From: Russula earlei | Lineage: Eukaryota; Basidiomycota; Agaricomycetes; Russulales; Russulaceae | Length of the DNA stretch: 64,000 nt | Direction of reading: 5' to 3' | Assembly: GCA_025769875.1 (NCBI GenBank) | Contig: JAGFNK010000128.1 | Location: 53,425-117,424 of the forward strand | In this document: piece by piece, positions 1-64,000 of the stretch | Layout of the letters: the number at the start of each line of letters is the position of its first letter | Position numbering within the stretch: position 1 is the stretch's first letter | Notes under the pieces: generated by a model | Databases searched by the model: none | What the model saw: the letters and a program-made list of their open reading frames with translations, nothing else | What the model was told of the DNA's origin: nothing | Position numbers and translations under genes: made by a program

Positions 1-1097
1 ACTTTGCCTTCGCCAACCGACTCTGCGGGGGGCCAGGTGATGCCCATCTTCCAAAACGGTGAGCAGGAGAGGACGACATCGCAGTATTGCATGGATGGAG
101 CAAGCAGGTTGAGTCGACACTTGACTACGGAGGGCTTTGCAGCTGCTCCCAATCTGGTAATGACGCGTTGGTCGACCATCAAGTCAGGTGTGACATCTTC
201 GCCGAGGAGCCGTGTCCCAGTGAAGTCCATGGTGTGGGTATCTCCATCATGTACGACTGTGAGTTTGCCCCAAAACATCCCATCCACCGTCGTGCCGTCT
301 TCCATGCGCGCCATGTCCAACTCGTCCGAAGATACAGTGGTGTCCAAGGCAACGTACTGACCAGGAGATAACTCCAGGCTAAACGTAGCCGGCATGTCCA
401 GGACAGGTGGAGGGCTATATGCGGCCGGAAGTTGTGATCCATGAGTGGCATAAAAAAGAAATAAGATACGTACGGTGGGGGCCTGTCTCATCCGCGCGTG
501 GTAAAGGCAGAGGTATTGGTATTCGGGTGAAAGGAAACACTCCAACTCGGGATCACTCACGGTGGCTCATCTGGGGGAGGAGGGGCATCGCTAACTATCT
601 CGACGCGGAGACCAGGAACCCCCATAGTTGCAATTTGGTACGAGTCTTCACTGGTCAACTGTGGCACTATTAGGAGCAGACAGGGAACCAAACAAGAAAC
701 ATACATATATGAAGTCTCCGGCGACAAGGCGCTGCAGTGGATAATGAGAGGGGTCCATGAGATGATATGAATTGATCTTACGGCGGTCTGGATGTGGACA
801 TAGTCTATCGGAACCCGAAGGCTGAAAAGAGCATCTGGCGGGGGCTTCGCCCAATCTCTGGCAAGGGCATCCAGTTCCTAGGTCCGAAGATTACGAGGCC
901 GGACCAAAAAAGATACAATCAACGGGGACGGGACGTACAACGAACGTGCTTGGGAGCTTGGAGAGCATCGCATCAGCCATGTGGTAGAGGAGCGTCGGTC
1001 AAAAGGTACAAACCATCCGGACAGTCTCCATGTCGCCGTAGACGAGAGTGAGGAGACGCTGTCTACTGAGGGACATCTGTTGTTGCTGGTGACGCAT
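1..1097 (-). CDS. Unrecognised multi-exon protein, N-terminal part; runs off the left edge
   Basis: A coding frame on the minus strand appears once short introns are removed. Proposed exons, 5' to 3': 1097-1014, 956-939, 877-782, 658-561, possibly a 9-nt microexon 482-474, then 414 to beyond 1. Junctions are GT-AG; introns are about 57, 61 and 123 nt, then 78 and 59 nt (or one of 146 nt if the microexon is skipped). The product starts MRHQQQQMSLSRQRLL, has an ELDALARDWAKPPPDALFSL segment, a proline run at the 9-nt exon (in frame with or without it), then at least 137 uninterrupted codons in the last exon. I do not recognise the family and see no signal peptide or membrane helix. The continuous final exon with host-like codon use and phase-compatible junctions are the evidence. 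The 18-nt second exon and the microexon are the least certain. The 3' end lies outside the window. Confidence 0.6.
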
Positions 1098-1505
1098 TTC
1101 AGCTTCCTTCGTGTTCTTCCCACCTCCTGCCTTCAGCTTTGACCAAAAGCCTTGGGAAGGAAGGCTGGCGTTGCTAGCGCTGCGAGAGAAAAGGAACAGG
1201 TTGGCCGGGGGGTGATTGGTAAAGAGACGAGGATGCTCACGCGGGGGAGGAGAGAAGCATGATCGCGGAAAGAGAGCACGACGTCAAGGGCGATGAAGAT
1301 ATGTGAGATTAGGTGAAGGGTTGGGAAAGGGAAAATGCAAGGCTTAAAGCCAGGCGAAACCACGGTCAAACACGAGGCAGCGCCAAAGAGTGCTCGGCTC
1401 GTCATCTGCACATACGACGCCGACACCCTTGACCCTGATCTCATTGATCCCCCCTGATCTCGACAAGATAATGATGTCCTCACTTCTTAGTCAGCCTCCA
1501 CCACC
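1098..1505. promoter_or_regulatory. Divergent intergenic region between two host genes
   Basis: This stretch of about 400 bp separates the start of the minus-strand gene (ATG at 1097) from the ATG of the plus-strand gene at 1506, so it should hold both promoters. No clear TATA box is visible on either strand; C/T-rich tracts are present near 1490-1505. No open frame here is supported as coding. Confidence 0.4.
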
Positions 1506-2289
1506 ATGCTCAGCTCGAGCTCGGCGGCTAGATCTTTTTTTGGTCTTCAGTCGCACTTTCGAAGGTTTGGGCGCACTAGGTGACTTTCAAACCATTTTTC
1601 CCCCCGAGAATCGTCCACCCACCCATCACTTTCAGTGTCATTCCATACGCTCTTCTCACTGACGCGGCAAAACAAGCCACGTCTCCCGAGCAACCGCCAT
1701 ATTTAAACATCAAGCTTCCAGATCTTTCCGCTCCCCCGCCAGAGCCGAAAGTCTACATCGTAAGCATACACTCACTTGGCCATCTGGCGAAAACGGCTCA
1801 AGTCGACGTTTGCATCCCCTTCAGCCATTCACCCCGGACTTTTGGGAGTCTTCTCGTGCTAGGGCGGCCGCCGCCCCCGCCGCCCCCGAAGAACCACAGA
1901 CACCCAAGGTCATTGTCGTCGCGGGAGACTCGGCTCGCGCCGACTCGACACACATCTCGAAACCCGTCGCCGTGGAGCACCACCTTGAGGCCCCATCGGA
2001 TCCACCAGTAAATGTCTCGAATCTGCGTGGCCTCTTTCATGACATCGCAGACGACCTCGTGCTGCCGAAGGACCTCAGCGTGCTCAAGGGCCAGCCAGCC
2101 CTGCTTCATGACGTGATTGAAGGGATATCACGCTCGCCCTCGGCAAAGAAGAGCAAACCATTCTCGTCCAGAACCCTTGACAAAGACCAAGTCAGAGGTG
2201 TTTGGATCATTTTGGGTCTGTTCGCCGCGTCGTGGCTAGCGGGCGGGTGGTTTAAAAAGGATTCCAAATACGCCGAGTCGAAATCATAA
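1506..2289 (+). CDS. Small nuclear-encoded, probably mitochondrial, single-pass membrane protein
   Basis: Three exons give a 220-residue product: 1506-1579, 1636-1759 and 1825-2289. Introns of 56 and 65 nt have GTGACT...TTTCAG and GTAAGC...TTCAG ends and join in phase. The ATG sits in a CCACCATGC context. The N-terminus (MLSSSSAARSFFGLQSHFRR) is rich in Ser/Arg/Phe without acidic residues, as in mitochondrial presequences. The middle is Pro/Ala-rich, and near residues 193-210 a hydrophobic stretch (GVWIILGLFAASWLAGGW) reads as one membrane helix followed by a short basic tail. By composition it would be an imported inner- or outer-membrane protein; that is inference. I recognise no family. 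It diverges from the gene on the left and is the last host gene before the transposon nest. Confidence 0.65.
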
Positions 2290-2605
2290 CATATAGAACG
2301 GACTCTGTCTGTCCTGTCAGAACATAATCGAGTAGATCTTAAAAAGCAACTGCTTGCTCGTTTCCCGTCTTCCCCATGCTCTCGCCCCAACACCAACATT
2401 ACGAACTGGCCAGAATACTATACAGTACAACTGCTCATGGATCGAACAGATGGGCAGCATGAGTCTTGCACATCCAACATGACTTGTAATTTCATAAAAG
2501 ACTACCGGGCGGCAGGTCAAAGACTTACAATGAGATTAGATTACTGTACCAATTAAATCAATTCATCACCCCATGTGACCTGTGACCTCCCTGACGAAAT
2601 AATAA
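2290..2605 (+). other. 3' flank of the mitochondrial-protein gene
   Basis: An A/T-rich stretch after the stop with several AATTAAA-like signals near 2550-2570, suitable for 3' end formation. No other gene is seen before the MITE begins at 2606. Confidence 0.35.
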
Positions 2606-3116
2606 GGCCCCTTTTACCAACCGAGAATTCTTGAATCTTGAACTTGAACTTGGATTTTGGGATTTTCCAGGAGTGACAGGAATGACAGGTGTGATGTAAG
2701 TGACATAATAAACTAATATGAGTCCATTTCAAATATGAGTTAATTTCTGGTGTGATTTGCTGGGTTTACATGTGATATGTAAAATATTTTTTCTAACCCT
2801 TCCTTCCACTCCTTCCAAGTGGGGTATTGCAAGCATGTCATTAAGGCAGAATATGTGTCACCAATGTGTGGGTGCACATCTTTGTGCAAATTTTGTATGT
2901 GCAACTCTGGTGAAAATGGGGTTGCAAGCACCCAGATGTTGAGCTTGAGTTGGACTGCTCAACACTGAGTTTGACACTGACACATCATGTGTAACCCCAT
3001 ATATGTGAATGTGCAAATGACAACAAAAAAAAATGCATATGAATTTGTTATATACATCATATCACTTACATCACTCCTGTCACTCCTTGTTACGGTGTCG
3101 CGGCCATAAGAGCATT

Positions 3117-3608
3117 TGTCACAGATACCGGTTCTTCGGACCGGACCGGCAACCGGACAAGCCTACCCGGACAGACCTCACGTTTCCCGCACATTTTCAT
3201 GACTCACCCAGCCTCGCATGTACCATCACCTTCCAGCGTGTTCTAGTTTCGATTGTCTCACCGCTACCTTGTGTCTGCTATTTGATATAGGATACAATGT
3301 CTATATAAGACTGTCCATAGAAGAGAACAAGCCTTAAGCTTGTTCTCTTGTGAATATCACTAGATTCTAGCTTTGGGACTGTAGGCTTGCAGGGAATCAA
3401 GCAATCGACTCAGAAACCTTCTCTACTCTCTAAGTCTTTGAACGCGAAGACATATCCACTGTATTTCCTCTCCGTGGTACACACTAGCCTTCGCTGTGTT
3501 GTCACCGAGATCCCTGAATCTCGCGAGAACTTGTCGTCTTGCTTGACTCAGTGCGCACGTCTCGCACGTGAAACAATTTGTCAGTGACACCGCCCCCAGT
3601 TGGTGACA
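3117..3608 (+). repeat. 5' LTR of chromovirus A1
   Basis: TGTCACAGATACC...GGTGACA, 492 bp, paired with 11470-11962. It contains TATATAA at 3302-3308 and, about 30 bp on, a hairpin-forming GAGAACAAGC...GCTTGTTCTC segment where the RNA start is expected. Confidence 0.93.
3302..3346 (+). promoter_or_regulatory. LTR promoter: TATA box and predicted RNA 5' end
   Basis: TATATAA (3302-3308) lies 33 bp upstream of TAAGCTTGTTCT (3335-3346), which is the exact complement of the sequence just after the LTR (3611-3622). The transcription start near 3335 is inferred from TATA spacing. Confidence 0.6.
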
Positions 3609-3622
3609 TTAGAACAAGCTTA
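3609..3622 (+). other. Putative self-priming primer-binding site of A1
   Basis: TTAGAACAAGCTTA begins at the first base after the LTR. Its last 12 bases are complementary to 3335-3346 of the LTR. This is the arrangement known from Tf1 of fission yeast, where the RNA 5' end primes reverse transcription. The same site follows the LTR in A2 (35639) and A3 (minus, ending 51919). I did not recognise a match to a tRNA 3' end. Confidence 0.6.
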
Positions 3623-3684
3623 ACTCTCGAACCCTTGACCCCGAACCACACACTCACCAAGGAATATATCAATTTTCTCCCAAT

Positions 3685-5352
3685 ATGACTGCCGCTCGAG
3701 ACTGGAGATACAAAGGGCTTGTCACACCAACTGTAGAAGGGCTAACAGCTCTCAAATGCCCATTTGAACTGCTCCCTGACCAAGAGAAAAATGTCCCCAG
3801 CATGACCACATTCGATGACGGAGTCGACTTCCTATCAGTACAGACCGACGGCGTACCATGGACAGGTTACTATGTCACCTGGAAGAATGCCAAGGTAGCC
3901 CTCGGCCACCTCTTCGGCCTCTGGTTCGAGATCGCGAGACGTGGAGACAGCTGGGAAGCGATGCGCGTTGCCCACCCAGCCTTTCGCCTCGCTCAAAATC
4001 CCCTCAGAGGAATCAATCTCACCACATTGACAGCTTTGGGAGAACCCCTCCCCAACTCGAAAGCGCCAAGCTGAGCTCTGATGCCTGGACCCGCTCCACC
4101 TACCAGTGCTCCAATGGAGCTCAAACCCACAACGACGATGAACATTTTCGCCACCAAAACCCAACACGCATTGTCCAGAACGACGCGAACCCCAATTCGC
4201 CCCTCATTTGCGGGACTTGGAGGATGCGGAGAATGACCCCCAAGCCCTGACCCTGACAAACTCTTTGGATGAACCGACCGTGACAAGTGCGCATCTGACA
4301 ACAGAAAACTCAAGGGAATTCCCCCCGAGTTGTTCAACAGTGATCGCGTGCGGACACATGCATTCCTAGTTGCATTCAACAGGTTCATGTCCATGAACCA
4401 TGACAGTAAAATCGCTAGAGACCCGATTAAGAAGTGTGCTTATTTTCTCTCATTGATGAAAGGACCCAAGGTTGAAGGATGGCTTGAAGCCATGGATCAG
4501 TGGCTCGAAGATGTGCAAAATGACCCTACCAACGTCCCGCTAGGACTCACAGCGTGGAAAGCACTGCGACAACAATTCCGTCGCGCGTTCACCGACTATG
4601 CAGAGCGTGAGAAGGCCCAAGATAGGCTTAAAGAACTGAAAATGAAAGATGGGCTACTCGATGACTATATCTCAGAATTCCAACTACTAGCCAGACGCAC
4701 AGGACTCGACATCGACGAACCAACAGTCATGTGACTATTTGCATGGGGACTCCCATGATCCCTGGTCGAGTCTTGCCTTGACCTGGAAGATCCCACCTCA
4801 TTTGCAAACTGGGTCGCAGCAGCTCAAAAACATCATAGAGTATGGATGCGCAAATGCGCGATCTTGTCAGACTATTCTAGCACCCACAGACGCAATTTTA
4901 GTCAAACTCAGAACAATAGACCTTGGGGACGACTCGTCAATTCAGCTTGGGCCAACCATGGGAACAACCAAAGCAACGCCACACCCGCATGCCCATGCCT
5001 CCCACCGCATGACCCAAACGCGATGGACACTAGTGCAGGCGCAGCCCGAAAGGCAAACACCAAAGCTGAGAAACAGAAACATCAAGAAGAAGGAAGATGT
5101 TTCCAATACTCCCTTTGAGGACACTTGGCTCGTGACTGTCCCACAAAGCCAAAACGCGAAATGACTCGCACGCACGCCGTCGACACAGCCACCACCACAC
5201 CCGAATCCTCCATCGTGGAGATAATCAAAGAAAACGCAGCTGACAAACTTGCAAGGGCAGCAAAAGTGCTTTCTGTAGAAGAAAGGGAGGCCTTTATTAA
5301 AGCCCTGACAGGAGATGACAAGGACAAAGAAGAGGATTTTTCAGATGCTTGA
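3685..5352 (+). pseudogene. gag: gag of A1, disrupted
   Basis: One frame runs from ATG 3685 to TGA 5352, matching the intact 569-residue gag of A3. It holds the structural Gag region (GPKVEGWLEAMDQWLEDVQ near 4460-4520) and a C-terminal knuckle that is damaged: the second Cys is Tyr, and the Arg after SL is a stop at 5116. Other in-frame stops (4072, near 4231 and 4264, 4732, 4756) are all TGA; where A3 aligns it mostly has CGA. Gag would package the RNA in virus-like particles in the cytoplasm; this copy cannot make it. It overlaps pol, which is in the -1 frame. Confidence 0.9.
5334..5340 (+). other. Candidate -1 frameshift heptamer at the gag-pol junction
   Basis: GGATTTT is in gag phase G GAT TTT, four codons before the gag TGA. 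A slip of -1 enters the pol frame directly. The same heptamer in the same phase occurs in A2 (37397-37403), A3 (50149-50155, minus) and the different family B (52989-52995). GGAUUUU is a known -1 slippery sequence in red clover necrotic mosaic virus. Function here is inference. Confidence 0.5.
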
Positions 5353-8300
5353 GCATAACGGTGATTGCTCGAGCTTTAGGTATCGATTCCATGTACAAGT
5401 CTCAAAGAAAGTCAATATCAGTGATGACTACTATTTACACTGGATCGAACAAAGCCGAAAGAAAGGCCCTGATAGATAGTGGGGCTACAGAATGCTTCAT
5501 ATCTCCTAAATTAACAAAGGAACTGCACCTACAAATACAAAAATTAATTCCAGCCAGAAACATCAAAAATGTTGACGGAACACTTAGGCCCCTTTTACCA
5601 ACCGAGAATTCTTGAATCTTGAACTTGAACTTGGATTTCGGGATTTTCCGGGAGTGACAGGAGTGACAGGAGTGATGTAAGTGATATGATGTATATAATA
5701 AATTAATATGCATTTTTTTTTGTTGTCATTTGCATACTCACATATTTGGGGTTACACATGATGTGTCAGCGTCAAACTCGGAGTCGAGCAGTCCAACTTG
5801 AGCTCAACATCTGGGTGCTTGCAGCCCCATTTTCACCAGAGCTGCACATACAAAATTTGCACAAAGATGTGCACCCACACATTGGTGACACATATCCTGC
5901 CTTATGACATGCTTGCAATACCCCACTTGGAAGGAGTGGAAGGAAGGGTTAGAAAAAATATTTTACATATCACATGTAAACCCAGCAAATCACACCGAAA
6001 AGTAACTCATATTTGAAATAGACTCATATTAGTTTATTATGTCACTTACATCACACCTGTCATTCCTGTCACTCCCGGAAAATCCCGAAATCCAAGTTCA
6101 AGTTCAAGATTCAAGAATTCTCGGTTGGTAAAAGGGGCCTTAACCGTTCAGGGAAGATCACCCAAACCGTCCAACTGGAATTAAAACTACTGGGACAAAA
6201 GCACACACACCAGTTTCTAATCGCAGATATAGGACAAGATGATATCATCTTAGGATATCCATTCCTAGAATCGACCAATCCAAGAATAAATTGGTCCAAA
6301 GGGACCATCATGGGAAGAGTCACCCTCATGGGAAACCAAGAAACCCCAGTGTGGATCAAAGCATTAGTAGACTGGGAAGAAGGCGATGAGCTATGGTTAC
6401 AGACCCAAATACGCAAAACCACCATAGCACAACAACTGGTGGAATCACAGATGCAAGACAAACCTAGAACTTGGCAGGAAATAGTACCCCTTCAATACCA
6501 CCAATACGGACAAGTATTTATGGAACAAGAGTCAGAAAGATTCCCTGGACCAAGAAAATGGGATCACACCATTGACCTAAAATCAGATGCCCCGACAACG
6601 ATCAACTGCAGGGTATACCCTCTCTCACCTAAAGAAAAGGAAGAACAAAGGAAATTCCTTGAACAAAATTTACGACTTAAACGAATAAGAAGATCTAATT
6701 CACCATACGCAAGTGGATTCTTTCTTATAAAAAAGAAGGATGGCAAGTTTCGACCAGTACAAGACTATAGAAATTTAAACAAGTGGACAATACCTAATGT
6801 ATATCCACTACCCTTAATCCCAGAACTTATCCACACCTTAACAGAAAAGAAACTCTTCACTAAATTCGATGTTAGATGGGGTTACAACAATATTCAAATT
6901 AAAGAAGGAGACGAGTGGAAAGCAGCCTTCAAAACCAGTGACGGGCTATTCGAACCTACGGTAATGTTCTTTGGATTAACAAACTCTCCAGCCACCTTTC
7001 AAACCATGATGGACGACATTTTTCAAGAAGAGCTTGCACAAGGATGGTTGAAAATCTATATGGACGACATCATCATTGCCACAGAAAATGATGAAACAGA
7101 ACATACATCTAAAGTCAACCACATACTGTCTAAATTGAAACAACACAATCTCTATCTCAAACCAGAAAGATGTCAATTCCACAGAAGAAAAGTGGAATAC
7201 CTCAGAGTAATCATAGGAGAAGGAAAGATAACCATGGACCCTGTGAAAGTCAAAGGAATTAAAGACTGGCCAACCCCATCGACACTAAAGGAAGTTAGAA
7301 GTTTCCTAGGATTTTGCAACTTCTATCAAAACTTCATACCTAACTTTTCCATAAAAGCCAGACCACTAAATGACTTGACAAAGAAAAATAAACAATGGGA
7401 ATGGACAGCAAAAGAAGATCAAGCCTTTCAAACCTTAAAGGAAACCTGCGTATCCTACCCAGTACTTTGTACACCAGAATGGTCAAAACAATTCATTTTG
7501 GACACAGATGCATCAGGATTTGCCATCGGAGCCGTCATATCTCAAGAATACAAAGACGGTCTACACCCAATTGCGTACTACTCTAGAACACTGTTGGATG
7601 CAGAAAGAAACTACGATGTGCATGACAAAGAACTAGCAGCAGTAATTTTTGGATTAAAAAGTGGACGACCCTTTTTCCTAGGAGCCGATAAACCAGTCAG
7701 AATAAGGACAGACTACAAAAATCTCACCTACTTTAAAGAACCACAAAAATTAACAGGACGACAAGCCAGATGGATGCAATACATGCAAGATTTCAACATC
7801 ACCATGGAACACGTCCCTGGACACACGCACACAATTGCCGACACACTTTCTTGTCGTAAAGACCTTAACAAGGGGGTAGAAGAACAAAAAACCACCTTAT
7901 TACCACCAAACATCCTCGCACAAAAAACTTATCTACCAGACAAACTCAACGAATGACAAGAAATCTTAAGACAATTTCATGACACACCCTTTGCAGGACA
8001 CCCAGGAATAGCTAACACCTGGGACTTAGTCAAACAACACTATGAAGGACCTAGACTACAACAGTTTATAGAACAGTACGTCAAAGGATGCGCAAAGTGT
8101 CAAGAGTCCAAGACCAACATACCTAGAAAGAAGGCCACGACCTTTCCACTCGACACACACGTTGGACAAGGCCCCTTTCAATATGTATCGATGGACCTTA
8201 TCACCGATCTACCCAAATCAGAAGGATTTGACAGTGTCCTTACCATAGTCGACCAAGGATGCTCCAAAGCAACAAAGTTTAAACAATCGATGGAACAGGC

Positions 8301-9203
8301 ATCGCACATGAGTATCTAAAACACCTTGTACCATGGTTTGGCATTCCCAAAAGAATTATCTCTGACAGGGACCCTCGATTCGCATCAAACTTCTCCAAAG
8401 CCATATGTAAAAACTTAGGCATCAAACAAAACATGTCCACCACATTCCACCCTCAAACTGATGGACAGACAGAAAGGATGAACGCATGGCTAGAACAATA
8501 CCTAAGACCCTGGACCATGACTCACCTGCATTCCTGGGCAAAAATGCTTCCCCTGGCAGAATATGCACACAACTCATGGAAACATGAAACATCACGAAGA
8601 TCGCCACATGAACTCCTCATGTGATTCAAACCCCAAATTAACATCAGTCTAGAAGACAATAACGTACCCTCATCCACCAACTGCCTAAAACAACTTGAAG
8701 AAGCAAGACAAGATGCCCAACAACTTCTTGAACATAAACAACAACCCCTAAAACCTGACATCAAAGAAATGGAAGAAGGAACCCTCGTATGGCTAGAAGC
8801 GAAGAACCTCAAAACACAAGGAACACACAAGTTGATGCCCAAAAGATACGGCCCCTTTCCCATCACAAGAAGAATTTCCAAAGTCGCTTATCAATTACAA
8901 CTCCCCCCATCAATGAAGATACATGACGTCTTCCATGTCAACTTACTTCTTCCTTATAAGGAGACAGAAGAATACGGCACACCGTTTACACGACCTCCAC
9001 CAACCATAGAAAACGAGGAAGAATATGAAATTGAAGCGATTCTAGACATGAGAAGATTCAGACGAACACGTAAACTCCAATACCTCGTACACTGGAAGGG
9101 ATACCCCACATCAGATGACTCATGGGTCAACCACCATGACCTCCACACCCCAGAACTTCTGAAAGAATACTACTCTGCTTTGGCTGGACGACCCCAGATA
9201 TAA
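5349..9203 (+). pseudogene. pol: pol of A1: protease, RT, RNase H, integrase, chromodomain; disrupted
   Basis: Protease has DSGAT near 5480 and is split by MITE copy 2. The reading frame is open again at 6140-7956: RT with VQDYRNLN, FGLTNSPATFQ and the active site YMDD near 7060; RNase H with DTDASGFAIGA near 7500 and the DTLS end near 7840. TGA at 7954 interrupts just before the integrase zinc region (GHPG...CAKCQ). Integrase has lost 14 nt near 8280, breaking the frame, and has TGA at 8622 where A3 has a Gly codon. The chromodomain (EYEIEAIL...YLVHWKGYPTSDDSWVNHHDL) lies near 9025-9150. There is no ATG at the frame start; the first Met is about 15 codons in, consistent with expression as a Gag-Pol fusion. 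Confidence 0.93.
5587..6139. mobile_element. Harbinger-like MITE copy 2, inserted in A1 pol
   Basis: 553 bp with GGCCCC...GGGGCC ends and long inverted repeats, flanked by TTA on both sides (5584-5586 and 6140-6142). A2 and A3 show the empty site, with the sequence running straight through this point. The TTA duplication and the GGCC terminus fit PIF/Harbinger (Tourist-like) MITEs. No coding sequence is present. It must have moved after A1 inserted. Confidence 0.92.
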
Positions 9204-9258
9204 AAGATACCGCCTACAAACGACCACTCCCCATCGTTCCATCCCCCGATACAACGAT

Positions 9259-11451
9259 ATGTCTTCTACTCAAAACTCCCCTACTGCTTCCACCACTACC
9301 CTCGTATCCACTCCGCCTTACTCTCCTGCTCTTATTCACCTGCCACTATCCAGAGAACCGTCCCCTTCAATGGTGGCAACCATTACCACCAGGCTACTCA
9401 TTTGACGTGCTGCACAACATGCCACCATGATTGTGCAAGCTCGCGAACTATGGGAAGACGACTCCCTTACCACCATCCTACGTGCCTTTGGCAATCGGTC
9501 ACCCATGCAAGGGACCAACTCTCCCATTAGAAACCGCAGTCCCTCCTATCACGTCCGCTCTCCTTCACCTGACCCCATTCCCATTCCCCCACGCACAACC
9601 GCCACTACCATCGAATGAATTGAGAATATTGTGTTGCTCGACAAAAATCTAGCCCCAGTAAACCCTCAGAGAACACCACCTCCCATATATGAACCACCCA
9701 TCAACCACACCCAACCTTCCAAACTAGAAGAACTCGGAGAAGGATGGGAAGAAGGAGACTTAGGCCTAGATTTACTAATCCCAGACCCAGGCAACGAAGA
9801 TGACACGCTCCCACCTCGTTTTGTTCTCCCCAACCTCACACATGGCTTCCCCTCCCTGCTAGCCACTTACGGCCCAGGATGTCCTACCCACCGCATACCC
9901 ATCCGAGCGTGAGCAGATCCTTACCCACGCCCCCTCCTCTCACAAAAAGACGCCTTTTTGTTCAAGGAGAACCTCAGACACACCAAAGCCGTTAACGAGG
10001 TACTCAGGTTTGAACAAGACCTGTCCTTAGAAGCCGAAGTATGTCATTACCAATTTGCCATAAAGAAAACATGACAGATGGCAAATTCCCTCGTCACCGC
10101 TCGAGAGAGATACCATGACATGGTATGGGAAGTAAGAGACTCAGAGATCAAGCTGGCCAAAGCCAACGCTAAAACCCACCTCGAACCATGAATCCTGTTC
10201 AGAACAATGCCTCAGCTCTCCGAACAAGAACACGAAGACGCCAAGCAAGCTCTCTCAGACCCATGGTATCAATTTTCTCCTCGAATCACTAATCATTGTG
10301 CCTGGTGCCATGACGGAGGACACGACACATTCAAATGCCCCAAGATTGCCATTTGCATCCTCTGCAATCGCCATGGACACATGGCCGACCACTGCAGAAA
10401 CCCCCACCGACGATGCAAAACTGATAGGATATGCCGAGTCCCTCTGTCAAGACTCACTGTTGAACTATCCAGTTCAAGAGCGAGGGGTAAGCTCAGAGAC
10501 GAGTCGATAGACGTCCAAGACGGTGTGGGCAAGGAGTAGAGTCCAGAGTAGTAACAGATACCAGAGAGGTACTGTCACTGTGAGAGTTGAATAATCACGC
10601 AGAGAGGAGGCCAGGATAGTCACAAGGGGACGGTCCTTAAAGGAGTATCCCAGGAATAGAGAGTGCCGTAAACAAATGGACAGTCTGAGGACTGTCTGCT
10701 ACTTTATTGAGCGTTTATATACTACAAGAGAACTGCTAAATAGAGAACAAGTCATAACCTTGTTATCAAGCACAATAGAGTGCTGAGTAAGAAGTCGGAG
10801 TGTGCTTACTGAGCATGCTCAGTCATGCTCAGTAAGCTGCTGAGTAAGAGTTTTCATTGTCCACATGTTTGCTGTTCTAGTGCACGTGTGAGCACCTGAT
10901 TCATTTTCTGTTAGTTAGTTTAGGGCCGGTCATTTGAGGACTTGTAGTTTGGTTAGGGAATAGTGTTATCTTATAAGGCCCTTATATAGCTCTATTAGGG
11001 TCCTTAGAGTCGACCCTAATACTCCTATTAAGGTCCTTAGTATTGCCTTATAGTTCATTCTATAGTTATTAGAGTTGGTCTAATAATGCGTTGTAGTGTC
11101 TTTGATACTAGGTTAGTACCCGTTGTAGAGCACCTAGAGTCGTCCTAAGGGGTCCCTAGAAGGGCCCTAATACTGTCCTTTACTGTTAGAAGGGTTGCCA
11201 ATAAGTGGGGCTTGCTGTATGTCGATTGTGCCAAGAATTGCTCGCGCGACAATGCACGTGTGATATTGTGGACACCTCTACTCACCCCTTTTGCTCATGT
11301 GAACAGGGTGACACCATAGAGGCTGGGTTTCCTCCTATAAGGAAGGGTCCTTCAAGGGCCCTCTCTGGAGAATGGTTCATGACACCCTCGTGATCAAGTC
11401 CACTTCCACACCCATCGCTGCCACTCCACCATCCTCCCTTATACTGCTTAG
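9259..11451 (+). pseudogene. ORF3 of A1: zinc-knuckle protein downstream of pol, disrupted
   Basis: Starts at ATG 9259 (MSSTQNSPTAS), 53 bp after the pol stop, and matches the intact 415-residue ORF3 of A3. It keeps the Pro/Gly motif (FPSLLATYGPGCP near 9850-9890) and two CCHC knuckles (CAWCHDGGHDTFKC, CILCNRHGHMADHC near 10297-10400) with the following HRRC. In-frame stops at 9403, 9616, 9910, 10072 and 10189 are all TGA; at several of these A3 has CGA. A solo LTR G with CCCTC duplications splits the last codons. The function is unknown; nucleic-acid binding is inferred from the knuckles. Confidence 0.85.
10445..11384 (+). repeat. Solo LTR, family G, in A1 ORF3
   Basis: TGTCAAGACTCACTG...GGTTCATGACA, 940 bp, with CCCTC on both sides; the empty site is visible in A2 at 41950-41956. 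A TATA box (TTTATATAC) lies near 10713, followed by an AACAAG...CTTGTT hairpin. No internal retroelement sequence accompanies it. Confidence 0.92.
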
Positions 11452-11469
11452 ACGTTAACAAGGGGGTGA

Positions 11470-11962
11470 TGTCACAGATACCGGTTCTTTGGACCGGACT
11501 GGCAACCAGACAAGCCTACCCGGACAGACCTCACGTTTCCCGCACATTTTCATGACTCACCCAGCTTTGCATGTACCATCACCTTCCAGCATGTTCTAGT
11601 TTCGATTGCCTCACCGCTACCTTGTGTCTGCTATTTGATATAGGATACAATGTCTATATAAGACTGTCCTGTAGAAGAGAACAAGCCTTAAGCTTGTTCT
11701 CTTGTGAATATCACTAGATTCTAGCTTCGGGACTGTAGGCTTGCAGGGAATCAAGCAATCAACTCAGAAACCTTCTCTACTCTCTAAGTCTTCGAATGCA
11801 AAGACATATCCACTGTATTTCCTCTCCATGGTACACACTAGCCTTTGCTGTGTTGTCACTGAGATCCCCGAATCTCGTGAGAACTTGTCATCTCGCTCGA
11901 CTCAGTGCGCATGTCTTGCGCGTGAAACGATTTGTCAGCAACACTGCCCAGAGTCGGTGACA
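11470..11962 (+). repeat. 3' LTR of chromovirus A1
   Basis: Pairs with 3117-3608 and is preceded by a polypurine tract (AACAAGGGGGTGA, about 11457-11469) for plus-strand priming. GCATT follows it at 11963-11967. Confidence 0.93.
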
Positions 11963-12605
11963 GCATTAGCTCAGGGTTCAGTGGGGCCAAGTCCCTGTGA
12001 CTTGGTTCAAGGGTTCAGTGGGGCCGGCTCAAAGAGACCGGATTAGAGGTTTAGCGTCTCAAGGCTTAGTCAGACAATGACTCAACCTGCAGACAGAGTT
12101 GATCTTCTGGTTTCACAGAAGAGGAGGACGATGAGAGAGAAGCAGAGGAGGAAGAGGAACACAAAGGTTCCTTATGGTGAGCTCAAGTCAAGCAGAGTAT
12201 AGGCCAGCACAAGCAAGTTGTGATTGAGAGAGGGTACAGGGAAAGGGATGTGACAGGAAATGGGACAAAGCTAAGCTTGGGGCATTCCCCAGCTTCTATA
12301 GGCACTTAAATACTGTATCTAGTGAGGCTGTACAGTACCATATGTGGAACAATAGATAATACTAGGCCAATAGCAAAAGGAGCTTGAACAATAGATGAAA
12401 CACAAGAGGTGAAACAACAGGGACCATCAGCATCAAGGGATGAAATGGTAACCAAGGGGATGAGGGTGAAAGTAAAGAACAATAAGAAGAAGGTCAGGGA
12501 CGAACCGAAAGAGGGGTAGATCACAACACTCCTGTCACTCCTGGAAAATCCCAAAATCCAAGTTCAAGTTCAAGATTCAAGAATTCTTGGTTGGTAAAAG
12601 GGGCC

Positions 12606-13440
12606 TCAACTGTTTCTCAACAGATTTACTTGAAACTTTGACAGTGGGATCTCATGTCCTGTATCTAGGTGCAGCCCAAGAGTTGGGGCATAATTATCAG
12701 TTCTTGAAGTTTCGATTTTTGGGTGCAATCTGAGTGTGAAATTTCAAACTGCCATATCTCAACTGTTTCTCAATAGATTGTTGAGATTATCATTGATTTG
12801 GGTGATTTGGTATGTTACCACTACCCTGGGACATTGTGATGTAATCACAGCTCAGACGCATTGATGCATCAGTTACATGGACCAGGCAACACTGGCGTAG
12901 ATGCATGACATGTTGGATCACATGGTCTGGCTCAGCTCATATGCTGAGATCTGCGTTATTTACAATGATAAGTTAATTGATGACAATCGGTAGCTACTAA
13001 TGACTGGTCCTTGTATGATCTTTGTTTCTTATTGATGGTAGCCACCTGCAGTGTACTTAGAGATGCTATGGAGTACTTAAGAGTGTCGTATTTTGATAGA
13101 TCACTTCAGTCTTGTCTTACACAATACTGAAATATCTTTTGATAGATCTTAAGGATCTTATCATTGTTATCATAACCTGCGCCCATCTGCTTCAACATAG
13201 ATTGCCTTGAAACCTGGAAAGTAGAACCTTATATACCGTATCTAGGTGCAACTAAAATATGGGAGCCTAATATTCAGTTCTTGAAGTTTTGAATTTTGGG
13301 TGCCAATCTGCGTGCAAAATTTCGAACAGCCATATCTCAACTATTTCTCAATGGATTGCCTTGAAACTTGGACATCAGAACCTCATGTACTGTATCTAGA
13401 GGCAGCCAAATAATTGGGTTTCATTTCACATTGTGGGGTG
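12606..13440. repeat. Diverged direct repeats, split by repeat F
   Basis: A unit of about 140 bp containing CATATCTCAACTGTTTCTC and a TTGAAACTT-type segment recurs near 12606, 12750, 13190 and 13325. Repeat F separates the second and third units. No coding frame is supported. Confidence 0.6.
12780..13195 (-). repeat. Repeat F, copy 1
   Basis: About 415 bp related, in inverse orientation, to 60914-61400. Shared stretches include the GATGCATTGATGC-type segment and the ACCAGGCA segment near 12880. Short inverted ends (TTGTTGAG...TTCAACA) suggest a MITE-like element. The class is not known. Confidence 0.5.
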
Positions 13441-14543
13441 CCGACCCCAAGCATGATAAGATTACATTTGCTCTACAGCTGAAAACATGACATGATACAA
13501 CTATTTACAACTGTAGTGCACAAGAAGGGCACACTTGAGGTGTTCATGGGAGGTAGCGATTGTGATTGCATGTGAATGTGCAAGGAGTGGCATGTAAGGA
13601 AAGTTGGGCTCAAGGCACAAGGATATGACAAAGCGGAAGTGGGAGCCTGTCGGGAGACACGGATCTGGGAAGGTGTGGAAGCAGATGGGAGAGGGTGGGT
13701 AAAGCAGGACAGTCTTGTTTGTATGCACCAAGACGTCTGAACAAGGCCATCAGGAGCAGGTCCACCACGCGATCGGAGAGCGTGGGGGACATATACGCAC
13801 ATTCATATTTATTGGAGGGCCAGAGCTTGGTCAGCTTGTCCACTCAGGTTGCAGATGAAGAGTTGGGCCATCCGTCCATGACTCGGCAGAAGCAGCGGTG
13901 GTGGGATGCCAAAGGAGGAGGACATCATGTTCAGTTGTGTTAGCACCAGAGAGAGGATATCAGATGACAACTTTGACGGCGTCTGGATAGACTGCCCAAA
14001 TGTGCATAAAGATGACATCAGTGGCAGAATCAATGAGCAGTGCAATGACAAAGTCTGTGGCAAACAAGATCAGGAGGGTATTGATGGACAAGGTTATGAT
14101 CGATGTGAGGCGAGTTGCAGGAAGAGAGAACAGCATTTTCCATAGCACATCTTTTTTTGTTGGTCTGTGGGGGCAGTCAGAACAAAGTGAGGTGATAGAC
14201 AAAGGTGAGGAGCAAGGCTTGCCTTGTTTCGAGCCACAGGTGTGGTCAACTCGTCTTCCTTGGCATCTGTCAGAGGGGGAGGTGGTGATGGTTTGGAATT
14301 TGAGGTGCAAGAGAAATAGTCAGGTGTAAGCAAAATAGAGACTTGGAAGCAAGTATCTACACCCATGGAATGGGGCCTAAAGCATGTTCATGGGTCAGAA
14401 AGCAGCCGAGAGAAAAAAAAAAAAGGACCGACCACACAAAGAAAAAGATATGAAAATAGAGGAGGACGGTTGGAGACTGTGGAGAGGGGAGACAGGGGAA
14501 GGGAAGAAACTTGGGGCAGTGATGCTGCTCGGTACTCGCCATG
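13441..14543 (-). other. Unassigned stretch; possible membrane-protein relic on the minus strand
   Basis: The minus strand at 14310-13960 reads through two hydrophobic segments (LTSIITLSINTLLILFATDF and a following VIALLIDS region, then IWAVYPDAVKVV). This loosely resembles fungal multi-pass membrane proteins of the DUF6534 kind, but no full gene model could be built. The remainder is C/T-biased on the minus strand without a convincing frame. Confidence 0.25.
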
Positions 14544-15475
14544 CCATGTCATGTGAGAACAGGTACTTTATTGCAGAAAATGCCAGCTCAATTGGGTTAT
14601 AATCAGGGGAATAGGGCGGCAGAAATTCGACACGCATGCCCCTAAAGACAAACAGGAGTGTCAATGCTTGTCAATAGAATTTACTGAGATTCAATAAGCT
14701 CTATAATCGCAGGGTCCTTGTGAATTTGACAATTGTCCATAACAATGACTGAATTGGGGGCTGGAAATGGCTGCATATGATCCAAGAGGCAATTGATGAA
14801 TGTGCAGAAAAGCTCAGTGTCGAAAGAGCCTCCAATGATGTCACAGTGTATAATACCATCATTGAGAGATAACGCAGGAAGGACAGAATATCTGGCACAT
14901 GAAAATCATGAGTTACATGGCATTATGGATGGCATGTCACTCACCATTGTCCTTGACAGAAAAATGCCTTGCACATGGCTTCCCTGCCACGAATAGCCCA
15001 AGCTTGTCCATGGTATGTTGTTCGGCGATCAACAGAACTCTCATCCACAAAGATAATCTGATTTGGATGCTAGGTTCTGATACATGCAGCAAATGCAGCT
15101 CGCTTTTCTTCACAATGCTCAAGTGCAGTGCGTGAGAGCTATCCATCGTGTATCAGAAGCTTGAAATGTACATAAGGAAAAGTGTGTACCTTCTTCAAGC
15201 TATAGCCAGCCTTGACAAGTGTCCTCCATATCATTGACACTGATACCGACACCCCACATGTCTCTAACATTTCCATACACAACTCATCAAGATAGAGATC
15301 TGGCAGGCTATTCAGAGTTGTCAACAGGTGCTGTATGGGTCCAATTTCAATAAAAGATGTGCTAGTACATTTTTTGTGCCACATACCTTGACATCATAGT
15401 CAGAAAGCAACCGATGGAGTAGAGTGTTACTGAGTGGTTTGGGGTCTGGAAGATGCCAGAACACCTGAGCTATGG
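14544..15475 (-). pseudogene. Tc1/mariner (IS630-type) transposase, intron-containing, one stop
   Basis: Reading the minus strand and removing four short GT-AG introns gives a nearly continuous transposase: an N-terminal helix-turn-helix region (DLYLDELCMEMLETCGVSVS...), then the DDE domain. Catalytic positions are visible: first D in IIFVDESSVD (about 15055), second D in VIVMDNCQIHK (about 14740), and the acidic third position in YSPDYNPIELAF (about 14600). Introns include 14945-14895 and 14700-14645. One TAG interrupts just before the first catalytic segment. It would cut and join transposon ends at TA sites in the nucleus. Its own ends were not found, although TA-flanked non-autonomous elements lie close by (15689 and 27759). 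The N-terminus is incomplete. Confidence 0.85.
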
Positions 15476-16163
15476 ACTGCACTGTTTGCACATGTGTGCG
15501 TCAGATCTTGACCATTTATGTCCATGATATTGCGTTTGGAATGCGTTGATCGTACCTTTCTGAAAATGTACTAAAGAAGCAATGAGTAGCATTGCTTCTG
15601 TCCCAGATGTTCCTGTACTGCCACGTACGTCACTTCCTTGATTAGGAAAGTACTTATGACACCGAGATTGCTACTAGGGAAGCACTTATTGCCATTTTCA
15701 GCGCACTTGGCAGAGCTTGAATTCCACCCAAATTGGCGCAGAAACCCCCTCAAACATGCGGGATAAATATCTCCCTCAAAACAGCTTCAATTCATATGAA
15801 ATTTATTGTCCCTGAATCGCCTGAATGAGGGCTAGGCAGCCCCATTGTTTTCATGAGATTTGAGTGAGAATTGGTGGAGCTGGACTCAAGCCACCTCCAC
15901 ATGTGTATTAGATGAATTACAACTCAAAATCATGGTCTATATCTATTATTTTTCCCTCATGTTGTACCCATGGGCTGTCTTGAGGCAGCCCCATAGTGTT
16001 TTTGACTCAAGTGTTGTGGTGTGCAATGTTATTTCCAGTGCGATTGGAGTCATGGCCAGCCACTCATCACCCCTCTCACCTCTCGATTCTGACCATCCTT
16101 CTTGTTTTTCACAGACAGAGAGGAGTGGGTTGCAAAGAGGGGTCCTATTCTGAACTCTTTCTA

Positions 16164-17135
16164 CTACAGAGTAGCTGGGGTGTTTTTATATACAGGAGTC
16201 ATCTCCATTGCAGGTGGTGGCAGCAGGCATGGACGAGGAGCGAAGGCATAGGCGGTGAGCGTGAGTTCGTAGATAGAGACGTAGGTGGCGAGGACTTGAG
16301 AAAGAGGATGCGTGGGGTGGCTTGCGTGGGGGTGGGATCTGTCGTCTTGCGGCGGCGGTGGCGGGGTCGTCTCCACTGCAGGTGTCGGCAGCAGACGTGG
16401 GTGAGAGCGCACGAATGGATGGGGAGGCAATGTGGGAGGCAGGTGTGCGGTGTGCTGTTGGCATTGGCGACTGCTTCTCCTGCAGCAGTGGCGTGGCGGT
16501 GGCTTCTGCTCCTGTTGTGGTGTGTCATGGCTAAGTTTGTGGCCAAGGCCTTCTTGGTCTTCTGGGGTGGTGCTGGTGGCGAGGGGTTGCGACGGTGCGG
16601 CAGTGCTGGTGTCGCATGAAACTACTAAAGCAGTGGCTGAGACTGAGAAGGTGGCGGCAGACTGAGCTGGTGTGATGGTGGAGGCAGACGGGGCGGAGGC
16701 GACGACTGAGGGCAACACAGGGGCGACGGCAGCTGTGGCTGACAAGGGCATGGCGGTGGTGGCTTGTGAGACAGTGGTGGAGGTGGCGGCGTGTGGCGCT
16801 AAGACGTCGGTGGCTGAGGCTGAGGCTACGGCAGCGGCTGATGAGACTAAGGCGGCTGGCAAGGCTAAGAGCGTGGTGGCGGCGGTTGACTGATCTGAAG
16901 CTGGGGTGATGGAGACGGCTGGCAAAACTAGGGGCGTGGTGGCAGCAGTTGAGACTGAGAAGGCTGAGGCTGAGGGCAGGGTGGAGACGGTGGCGGCTGG
17001 CGATGCTGGTGCTATGACGGACTGGGCTGAACTGATGAGTACGGGCGAGGCCAAGATGGAGACTGATGCAAAGTCGGCGGCTGGCACGACTGAGGCTACT
17101 GTGGTGACGGACGAGGTGACAGACGAGAAGTGCAT
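16164..17135 (-). CDS. Low-complexity Ala/Ser/Thr/Val/Pro-rich open frame in TA element 1
   Basis: An uninterrupted 323-codon minus-strand frame of almost only small residues, ending in a His/Pro-rich region. A related frame of 252 codons is present at 29618-30376 in another element, with a shared segment (TSTTPEDQEGLGH) and similar order of blocks. The DNA is a purine-biased imperfect repeat, so the lack of stops may follow from composition. No domain is recognised. I doubt it is a real protein but record it because two copies keep it open. Confidence 0.25.
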   Translation of the reverse strand: MHFSSVTSSVTTVASVVPAADFASVSILASPVLISSAQSVIAPASPAATVSTLPSASAFSVSTAATTPLVLPAVSITPASDQSTAATTLLALPAALVSSAAAVASASATDVLAPHAATSTTVSQATTAMPLSATAAVAPVLPSVVASAPSASTITPAQSAATFSVSATALVVSCDTSTAAPSQPLATSTTPEDQEGLGHKLSHDTPQQEQKPPPRHCCRRSSRQCQQHTAHLPPTLPPHPFVRSHPRLLPTPAVETTPPPPPQDDRSHPHASHPTHPLSQVLATYVSIYELTLTAYAFAPRPCLLPPPAMEMTPVYKNTPATL

Positions 17136-17270
17136 AAAGAGCCATGTGGCTTATTCATCAACCATCCACCTGTCCACTCCTACTCCAGGACAACGACAGG
17201 GCGTTCTTCCCTTCCAAGAGCTGCTCACCATACCTTGCTCTACCCCTCCATTTCAACCCCCTAAACCCTC

Positions 17271-18278
17271 ATGGGCTCAAAGCAACGTGCTTCAAAACGC
17301 CAGCCTGCACTGACACGTACTACTGGCCAAAGGAAGGCTGCCCGAAAAAAAACTGGTGGAAATGAAAGTGACAGCTCAGGCACTCCCACTCGACCAAAGC
17401 GATCACAACTACGAGCTCAGGCTTCCAAGACATCCCTTCCTGCTATTGATGAGGATGGGGAGGAAGAGTCCTATGCCTATGTAAATGCAGAAGCCTGGGA
17501 ACTCACTACAGCACAAACGCACGGACCACAAGACATGCAAAATTGTCGCAAAGGTGCACGGCCTCGATGTCGACTCACCCACACAGCTATATGGCTGGCC
17601 GCGAATCGCTTACAAGAGTACATATGTGCGTATTCCTTTCATGCCATCTCCTCTTCGTCCTCACATCATCATCATCGTCGCCGCCAGCACGCCACCCTCG
17701 CCCCCATCAACCACCGCACGCCCTCGCCCTCAACACCCCCGCCTTCACCATGCACTGACAAGTCCCAATGCACAGCCGAAGAGCCCCATACCATGCCGCC
17801 GTCTTTGTTGCCATCGGACGGTGTTGCTACTGTACATTTCGGTATGCTTTTCTCCCCTTTTTTACTAGACTCTCATTTTGTTAGTCAGAGATCTGCATGC
17901 CGCCTATGCGTCCATTTCCCAGCCTGCCACCGTCTTCCCTCTCCCTTTCTACTTCCATGCCCCCTCGCTCCTCTCCCTTGCATCTGCCATCCAAGTTCTC
18001 CAATCATCCCACCCACAATCGCGTTCAGCAGTGCCATCAGCACCCAAGTGACCACCCACCAGCACTCTCCTTATCCCCCCTCCAGCCTCTCCTTTGCATC
18101 GTCTCCCCCTCCTCGCGTCGCGTCGCAACTCGACCACACCCCTCGTCACCACACCTGGCCTCGGGCATCCTTCACAAATCGCCACACGCCACTACCACAG
18201 CCGCTGGAGACCACGACTCGATACCTCGCGTCGTCCAGCTTCGGTCCCCTTCTCATGTCTAGATTTCCTTTCATATGA
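17271..18278 (+). CDS. Open frame with a Lys/Arg-rich start, possibly a transposon protein fragment
   Basis: ATG 17271 opens 335 codons. The first 80 residues (MGSKQRASKRQPALTRTTG..., then EDGEEESYAYVNAEAWELT) have a basic, nuclear-protein-like composition and read like a protein N-terminus. From about codon 95 the frame enters the repeat segment shared with 59385-62590 and becomes Ser/Pro/His low complexity, so the C-terminal two thirds are probably not coding. It sits inside TA element 1. The function is unknown. Confidence 0.3.
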   Translation: MGSKQRASKRQPALTRTTGQRKAARKKTGGNESDSSGTPTRPKRSQLRAQASKTSLPAIDEDGEEESYAYVNAEAWELTTAQTHGPQDMQNCRKGARPRCRLTHTAIWLAANRLQEYICAYSFHAISSSSSHHHHRRRQHATLAPINHRTPSPSTPPPSPCTDKSQCTAEEPHTMPPSLLPSDGVATVHFGMLFSPFLLDSHFVSQRSACRLCVHFPACHRLPSPFLLPCPLAPLPCICHPSSPIIPPTIAFSSAISTQVTTHQHSPYPPSSLSFASSPPPRVASQLDHTPRHHTWPRASFTNRHTPLPQPLETTTRYLASSSFGPLLMSRFPFI

Positions 18279-18917
18279 CTGTCTTTTGTGCTTTTCCTGT
18301 CCCTGAACCTTAGTTCTAACCTGTATCTGCTCCCATGTTGAATAAAGTTGCCCTGTTGTTCCTTATCATCTGTGTGAACCTGAGTGCAGTTGAATGAACA
18401 AACACATTCTTGCGTTCCCGCTAGGTGCTCCTCCTCTTTGGAGCTTCAGTCTTATGAAGTCATTCTGCATTCTTGGACACACTTCACCGCCCCATGGGCT
18501 CAGGTGTGCACTTCCTGGGGGGGCCCCTTCCTGGCACACGACCGTGCTACTGTCACACGATATGAGGGAAACGATGTTGCACACCACAACGCTTGAGTCA
18601 AAAACACTATGGGGCTGCCTCAAGACAGCCCATGGGTACAACATGAGGGAAAAATAATAGATATAGACTGTGATTTTGAGTTGTAATTCATCTAATACAC
18701 ATGTGGAGGTGGCTTGAGTCCAGCTCCACCAATTCTCACTCAAATCTCATGAAAACAATGGGGCTGCCTAGCCCTCATTCAGGCGATTCAGGGAAAATAA
18801 GTTTTATGTGAATTGAAGCTGTTTTGAGGGAGATATTCGCCCCGCACATTTGAGAGGGTTTTCTGCGCCAATTTGGGTGGAATTCAAACTCCGCCAAGTG
18901 CGCTGAAAATGGCAATA

Positions 18918-21900
18918 ATTCAAGCTGTCTTCTCTAGTGATGTATTTGTAGCAAGACTCAATTCAATCAAAGTCCCTGTTCAAATACGCACTAGTGGACG
19001 AAGGGCCGATCTCATTGCTCTACTTGATAGTGGAGCAACCAACAATTTCATCCACAAGAATATCATCACTCATTATAAACTCCCAGTTACCACTCTACAA
19101 AAGCCAAAAGTCATGCACAATGTAGATGGTACTCACAATAAAGCTGGAACTGTCACCGAAGCAGTCAACCTTTACATTTGATTTAAAGGACAAGAATACT
19201 GAATGCGCTTCTATATTGCCAAAATATCAACTGATGACATGCTTCTGGGCTTCCCATTCCTCTGTGCTACCAACCCTGCTATTGATTGGACCAAAGGAAC
19301 CCTTGAGGATACTGTTGTAGCCTCTACTTGGGATGCTGACAAATGGATCAAATGACTTCCTATACCACCATGCTTTGATCCAACTCCAATTAGAGTAGCT
19401 AAGATCAGCACTTCTACCCAATTAGCTGTGCAAGCAGCTGATCAAGACAAGAAGGACTGGAAGGACTTAGTCCCTCCTGACTATCATTGCTTTGAAAGGC
19501 TTTTTTCTGAAGAAGCCTCTCATTGCTTTCCTACTTCCAAACCTTGGGATCATGCCATAGACCTAATCCCTGATGCTCCATCTATGCTCAATGCAAGATC
19601 TATCCTCTTGCACCAGTGGAACAACAGGCCCAAGACGAATTCCTAAAGGAACACTTGGAAAAAGGATATATACGTCCTTCAAAATCACCATATGCCTCTC
19701 CTTGCTTCTTTGTAGGCAAGAAAGATGGTAAATGACACTATGTCCAAGACTATAGATGTCTTAATGCAATCACTGTTGAAAACAAAACCCCTCTCCCTCT
19801 CATTCCTGAAATCATTACTCGCTTAGGAAGTAAACAATACTTCACTAAGTTCGACGTACGATGGGGTTATAACAACATACACATCAAAGACGGTGATCAA
19901 TGGAAGGCAGCATTCAAAACAAACAAGGGCTTATTTGAACCGATGGTGATGACCTTTGGTCTCACTAATGCCCCTGCCACCTTCCAGTCTATGGTCAATG
20001 ATATCTTTAGAGAGGAACTCAATCATCATGATATGGAGTTCCACATCTACATGAACAATGGCATCATTGCCACACAAGCATCTAAAGGATGGGAGTACCA
20101 TAAAGACCTCGTTACTCGCATCTTTAAGAAGCTTCAAGATAATGACCTCTTTCTTAAACCTGAGAAATGTCAATTCCACAAGGAAGAAATTGACTATCTT
20201 GGCATCATTATCGGCAAAGGAATGATCAAGATGGACCCAATCAAAGTCAAGGGAATTTGTGATTGGAAAGCCCCTACCAATCTACATGAGCTAAGCTCTT
20301 TCTTTGGATTTGGGAACTACTATTGCAACTTCATTCCAAAATATTCGGATATCATTCAACCCCTAGTCTGGCTCACTAAAATGAACAAACCTTGGGTCTG
20401 GGATAATTACACAGAATCTTCATTCAATATTCTCAAGAATATCTTCACCCATTACCCTGTTCTTCGCAACCCAGACTTCAACAAACCTTTCATTGTGGAT
20501 GCTGACACCTCTTCTTTTGCTCTGGGAGCCACTATATCTCAGCAATTTGAAGACGGTATCCACCCTCTGGTATATTTTTCAAGATCCCTACTACCAGCAG
20601 AAAGGAACTACAACATCCATGACAGAGAACTACTCACTATAGTTGTTACACCATTTTCCTTTTACGTTTACTTCTTACCTTTTGCTATGGACTGCCTGCT
20701 TGCGTACGTCCCTTTACTTACTGGTCTTGTGATCTCTTACGTCTTGTGATCCTTTCTGTGTTATCATGTGATCCATACACGTCCAGGTAACACTGGATTG
20801 CTGTTACTTTCCCTTTGTTTGGTTCTCTTTCCATTTATGTTCACTTCTTAGTTTCGACTGTGCAATGCTGCGCACCTACTGTGCAGCACAGTTACTTGGT
20901 TCTGACTCATTCGTGGCCTCATTCCTATGACTCCTACTTATTATGACTCCTACTATACTAGTAGCACAGTCAAAGCGCAGCTATTGCTGCGCTTCTCTTG
21001 TATATATAAGCTCAGTACTTTGTGACCAAAGCCCTAAGCTTGGTCTCTTGTAGAATCCAACCTACTCTTGTCCAAACATATTCGCCTGCAACCCACTTCA
21101 CTCTCACAAACTTAACTCACAACCACCTCTCCATTTCATCAACTCTTAACACACCATCTACCATCTACTCTTCGCCTTTCCCTTCCTTCCCTAAGAGTCT
21201 CTCTTCACTCTCCTGAGAAGAGCTCTCCTCCTTTAAGACCTACCTTCCTCTACTCTCTCTGCATTGTTCAAGGTCCCGACGGACTTGAACGCATATAGCT
21301 AGTGGAACCAGCCCTAGTCTATCCCATTACAAACTTACCCTAGCTTCTCAACGGACCGAGTCGTACTAGGAAGGGTCTATTGGCCATAACCTGTTTAGCA
21401 TAAAACACTTCGACCGCTGCAGGGATCCTTACTCATTATACACGGGAACCAGCCCGTTTCTTGAAACACCTCTCTATCATCGACTTGCTTTCTGCTTGTG
21501 AACTGACATGGCTAGTTACCGTGACAATAGTATCTGTTCTTAAAGAATATCGACACTGGCTACTTGGGGCATGTCATGAAGTAACTATTCATACTGATCA
21601 TGCCAATCTGGCCTACTTCCGCAAACCCCAGGACCTTTCACCACATCAAGCAAGGTGGATGGCCCTCCTCCAGGAATACAACTTCAAGTTGACAACTATC
21701 CCTGGAAAGTCCAACACTGTTGCCGATATTCTATCACGACGACCTGATCACAAAGGAGAAAACATCCATAACAAAGCTATCACACTCCTACCTGATCATG
21801 TCTTCAATGAGCACTTGCAGATGGCAAACATCCCTGAAGCTTGTGCTCCTACCCTTAACCATACCTTTGGCAATAACCAGGAAGCTTTTGCACACAAAGC

Positions 21901-23218
21901 TTACTCACACAAGTCACTCCCCTTACGTACTTACCTACCTGATGACCCCATTTTATGATGGGAAGTCTTGAAGGAAGTCCATGATTCCCCAGTGGGAGGA
22001 CACCCTGGCATCACTAACACCTGGGATCTTATAAGAAGGAAATACGAAGGGCCTAGACTCCATCTCTTTGTTGAAGAATACGTCAAGGGATGCACTAAGT
22101 GTCAAGAATCTAAAGCCATCACCACCCTGAAACATGCACCACTCCAACCATTTGATACAAATGTATCAGCTGGTCCCTTCCAATATGTTTCAATGGACAT
22201 TATCACAGATCTTCCAAAGTCCGGATCATATGATTCCATTCTTACCATTGTCGATCAAGGCTGCTCAAAGGCCACAAAGTTTATCCCCTGCAATAAAACC
22301 ATAGATGGTCTGGGCATTGCCATCAATTACCTGGCTAATCTATTTCCATGGTTCGGAATTCCCAAGAGAATTATCTCTGACAGGGACCCCCATTTCAAAG
22401 GAAATTTTGCCAGGGCCATCTGTAAAGCCACAGGGATCAAACAAAATTTGAGTGCCACCTTTCACCCATGCATGGATGGACAAACTGAGCAGATGAACTT
22501 CTGGATAGAAACTTACCTAAGGGAATTCATAAATGGATGGCAAAACAATTGGCACACACTACATCCTATTGCTGAGTTTGCTCACGATAAATGGCAACAT
22601 GAAGGCACCAGGCACACACCACACAAACTTCTCCTTGGTTTCAATCCAACTGCCAAATGGACAACAATGGACATATCTGTTCCCGAGGCCGAAACCTATC
22701 TCAAAATCATGGAACAGGTACGATCCAGGGCACAGGAAGAACTTCTGAAATGTATCAAACCATCAGAAGAACCAAGGAAGCTCAAAGATGGACAACTCAT
22801 GTGGCTGGATGGACATAATCTGGTGGTTAAGGCCCCATCAAAGAAGCTTGCCCCCCGGCATTATGGACCATTTGAGGTGATACAACAACTCACACCAGTG
22901 GCGTACCACATCAAATTGCCCCCTTCAATGAAAATCCACAATGTGTTTCATGTGGATCTTCTCATGCCATTCACTGAAACAGGGGCATATGGCAAAGCTT
23001 TCACCCAACCACCACCTGACATTGTACAAGGAGAAGAAGAATATGAAATTGCTGCTATCATTGGAGACAGGAAGTACTGAGGCAGGACACAATACCTTGT
23101 TCATTGGGAAGGATACCTGGTTTTGGAGCACTCATGGGTCAATTCTGCTGACCTTCATGCTCCAGCTCTACTCAAAGAATACTTGAACTCAAAGACAAAT
23201 TCCCCTGCGGGTGGATGA
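18918..23218 (+). pseudogene. pol: pol of chromovirus C, disrupted, with a mutated RT active site
   Basis: Protease: LLDSGATNNF near 19022-19050. RT: KFDVRWGYNN near 19850, FGLTNAPATFQ near 19955, but the catalytic box reads YMNNGI near 20050, so both active-site aspartates are Asn. RNase H is split by the solo LTR (20644-21526); reading resumes as VSVLKEYRHWLLGA. Integrase (about 21965-23080) is one long open frame with the HHCC zinc region (GHPG...CTKCQ), D (SMDIITDLP), D (IISDRDPHF) and E (DGQTEQMNFWIE). The chromodomain near 23040-23190 has a TGA replacing Arg after GDRKY. Other stops near 19180, 19199, 19353, 19733 and 21956 are TGA. The final stop is TGA 23216-23218. Confidence 0.92.
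20644..21526 (+). repeat. Solo LTR of family C, inside C pol
   Basis: TGTTACACCATTTTCC...GTTACCGTGACA, 883 bp, with ATAGT on both sides (20639-20643 and 21527-21531). Removing it rejoins the RNase H codons. TATATATAAG at 21001-21010 is followed at about 33 bp by TAAGCTTGGTCTC within a GACCAA...TTGGTC hairpin, the same layout as in family A. Confidence 0.92.
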
Positions 23219-23368
23219 GCTCATGTATAAAAACCCTCCTCCAGAACTCGAGACAGCAGAGCATCTTCTACAACTTGCTTGCCATCTCATCCACTCTACC
23301 TACCAAACTCCTTCTTCACCTTCTTCACCTTCCCTATCTTCAAATTCAACCTCTTCCCATTACTGCCA

Positions 23369-24565
23369 ATGTCTCAATCCCCAGTTTATATTCCATCCTC
23401 ACCCATCCCAACCTACTCATCCCCTGCCTACTGTCCCTCGTCCCCAGTCCCCACTTGTGCCTCCCCCGTTCTTGCCTACCCTTCCCCCACACTGTCCTAT
23501 GCTGACATCAATGCCATCACCTCCCCTACTCCCCAACTGGCATGAAGGTCCTTACCCTTCAACAACCCTCCTGCCTATGAGTGTGATGAGGACAACAATG
23601 ACACTGCCACCCAAGTTTGTCTCTCCCCTCTTTCACCATCTGTCTCCCTCTCCTCAACCCTTCTTGGATCTGAGTGCAACGCCCTGGGACTTGACCTTTT
23701 CCCAGCACACACTCCATCCCCATTCTCCCTTGCCAAGCAGTTTGATGCTGCTAAATTCTTCAATGCCCCTCGCCTCCCACAACCCAGCCCTGACTGGATC
23801 CCCTCCTCTGACTACCCCCTCATTGACTTCACCATCCCAGAATACCCAGGAGGAACCGGCTACAGGGCCAACTGGTTTCATATCAAGCTGGAGGCCCAAC
23901 CAGAACCCCTCATCCATGCTACCATTGGAAAGGGAGCCCCCATCTTCTCTTGTGTACTCACACCCATCCCTGCTGCCTGGCCCATCTCTGTACACAACAA
24001 GGAGCAGTGGGACATGCTCCTCGCTAACCAGCCTTACACAGACTTCATCACCAGGGCTATCAAGGACAACAATGACCCCTCCCTTACAGCAGGGGTCAAG
24101 TCTTACAGGTTCCGAATGTCAGAGATACTCAAGAGGAGACAAACCATATGCCTCCTCTTCACACAAATCCTTGAGCACCAGGGCCACCTCAAGGAGGTCA
24201 AACAAACCCTTACTGCCGCCAATACTCTAAATAGGGTTTCCCTTAACCTCTGATGGCAAGACCACAATGAGGAAGAAGAAGGTGATAGTTGCGTACAGGA
24301 ACTTATGTGACTCAATTCATCTTCCTCCGCCGACTCCTTCCAACCTGCTGACTCATCCTTCACCTCCAACAAGTCAAGACCTCCTAGATCTACCCTCATC
24401 TCCACCAGTCACCCCAGAAAAACCTGCTTTCATTGCAGTGAACTGGGGCATATACGACCAGTCTGTCCCCACAGATCAGATTGTGCAACAAAAAGGGTAC
24501 GATCTTCAAAGTTGGACCAACCTTGGAGGAAAGTAGGTCAGCCTTATCGTTGTTCTCACTTCTAG
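23369..24565 (+). pseudogene. ORF3 of chromovirus C: knuckle protein downstream of pol, disrupted
   Basis: Starts at ATG 23369 (MSQSPVYIPSSP), 150 bp after the pol stop, and ends at TAG 24563-24565. The frame is open except for stops at 23543, 24252 and about 24307. A central motif (EPLIHATIGKGAP, about 23903-23940) aligns without gaps with ORF3 of A and B. A DPSLTAGVKSYRF segment near 24075-24113 also aligns with A. One C-terminal CCHC knuckle (CFHCSELGHIRPVC, 24425-24466) is followed by PHRSDC. ORF3 is therefore not peculiar to family A. The function is unknown; RNA or DNA binding is inferred. Confidence 0.78.
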
Positions 24566-24584
24566 GGGCCTTGATGGGGGGTGA

Positions 24585-25010
24585 TGTTACACCATTTTCC
24601 TGTTACATTTACTTCTCACCTTTCGCTATGGACTGCTTGCTTTCATACGTCCCTTTACTTACTGGTCTTGTGATCTCTTATGTCTTGTGACCCCTTCTGT
24701 GTTATCATGTGATCCATACACATCCAGGTAACACTGGATTGCTGTTACTTTGCCTTTGTTTGGTTCTCTTTCCATGTATATTCACTTCTTAGTTTTGACT
24801 GTGCAATGCTGCGCACTTACTGTGCGGCTTCTCAATGGACTGAGTCATACTAGGAAGGGTCTATTGGCCATAACCTGCTTAGCATAAAACACTTCGACCG
24901 CTGCAGGGATCCTTACTCTTTATACACAGGAACCAGCCTGTTTCTTGAACACATCTCTACTATCAACTTGTCTTTACGCTTGAGAACTGACACAGCTAGT
25001 TACTGTGACA
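24585..25010 (+). repeat. 3' LTR of chromovirus C, internally deleted
   Basis: Shares both ends with the 883-bp solo LTR at 20644 but is 426 bp: about 455 bp in the middle, including TATA and the start-site hairpin, are missing near 24828. A polypurine tract (GATGGGGGGTGA) precedes it at 24573-24584. The 5' partner is gone. Confidence 0.85.
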
Positions 25011-26133
25011 ACATGTGTGCATTTCGAGAGGAGTGACATGTGAGATTTTTTGTTCATTAAGAGGGGTTTTTACAAACTGTTTGCATTGTTCATCCTATGT
25101 ATTTACACTAAATGGCATCATCAGGATTAAACAGGGAAGTAGGAGAAGAAAGGTGAGAGACAGAGGAGACGTGGGCGAGACACGTATGGAGTGTGTAAAT
25201 AGAGCTTCATCTTGGCAGTGGAGTGTAGTAGTGTACCAGAACAAAGGGAATTGTAAAGTGAAAGAGAACATAGGTGATCATAAGGTGAAAGAAAACCGAG
25301 GTGATCGTAAGGGGAGTCAGAGTGGGGTATTGTACCTTGTAGCTCAAAACACTCATTTTTTCTATTACTGCTCCAAGGGTCATCATCGAGGCAATGGAGG
25401 CGGACAGGATGAGGCATCCAGTGGTGGTGGTGATGGTGACTGAGGTGCATGCGAGACAAGTGGGAGGGGGTGTGGGGCTTGAGCTGCGATGGGTGATCTG
25501 ACAAGTGGCGAGAGGAGATGGAAAGGGGATGAAAGATGAAGGCACAATGAAGGCCTGTTCAAAAGGTGATGGGTGGGGGCAATGATGTGGGTGGTGAAGG
25601 ATGAGGAGAACACAAAGTAGAATTGTTTGGAGGTGAGGAGTGGATGCATCACATGTCCCGATCGTTGGAGGGAATGAAAGGCGAGCAAGGCTGGTTGAGA
25701 GAGGGAGTGAGATGTGATGAAAGACAGAGGTGAGGGAGGGGTGGTAGCAAGGTGAATGAAAGGCAGGAAAGAAAACAACATGGCAACTGAGAGGCACAAT
25801 GAAAGGGAAAGCAAGGGTTGAAAGGATGGCTGGACCACAGGGCATGAGGTGACAGTTTGCAGTTTTGGGGTCAACAGAGGGGGCTGCATTGGTGGGAGGC
25901 AGTCATGGAGAAAGTAGGAGGAGAGGCAGAACAGGCAGAAGAGTGGGAGAAGGCAAGATGGGTATGTGAGGGGGCATGGTGTGAGGAGTCATTTTGTAGG
26001 GTGTTGGGATCCAAGACAATGTGGTGAGTGGTGCCACGCAAGGGATGGGGCACGGCATCTTGATGGAAGGGATGTTGAGGCCCAAGTGATAATGAAGGGA
26101 TGACAGAGAGGAAGGGAAGTGGAAGGGAGAGAT
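25011..26133. other. GA-rich repeat-like stretch without a gene
   Basis: The plus strand is strongly purine-biased, which leaves several C/T-type open frames on the minus strand made of Ser/Pro/Leu/His. No protein family, splice model or element end is seen. Similar composition recurs at 28430-28690. Confidence 0.35.
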
Positions 26134-27097
26134 TGTCAAGACTCACTGTTGAACTATCCAGTTCAAGAGCGAGGGATAAGCTTGAAGACAAGTCGATAGA
26201 TGTCCAAGATGGTGTGGGCAAAGAGCAGAGTCCAAAGCAGTATCAAGTACCAGAGAGGTACAGTTACTGGTAGAGTAGAGCAGTCACGCAGGGAAGTAGC
26301 CAGGGTGGTCACAAGGGGATGGTCCTTAAAGGAGTATCCCAGGAATGGAGAGTGCCATAAACAAATGGACAGTCTGAAGACTGTCCGTTACTTTATTGAG
26401 CACTTATATACTACAAGAGAACTGCTAAATAGGGAACAAGTCATAACCTTGTTATCAAGCACAATAGATGGATGAGTAAGAAGTCAGGGTATGCTTACTG
26501 AGCATGCTCAGTCATGCTCAGTAAGCTGCTGAGTAAGAGGGCTTCTAATGATGAGTAAGAGCCTCTATTGTCCATATGTTCACTACTTTAGTACATGTGC
26601 AAAGCACCTGATTCATTTGCTGTTAGTTAGTTTAGGGCCGGTCATTTGGGGACTTGTAGTTTGGTTCCAGGAATAGAGTTGTCTATAAGGCCCTTTATAT
26701 AGTTCTATTAGGGTCCTTAGAGTCGACCCTAATACTTCTATTAAGGTCCTTAGTATTGGTTTATAGTTTGTTCTATAGTTATTAGAGGTAGTCTAATAAC
26801 ACGTTGTAGGGTTTTTAGTATTGTGTTAGCGCCTATTGTAGGGCACTTAGAGTCATCCTAAAGGGTCCTTAGGGTGGCTACAATATTGTCCTTTATTGCT
26901 AAAAGGGTTGCCATTAAGTGGGGCTTACTGTATGTTGATTGTGCCAAGAATCACTTGTGCGACAATGCATGCGCGATATTGTGGACACTTCTACTCACCC
27001 CTTTTGTCCGTATGAACAGGGTGAGACCATAGGGACTGGGTTTCCTCTCATAAGGAAGGGTCCTTCAAGGGCCCTCTCCAGAGAATGGTTCATGACA
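26134..27097 (+). repeat. Solo LTR, family G
   Basis: TGTCAAGACTCACTG...GGTTCATGACA, 964 bp, flanked by GAGAT (26129-26133 and 27098-27102). It carries the same AACAAG...CTTGTT segment after the TATA box as the other copies. Confidence 0.92.
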
Positions 27098-27427
27098 GAG
27101 ATAGAGAGAGGAATGACTGAGACAAGAGAGGGAGGGATGTGAACGCAATGTGAATGGGAGAGATGGCGGCATGTGGGTGTGTGAGACAGCAGGGGGTGAC
27201 ATGACTCACCCAGTCAAGAACTGGTTTCAACCAGTCATCTTCCAGTTTCGGTTGAGATTGGTCTGAACTGGTCAAATGACTGCAAATGACCATGTGTAAC
27301 TGGTCACGTGCAGTCCAGTCTGGTTTTTTCAGGATTGGGCAAACCGGAAGGCAGTCACAGTCACAGTCACACCAAAATTGTGGGAAAAACTGGACTTGAC
27401 TGAACTTTGAAGCACTAGTTGGCATAC
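27098..27427. other. No gene seen
   Basis: Non-coding sequence with a short CAGTCA triplication near 27353-27375 and several AACTGGT/ACCAGTT words. Nothing else was recognised. Confidence 0.3.
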
Positions 27428-27537
27428 TCCAGAAGGATCTACCACTCCTTCCCCTCCACAAGTATTGCTTGCTTGACTCAAGCATATCTGCATTGGTAGG
27501 ACACATTTATAGATGTGACCATTGATCTTATTTAAGG
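27428..27537 (+). repeat. Repeat K, copy 1
   Basis: About 110 bp nearly identical, in inverse orientation, to 62932-63046. In each case it abuts another mobile element. The class is unknown. Confidence 0.6.
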
Positions 27538-27758
27538 CCCCTTGGAGCCTTAACACTAAAGCCATCACCACCCTGAAACATGCACCACTACAACCATTTG
27601 ACACAAATGTGTCAGCTGGCCCCTTCCAATATATTTCAATGGACCTTATCACAGATGGTCCAAAATCCGGATCATATGATTCTATTCTCACCATTGTAGA
27701 TCAAGGCTGTTCAAAGGCAGCAAAGTTTATCCTATGCAATAAGACCATTGATGGTCTA

Positions 27759-30700
27759 CTGTAGGGGGTCAGGTAGTTGGCCACCCTGACAAGTTGGCCA
27801 CAGGGGACTTTCTGAACTTTCTAGAGTATTAATGCCTGTGTAGTTGATTTGGGCAGTAGGAACTATGCCCAATGTTGCCTCAAACAAAAGTTCTTACACT
27901 GGCAGTGATTGCTTGATGAGTTAGAGGCATCTGATTGCTGCTGAGTCGGCAATATGACCAATTTGGGAAGGTCACCAGAAGGCCGAACATGGTGGCCATA
28001 CCATAGGTGATTCATTTCGGATGCAAATCCTTCAAAACTTCATGTTTCATGTTTCGTTTCCCTATCTGCTCTTTCTCAGCCATAATTTCTACTGTGATTT
28101 CACTTTTCTGGCCCATGTTACTCAATTCATTTCTACAACATTTCCCATTTCACACTTCAGACAGGCTGCATTCAGCAACACCCATTGGGCTCAGATGACA
28201 ATGTGCATCCAGCACCACCAGGACTTGACATCAGACTGACCTGACCTCTCACTCATAACCTTCAGAATATGTTAAATGAATTTATTTACACCTCAATGTG
28301 CTCGGTGACACTTGTACATGCCATATCAGCATGTCATCCTTTGGAAATTGCTGTGGGACCAGGAGGCAAAAGTCCACCTCTGTTTGAGACAGTAGCTATT
28401 GGGCATTAAATACTACAAACTACAGGGATGCTACTCCTCCAACTAAGGGTCCATGAGCGTGGGATGGCACGGTTTGGATGAGGGGCGAGGGGGGCAGCGA
28501 GCCCTTGGTTTGGATGTTGGAGGACACATCATCAGGGTCCATGCATAGGCACATGGTGGGGCGAGGACAATGGTCCATAGACAATGATGGAGGGGTGAGA
28601 GCAGGCTGAAGGGGAGTCGACAATGGGCAAGAGCAATATGATGAAGGGATAGGGAGTGTAGGGAGCCAACCCAGGGCACGCTGAGTTCATACGACTTGAT
28701 CCAAGGGTGGGTATCAACAGAGAGGAGTGGGTTGCAAAGAGGGGTCCTATTCTGAACTCTTCCTACTACAGAGTAGCTAGGGTGTTTTTATATACAGGAG
28801 AGAGGTACTAGAGATGAAAGGCATGAAAGAGAATCGAGACTGGTTGAGACAGTTGAGGCAGTTGTGAAAGGCTTGAGACACAAGCACATCGCGTGAGGCA
28901 GGGCATGGCGTGCACATGTGGTTGGTGGTGAATGGCCTGGGCAATGCAATCAAGGTCTTGATGTCGCACACAGTGTGGCTTGTGGTGTGTGGTCAGTGGA
29001 TGGCCTGGAACGAGAGGGAGGTGGCAAAGGATAGGAGGAGGCATCACATTGTATTGCATTTCCACACATGATTCCGTGGCCAGCCATATGGCTACCTTAC
29101 ACTCCTGGGGGCTTGAAACTTTGACCATCCTCAGTCAAGCATCTGAATGCAAGTGTTTTGAGCCTTTCGCATCTGAATTGAGGTGGCGGTTGCGGCTGCT
29201 TGTGGAAGATGCAGGGGCGGCAATTGGTGTTTGGCGATGGCGACGATGGAAGAGGCGAAGGCAATGGGAGATGGAGGCGATGGAGACAAGGATGGCGGTG
29301 ATGAGATGGCAGCTGTGTGGCAGTGGTGTTGTCTTGTGGTGGTAGCGGCGTGGTCGTCTCCATTGCAGGCGGCAGCAGCGGGCATGGACAAGGAGCAGAG
29401 GTGTAGGCAGCAAGCATGAGTTCGTAGACAGAGGTGTAGGTGGCGAGGACTCGAGAAGGAGGATACGTGGGGTGGCTTGCACAAGGGTGGCATTTGTCGT
29501 CTTGCAGTGGCGGTGGCGGGGTCGTCTCCACTGCAGGTGTTGGCAGCAGACATGGGCAAGAGTGCATGAACAGATGGGGAGGTGATGTGGGAGGCAGGGT
29601 GCAGTGTGCTGTTGGTGTCAGTGGCTGCCTCTCCTGCAGTGGTGGTGTGGTGGTGGCTGCTGCTCCTTTTGTGGCGTGTCGTGGCTAAGTTCGTGGCCAA
29701 GGCCTTCTTGGTCTTCTGGGGTGGTGCTGGTGGCGAGAGGTTGTGACAGTGCGGCGGTGCTGGTGTCGTGCAAAACTGAGACTGATGCAGCGGGTGCTGA
29801 GACAAAGACTGAGGGTGAGACCAAGGAGGCAGTGATGGACAGAACTGGTGCGGCGACAAAGACAGATGGAGTGGAGGCGATAATGGAGGGCATGGCAATG
29901 GGAAGGGAGACGGCAGTGAGCGACACAGGGGTGACGGCAGACGGTGGGGACAGAGCGGTGGCTGGGACTAGGCCCAGAACGGCGGCGGACAAGGCGACGG
30001 ATGAGGCTGAGGGCGTGGTGGTGGTGGCTGAGACTGAGATGACTGGGGCTGAGGGCATGGCAGAGATGGCAGCGGCTGGAAATACTGGCAATACGGCGGA
30101 CTGGGCTGAAGTGACAAGTGCGGGCGAGGCTAAGATGGAGGCTGATGCGAAGTCAGTGGCTGGCATGACTGAGGCTACTGTGGCGGCAGACGAGACTGAG
30201 CTGGAGATGGGAGACATAGAGGCAACAGCTGGCAATGCTGGTGCTCTGCTGGATGAGGGCGCGGCGGCTAACGAGACGAAGACAGGGTTGGCAGTGAATG
30301 GAACTGGTACGACGGCAGATACTGAGGCTGAGGCTGGGGCCACTGGGGTGGGCAGAGCAGCGACGGAGGTGGGCAAGACTGAGGTGGCGGCAATAGTGAA
30401 GGCGGGCGATGCAGTGAGATTGAGACCCAGGCAGGACGGCAGAGATGTCGAAATCCTACACGTGTAAAACCATCAGATACCACAAATACTTGAAATATTG
30501 TAAGAATACTTACATATTGATATGCTCCCAAAGTTTGAAGCAAATCGATGCACTAGAACATTTAGAAAAAAAGAAATCAGCATTCTGGAGTAGGGGGTAG
30601 GAGTCAACGGCAAGGATTCCCACGGGTGGCCAAGATCGTCGATTTTCTCTGTTTGGCAGTCACCTCGCAAAAATATTCATAGCATGACAACAACACACTC

Positions 30701-30837
30701 TAAAATTATGGCTGTCTTATAGCATCATCCTAAGATATTTGTCCACCCTTCTAATCCCTCAAAACATTCAAAATATGTTCTCAGCTCCCATAAAGCATTG
30801 CATTGGTTTAGGTGGCCAACTACCCGACCTGATACAG
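27759..30837. mobile_element. TA-flanked element J, 3.1 kb, with short inverted ends
   Basis: Inverted ends of about 27 bp: CTGTAGGGGGTCAGGTAG... on the left and the complement of CTGTATCAGGTCGGGTAG... on the right, both continuing TTGGCCACC. TA flanks both sides (27757-27758 and 30838-30839), and removing it restores the integrase fragment. It contains GA-rich sequence shared with the left half of TA element 1 (about 28717-28800 and 29340-30460). No transposase is visible. Confidence 0.75.
29618..30376 (-). CDS. Low-complexity Ala/Ser/Val/Pro-rich open frame in element J
   Basis: A 252-codon frame related block by block to the frame at 16164-17135, with a shared TSTTPEDQEGLGH segment. The plus strand is also open for long stretches (29604-30467) because the repeat is GC-rich and stop-poor, so coding is doubtful. 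No domain is seen. Confidence 0.22.
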   Translation of the reverse strand: MPTSVAALPTPVAPASASVSAVVPVPFTANPVFVSLAAAPSSSRAPALPAVASMSPISSSVSSAATVASVMPATDFASASILASPALVTSAQSAVLPVFPAAAISAMPSAPVISVSATTTTPSASSVALSAAVLGLVPATALSPPSAVTPVSLTAVSLPIAMPSIIASTPSVFVAAPVLSITASLVSPSVFVSAPAASVSVLHDTSTAALSQPLATSTTPEDQEGLGHELSHDTPQKEQQPPPHHHCRRGSH

Positions 30838-30888
30838 TAGGTGTCACCACCAAATACTAATCTGTTTCCATGGTTTGGAATTCCTAAT

Positions 30889-32640
30889 GTAAGGGAGCAT
30901 GTAGTACTAATCTCAGTCGTGTATGTAAAAGATTGAGGGAAAAAACAAAACTAGTTTGGATTATTTACACATACAGCCCGGGATTGTCCGTTCATCCGCC
31001 ACCTGCATCAGGGAAAACTACATCTGTGAAATATCTCTAAATGTCAGTATATACTGGTATATAGGAGAATACCTTGATTATTGGTAATTATCTGAATTTG
31101 AAGGGTCGTCATTTGCATATGTATATTTATTGATAAATATCAACATTATCAGCAAATTGTCCCTACAATATATTGCAGTACTAGAGACCGTAGGACACTG
31201 GGGCTAGGGCAGAGGACAGGACAGGACAGGAGGGGACGATTCGTGGTGCAACATGGCCATGAAAACAAATTTTTCACCGCTTAGCAACTGAACTTCGGTA
31301 AGGGGGAGGGAAAAGATTTTGGGGCTGGAAAGGAGAGGGGAGAGAGGGAGGAGAGGAGATGGCCCCTTTTTGGCGTGTGAATCGCCACGTACATGCGCTG
31401 CGTTGACCCGTTGCTCACAGCCCCTTTTGGCATGGGTAAACTGGAGCAGAGGGGAAGTGAGAGGAATGCTGTGCGCTCAGGAACTGGCATGTATAGGAGC
31501 TGGAGAGGAAAAGAAACAATCAAAAACTGTATAGAAATGAAAACAAAAAAACGCACGCGGTTGTGGCCATCGTGAGATTGTTATATCCACGGCCGAGTCG
31601 TCATGGTCGCCACTGCAGGGGAATGGGTGCCAGTGGGTGGGAGAGTGCCGCCGTCATGGCCATAAGCACATCGCCTTGAAGCCCAACAAGGAACTGTGTA
31701 GTGGGAAGGAGAGGATGAGAGAGAGCGTGTGAAAATGAAACCTAACACACACCGGCGGAAATCACATCTTGGAAAAGCCAGGAAAAAGGAGGCTCACACG
31801 GGTGTGGTGCCAAACGAAACCCACCATCGCAAGTGTTGACAGCTGCATCATCACTGCGGTCCTGGCCATGCTGTTGCTGTGAGAAGAGGTCAAAAAGACC
31901 AAGTGAGAAATAAAAATAAATAAAAATGCACACCAGGTTCGTGGTTTCACAGAAGCGTTCTTGTGGCCATTTTGGTCATGTCTGGTGTTGACCCCATGGG
32001 TCTTGACAGCTGCGTCATCACCGCAGTCCTGGCCGTGCTGTTGCCATGAACAAAGTGTGTCAAATGAAAGAAATAAAAAAAAGTGCACTGGGTTTGTGGA
32101 CACAGAACCAATTTCATGGGCATTGGGTATTCTTGTGGTCTTGGCCTGGAGTTGCCACGTGTCACTACAGTGACACAGGAGGACAGGGGATTTGGGGGAA
32201 GCAGGTAGAAGAAGAGCTTTCAGGGGCCTGCTTGGAAGAAGGGTGTGGGAAGGAGAGGGAGAGAGGATGAGAGAGAGGGCATGAAAATGAACACACCATA
32301 GCTTGTGGAAAATTTCAAATCACCTGTGAATTAGCCAGTGAAATTTTGAGGAGACTGGCAGCTTGGGAGTCTTGAACTGGGATCATGGGGAAGGAAGAGT
32401 GGGAATGGGAAGGACAGAGGGAGAGGAAGGATGGCAAAACGAAAAACAAAGATGTGAAGACACGGCGGTTGAAACCCATATTCGTCGAAGTGTTCACCTC
32501 ATTCCCACAAGTGTGGCACTGTCATTCTGGACAAGTGCGACTGTTTTAGACACAGCTATTTGACTGTTCATTAATATCAGATTTCTTGATCAGTGCTGGA
32601 AGCAGCTACAATCACCTTTGGATTGTCTCCAAATTACACC
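30889..32640. other. Non-coding region with internal duplications
   Basis: A segment of about 130 bp containing TTGACAGCTGC and GGTCCTGGCC-type words occurs twice (about 31825-31955 and 32005-32105). A GAGAGGATGAGAGAGAG-containing stretch is also repeated (about 31705 and 32255). No convincing protein, RNA gene or element end was found. Confidence 0.35.
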
Positions 32641-32803
32641 TTCAACTTCTATATCAGAATATCTATACAGTATGTAGCAATATGGAGAGTACTCATATTT
32701 TAATGATATTTCAGAAATGTGGGATCAGAATATCTACAGTATCTTGGAATATGTAACAATATGGAGAATACTCATATTTACTGATATTTCAGAAATGTAG
32801 GAT
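32641..32803. repeat. Two-copy tandem repeat of about 80 bp
   Basis: TATCAGAATATCTA...TTTCAGAAATGTGGGA occurs twice in tandem (about 32648-32724 and 32725-32803). The second copy overlaps the 3' end of the minus-strand gene, so the last codons of that gene may be repeat-derived. Confidence 0.6.
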
Positions 32804-33432
32804 TCCCTGATGTGGTGGCTGCACGTCCCATATGTTCAACATGTAATTTTGGAGATCTTCCCGGAGACGCCGCCGCTCCGATTCTAGCGTTTCCATCCGA
32901 GCTCGTAGGTTTTCGTATGTGATCCCGGAATTGGCAACGTGACCGTTCAGCGTCTGCACCGGTATCTCCGTCTCTTCGAGAAATTTTTTCAACACTAGCG
33001 CCTTTGCGATCGGCTTGTCGTCTCCGATGCCGGATAAGCTCTTCTTCATCTTCGCCCGGGAGTTGTCCACCCTCACCAGCTGGTGATATGCATCTTGGCG
33101 TATTTTCTGTATTCTTTGCTGCTGGGGCGTACTGGATTCGGGATTAGCATTTCTGCAAAGCTAAGTAAATTTCAGGGGTAAAGAGAACACGAAGAGGTCG
33201 GCGTACCCTGAAGGAATCGCGAACGATGGAGCGATGCCAAGAGCGAGGCAGATTATGCCAAAAACAGAGGTCCACATGTACTTCTTTGGGTAGTAATATA
33301 GATTTTTTGAAGGCTGTCAAAAGCTGTATGAACAAGACAGCGGCGTACAAAGTTTAGAAAGAAATTCTCCGTAACCAGTACCTGCTGGCAATGTCGTGAA
33401 TTGGAATTATCGCACCTAGAGAGAGTTTGCAT
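32789..33432 (-). CDS. Unrecognised three-exon protein with one membrane helix and charged tail
   Basis: Proposed exons are 33432-33382, 33313-33207 and 33152-32789 (173 residues). GT-AG introns of 68 and 54 nt join in phase; the first has a CTAAA-type branch site. Exon 2 encodes a hydrophobic stretch (MWTSVFGIICLALGIAPSFA) that reads as one membrane helix. Exon 3 is soluble, rich in Gln/Lys/Arg/Glu, with a likely coiled coil (LRARMETLESERRRLREDLQ). I know no matching family. The ATG choice and 17-residue first exon are tentative; the last 14 codons run into a tandem repeat. It is the only apparent host gene between the transposon nests. A location in an internal membrane is inference. Confidence 0.5.
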
Positions 33433-33746
33433 GGCTTTATACTGGGGCGCGTCCACTGCCACACGCCCTCACCGTATCAAACCATCAAATCAAACCATCA
33501 CGATCCTCGCTGACCCAATGATGCCCCCACGTCCGATGTTCCGGCCCAGCCCGGCTCAAAACCGGTCAGTCGAGCCAAGCCAAGCCAACTGACCTACCTC
33601 CTCCCCAAACTCACATTTCCATAAAAGGAAATTATTACAAATCTTATGCACATGTTGAGTGTGAGAATAAAATATTGAAAACAATCCTCTTTGGAACTAC
33701 AACATGGACTCTCCAACCACAACAGATAAAAATTCTCCTCCTGTTA
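33433..33746. other. Upstream region of the membrane-protein gene
   Basis: GC-rich near the gene, A/T-rich towards the fold-back element. It probably holds the promoter of the minus-strand gene; no TATA box was identified. Confidence 0.3.
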
Positions 33747-34139
33747 TTGCTGTTTTCAGCACACTTGGCGGAGCTTGAATTCCACCCAAATTGGTGCAGA
33801 AAACCCCCTCAAATGTGCAGGATGAATATCTAACTCAAAACACCTTCAATTCATATGAAACTTATTGTCCCTGAATTGCCTGAATGAGGGCTAGGCAGCC
33901 CCATTGTTTTCATGAGATTTGAGTGAGAATTGGTGGAGCTGGACTCAAGCCACCTCCACATGTGTATTAGAACTCAAAATCATGGTCAATATCTATTATT
34001 TTGCCCTCATGTTGTACCCATGGGCTATCTTGAGGCAGCCCCATAGTGTTTTTGACTGGGAGGAGCACCTAGCAGGAATGTGAGAATGTGTTTGTTCATT
34101 CAACTGCACTCAGGTTCACACAGATGATAAGAGGACAAC

Positions 34140-34969
34140 TGTCAAGACACGTACTGCTGATCCGTGTGGACTCAGGAGCAGGTGGGCAAGGGTCGGAACA
34201 GATGGTACACGGCGTAGGCGGCGTTAAACAAGAGGACGAGCCAAATGACTAGAATGTACCAGATGGGGACTGGTACGTGTAACTGGAGGCAGAGGCAAAG
34301 ACTGGAGGCCAGTGCAGCGAGAGGGCTTTAAACAAGGCGGTCGTTGAAGAGTACCTTGGGAGCGAGGGGAGTCTTTAAACTGAGCGGTCGCAGGGGAGTA
34401 CCCAGGAAGATGAGAGTATCACAAATGGACAGTCTGACGACTGCCATGCTTCATTGGGGCTTATATACAGTGTACAGGGTCGATTACAAAGAACTGGGAC
34501 TATTCTAGACTCTTTGGTACCATCCAATAGGACTACAGAGGCATAAACTTGCTTGTGTCAAGTTTCAGGCTTACTGAGCGCATTACTGATCATTGTGGAG
34601 CGATGACATCATTATGATGTCACTGTGGAGCGCTTAGTGAGCCTATGAGGTCACTGTGGAGTCACTCAGTCAGCCATGATGTCATTGGAGCCTTGATGAC
34701 GTCAGATGATTTATGCAACAGTTTCTAAGAGTTTTGTGCCGCTGTTTTGGGTCCTTGGTGGCTGGGTGGCCATGTGGCTGCCACGCGATGATTACCCGAT
34801 TAGGAAACGGGTGCCTGGTCGTGTTATAGTGCCTTTGCAATAGTGATATCTTGTACTGTAGGAGGGATAGCCCAGAAAATGGAAGGGAGTCGGTAATGCA
34901 AAGTGAGAGAGGTCTCTCTTGAGTGAAATAGGACAATCTACAGCCAGGACCTGGCCTTGGTTCGCAACA
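34140..34969 (+). repeat. Solo LTR G', related to family G
   Basis: TGTCAAGACACG...TTCGCAACA, 830 bp, flanked by ACAAC (34135-34139 and 34970-34974). It resembles family G in its start and in the GGACAGTCTGA/TATATAC region, but is clearly diverged. Confidence 0.8.
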
Positions 34970-35145
34970 ACAACAGGGCAACTTTATTCAAGATGGTAGC
35001 ATATACAGGTGGGAACTAAGGCTAAGGGACAGGAAAAGCACAAAAGACAGGCATATGAAAGGAAATCTAGAAATAAGAAGGGGACCAAAGCTGGACAACA
35101 CAAGGTATTGAGTCATGGTCTCCAGCAGCTGTGGTAGTGGCGTGT

Positions 35146-35638
35146 TGTCACAAGTACCGGTTCTTCAGACCGGACCGGCAACTGGACAAGCCTACCTGGA
35201 CAGACCTGACGATTCCCACGTGTTTTCATGACTCACTTAGCCTCGCATGTACCATCACCTTCCAGCGTGTTCCAGTCTCGATTGCCTCACCGTTACCTTG
35301 TGTCTACTATTTGATATAGGATACATTGTCTATATAAACCTGTCTGTAGAAGAGAACAAGCGATAAGCTTGTTCTCTTGTGAAATATCACTGGATTCTAG
35401 CTTTGGGACTGTAGGCTTGCAGGGAATCAAGCAATTGACTCAGAAACTCTCTCTACTCTCTAAGTCTTCGAACGCGAAGACTTATTTGTCGTCTTTCCAC
35501 TCCATGGTACACACTAGCCTTCGCTGTGTTGTCACCGAGATCCCCAATTCTCACGAGAACTCATCGTCTTGTTCAACTCAGTGCGCACGTCTTGCGTGTG
35601 AAACAATTTGTCAGCGACACTGCCCCCAGTTGGTGACA
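35146..35638 (+). repeat. 5' LTR of A2
   Basis: TGTCACAAGTACCGG...GGTGACA, 493 bp, with TATATAA near 35330 and the AAGCTTGTTCTC hairpin. The self-complementary site TTAGAACAAGCTTA follows at 35639-35652. Confidence 0.93.
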
Positions 35639-35713
35639 TTAGAACAAGCTTACCTCTGAACCCTTGACCCCGAACCGCATGCTCACCAGAGAATATATCG
35701 ATTTTCTTCCAAC

Positions 35714-37415
35714 ATGACTACAACTCGAGACTGGAAGACCAAAGGGTATCAAATCCCAACCATTGAAGGACTAGCTGCCCTTAAGTGCCCCTTTGAACTG
35801 CTGCCTGACCAAGAAAAGAATGTCCCCAGCATAACGATGTTCGACGATGGTGTCAAATTCTATATGATACAACAGGACAACGTGCCGTGGACTGGCTACT
35901 ATGCCAACTGGATGGGTGCCAAAGTAGCCCTCGGCCACCTATACGGCCTCTGGTTCGAGATCACGAGGCGTGGAGATACCTGGGAAGCGACACGCGTTGC
36001 TCGCTCCGCCTTTAGACTTCAACAGAGCCCTCTCCGAGGCATCAATATTGCCACGCTGACAGCCTCTGGAGCACCCCTTCCTAGATCCAGAGCCCCAAGC
36101 CACATCTCAACACCAGGACCAGCCCCTACCACCCACGCTCCAATGGAGCTCGAGCCAACGACAACGATGAACATTTTTGTCGCCACCACCGACCCTGATC
36201 CTGTCCAGCCACAACCTGCATCATCCGGAATGGCACAACCCCCCACTCGCACCTCATTCCCCGGAATGGGAGGCTGCAGAATACAACCTCCAAGCCCCGA
36301 CCCTGACCCCGACGACCACAATACGCGTGCAGACCACGACCGCAATGCGCGCAACTCCGACAACGGAAAACTCGAAGGAATCCCCCCCGAATTCTTTAAC
36401 GGCAACCACGCGCGGACACATGCATTTCTAGTCACATTTAACAGGTTCATGTCTATGAACCATGATAGCAAAATTGCTAGAGATCCGATCAAGAAATGCG
36501 CTTACTTTCTCTCACTAATGAAAGGACCCAAGGTTGAAGGATGGCTTGAAGCCATGGATCAGTGGCTCGAAGACGTGCAAAACGACCCCACCAACATCCC
36601 ACTAGGACTCACAGCATGGGAAGCGCTACGACAACAATTCCGTCATGTGTTTACCGACTATGCGGAACACGAGAAGGCCCAAGACAGACTTAAAGAACTA
36701 AAAATGAAAGATGGCCTTCTAGATGACTACATATCCGAATTCCAATTGTTGGCAAGACACGTGGGGCTCAACGTCGACGAACCAATGGTCATGAGGCTGT
36801 TCGCCTGGGGACTCCCATGGTCCCTTGTCGAATCGTGCCTTGACCTTGAAGACCCCACATCATTTGTAGACTGGGTCGCGGTGGCACAGAAACACCACAG
36901 GGTCTGGATGCGCAAACGCGCAATCTTGTCCGACCACTCTAGCACACGCAGAAGCAACTTCAATCAGCCCCAAAATAACAGACCCTGGGGATGACTTGTT
37001 AACTCAGCATGGGCCAACCGCGGAAACAATCAAGGCAACATCACACCCACAGTGCCCACGCCTTCCACCATGTGACCCAAACGTGATGGACACCAGCGCA
37101 GGTGCTGCTCGCAAAGCAGTCACCAAGGCCAAGAAGCAGAAACACAGGGAAGAAGGGAGGTGTTTCCACTGCTCCCTTCAAGGACACCTGGCTCGCAACT
37201 GCCCCACAAAACCGAAACGTGAAACGACTTGCATGCGCGCCACAAACATGGCCACCACCACATCCGAATCCTCTGTTGTGGAGGTAATCGAAGAAAACAC
37301 GGCCGACAAACTCGCAAAGGCGGCAAAGGCACTTTCAGTAGAAGAGAGAGAAGCCTTCATTAAGGCCCTGACAGGAGATGATGAGGATAAGGAGGAGGAT
37401 TTTTCGGACGCTTGA
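35714..37415 (+). pseudogene. gag: gag of A2, disrupted
   Basis: Open for 426 codons from ATG 35714, covering the matrix/capsid-like part, to TGA 36992-36994, where A1 reads CGA. A frameshift in the next 100 bp moves the remainder to another frame (36996-37415), which holds an intact knuckle CFHCSLQGHLARNC near 37160 and the acidic C-terminus. The GGATTTT heptamer (37397-37403) and TGA overlap with pol are as in A1 and A3. Confidence 0.9.
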
Positions 37416-40400
37416 GCATAATGGCAATTGCTCAAGCTTTAGGTATCGATCCCATGTACAAGTCCCAAAGAAAGTCAATATCAGTGATGACTACTATTTA
37501 TATTGGATCGAACAAAGCCGAAAAGAAGGCCCTAATAGACAGTGGGGCTACCGAGTGCTTCATATCTCCCAAATTGACAAAAGGATTACGTCTACAAACC
37601 AGAAAATTAATCCCAACTAGAAATGTCAAAAATGTCGATGGAACACTTAACCGCTTAGGAAAAGTCACCCAAACCGTCCAATTAGAACTAAAACTACTGG
37701 GACAAAAGCATACACATCAATTCCTGGTTGCAGACATAGGACAAGACAATATCATCCTAGGATATCCATTCCTGGAATCAACTAACCCAAGAATAAATTG
37801 GTCCAAAGGAACCATTATGGGGAGAGTCACCCTCAAAGGAAACCAAGAAACTCCAGCATGGATCAAGGCATTAGTAGACTGGGAAGAAGGCGATGAACTA
37901 TGGCTGCAAACCCAAATATGTAAAACCACCATAGCACAACAACTGGCAGAATCGCAGATACAGGATAAACCAAGTACCTGGCAAGAAATAGTTCCCCTTC
38001 AATACCATCAATATGGACAAGTATTTATGGAACAAGAGTCAGAAAGGTTCCCTGGACCAAGGAAATGGGATCACGCCATTGACCTAAAATCAGATGCTCC
38101 GACAACAATCAACTCCAGAGTATATCCCCTTTCACCTAAAGAAAAGGAAGAACAGGGGAAATTCCTCGAAGAAAACTTACGACTTAAACAAATAAGAAGA
38201 TCTAACTCACCATACGCCAGTGGATTCTTCCTTATAAAAAAGAAAGATGGTAAATTTCGACCAGTACAAGACTATAGGAATCTAAACAAATGGACAATAC
38301 CCAACGTATATCCACTGCCCTTAATCCCAGAGCTTATTCACGCCTTAGCAGGAAAAGAACTCTTTACTAAATTCGACGTTAGATGGGGCTACAACAACAT
38401 TCGGATCAAGGAAGGAGACGAATGGAAAGCAGCCTTCAAGACCAGTGACGGGCTGTTCGAACCTACAGTAATGTTTTTTGGACTAACAAATTCTCCAGCT
38501 ACCTTTCAGACCATGATGGACTGACATTTTTCAAGAAGAGCTCGCACAAGGGTGGTTGAAAATCTACATGGACGACATCATCATTGCCACAAAAAATGAT
38601 GAAACAGAACACACACTCAAAGTCAACCACATACTATCTAAATTGAAACAACATGATCTCTATCTCAAGCCAGAAAAATGTCAATTCCACAAAAAAAAAG
38701 TGGAATACCTAGGAGTGATCATAGGAGAAGGAAAAATAACTATGGACCCCGTCAAAGTCAAAGGAATTAAAGACTGGCCAACCCCTTTGACACTAAAAGA
38801 AGTCAGAAGTTTCCTAGGATTCTGTAATTTCTATCAAAACTTCATACCCAACTTTTCTATAGAAGCCAGGCCACTGAACGACTTGACAAAGAAAAATAAA
38901 CAATGGGAATGGACGACAAAAGAAGATCAGGCCTTTCAGATCTTAAAAGAAACCTGCATATCCTACCCAGTACTCCATACACCAGAGTGGACAAAACAAT
39001 TTATTTTAGACACTGATGCGTCAGGATTTGCCATCGGAGCCGTCATATCCCAAGAACATGAAGACGGTCTACACCCAATCGCGTACTATTTGAGAACACT
39101 ACTGGATGCAGAAAGAAACTACGATGCACATGATAAAGAACTAGCAGCAGTAATTTTCGGATTAAAAAGTGGACGACCATTCTTCTTAGGAGCCGATAAA
39201 CCAGTCAGAATAAGGACAGACCACAAGAATCTCACCTACTTCAAAGAACCACAAAAGTTAACAGGACGACAAGCCAGATGGATGCAATATATGCAAGATT
39301 TCAACATCACTATGGAACATGTCCCCGGACACACGCATACAATTGCCGACACTCTTTCTCGTTGTAAAGACCTTAACAAGGGGGTAGAAGAACAAAAAAC
39401 CACCTTGCTACCACCAGAAATCCTCGCACGAAAAATTTACCTACCAGACAAACCCAACGAATGACGAGAAATCTTAAGACTATTCCATGACACACCATTT
39501 GCAGGACACCCAGGAATAGCTAACACTTGGGATCTAGTCAAGCAACACTACGAAGGACCCAGACTACGACAATTCATAGAACAATACATCAAAGGTTGCG
39601 CCAAATGCCAAGAGTCCAAAACCAACATACCAAGAAAGAAAGCCACGACCTTTCCACTTGACACACACGTTGAACAAGGCCCCTTTCAATACGTATCAAT
39701 GGACCTCATCACTGACCTACCCAAATCAGAAGGATTCAACAGCGTCCTTACCATAGTTGACCAAGGATGCTCCAAAGCAACAAAATTCATCCCATGCAAC
39801 AAAACAATCAATGGAACAGGTGTTGCACATGAGTATCTGAAACACCTCGTGCCCTGGTTTGGCATTCCCAAAAGAATCATCTCCAATAGAGACCCTCAAT
39901 TCGCATCAAACTTCTCCAGAGCCATATGTAAAAATCTAGGCATCAAACAAAACATGTCCACCACGTTCCATCCCCAAACAGATGGACAAACGGAACAAAT
40001 GAATGCATGGCTAGAACAATACCTAAGACCCTGGACCACTACTCATCCTCATTCCTGGGCAAAGATGCTCCCCTTAGCAGAATACACACATAACTCGTGG
40101 AAACATGAAACATCATGAAAATCACCACACGAACTCCTCATGGGATTCAAACCCCAGATTAACATCGGTCTAGAAGACAATAACGTACCTTCATCCACCG
40201 ATCGCCTGAAACAACTTGAAGAAGCAAGACGGAACGCCCAACAACTCCTTGAACGTAAACAACAACCCCTGAAACCCAACATCAAAGAAATGGAAGAAGG
40301 AACCCTTGTATGGCTAGAAGCGAAGAACCTCAAAACACGAGGAACATGCAAGTTAATGCCTAAAAGATACGGCCCGTTTCCTATCACAAAAAAAATTTCC

Positions 40401-40724
40401 AAAGTCGCATATCAATTACAACTCCCGCCGTCAATGAAGATACACGACGTCTTCCATGTCAACCTACTTCTCCCTTATAAGGAGATGGAAGAATATGGCA
40501 CGCCGTTTACACGACCTCCACCAACCGTCGAAAATGAGGAAGAATACAAAATTGAAGCGATTCTAGACACAAGAAGATTCGGACGAACACGTAAACTTCA
40601 ATATCTCGTACATTGGAAAGGGTACCCAATGTCAGATGACTCTTGGGTCAACCATCACGACCTTAACGCCCCAGAACTTCTAAAAGAATATTACTCCGCT
40701 TCGGCTGGACGACCCCAAATATAA
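37412..40724 (+). pseudogene. pol: pol of A2, disrupted
   Basis: Protease DSGAT near 37545. RT up to the FGLTNSPATFQTMMD segment is open, then one extra T near 38521 shifts the frame. RT continues with YMDD near 38565, RNase H (DTDASGFAIGA near 39010; DTLS near 39350), TGA 39462-39464 where A3 has CGA, the integrase zinc region (GHPG...CAKCQ), DDE core, TGA near 40117 (CGA in A1), and chromodomain near 40540-40680 (YLVHWKGYPMSDDSWVNHHDL). Apart from these lesions it is highly similar to A1 and A3. Confidence 0.93.
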
Positions 40725-40780
40725 AAACACCACCTACAAACGATTGTCCCTTACCGGTTTACCCCCCAAACACAACAAAC

Positions 40781-42019
40781 ATGTCTTCCACCCAAAACTC
40801 TCCCACTGCTTCCACTGCTACCCTCGTACCCACTCCACCTTACTCTCCTGCACTTATCCACCTGCCACTGTCCAGAGAACCTTCTCCCTCAACGGCGGCA
40901 ACCATCAATACCAGAATACTCATCCGACGCGCCGCACAACATGCCGCAATGATTGTACAAGTGTGCGAACTATGGGAAGACGACTCCCTCACCACCATAC
41001 TGAGAGCCTTCGGTAATTGATCTCCTACCTGAGGAGTCAACTCGCCTGTCAGAACCTGCAGTCCTTCCTACCACGTCTGCTCCCCTTCACCTGACCCCAT
41101 CCCTATTCCCCCACGCACCACCACTCCTATTATCCAACAAGACAAAAACATCGTTCTACTCAACGAAAACTTTGCCCCAAAAAACCTTGAGAGAACTCCA
41201 CCCCCTGTTTATGAACCACCCGCCAACCACGCCCAACTCACGGAGCTACAAGAACTCGGAGAAGGATGGGAAGAAGGAGATCTCGGACTAGACCTATTAA
41301 TCCCAGACCCAGGCAATGAAGATGACACACTTCCCCCTCGCTTTGTTCTCCCTGACCTCACACATGGCTTCCCCTCCTTGTTAGCCACCTACGATCTCGG
41401 ATGCCCCACCCACCGTATTCCCATTTGAGCTCGAGCCGATCCTTACCCCCATCCTCTTCTTACACAGAAAGATGCCTTCCTGTTCAAGGACGGCCTCAGA
41501 CACACCGCAGCCATAAATGAGGCACTTAGGTTCGAACAAGACCTATCCCTAGAGGTGGAAGTTCGTCGCTATCGGTTTGCCATAATGAAGACATGACAAA
41601 TGGCAAACAGTCTCATCGCTGCTCGTGAAAGGTACCATGACATGGTATGGGAAGTAAGGGACTCGGAGATCAAACTAGCCAGGGCTAATGCCAAAGCACA
41701 CCTCGAACTGAGAGTCTTGTTCGGAACCATGCCCCAACTCACTGACCAGGAGCACAAAGACGCCAAAGAAGCCTTGTTAGACCCGTGGTATCAATTCCTC
41801 CCTCGACTCTCAGACAAATGTGCTTGGTGTCATGATGGAGGACACGATACGTTTGAGTGTCCCAAGATTGCCATCTGTGTCCTTTGCAATCGTCACGGGC
41901 ACATAGCTGACCATTGTAGAAACCCACACCGACGATGCAAAATGTGTTGAGTCCCTCGTGACCAGCTCCATTTCCATACTCATTGCTGTCAATTGACCAT
42001 CCTCCCTTATACCGCTTAG
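40781..42019 (+). pseudogene. ORF3 of A2, disrupted
   Basis: Same frame from ATG 40781 to TAG 42017-42019. Stops near 41018, 41030, 41426, 41594 and 41948 are all TGA; A3 has CGA at the first three. The Pro/Gly motif is altered (ATYDLGCP). Both knuckles remain (CAWCHDGGHDTFEC, CVLCNRHGHIADHC near 41820-41925) with HRRC following. The starting distance from pol (56 bp) matches A1 and A3. Confidence 0.85.
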
Positions 42020-42037
42020 ACGTTAACAAGGGGGTGA

Positions 42038-42531
42038 TGTCACAAGTACCGGTTCTTCGGACCGGACCGGCAACCGGACAAGCCTACCCAGACAGACCTG
42101 ACAATTCCCGCGCGTTTTCATGACTCACTTAGCCTCGCATGTACCATCACCTTCCAGCGTGTTCCAGTCTCAATTGCCTCACCGTTACCTTGTGTCTACT
42201 ATTTGATATAGGATACATTGTCTATATAAAACCTGTCTGTAGAAGAGAACAAGCCCTAAGCTTGTTCTCTTGTGAAATATCACTGGATTCTAGCTTTGGG
42301 ACTGTAGGCTTGCAGGGAATCAAGCAATTGACTCAGAAACTCTCTCTACTCTCTAAGTCTTCGAACGCAAAGACTTATTCGTCGTCTTTCCACTCCGCGG
42401 TACACACTAGCCTTCGCTGTGTTGTCACCGAGATCCCCAATTCTCACGAGAACTTGTCGTCTCGTTCGACTCAGTGAGCACGTCTCGTGCGTGAAACGAT
42501 TTGTCAGTGACACTGCCCCCAGTCGGTGACA
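42038..42531 (+). repeat. 3' LTR of A2
   Basis: Pairs with 35146-35638. A polypurine tract (AACAAGGGGGTGA) ends at 42037. Confidence 0.93.
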
Positions 42532-42610
42532 CGTGTGGCAATTTGTGAAGGATGGCTGAGGCCAGGTGTGATGACAAGGGGTGTGGTCGAGTCGCAACAT
42601 GAGGGGAGAC

Positions 42611-43205
42611 TGTTGTGATCTACCCTTCTTTCGGTTTGTCCCTGAAACACTTCTTATTGTTCTCTACTTTTACCCTCGTCCCCTTGGTTACCATTTCATC
42701 CCTTGATATTGATGGCCCCTTATTGTTTCACTCGTTGTGATTTAACTATTGTTTGAGTCCCTTTTGCTACTGGTTAGTAATTATCTATTGTTCTGCATAT
42801 GGTACTGTACAGCCCTGCTAGATACAGTGTTTAAGCACCTGTAGAAGCTGGGGAATGCCCCAAGCTTAGCTTTGTCTCATCTCCTGTTGCATCCCTTGCC
42901 CTGCACGCCCTCCCAAATCACAAACTTGCTTGTGCTGGCCTATACCTTGCTTGACCTAAGCACACCTCAGGGAACCCTTGTGTTTCTCTTCCTCCTCTGC
43001 TTCTCTCTTGTCATCCTCCTCTTCTGTGAAACCAGAAGATTGACTCTGTCTGTGGACTGAGTCATTGTCTGACTCAGCCTTGAGATGCTAAACCCTTGAT
43101 CCAGTCTCCTTGAGCCGGCCCCACTGAAACCCTTGAACCAAGTCACAGGGACTTGGCCCCCACTGAACTTTGAGCTAACACTCTTACGGCCACGACGCCA
43201 TAACA
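42611..43205 (+). repeat. 5' LTR of B, with TATA-like box and start-site palindrome
   Basis: TGTTGTGATCTACCC...CCATAACA. TTTAAG at 42830-42835 (TATTTAAG in the 3' copy) lies about 30 bp before AAGCTTAGCTT (42862-42872). AAGCTAAGCTT at 43207-43217, two bases after the LTR, is its exact complement, as in a self-primed element. Confidence 0.9.
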
Positions 43206-44106
43206 CAAGCTAAGCTTCCCTACTCCATTCTGGAGATCAACCTTGAATTACCACCAAATTGCTGGGTCCACATCCAACCTAGATCCTCACCAGACCTCTC
43301 CCAACACGTCGTTGGAACTGCCACTTGGGACAGCTTCCACACCTTCCTCTGCTACGTTACTACTGAAAACAACGAAGAATTACCAGTTGAATTTATCAAC
43401 AACTGCTGGTTTGAGCTACAACTCAGAAGAGGACAGCTCTACACCCATCAGGACCTAGAACTCATCAGGAACAGCCTTGGATTAGGCTACTGGAGGGAAG
43501 ACGACCCTCTTTACGAACCCCCATCAGAAACAGAAGCCTCTTCTACAGAAGGCAACCCCCCTGAACCAGAAAACACCGCTGAAACTCAGACACCCTTTGA
43601 ATCCCCTGTGTTAGAACCAGAGGACCTCCCTGAAACCCAGGAACCCACCGAACCACCAGAACCCTGAACACCCTCACAATCCCCAGAACCCACTATGGCA
43701 GCACAAGCCCCACAAGCTGCTCCAGCCCCTCAAGTTGCTGTGCAACCAATCATAGCACCACAGGCTGTCCAAGGAACCAATGGATCCCTTAGTGACAAAG
43801 AACCCACAGTCTTCACAGGGGAAAGAAACAAAACTAAAAGATTCATCATGGAGTTCAACCTTTACTGGGGACTCAATGACGACAAGGCAGTCATGAGGGA
43901 CCCCTCTAAAAGGGTCATCCTAGCTCTTTCCTACATTCAAGGGGAAAAAGTAGAAGATTGGGTAAACTCACAAGTAAAGCCCTTAGAGAAAAAATAACTA
44001 GGGCCCAGAATACCATCAACTGAAACGACGAAGTCCTGTGGACCGATTTCATCACTGACTTCATGTTCAAACTCACCAACACAGCAGAAAAGGAAGATGC
44101 CCAGGC

Positions 44107-44597
44107 TGTCACCGACTGGGGGCGGTGTCGCTGACAAATCGTTTCACACGCGAGACGTGCGCACTGAGTCGAACGAGACAACGAGTTCTCGCGGAAGTCG
44201 GGGATCTCGGTGACAACACAGCGAAGGCTAATGTGTACCGCGGAGTGGAAAGACGGTGGATAAGTCTTCGCGTTTGAAGACTTAGAAGAAAGAGAGAGTT
44301 TCTGAGTCGTTTGCTTGATTCCCTGCAAGCCTACAGTCCCGAAGCTAGAATCCAGTGATATTCACAAGAGAACAAGCTTAGGGCTTGTTCTCTTCTACAG
44401 ACAGGTTTATATAGACATTGTATCCTATATCAAATAGTAGACACAAGGTAATGGCGAGGCGATTGGAACTGGAACACGCTGGAAAGTACTGGTACATGCG
44501 AGGCAAAACAAGTCATAGAACGCGCGGGAATCGTGAGGCTTATCCGGGTAGGCTTATCCGGTTGCCGGTCCAGTCCGAAGAGCCGGTTCTTGTGACA
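44107..44597 (-). repeat. 3' LTR of A3
   Basis: Nearly identical to 51920-52410. The complement of a polypurine tract (AACAAGGGAGTGA) follows at 44598-44610. Confidence 0.93.
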
Positions 44598-44615
44598 TCA
44601 CTCCCTTGTTAACGT

Positions 44616-45863
44616 CTAAGCAACATAAGGGGTGATAGTGGAACGACAATGGTGGGTGTGGAAATGAATTTGGTCGCGAGGGACTCGACATATCTTCTCG
44701 GGTTTGCATCGTCGATGGGGGCTTCTGCAATAGTCGGCGATGTGTCCTTGGCGATTGCAGAGAATACAGATGGCGATTTTTGAACATTCGAAGGTGTCGT
44801 GTCCTCCATCTTTGCACCAGGCACACCTGTCGGAGAGTCGAGGGGAGAATTGGTACCATGGATCGAGGAGAGCCTGCTTGGCGTCCTGATGCTCTTGTTC
44901 GGTGAGCTGAGGCATGGTCCCGAACAAGACTCGCGGTTCAAGACGAGCCTTGGCATTAGCTTTTGCCAGTTTGACCTCCGAGTCCCTTACCTCCCACATC
45001 ATGTCGTGATATCTTTCTCGAGCGGTGACGAGAGAGTTTGCCATTTGTCTTGTTTTCTTCAAAGCAAAGCGATAGCGACGTACTTCGGCTTCCAGCGATA
45101 GGTCTTGCTCGAACCTGAGTGCCTCGTCTATAGCTTTAGTATGTCTGAGGCCTTCTTTGAATAAGAAGGCGTCTTTTTGCGTAAGAAGAGGGCGAGGGTA
45201 AGGATCGGCTCGAGCTCGAATGGGAATACGGTGAGTGGGACACCCAGGGCCATAGGTGGCTAGGAGGGAGGGGAAGCCATGTGTGAGATCAGGGAGGACA
45301 AAACGAGGGGGAAGCGTGTCTTCTTCATTTCCTGGATCTGGGATTAGCAACTCTAGTCCTAGGTCTCCTTCCTCCCATCCTTCTCCAAGTTCTTCTAACT
45401 CAGAGCGTTGTACGCGGTCGATGTTTGGTTGATAAACCGGAGGTGGTGTTCTCTCGCGGTTCGCTGGAGCGAAGTTTTTGTCGAGTATGATTACACTTTC
45501 GACTTGTTGGATGATGGGTGTGATGGTGCGTGGGGGGATTGGAATAGGGTCGGGTGAAGGGGTGCGAACGTGATAAGATGGGGAGCGAGTTCTTATGGGC
45601 GTGTTGGTTCCTCGAGTGGGGGATCGGTTGCCAAAGGCGCGTAGTATTGTGGTGAGGGAGTCGTCTTCCCATAGTTCGTGTGCCTGGACAATCATAGCGG
45701 CATGTTGTGCGGCGCGTCGAATGAGTAGTCTAGTGTTGATAGTGGCCGCTGTCGAGGGGGATGGTTCTCTGGAGAGTGGCAAGTGGATGAGTGTAGGAGA
45801 GTATGGAGGAGTAGGTACGAGAGTGGTAGAGGAAGCGGTGGGTGAGTTCTGAGTGGAGGACAT
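44616..45863 (-). CDS. ORF3 of A3: intact 415-residue zinc-knuckle protein downstream of pol
   Basis: Begins at ATG 45863, 58 bp after the pol stop, and is uninterrupted. Residues 1-120 are Ser/Pro/Thr-rich with one helical-looking block (RRAAQHAAMIVQAHELWEDD). Residues 150-180 are acidic. Residues 198-209 are PSLLATYGPGCP, conserved in spacing in ORF3 of B and C. Residues 240-310 are charged and probably helical. Two CCHC knuckles follow (347-360 CAWCKDGGHDTFEC; 366-379 CILCNRQGHIADYC) and a further Cys at 386 after RSPHRR. The tail is basic. I know no characterised counterpart in chromoviruses. Knuckles suggest RNA or single-strand DNA binding; a role beside Gag or as a silencing-related accessory is speculation. 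It could be a downstream cistron or a spliced product; no signal decides this. Confidence 0.85.
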   Translation of the reverse strand: MSSTQNSPTASSTTLVPTPPYSPTLIHLPLSREPSPSTAATINTRLLIRRAAQHAAMIVQAHELWEDDSLTTILRAFGNRSPTRGTNTPIRTRSPSYHVRTPSPDPIPIPPRTITPIIQQVESVIILDKNFAPANRERTPPPVYQPNIDRVQRSELEELGEGWEEGDLGLELLIPDPGNEEDTLPPRFVLPDLTHGFPSLLATYGPGCPTHRIPIRARADPYPRPLLTQKDAFLFKEGLRHTKAIDEALRFEQDLSLEAEVRRYRFALKKTRQMANSLVTARERYHDMMWEVRDSEVKLAKANAKARLEPRVLFGTMPQLTEQEHQDAKQALLDPWYQFSPRLSDRCAWCKDGGHDTFECSKIAICILCNRQGHIADYCRSPHRRCKPEKICRVPRDQIHFHTHHCRSTITPYVA

Positions 45864-45921
45864 GTTTGTTGTGTTCTGGGGGATGAAGCGGTAGGGGATG
45901 ATTGTTCGAGGATGGCGCCTT

Positions 45922-48900
45922 TTATGCTTGAGGTCGTCCAGCCGAAGCGGAGTAGTATTCTTTTAGGAGTTCTGGAGCGTTGAGGTCATGATGGTCGACC
46001 CATGAGTTGTCTGAAGTGGGGTATCCTTTCCAGTGTACGAGGTATTGAAGTTTACGTGTTCGACCGAATCTTCTCGTGTCTAGAATTGCTTCAATTTCAT
46101 ATTCTTCTTCGTTTTCAACGGTTGGTGGAGGTCGTGTACATGGCGTTCCATATTCCTCCGTTTCCTTATAAGGAAGAAGTAAGTTGACATGAAAGACGTC
46201 GTGTATTTTCATCGATGACGGAAGTTGTAATTGATACGCGACTTTGGAGATTCGTTTTGTGATGGGGAATGGGCCGTATCTTTTGGGCATTAGTTTACGT
46301 GTTCCTCGTGTTTTGAGGTTTTTTGCTTCTAGCCATACGAGGGTTCCTTCTTCCATCTCTTCAATGTCAGGTCTTAGGGGTTGTTGTTTACGTTCAAGGA
46401 GTTGTTGGGCGTCTTGTCTTGCTTCTTCTAGCTGTTTTAGGCGATCGGTGGATGAAGGTACGTTGTTATCTTCTAGACTGATGTCGATCTGGGGTTTGAA
46501 TCCCATGAGGAGTTCGTGCGGTGATCTTCTAGACGTTTCATGTTTCCATGAGTTATGTGCGTATTCTGCTAGGGGAAGCATTTTTGCCCAGGAATGCGGG
46601 TGAGTCGTGGTCCAGGGTCTCAGGTATTGTTCTAGCCATGCGTTCATTCGTTCCGTCTGTCCATCGGTTTGAGGGTGAAACGCGGTAGACATGTTTTGTT
46701 TGATGCCTAGATTTTTACATAAGGCTTTCGAGAAGTTTGATGCAAATCGAGGGTCTCTGTCGGAGATAATCCTTTTGGGAACGCCGAACCAGGGCACGAG
46801 GTGTTTCAGATATTCGTGTGCAACACCTGTTCCGTCGATCGTTTTGTTGCATGGGATAAATTTTGTTGCCTTGGAGCATCCTTGATCAACTATGGTAAGG
46901 ACGCTGTCGAATCCTTCTGATTTTGGTAGGTCGGTGATCAAATCCATGGATACATATTGGAAGGGTCCCTGTTCAACGTGTGTGTCGAGTGGAAAGGTCG
47001 TGGCTTTCTTTCTGGGTATGTTGGTTTTAGATTCTTGGCATTTGGCGCAGCCTTTGACGTATTGTTCCACGAATTGTCGTTGTCATGAACCATTCTCCGG
47101 AGAGGGCCCTTGAAGGACCCTTCCTTATAGGAGGAAACCTGGTCTCTATGGTGTCACCCTGTTCACACGAGCAAAAGGGGTGAGTAGAGGTGTCCACAAT
47201 ATCGCGCGCGCATTGTTGCGCGAGCGATTCTCGGCACAATCGACATACAGCAAGCCCCACTTAAAGGCAACCCTTCTAGCAACAAAAGACAGTATTTAGG
47301 GCCTTCCTAAGGACCCTTTGGAACGACCCTAGGAGCTCTACAATAGGCACTAACCTAGTATCAAAGACCCTACAACGCATTATTAGACCAACTCTAATAA
47401 CTATAGAACGAACTATAAGACAACACTAAGGACCTTAATAGAAGTATTAGGGTCGACTCTAAGGACCCTAATAGAACCATATATAAGGGCCTTATAGGAT
47501 AACACTATTCTCTAACCAAACTACAAGTCCTCAAATGACCGGCCCTAAACTAACTAACAGGAAATGAATCAAGTGCTTGCACGTGCACTAAAGCAGTGAA
47601 CACGTGGACAATGGAAGCTCTTACTCATCAAGGGAAGCTTCTTACTCAGCAGCTTACTGAGCATGACTGAGCATGCTCAGTAAGCGTCCTCCGACTTCTT
47701 ACTCATCACTCTATTGTGCTTGATAACAAGGTTATGACTTGTTCCCTATTTAGCAGTTCTCTTGTAGTATATAAGCGCTCAATAAAGTAGCGGACAGTCC
47801 TCAGACTGTCCATTTGTTTACGGCACTCTCTATCCCTGGGATACTCCTTTAAGGACTGTCCCCTTGTGACCACTCTGGCCTCTTCCTGCGTGATTGTCCT
47901 CTCATACAACCCTTTGTGTGTACTTTGGATTTACTCTTGCCACGCCGTCTGACGTCTACCGATTTCGAGCTTATCCCTCGCTTGACTGATGTTCCGGATC
48001 TTTAGTCTGGTCTTCTATGTTTTTGATTGTCAAGTATTTGTTGGTGTCCTGCGAAGGGGGTGTCGTGGAATTGTCTTAGGATCTCTCGTCGTTTGTCGAT
48101 TTTGTCTTGTAGGTATTTTTTCTTGCGAAAATTTTGGGTGGGGAGTAGTGGTGGTTTGTTGTTCTCCTACTCCCTGGTTAAGGTCTTTGCGCGAGAGTGT
48201 GTGTCGGCAATGGTGTGCGTATGTCCGGGGACGTGTTCCATAGTGATGTTGAAGTCTTGGCATGTATTGCATCCATCTGGCTTGTTGTCCCGTCAATTTT
48301 TGTGGTTCTTTAAAATATGTGAGGTTTTGTGGTCGGTTCTTATTCTAACTGGTTTATCGGCTCCTAGGAAGAATGGTCGTCCGCTTTTTAGTCCAAAAAT
48401 TACTGCTGCTAATTCTTTGTCGTGAGCGTCGTAGTTCCTTTCCGCGTCTAATAGTGTTCTAGAATAGTAGGCGATTGGGTGAAAACCGTCTTCGTATTCT
48501 TGAGAGATAACTGCTCCTACGGCGAATCCTGACGCATCAGTGTCTAGAACGAACTGTTTTGTCCAATTTGGGGTGCGGAGTACTGGGTAAGATATGCAGG
48601 TTTCTTTTAGGATTTGAAAGGCTTGGTCTTCTTTCATTGTCCATTCCCACTGTCTGTTTTTCTTCGTCAGGTCGTTCAGTGGTCTTGCTTTTATGGAAAA
48701 GTTGGGTATAAAGTTTCGATAAAAGTTACAAAATCCTAGAAAGCTTCTGACTTCTTTGAGCGTGGATGGAGTTGGCCAGTCTTTAATTCCTTTGACTTTG
48801 ACAGGGTCCATGGTTATCTTTCCTTCTCCTATGATTACTCCGAGGTATTCCACCTTTTTTTTGTGGAATTGACACTTTTCTGGTTTAAGGTAGAGATCGT

Positions 48901-50140
48901 GTTGTTTCAATTTAGACAATATGTGGTTGACTTTGAGTGTATGTTCCACTTCATCATTTTGTGTGGCAATGATAATATCGTCCATATAAATTTTCAACCA
49001 TCCTTGTGCCAGTTCTTCTTGAAAAATGTCGTCCATCATGGTTTGAAAGGTAGCTGGAGAGTTTGTCAGTCCGAAGAACATCACCGTTGGTTCGAATAGT
49101 CCATCGCTGGTCTTGAAGGCTGCTTTCCATTCATCTCCTTCTTTGATTCGGATGTTGTTGTAGCCCCATCTGACGTCAAATTTAGTGAAGAGTTCTTTTC
49201 CTGCTAAAGCGTGAATTAATTCCGGGATTAAAGGTAGTGGATATACGTTGGGTATTGTCCATTTGTTCAAATTTCTATAATCTTGTACCGGTTGGAACTT
49301 TCCATCCTTCTTTTTTATGAGGAAGAATCCACTAGCATATGGTGAGTTGGATCTTCTTATTCGTTTGAGTCATAGATTTTGTTCAAGGAACTTTCCCTGT
49401 TCTTCTTTCTCTTTTGGTGAAAGGGGGTATACTCTACAGTTGATTGTTGTAGGGGCGTCTGATTTTAGGTCAATGGCGTGGTCCCATTTTCTTGGTCCAG
49501 GAAATCTTTCCGATTCTTGTTCCATAAATACTTGTCCGTATTGATGGTATTGGAGGGGGACTATTTCTTGCCAAGTTTGCGTTTTGTCTTGCATGTGTGA
49601 TTCTGCCAATTGTTGTGCTATGGTGGTCTTGCGTACTTGGGTTTGTAGCCACAGTTCGTCGCCCTCTTCCCATTCTGTTAACGCCTTGATCCAAGCTGGG
49701 GTTTCTTGATTTCCTGTAAGGGTGACTCTCCCCATGACGGTTCCCTTGGACCAGTTTATCCTTGGGTTTGTTGATTCCAAGAACGGATATCCTAAGATGA
49801 TATCATCTTGTCCTATGTCTGTGACTAGAAATTGATGCGTGTGTCTTTGTCCCAGTAATTTCAATTCTAGTTGGACAGTTTTGGTGACCTTTCCTGAGCG
49901 GTTTAGCGTTCCGTCGATGTTTTTAACGCTTCTTGTCGGAATTAGCTCTTTAGTTTGTAGGCATAATTCCTTTGTCAATTTAGGGGATATGAAGCATTCT
50001 GTAGCTCCACTGTCTATCAGGGCTTTTTTTTCGGCTTTGTTCGATCCGATGTAAATAGTAGTCATCACTGATATTGATTTCCTTTGAGACTTGTACATGG
50101 GATCGATACCTAAGGCTCGAGCAATCGCCGTTATGCTCAA
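45922..50140 (-). pseudogene. pol: pol of A3, nearly intact but interrupted
   Basis: In the -1 frame to gag, first Met about 15 codons in. Protease DSGAT near 50010; TGA at 49372-49370 where A1 has CGA (after EQNL); then open through RT (YMDD near 48985) and RNase H (DTDASGFAVGA near 48535). A 1-nt deletion near 48310 breaks the frame at the KNLTYF segment. 48290-48000 is unusually diverged. LTR G (47081 to about 47995) separates this from an intact C-terminal frame, 47070-45922: integrase CAKCQ, D (SMDLITDLP), D (IISDRDPRF), E (QTERMNAWLE) and chromodomain (EYEIEAIL...YLVHWKGYPTSDNSWVDHHDL). Confidence 0.93.
47081..47995 (-). repeat. Solo LTR, family G, in A3 integrase
   Basis: The minus-strand copy starts (on the plus strand) TGTCATGAACCATTC at 47081, preceded by GTCGT. 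Its other end near 47995 is degenerate: the last bases (GACTGATGTTCCGG...) do not match the usual end, and the target duplication is not recognisable there. Confidence 0.8.
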
Positions 50141-51846
50141 GCGTCCGAAAAATCCTGCTCTTTCTCCTCACTGTCCCCCATCAATGCCTTGATAAAAGCC
50201 TCCCTCTCTTCTATGGACAGCGCTTTTGCTGCCTTTGCTGCTTTGGCGACCTTGTCGACAGTGTCTTCCTTGACTATTTCTATAGTAGAGGATTCGGATG
50301 TGGTGGTGGTCGTGTCGGCGGCGCGTGCGCGAGTCACGTCGCGCTTCGGCTTTGTGGGGCAGTCACGAGCCAAATGTCCTCGAAGGGAGCAGTGGAAACA
50401 CCTTCCTTCTTCTCGGTGTTTTTGTTTCTCGGCTTCGGTGACTGCCTTGCGAGCGGCGCCTGCACTGGTATCCATTGCATTTGGGTCGCGTGGTGGGAGT
50501 CGCGGTCGCGCGGGTGTGGTGTTGCCTTGGTTGTTCCCGCGGTTGGCCCATGCCGAGTTGACCAGTCGTCCCCAAGGTTTGTTACTTTGAGGTTGGTTAA
50601 AGTTGCGTCCGCGTGTACTGGAATGATCGGACAAAATTGCGCGTTTGCGCATCCAGACCCTATGATGTTTCTGTGCTGCTGCAACCCAGTCCATAAAGGA
50701 GGTGGGGTCTTCGAGATCGAGGCACGATTCGACCAAGGATCGTGGGAGTCCCCACGCGAATAGTCTCATGACCGTCGGTTCGTCGACATCGAGTCCTGCA
50801 CGTCTGGCCAACAGTTGAAATTCAGATATATAGTCGTCAAGTAGGCCATCCTTCATTTTCAATTCTTTGAGTCGGTCTTGGGCTTTCTCGCGTTCTGCGT
50901 AGTCGGTGAACGCGCGTCGGAATTGTTGTCGCATAGCCTCCCACGCTGTCAGCCCGAGTGGGATATTGGTCGGGTCACTTTGCACGTCTTCGAGCCACTG
51001 GTCCATGGCTTCGAGCCATCCTTCAACTTTGGGTCCTTTCATTAGTGAGAGAAAGTATGCACACTTCTTGATAGGATCCCTGGCAATCTTACTGTCGTGG
51101 TTCATAGACATGAACCTATTGAACGCGACCAGGAACGCATGTGTGCGCGCGCGATCACCGTTAAAGAATTCGGGGGGAATCCCCTCGAGTTTCCCATAGT
51201 CGGGACCGCGTGCGTTGCGGTCGCGGTCTGTGCGTGTGTCGTGGTCGTCGGGGTCGGGGTCGGGGCTCGGGGGTCGTATTCCGCGACCTCCCATTCCGGG
51301 GAATGAGGCACGAGTGGGGGGTTGTGCTGTCCCGGATGAAGCGGGTTGTGGCTGGACCGGGTCGGGGTCAGTGGCGGCGACGAAAACGTTCGTCGTGGTC
51401 GTTGGTTCGAGCTCCATTGGAGCGTGGGTGGTGGGGGCCGGTCCTGGCGCTGGGGCGTGGCTTGAAGTCCTCGACCTCGGGATGGGTGTTCCTGAGGCTG
51501 TCAGTGTGGTGATATTAATGCCTCGGAGAGGGCTCTGTTGGAGTCTGAAGGCCGGTCGAGCGACGCGCGTCGCTTCCCACGTATCTCCACGTCGTTCGAT
51601 TTCGAACCACAGGCCGTAGAGGTGGCCCAGGGCTACTTTGGCACCCATCCAGTTGGCATAATAGCCGGTCCATGGCACACTGTCTTTCTGTATGGTGTAG
51701 AATTCGACACCATCGTCGAACATGGTTATGCTGGGAACATTCTTCTCTTGATCAGGTAACAACTCAAAGGGACATTTGAGGGCAGCAAGTCCTTCAATGG
51801 TTGGGAGTTGATACCCTTTGGTCTTCCAGTCTCGAGTTGTAGTCAT
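50137..51846 (-). CDS. gag: gag of A3, intact, 569 residues
   Basis: ATG at 51846 to TGA 50139-50137. The N-terminal 140 residues (MTTTRDWKTKGYQLP...) are conserved in A1 and A2. A Pro/Asp-rich linker follows, then the capsid-type Gag domain (GPKVEGWLEAMDQWLED; FRRAFTDYAEREKAQDRLKE), and a CCHC knuckle at about residues 483-496 (CFHCSLRGHLARDC). The acidic C-terminus ends SEEKEQDFSDA. It would form the virus-like particle and bind the RNA. The GGATTTT heptamer lies four codons before the stop, and pol overlaps in the -1 frame. As the only intact gag of the family here it could still supply particles to relatives; that is inference. Confidence 0.93.
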   Translation of the reverse strand: MTTTRDWKTKGYQLPTIEGLAALKCPFELLPDQEKNVPSITMFDDGVEFYTIQKDSVPWTGYYANWMGAKVALGHLYGLWFEIERRGDTWEATRVARPAFRLQQSPLRGINITTLTASGTPIPRSRTSSHAPAPGPAPTTHAPMELEPTTTTNVFVAATDPDPVQPQPASSGTAQPPTRASFPGMGGRGIRPPSPDPDPDDHDTRTDRDRNARGPDYGKLEGIPPEFFNGDRARTHAFLVAFNRFMSMNHDSKIARDPIKKCAYFLSLMKGPKVEGWLEAMDQWLEDVQSDPTNIPLGLTAWEAMRQQFRRAFTDYAEREKAQDRLKELKMKDGLLDDYISEFQLLARRAGLDVDEPTVMRLFAWGLPRSLVESCLDLEDPTSFMDWVAAAQKHHRVWMRKRAILSDHSSTRGRNFNQPQSNKPWGRLVNSAWANRGNNQGNTTPARPRLPPRDPNAMDTSAGAARKAVTEAEKQKHREEGRCFHCSLRGHLARDCPTKPKRDVTRARAADTTTTTSESSTIEIVKEDTVDKVAKAAKAAKALSIEEREAFIKALMGDSEEKEQDFSDA

Positions 51847-51919
51847 ATTGAGAGAAACAGATATATTCGTTTGCGAGCGTGCGGTTCGGGGTCAGTGGTT
51901 CAGAGTAAGCTTGTTCTAA

Positions 51920-52410
51920 TGTCACCGACTGGGGGCGGTGTCGCTGACAAATCGTTTCACGCGCGAGACATGCGCACTGAGTCGAACGAGACAACGAGTT
52001 CTCGCGGAAGTCGGGGATCTCGGTGACAACACAGCGAAGGCTAATGTGTACCGCGGAGTGGAAAGACGGTGGATAAGTCTTCGCGTTTGAAGACTTAGAA
52101 GAAAGAGAGAGTTTCTGAGTCGTTTGCTTGATTCCCTGCAAGCCTACAGTCCCGAAGCTAGAATCCAGTGATATTCACAAGAGAACAAGCTTAGGGCTTG
52201 TTCTCTTCTACAGACAGGTTTATATAGACATTGTATCCTATATCAAATAGTAGACACAAGGTAATGGCGAGGCGATTGGAACTGGAACACGCTGGAAAGT
52301 ACTGGTACATGCGAGGCAAAACGAGTCATAGAACGCGCGGGAATCGTGAGGCTTATCCGGGTAGGCTTATCCGGTTGCCGGTCCGGTCCGAAGAGCCGGT
52401 TCTTGTGACA
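51920..52410 (-). repeat. 5' LTR of A3
   Basis: Same ends as the other A LTRs. The complement of the self-priming site (TAAGCTTGTTCTAA) directly precedes it on the plus strand at 51906-51919. Confidence 0.93.
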
Positions 52411-52995
52411 CAGGCAGCTCTTGTCAAATTGGAAATGAAGGATTCCCTTGATGACTACATCTTCACCTTCGAACAACTTCTTACTAAAACAGGACGGCCA
52501 GAGATGGACGTAATTGCCATTGAGAGCTTCAAAAATGGGCTCAAAAGTGGCCTCTACTGTGCAATCTTAAACAGGGACACCTGGCCCACTACTCTCCAAG
52601 AATGGAAGGAGGAAGCCAGGAGACAACATCAATGATTTGTCACTATCAGGGAGAAACTCAAAGGAAAAAAGACCACACACTCCTCTTCAGAGCACAAGTC
52701 CCATCACCCTGACTGAATGCAAGTAGACGCCGCCAAGTCCAACTTTAAGAAACTCACTGAAGAAGAAAGAAAACAATTAGCAAAAGAAGGACACTGCTTC
52801 CATTGCAGGGAGAAAGGTCACCTCAGCTGGGAATGCCCCAAAAATACGGTCTTCACCACTTCAAAGGCCCACGTCGCTGAATCTACCCCAGAATCGTCCA
52901 AGGAAGAAGAAGCCTCCACTATGGTGGCCCGCATGAAAGCATTACCACAGGAGGATAGAGCCAAACTTTGGGATCTCATCCTCAAAGAGGATTTT

Positions 52996-55900
52996 CTCTA
53001 GGCAAAGGTACAACAGTCAGTACTAAGGCCCAAATAGATACCATTGTCCAACATAAGGAAAACTCAATGAAAGTTCCCTTCATGATCACAACAAATGGAA
53101 AGACTGGCCAAGCGCTCTGAGACAGCGGAGCAACGGAAAATTTCATTAGCCAAGGAATTGTGGGAAAGTTACAAATCCCACTTCAAACCCTCAGAACCCC
53201 CAGACCAATTATTAATGTGGACAGCACTAACAACCAAGGAGGAGCGCTAACCCATTATGCCCACATGGCTGTACATCATGGACCCACCACCCGACTTCTC
53301 ACCTTCTATGTCACCAATTTCACCTTCTATGTCACCAATTTGGGAGAAGACAGAATGATCCTCGGATATCCCTTCTTAAAGGCAATAAATCCCATTATCA
53401 ATTGGAGTACCAGTTGTCTCAGAAACCATTTAGGGGTCCTTCTCACCCCCATATCCTGAAACGTTTTCTTGGAAGAAGCAGCCAAATGACTCCCACCCAG
53501 TCGAGGAGAACTCGACTTTAGAATCACCCTGAAACCGGATGCCCCCAAGTTCCTTGACTGCTGAACCTACCCTCTGCCTCAGAATGAAAAACAAGAACTA
53601 TCAAGACAGATACAAGAAGACCTAGCCAAAGGTTTCATCAAAGACGGGATCTCAGACTTTGTATCCCCTGTCTTCTTTGTCCAGAAAAAAGATGGCACTG
53701 CCCCGCGAATGGTAGTAGACTACCGAAAGCTTAATAATGCCACAGTCTCTGACTACCATGCTTTACCACACATGGAAGAACAATTGCCCCGACTAAGGGG
53801 CAAAACCACCTTTAGCAAATTTGACGTCAGGGCTGGCTACAACAACATCCTAATCCACCCAGAAGACCAACACAATGGTGCCTTCAAAACTCAATTTGGC
53901 ACCTTTTTCCCCATGGTAATGGGCTTTGGCTTTACCAATGCCCCAGCAGCCTTCCAATGGGCAATGAACCACACCCTTTGACCCTGGCTTCTAAAATACC
54001 CAGAGAACACCTGCAACTATCTAGATGACATAGCAATAGCCATGGGGATAGGGGAAGAACACCTTCACCGACAAATCACACATGAATTTCTTGATCTCCT
54101 TGAAAGAGACTCTTATTTTTTAAAGGCATCCAAATGTGCCTTTGAACAAGAGGAAATTGACTTCCTGGGCTTCTGAATCAACCAAGGAACCCTCAAAATT
54201 GACCCAGTCAAGATGGACGGCCTCAAAAACTGGCCAAGACCCCCCAATAACCTGAAACAAGTACAACAAATCATGGGCACCCTCAATTACCAGCAACCAT
54301 TTATCTGAGACTTCGCTAAAATAGCTCGCCCCATTTTCTCTACAATCAAAAAAGGAACCCCCTTCCTCTGGACCCGAAAAGTGACCTCAGCCCTAGAAGC
54401 CTTAATATCAGCAGTCTGCAACAACCCTGAACTCTACACTGCCAACCCTGACCTCCCATACGAATTAGAAACCGACGCCTCACAATTTGCCACCGGAGCA
54501 ATCTTATTTCAGAAAGATCCAAGAGTAAAGAGAAAAATGATTAGCAATATGTCACACGCATTCAATGAAGCAGAAAGGAACTACCCGGTTTAGGATAGGG
54601 AGTTCCTAGCCCTGATCCTTGCACTCCAACACTGGCGCTACCTATTGGTCAGAACAAAACACCCCATCAAGATTTTTACTGATCATGCCAACCTTGCCCA
54701 CTATCAACTCCCCCATAAGATTAATTGAAGGATCACAGGTAATATTTCCACATTGGTGGATTATCATTTTGAAATTTACCACAAACCCGGGACTTCTAAT
54801 CACGCAGATGCTCTCTCATGATGACCCAACCACAATGATGGATCAGGAGATAACCAGAATGTCATGGCACTCCCTGACAAACTCTTTATTTGCACACTCC
54901 ACACAGAAGATCTGTATGAACAAGTCTTAAAAGAACAAAAAGTCCGACTACTGGACCTACTTATGTGGAAGAACAAACACAATTTACAAGAAGAAGACGG
55001 CACACTATTCAAAGATGGAAAATTAGTTGTCCCCTATCTAGAACCCCTCTTACAAAGAATTCTACACACATATCATGACAGCATCCTTGGTGGACACACG
55101 GGAAATGCCCGAACCTTGTACTCAATCCAGGAGTCATTCTGGTGGCCTAAAATGGGTTATTTCATCCAGGACTACATTTGGGGTTGTGCCACTTGCCAAG
55201 CCAACAAATCTTCCACACACCCTACTTGCCCCCTGGTCTACCCAATTCCCCCTGAATTCCATAAAACCATTCCAAACCGTAGCCATCGACTGGATCGTTG
55301 ACCTCCCCCTGTCAGAAGAAAAAAATACCATCATGACCATCACGGATCATGATTCCACCAAAGCAGCAATATTCATACCTTGCCGTAAAGATATGGGAAC
55401 TCTAGAAATGGCTAAATTATTTTTACAATATGCCTTCCCTTGGACCGGGGTTCCCTCAAAAATCATTTCCGATTGCAACTCCCGCTTCACCTCTGACTTA
55501 TTCAAAGAAGTCTCTAGAATTTTGGGAACCAACCAAAACCTAAGTACTGCTTACCACCCTCAAACTGATGGAAAATCAGAAAGAACTAATCAAACTCTGG
55601 AAATGTATCTCCGCATCTACACTGGAGAGAAACAAGAAGAGTGGGCACACTGGCTTCCTATAGCCCAGTACCACTTCAACGCTCACATGTCCACAACCAC
55701 CAAACAAACCCCCTACAAGTTGCTCATCAGTTTTAACCCACAGGGACTCAGCACCCAGCTAAAGTCTAAGTTCCCAGGAATTCAAGAATGCCTTCAGGCT
55801 CTAAAAGACATGCGAGAATTGGCCCAAGAAGCAATGAAAAGGGCACAAAGCCACTGGATCAAGGAAACCAAATTCAAAGGGTTCAAAGAAGGACAGAAGG

Positions 55901-56291
55901 TTTGGCTGGAGGGGACTAATTTGAAGACCCCCCATCAATTTCAGAAGTTCCATCTGAAACAGTTTGGGCCTTTTGTCATCACCAAGAAAATCTCCCACGT
56001 TGTCTACCAACTCTGCCTTCCCCCTCAATGGAGTATCCATGATGTCTTCCATGCCTCCCTTCTATCACCCATCACTGAAATGGCCAAACATGGTCCTAAC
56101 TTCCCCGAACCCCCCCTGACCTCCTCTTGGGAGAATATGAGGTCGAGAAGATTACTGCCCAACGTCTCCATAGGAACCAACTCTAGTACAGAGTCTGGTG
56201 GAAAGGGTACTCCATGGCAGAAGACACCTGGGAACCCCTCTCAAACCTTAAAAATGCCCAAGATGCCATCACTACCTTTCATCTACAATGA
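52996..56291 (+). pseudogene. pol: pol of B, disrupted
   Basis: In the -1 frame to gag. Protease DSGATENF near 53122; an 18-bp tandem duplication follows near 53300-53335 (FYVTNF repeated). RT: KFDVRAGYNN near 53820, FGFTNAPAAFQ near 53930, active site YLDD near 54018. RNase H: ETDASQFATGA near 54468, TDHANL near 54680. Integrase zinc region (HTYHDSILGGH...CATCQ) near 55065-55200; core D (AIDWIVDLP), D (IISDCNSRF, where Arg is usual), E (KSERTNQTLE). The chromodomain near 56130-56250 is in a shifted frame (EYEVEKITAQRL...YRVWWKGYSMAEDTWEP). Stops are mostly TGA at likely Arg positions (53118, 53484, 53562, 53979, 54174, 54306), with a TAG near 54592. Confidence 0.92.
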
Positions 56292-56309
56292 CCCACCAAG
56301 CTCCAGACT

Positions 56310-57983
56310 ATGTCCACCACTAACTCTGATCCCACAGAATCCCACCACTCGGACGAAAGCCTAGATAATCTGGAACATCAGTTTCAAAGACTTACAATAC
56401 AGCAACATACTTTACTTCCCTGAATCAATTCACATAACCCCCCTTCCTATTCCGTTAATGATCCCACTATCCCTGACCATGGACACACCATTTTTAACAT
56501 AGTCGCCAGGGAACGACTCTTTTCTGGAATTTTCTACCCTGGCGACTTCCGCAGATTTCAATTACTTATGATGGACCCCCGTTTCTCCAAATTTCATTTA
56601 TCTATACAAAGAGCAGTACTCACAGATTTGGTATGGAACCATATTGTACGTTCAGCCTCCATAAATACCCCCACTCCTTCAGAGTGGTCAGCTTGGCATC
56701 ACAAACATGCCACCTCTACTTACAACACTCCCATGTCATCCATCCCCTGCTCCTAACTCGTCCCCTCTACCTATCCTCACCCCTTCCCCCACCATCAAAC
56801 AAGAACCCCTCTCACCTGAAATTATCCAACACATCATCGACCAACACACCTTCATTGTCCCAGACGAGGCCGAACTCCAGGACCTCGCTGCCACCCTTAA
56901 CCCACTTGCCATCCAAGAAGGAATGCCCTCGCCAACTCCAACTGAAGCCGATCCCACTCACCCTGGCCCCCCCTGGTTTGTTTACAAACCCTATACACAT
57001 ATTCTCCCTTTCTATATTAATGTTAATGGGCAACAATGCCTATCACCATACTTACGTGTTGCTTTATACAATGACGAACCCATGCTTCTAGGAACTATGG
57101 GTCGAGGAGAACCCGCTTATGGAGAAAAGCTCATAGCTTGACCCATCATCTCTGCCCCCCACCCTGCCACCACTGCCTCTGACCTCCACCTCTTAATTGA
57201 GGACCACCCTTTCCATTTCAATGTCGCTCAGGCTCTTGAGAACCTCCACGACCCTGGCACCCTTGCCAATGTCTACCACCTCCGCACCAGCTCTCTCCAA
57301 TTAAAGGTTTTAGAGGGCAAGCGCGTCTCCATCCAAGGGTCCCTAAGTGTCCTTCAAGGACAGCTCACTGATTGACTCCATGAGATCCAGTCCCACATCA
57401 AAGAAACCGCTGCCATCTGTAGCTACCTTTGAGCAAATAACACCTCCGTCTGAGTCCGTCACCAACTCGACAACCTGATGACCGATGGGGGCCTCACTCG
57501 TAACACTGGACCATTTTACTCATTAGCGGGAAGCTATGACAGAATCGAGGAGTCAAAGGAACCATCTGTTCCCCCTTCCCCTCCGCTACCCACTCGTCCC
57601 CCTCTCTCTTTAACCCCACCCCTTGAATACCTCCCTCGTGTTGTCGACCAGTCCCAGAACAATGCTCCCATGGGGTCACCCTCCCACTTCCCTCTGATGA
57701 CGCTAGCACCCCCAACACCCCTCTCACCGCTGCACGTATGACCAAAGTGCAGCGTCATCAACTCCAAAAGTGACAACACGTTTGCAAACACTGTAACACC
57801 AGAGGACACTGGAACAAGGACTGCAACAGACCTCACACCAACTGTAGTGGACAAGTGGATTGTATCCTCAGGAGGACTCACCAAAGTTATAGAGGTTTCT
57901 GTCCCAGGACAACGGGAGTCCAGAGCACATGGCCAGAAGTCAAAGGTGATGAACTCTGTGAGTTGGGTCCTGAGACCAATTAG
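56310..57983 (+). pseudogene. ORF3 of chromovirus B: knuckle protein downstream of pol, disrupted
   Basis: ATG 56310 (MSTTNSDPTESHHSDES) lies 19 bp after the pol stop. The frame has TGA near 56421 and a frameshift near 56710-56750. It then continues as PLSPEIIQHIIDQHTFIVPD..., the motif EPMLLGTMGRGEP (57076-57113), and an ENLHDPGTLANVYHLRTSS segment. Further TGA codons lie near 57139, 57373, 57430 and 57452, and a second frameshift lies before the C-terminus. The last part encodes a CCHC knuckle (CKHCNTRGHWNKDC, 57790-57831) and NRPHTNC, then ends at TAG 57981-57983. This gives the same architecture as ORF3 of A and C. Confidence 0.75.
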
Positions 57984-58013
57984 TTCAGAGAACTAAGCAT
58001 GAGGGGGGCATGA

Positions 58014-58608
58014 TGTTGTGATCTACCCTTCTTTCGGTTTGTCCCTGAAACACTTCTTATTGTTCTCTACTTTTACCCTCGTCCCCTTGGTTACCGTTTC
58101 ATCCCTTGATATTGATGGCCCCTTATTGTTTCACTCATTGTGTTTTATCTATTGTTTGAGTCCCTTTTGCTACTGGTTAGTAATTATCTATTGTTCTGCA
58201 TATGGTACTGTACAGCCCTGCTAGATACAGTATTTAAGTGCCTGTAGAAGCTGGGGAATGCCCCAAGCTTAGCTTTGTCTCATCTCCTGTTGCATCCCTT
58301 GCCCTGCACGCCCTCCCAAATCACAAACTTGCTTGTGCTGGCCTATACCTTGCTTGACCTAAGCACACCTCAGGGAACCCTTGTGTTTCTCTTCCTCCTC
58401 TGCTTCTCTCTCATCATCCTCCTCTTCTGTGAAACCAGAAGATTGACTCTGTCTGTGGACTGAGTCATTGTCTGACTCAGCCTTGAGACGCTAAACCCTT
58501 GATCCGGTCTCCTTGAGCCAGCCCCACTGAAACCCTTGAACCAAGTCACAGGGACTTGGCCCCCACTGAACCTTGAGCTAACGCTCTTATGGCCATGATG
58601 CTGTAACA
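58014..58608 (+). repeat. 3' LTR of B
   Basis: Pairs with 42611-43205 and follows a polypurine tract (GAGGGGGGCATGA). TATTTAAG near 58230 is the promoter candidate. Confidence 0.93.
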
Positions 58609-58613
58609 GAGAC

Positions 58614-59675
58614 AATGCAAAGGAGAGGCTGGAGGGGGGATAGGGAGAGTGCTGGTGGGTGGTTGCTTGGGTGCTGATGGCACTGCTGAACGCGATTGTG
58701 GGTGGGATGATTGGAGAGATTGGATGGCAGATGCAAGGTAGAGGAGCAAGGGGGTGTGGATGTAGAAAGGGAGAGGGAAGACAGCAGCAGGCTGGGAAAT
58801 GGATGCATAGGCAGTGTGCAGATCTCTGACTAACAAAATGAGAGACTAGTAAAAGGGGAGAAAAAGCATACAGAAACATACAGTAGCAACACTGTCCGAT
58901 GGCAATGAAGATGGTGGCATGGTACAGGGCTCTTTGGTGGTGCATCAGGACTCATCAGTGCATGGTGAAGGCAGGGGCATTGAGGGCAAGGGTGTGCGGC
59001 AGTTGATTGATGTGAGGTGGCATGCTGGTGGTGGTGATGATGATGCAAGGACAAAGAGGAGATGGCATGAAAGGAATACACACATATGTACTCTTGTAAG
59101 TGATTCATGGCCAGCCATATAGCTGTGTGGGTGAGTTGACAAAACTCACCCATAAAGTGACCACAAGCAGAACGCACTGAACAATGGACTTGACAATGTT
59201 CATATATGGCAATGTTTGACCTCAGGAGCAAGAGAATGGGCAAGGTGAAGGTGAGGTGGGTGTGAGAAGCCATGTACAGTGTCCAAGTGATGTGTGGCAG
59301 CCAGGAAGCAACTCAAAAAAAACAAGTGTACACATATGCGCCACTGAATCACTCAGTGTTTGCATTCACATTTGTTTGCTGCAAATCACTTACAAGAGTA
59401 CATATGTGCATATTCCTTTTGTGCCATCTCCTCTTTGTCCTCACATTATCATTGTTGCTGCCAGCACGCCACCTCACCCCCATCAACTGCTGCAAGCCCT
59501 TGCCCTCAACGCCCTCACCTTCACCATGCACTAACAAGTCCTGATGCACTGCTGAAGAGCCCCATACCATGCTGCCATCTTCATTGCCATTGGACAGTGT
59601 TGCTACTGTATGTTTCAGTATGCTTTTTCTCCCCTTTTACTAGTCTCTCATTCTGTTAGTCAGAGATCTGCACGC
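58614..59675. other. Centre and inner arms of fold-back element 2
   Basis: 58614 to about 59115 is the inner left arm (minus copy) and about 59385-59675 the inner right arm (plus copy) of the same sequence; both include the ACTTACAAGAGTACATATGTG segment. About 59116-59384 is the unpaired centre. No gene is seen. Confidence 0.6.
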
Positions 59676-60636
59676 TGTCAAGACTCACTGTTGAACTATC
59701 CAGTTCAAGAGCGAGGGATAAGCTCGATGACGAGTCGATAGACGTCCAAGAGTGCGTGGGCAAGAAGTAGAATCCAGAGTAGTAACAGATACCAGAGAGG
59801 TATTGTTACTGTGAGAGTCGAGCAATCACGCAGGGAAGGGGCCAGAGTAGTCACAAGGGGACGGTCCTTAAAGGAGTATCCCAGGGTTGAGAGTGCCGTA
59901 AACAAATGGACAGTCTGAGGACTGTCCGCTACTTTATTGAGCGCTTATATACTACAAGAGAACTGCTAAATAGGGAACAAGTCATAACCTTGTTATCAAG
60001 CACAATAGAGTGATGAGTAAGAAGTCGGAGGACGCTTACTGAGCATGCTCGGTCATGCTCAGTAAGCTGCTGAGTAAGAAGACTCTTCTTGATGAGTAAG
60101 AGTATCCACTGTCCACGTGTTTACTACTTTTAGTGCACGTGTAAGCACCTGATTCATTTCTTGTTAGTTAGTTTAGGGCCGGTCATTTGAGGACTTGTAG
60201 TTTGGTTAGGGAATAGTGTCATCTTATAAGGCCCTTATATAGTTCTATTAGGGTCCTTAGAGTCGACCCTAATACTTCTATTAAGGTCCTTAGTATTGCC
60301 TTATAGTCGTTCCATAGTTATTAGAGTTGGTCTAATAACGCGTTGTAGGGCCTTTGATACTAGGTTAGTGCCTATTGTAGAGCTCCTAGGGTCGTTCCAA
60401 AGGGTCCTTAGGAAGGCCCTAATACTGTCTTTTGTTGCTAGAAGGGTTGCCTTTAAGTGGGGCTTGCTGTATGTCGATTGTGCCGAGAATCGCTCGCGCA
60501 ACAATGCGCGCGCGATATTGTGGACACCTCTACTCACCCCTTTTGCTCGTGTGAACAGGGTGACACCATAGAGACCAGGTTTCCTCCTATAAGGAAGGGT
60601 CCTTCAAGGGCCCTCTCCGGAGAATGGTTCATGACA
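59676..60636 (+). repeat. Solo LTR, family G, in right arm of fold-back element 2
   Basis: 961 bp, TGTCAAGACTCACTG...GGTTCATGACA, flanked by CACGC (59671-59675 and 60637-60641). Confidence 0.92.
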
Positions 60637-60899
60637 CACGCCACCTATGCATCCATTTCCCAGCCTGCCACCATCTTCCCATTCCTTTCTACATCCACAC
60701 CCCCTGGCTCCTCTACCTCACATCTGCCATCCAATCTCTCTAATTGTCCCACCCACAATCATGTTCAGCAGCACCATCAGCACCCAAGCAACCACCCACC
60801 AGCACTCTCCCTATCCCCCCTCCAGCCTCTCCTTTGCATTGTCTCCCCCTCATGTCACGACTTGACCACAACCCCTCATCACCACACCTGGCCTCAGCC

Positions 60900-62333
60900 T
60901 GTCAAGACTCACTGTCAAACAATTGTTGAAAATGCACAGTGCATGTGATTAGATAGCAGCAGATGATAAGATCGCAGGCAGATCTATCAGACAATAGTTC
61001 AGTTTAGTTGATACAAAACTGATATAAATAATGTACCTATCAGACAATAGCTACAAGCATTATCAGTACAGAGCGATAAGATATCATAGACTAAGTACTC
61101 ACTTCAGTTTAGTTGATACAAAACTGAGTGATCTATGTGCTTTGTGGCATTCTTAAGGACCTCAGACCGCCACTAAGTGCAGTGCAGCTAACTACCATTA
61201 TGGATCACTAAGTGTGTCTGAGGATCAGTGGTACCTAGCTACCAATTGTCCAAATCATCTAATCAATGTCTCTAATGTACTGCAGCGTATGAGCTGAAGC
61301 CGGTAATGCCTGGTCCGGGTGATCCAACGCATCAATGCATCAGAGTTGTGATTGCATCACAATGCACCTGGGGCTCAGGCCAGTGCTCATCTCAACGACA
61401 ATCCAGTTCAAGAGTGAGGGGTTAGTTCAAAGACAAGTTGATAGACATCCAAGATGGCATGGGTGAGAAGTAGAGTCCAGAGCAGTAACAAATACCAGAG
61501 AGGTATGGTTACTGGTAAGGTTGAGCAGGTACACAGAGAGAAGCCAGAATAGTCACAAGGGGACGGTCCTTAAAGGAGTATCCCATGGATGGAGAGTGCC
61601 ATAAACAAATGGACAGTCTGAGGACTGTCCGTTACTTTATTGAGCACTTATATACTACAAGAGAACTGCTAAATAGGGAACAAGTCATAACCTTGTTATC
61701 AAGCACATAGAGTGATGAGTAAGAGGTCAGAGTGCACTTACTGAGCATGCTCAGTCATGCTCAGTAATCTGCTGAGTAAGAAGGCTTCTCTTGATGAGGA
61801 GCCTTTATTGTTCACATGTTTACTGTCCTAGTACATGTGTGAAGCACCTGATTCATTTGCTGTTAGTTAGTTTAGGGCTGGTTGTTTGAGGACTTGTAGT
61901 TTGGTTCAGGGAATTTGGTTGCCTATAAGACCCCTTATATACTTCTATTAGGGTCCTTAGAGTCGACCCTAATACTTCTATTAAGGTCCTTAGTATTGCT
62001 GTACAGTTGTTCTATAGTTATTAGAGTCAGTCTAATAATGCATTGTAGGGTCTTTAGTATTGTGCTAGTGCCTATCATAGGGCACTTAGTTGTCCTAAAG
62101 GGTCCTTAGGGAGGCTCTAATACTGTCCTTTACTGCTAAAAGGGTTGCCATTAAGTGGGGCTTGCTGTATGTCGATTGTGCTGAGAATCGCTCGCATGAC
62201 AATGCGCACATGATATTGTGGACACCTCTACTCACCCCTTTGTCCATGTGAACAGGATGATACCATAGAGGCTGGGTTTCCTCTCATAAGGAAGGGTCCT
62301 TCAAGGGCCCTCTCCAGGAAATGGTTCATGACA
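60900..62333 (+). repeat. Solo LTR, family G, split by repeat F
   Basis: Starts TGTCAAGACTCACTGT at 60900, is interrupted after 14-16 bp by repeat F, and resumes near 61401 to GGTTCATGACA at 62333. CAGCC flanks it (60895-60899 and 62334-62338). Confidence 0.88.
60914..61400 (+). repeat. Repeat F, copy 2, inside LTR G
   Basis: About 490 bp, the inverse of 12780-13195. It holds two copies of TTCAGTTTAGTTGATACAAA (about 60990 and 61102) and of ATCAGACAATAG. Short inverted ends (TTGTTGA...TCAACGACAA) suggest a small DNA element. Confidence 0.5.
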
Positions 62334-62931
62334 CAGCCATCCTTCACAAATTGCCACATGCCACTACCACAGCTGCTGGAGACCACAACTTGATACCTCA
62401 CATTGTCCAGCTTTGGTCCCCTTCTTACATCTAGATTTCCTTTCATATGTCTGTCTTTTGTGTTTTTTCCTGTCCCTTAGCCTTAGTTCCCACCTGTATA
62501 TGCTACCATCTTGATTAAAGTTGCCCTGTTGTCCTCTTATCATCTGTGTGAACCTGAGTGCAGTTGAATGAACAAACACATTCTTGTGTTCCTGCTAGGG
62601 CTCCTCCCAGTCAAAAACACTATGGGGCTGCCTCAAGACAGCCCATGGGTACAACATGAGGGCAAAATAATAGATATTGACCATGAGTTTGAGTTGTAAT
62701 TCATCAACACATGTGGAGGTGGCTTGAGTCCAGCTCCACCAATTCTCACTCAAATCTCATGAAAACAATGGGCTGCCTAGCCCTTATTCAGGCAATTCAG
62801 GGACAATAGGTTTCATATGATTGAAGGTGTTTTGAGTTAGATATTTATCCCACATGTTTGAGGGGGTTTTCTGCGCCAATTTGGGTGGAATTCAAGCTCC
62901 ACCAAGTGCACTGAAAACAGCAATAAATAAG

Positions 62932-63046
62932 ATCAATGGTCACATCTATGAACGTGTCCTACCAATGCAGATATGCTTGAGTCAAGCAAGCAATACTTGT
63001 GGAGGGAAGGAGTGTTAGATCCTTCTGGAGTTTGGCAACAGATGAG
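62932..63046 (-). repeat. Repeat K, copy 2
   Basis: The inverse of 27428-27537 with few differences, directly to the right of fold-back element 2. The following 200 bp (63047-63257) hold a TATATAG near 63138 but nothing recognisable. Confidence 0.55.
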
Positions 63047-63257
63047 AGGGGCTCTGCAGACAGGGTAGGAGTCAACTGTTTGGGATTGGCAAACTAAGTC
63101 AAGCTTAAGGCTCAACTGCTACAAACTGGGGGCTTTATATAGCCCTCAGGGATAAGGTTTGTGCTACTGCAGTACTGGTTGGTGCTATAGAAAAAAAGGT
63201 GGCTCATAGAAGCAATAGTTGCTTCTGTGTAAATGATCTCAGTGCTGGAAGCATTAA

Positions 63258-64000
63258 GGCCCCATTTACCAACCGAGAACTCTTGAATCTTGAACTTGAA
63301 CTCGGATTTCAGTATTTTCTGGGGGTGACAGGAGTCACAGGCATGATGAACAATAACTTGATTAACTAATACAAGTTTCTTTAATTATAATTTTTTAATT
63401 ATAATTATGAGCTCTTTCCCACCAGATTTGCAAATTCGCTTGTTGTGATTGCATATTTGCGTGTGTGAAGTTAGATGTCCGCATATCAGAGTTAACTCGG
63501 GAGTTGGTACTTGGCTTTGTTTGGGACTTTCCCTCCATCGTCTTTTTCCATGTATGAATGGTGTGTGTTTTCTCTCACCTTCTTCTTTTTTTTAATCCCC
63601 TCCTCCCTCCATACCTCCTTTGTTCAGTACCCCCATCATACATGCAGACCGGCTCAGCCTCTGATTCTTCTGTGGGAGAAAGTCAAGCAGATGGTAACAC
63701 CACATGGACAACTAAGGATGAAGTGGCCTTTTTAGATTTTCTTTTGAAGCATGGGGACGAAATGACCTCCAACTCTATGTTCAAGGACCACATCTTCAAT
63801 GACGCAGCCTCTCAGATCAACCCCCTTCATGAGAATGGTGGCATCAGACTGGGAGCACATGCAAAACAAATGGAACAGGGTGCTGGTATTGTCCTCTGCA
63901 TCCCTTCCCTCAATGCTGACACTGTCCAAACAGTTGAAGACTGAATACAGTATCATCTTGTCCTCAAGCTACAGTCTGGGTTCCCTGGGATGACGAGAAA
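63258..64000 (+). mobile_element. Harbinger-like element, left end, continuing past the window
   Basis: GGCCCCATTTACCAACCGAG... at 63258, preceded by TAA, matches the MITE ends over about 75 bp (through GTGACAGGAGTCACAGG) and then diverges from the MITE interior. A Myb/SANT-like gene follows inside it. PIF/Harbinger elements carry a DDE nuclease and a Myb-like protein, so this may be a larger relative of the MITEs. The transposase would lie beyond 64000. Confidence 0.6.
63642..64000 (+). pseudogene. Myb/SANT-like DNA-binding protein, probably frameshifted; runs off the right edge
   Basis: From ATG 63642 (MQTGSASDSSVGESQADG) the frame enters a domain of the Myb_DNA-bind_3 kind common in Agaricomycetes: TTWTTKDEVAFLDFLLKHGDE, then a MFKDHIFNDAASQINPLHEN segment with GGIRLG. 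The next conserved pieces lie in other frames: EHMQNKWNRV near 63856-63885, LKTEYSIIL near 63930, LQSGF near 63970, then W-D-D-E-K at about 63984-63998. A GT-AG intron (about 63889-63928) explains one shift; the last jump needs a small deletion. Such proteins bind transposon ends or assist nuclear import in Harbinger systems. It is probably decayed. Confidence 0.65.

Follow-up and report, generated by a model that had tools for sequence, protein, structure and literature searches.

The window analysed here is a 64,000-nucleotide stretch of Russula earlei DNA (C128:53425-117424), taken from an assembly of 66.6 Mb in 1374 contigs, and it holds copies of three retrotransposon families, designated A, B and C. 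All three are chromoviruses, according to the chromodomain and integrase domains that Pfam detected in one copy per family: the Chromo match reached an E-value of 3.7e-11 in A (locus L006), 5e-14 in B (L063) and 8e-11 in C (L039), and in each of these copies it is accompanied by SH3_Tf2-1 and integrase domains, with the chromodomain behind the integrase in Pol. By sequence comparison, each family encodes a homologous predicted protein, ORF3, in the order chromodomain, ORF3, 3' LTR, and the distance from the ORF3 end to the aligned 3' LTR falls within the same 11-30 bp in A, B and C. Genome-wide, at least 102 matches were found for A (101 of 669 candidates scored), at least 150 for B (150 of 525 scored) and at least 132 for C, counting split pieces (150 of 200 scored). 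The features of the window are as follows.

44107-52410, minus strand: A3 element, LTR to LTR, from LTR alignment and flanks
44616-45863, minus strand: ORF3 of A3, intact, 415 aa, its stop 18 bp from the 3' LTR
45432-45446, minus strand: PPPVY (PPxY motif) of A3 ORF3, residues 140-144
45069-45311, minus strand: conserved centre of A3 ORF3, about residues 185-265, including PSLLATYGPGCP, from alignments
44970-45101, minus strand: predicted long helix of A3 ORF3, residues 255-298, from a low-confidence AlphaFold model
44646-44825, minus strand: zinc module of A3 ORF3, residues 347-406
44598-44615, minus strand: spacer from the ORF3 stop to the 3' LTR, with a purine-rich run inside, read from the sequence
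45922-50140, minus strand: pol of A3, divided among three listed ORFs, with 58 bp from the end of the final one to ORF3 (ORF list; domains shown on copy L006)
50137-51846, minus strand: gag of A3, which also encodes a CCHC knuckle and matches Retrotrans_gag (Pfam)
40781-42019, plus strand: ORF3 of A2, with several stops; LTRs at 35139-35638 and 42031-42531
9259-11451, plus strand: ORF3 of A1, with stops and an insertion within the zinc region; LTRs at 3117-3608 and 11470-11962
42611-58608, plus strand: B element including both aligned LTRs, with A3 inserted within it (gag on both sides of A3)
56310-57983, plus strand: ORF3 region of B, broken here and continuous with the Pol frame in most copies that could be read, from translations and copy comparison
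56737-57138, plus strand: open piece of B ORF3 carrying PMLLGTMGRGEP, from translations
23369-24565, plus strand: ORF3 of C, with 3 internal stops; 3' LTR from 24585

The A3 element is bounded by two 491-bp LTRs (44107-44597 and 51920-52410) of 99.2% identity, and CAGGC stands on either side (44102-44106 and 52411-52415) as a target duplication of 5 bp. The original prediction of an extra gene at 44616-45863 on the minus strand is borne out by its intact 415-aa frame, and the A1 and A2 frames named with it encode the same protein in damaged form. A repeat inside the A1 insertion (about 10445-11291) has further copies near 26134-27004, 59676-60543 and 61539-62241. The A3 element lies within the gag region of B, a region that contains a CCHC motif; the LTR parts of B (42611-43205 and 58014-58608) are 96.8% identical, against 99.2% in A3, in line with a later arrival of A3. 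The ORF3 predicted for B is present in parts in the window copy, which carries stops and frame changes: its N terminus and knuckle share a frame, PMLLGTMGRGEP is read in a different one, and this copy is therefore broken. The C frame was rightly predicted to encode the same kind of protein, its stops notwithstanding. A family C-type LTR also lies inside the C pol gene, in two parts (20644-20887 and 21343-21498) with about 455 bp of different sequence between them. Elsewhere in the window, 15996-18278 and 29131-30467 contain overlapping ORFs on both strands and share a repeat (16198-16443 and 29353-29598, 85%); a Pfam search of these two regions gave zero matches.

The relation of ORF3 to Pol differs among the families. 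In B, ORF3 is an in-frame C-terminal extension of Pol, with open frames of 1683-1693 aa at five of the 150 scored places, and one B stretch with integrase and chromodomain matches runs from the integrase through the end of ORF3 with zero stops. Among 20 B loci (L041-L060) the junction was readable by pattern in 16, and 14 of these junctions are free of stops; the exceptions are L041, which is the window copy, and L045. The stop at the junction of the window B copy is copy-specific, and the earlier view that the extra frame begins after the pol stop in every family applies to A and C, where ORF3 is a separate ORF, and fails for B. Of 20 family A loci, 15 allowed the end of pol and its stop to be read, with pol in frame 0, 1 or 2 relative to ORF3 in five loci each; in the remaining five the pol end was shifted or not found. 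The spacer that separates pol from ORF3 carries indels. Since the frame relation varies among copies, A ORF3 must have its own start, which might be provided by an internal transcript, by reinitiation or by splicing. In two A copies (L013 and L020), indels have produced a single open frame across Pol and ORF3, of 618 and 709 aa, much as in B. The C spacer, about 138 nt long and in the ORF3 frame, gave a dN/dS of 1.03, or 1.20 with 6 copies, based on few differences; a value near 1 indicates that the spacer is seemingly untranslated.

Pairwise dN/dS values, calculated by the Nei-Gojobori method, show clear purifying selection on ORF3 in all three families. For A ORF3 the value was 0.062 (91 pairs among the 14 copies that were intact, out of 20 fetched; dS 0.67), for A' 0.064 (3 copies), for B 0.124 around the motif (11 copies, pieces trimmed to one gene) and for C 0.241 (8 copies). 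The corresponding values for the adjacent pol were 0.064 in A (11 copies, trimmed to one gene) and 0.324 in C (7 copies), the C pieces for both genes being trimmed to one gene, so that ORF3 is about as constrained as pol; the choice of copies with open frames favours low dN/dS for ORF3 and pol alike, and CpG decay may inflate dS. Comparison of A with A' was saturated overall, and the N-terminal part gave 0.164. By region, A ORF3 has a dN/dS of 0.106 in the arm, 0.034 in the centre, 0.016 in residues 271-345, which are the most constrained part, and 0.062 in the zinc region. The other two frames of A ORF3 gave values of 1.5 to 3.1 overall and of 2.3-3.1 within A, with about 12-13 stops per sequence. 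A dN/dS far under 1 in three families, obtained by the kind of copy comparison that the original prediction proposed, fits the functional, conserved module it had described. A passenger, that is, captured host sequence without function or a chance open frame, would accord with the finding of just two database relatives in searches of limited sensitivity, but the selection data contradict it, as do the frame controls and the recurrence of ORF3 in three families at the many genomic places counted above, and we consider it barely credible.

Two further patterns concern the mutations themselves. The internal stops of A ORF3 copies across the genome are TGA in all but six cases; this is the pattern expected from CpG decay (CGA to TGA) and might point to cytosine methylation or a RIP-like process. 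In C, the third-position difference is 0.137 in ORF3 versus 0.047 in the adjacent pol, a hint of recombination between C subtypes.

The ORF3 protein follows a common order, with a proline-rich arm carrying a PPxY motif, a conserved domain, two short helices and one long helix, and one or more zinc knuckles. The conserved domain starts near P-x-[LI]-x-[GAT]-T-x-G and is common to A, B and C; this portion of the gap-free motif first proposed is shared, with [GAT] in place of the original [GA], and the D-[LP]-x-L-x3-V-x2-Y segment said to follow it is retained just partly in B. In family A the zinc module consists of two CCHC knuckles and an additional C-x5-C-x9-H-x-H-x-C, a pattern present in 16 of the 17 A and A' ORFs, the exception (L020) having one residue more. 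B and C have a single CCHC knuckle each. The further Cys expected after the knuckle is found in A and in B, where most of the 18 loci read have an extra C-x5-C-x5-H-x6-C that resembles a stretch of the metagenomic homologue P0005, but in C it occurs in one of the 19 copies read, the window's own. The C knuckle falls into at least two subtypes, VCPHRPDR and NCPNRGDH (loci L021-L040).

PPxY lies upstream of the central domain in all 17 A and A' ORFs, in 7 of 8 C copies and in the database relatives P0004 and P0005. Every single representative sequence contains at least one PPxY. In B, 23 loci were scanned with a pattern that fixed neighbouring residues and left the first P and the Y free, and PPxY was present in all 20 loci in which the segment was found, two of these being the same copy. 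The B motif is unaligned with the PPxY of the other families. A PPxY arises by chance in 5-22% of shuffles of the proline-rich arm per lineage, and the joint chance for A, B, C and P0005 is about 3e-4, as the product of the per-lineage rates.

Searches of the central domain against Pfam, NCBIfam and PDB returned nothing above curated cut-offs and, below them, zf-CCHC and chance-level matches. Two AlphaFold models place weak strands in the centre, followed by two short helices and the long helix, and a fold search with these weak models (mean pLDDT 47 and 40) gave no convincing match. The position of ORF3 after pol recalls the envelope gene of retroviruses and insect errantiviruses, and a third ORF after pol is usually assumed to be env-like, according to the portion of the bdelloid rotifer study consulted (PMC5408684). 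Such an identity is disfavoured by the hydropathy scan, in which the maximum 19-residue mean was 0.7-1.1 in A, B and C and 1.69 in P0005, with no hydrophobic segment of the transmembrane kind, and by the Pfam search of ORF3, which gave no glycoprotein; zinc knuckles and the Pol fusion in B also speak against it, and we regard an envelope-like role as very improbable.

The zinc knuckles, the long helix and the lack of a transmembrane stretch would suit an additional structural protein of the Gag kind, acting as nucleocapsid and assembly factor and packaging RNA in the particle, for which the PPxY would be incidental. The PDB sequences that A3 ORF3 matches best, although weakly (E 0.05-0.5), are retroviral nucleocapsid or Gag chains. 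Against this, Pfam detected no gag domain in ORF3 of A, B, C, P0005 or P0004, Retrotrans_gag being found in the A3 Gag itself; the Gag of A and of B carries a knuckle already, and the coupling of ORF3 to Pol in B would lead one to expect Pol-like amounts of the protein. A Gag-like role is possible but rather unlikely.

Homology between the families was assessed by local alignment scores against window-shuffled controls, 200 per pair. Scores exceeded the shuffles for A-C (z 5.1), C-B (z 6.6), C-P0005 (z 10.2), B-P0005 (z 5.7) and A-P0005 (z 34), whereas direct alignment of A with B gave z 1.6, a score reached by 11 of 200 shuffles, and A' with B gave z 1.3, reached by 27 of 200. Profile comparisons yielded E-values of 6.4e-4 for A-C (179 columns), 5.7e-4 for A-B (just 34 columns, in the zinc region) and 4.1e-4 for B-C (75 columns spanning the motif); the probabilities assigned by hhalign were low (28-35%). 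By these sequence measures the ORF3 family is real; given the weak direct similarity of A and B and the strong pairs with C and P0005, the predicted tie between A and B runs through C and P0005. P0005 is a JGI metagenome protein annotated as hypothetical, 30% identical over 91% of A3 ORF3. P0004, the Russula earlei hypothetical protein F5148DRAFT_569745, is 67% identical over 45% and runs on into non-aligning sequence. These two were the relatives found when 5.8 billion proteins were searched twice, the second time with the 8000 best candidates scored, and a third search, aimed at Pol-fused relatives, gave none among 8000 scored; these searches depend on exact word matches and are of limited sensitivity, so that divergent relatives elsewhere could escape.

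The local ORF3 scores (C-B 96, A-C 84, A-B 63, A-P0005 427) do not follow the order of integrase-chromodomain identity (A-C 61%, A-B 44%, B-C 42%), and A is far nearer to P0005 than to C. It is possible that ORF3 either evolves much faster than the integrase or was exchanged between families, and the original idea of a module retained while three lineages diverged has yet to be established. The greater divergence between families of ORF3 (24% for A with B and C) than of integrase (42-61% identity) would accord with an arms race, and separate expression in A and C would suit a counter-defence factor acting against host silencing or heterochromatin spread; however, dN/dS within families is low and a suppressor able to diffuse would hardly be expected to be joined to Pol, as it is in B, making this role distinctly unlikely.

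The existence and constraint of the ORF3 protein are well supported, and from its arrangement we infer a mechanism. That ORF3 is part of Pol in one family and encoded separately in another suggests that it works with Pol; its direct fusion behind the integrase and chromodomain in B suggests that it acts with Pol/integrase, and its place there points to the integration complex. Zinc knuckles as a class bind nucleic acid. We therefore favour, at a probability of roughly 35%, an accessory replication protein that would partner Pol/integrase, its knuckles holding element RNA or cDNA, its long helix possibly joining copies, and its PPxY recruiting a host WW-domain protein, most likely a ubiquitin ligase of the Rsp5/Nedd4 type. 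Ubiquitination of the particle, the pre-integration complex or a bound host factor might then help trafficking, uncoating or integration. The PPxY suggests a WW-domain partner, and host WW and HECT matches cluster at three loci (C75:87150-88816, C23:91880-93759 and C23:97838-99594), which are candidate Rsp5/Nedd4-type ligases. The weak fold models and the CCHC knuckle already present in the Gag of A and B weigh against this ligase model, as do the chance rate of PPxY in each lineage, the unaligned position of the B motif and its absence from one C copy. The fuller proposal, of a previously undescribed gene for an integrase partner that hijacks Rsp5/Nedd4 through PPxY in envelope-less elements, that has moved between a Pol domain and a self-started gene and that was possibly exchanged between families, is in our judgement unlikely as a whole.

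A constrained third protein with at least 100 matched places per family, either fused to Pol or separate, offers a handle on the roles of Pol accessory domains. If the PPxY works as proposed, replication of these elements would be linked with the ubiquitin system of the host, in a setting other than that of enveloped viruses. Annotation of gene content may miss such proteins, as the two relatives from so large a collection suggest, within the limited sensitivity of the search.

In some retroviral Gag proteins, a CCHC knuckle stands alongside PPxY. ORF3 resembles Gag proteins with a PPxY late domain (e.g. PMC2958808, PMC4337731, as described in the parts consulted) in carrying this motif. Unlike retroviral Gag, it has no recognised capsid domain and belongs to an element with a separate Gag, and its PPxY is a putative binding motif. 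Fungal LTR retrotransposons are commonly described as gag plus pol. Muszewska et al. 2011 (PMC3248453), in the portion consulted, report gag and pol and also complex elements into which domains have been inserted. Novikova, Smyshlyaev and Blinov 2010 (PMC2864245) describe fungal Gypsy elements that are chromoviruses like those studied here, some with an 'additional ORF of unknown function'; the available text gives this ORF no sequence, domain or analysis. The original statement that ORF3 has no described counterpart agrees with the accessible parts of the literature searched, with that additional ORF as a possible exception. Also comparable are the third ORFs described in LTR retrotransposons of bdelloid rotifers (Rodriguez et al. 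2017, PMC5408684), which, in the passages available, are likewise non-envelope, lie behind pol and are common to element lineages, and include GDSL esterase, DEDDy exonuclease, env-like and TM or CC types; unlike these, the fungal ORF3 has no recognised enzyme or transmembrane feature and is distinguished by its PPxY, its knuckles and its Pol-fused form.
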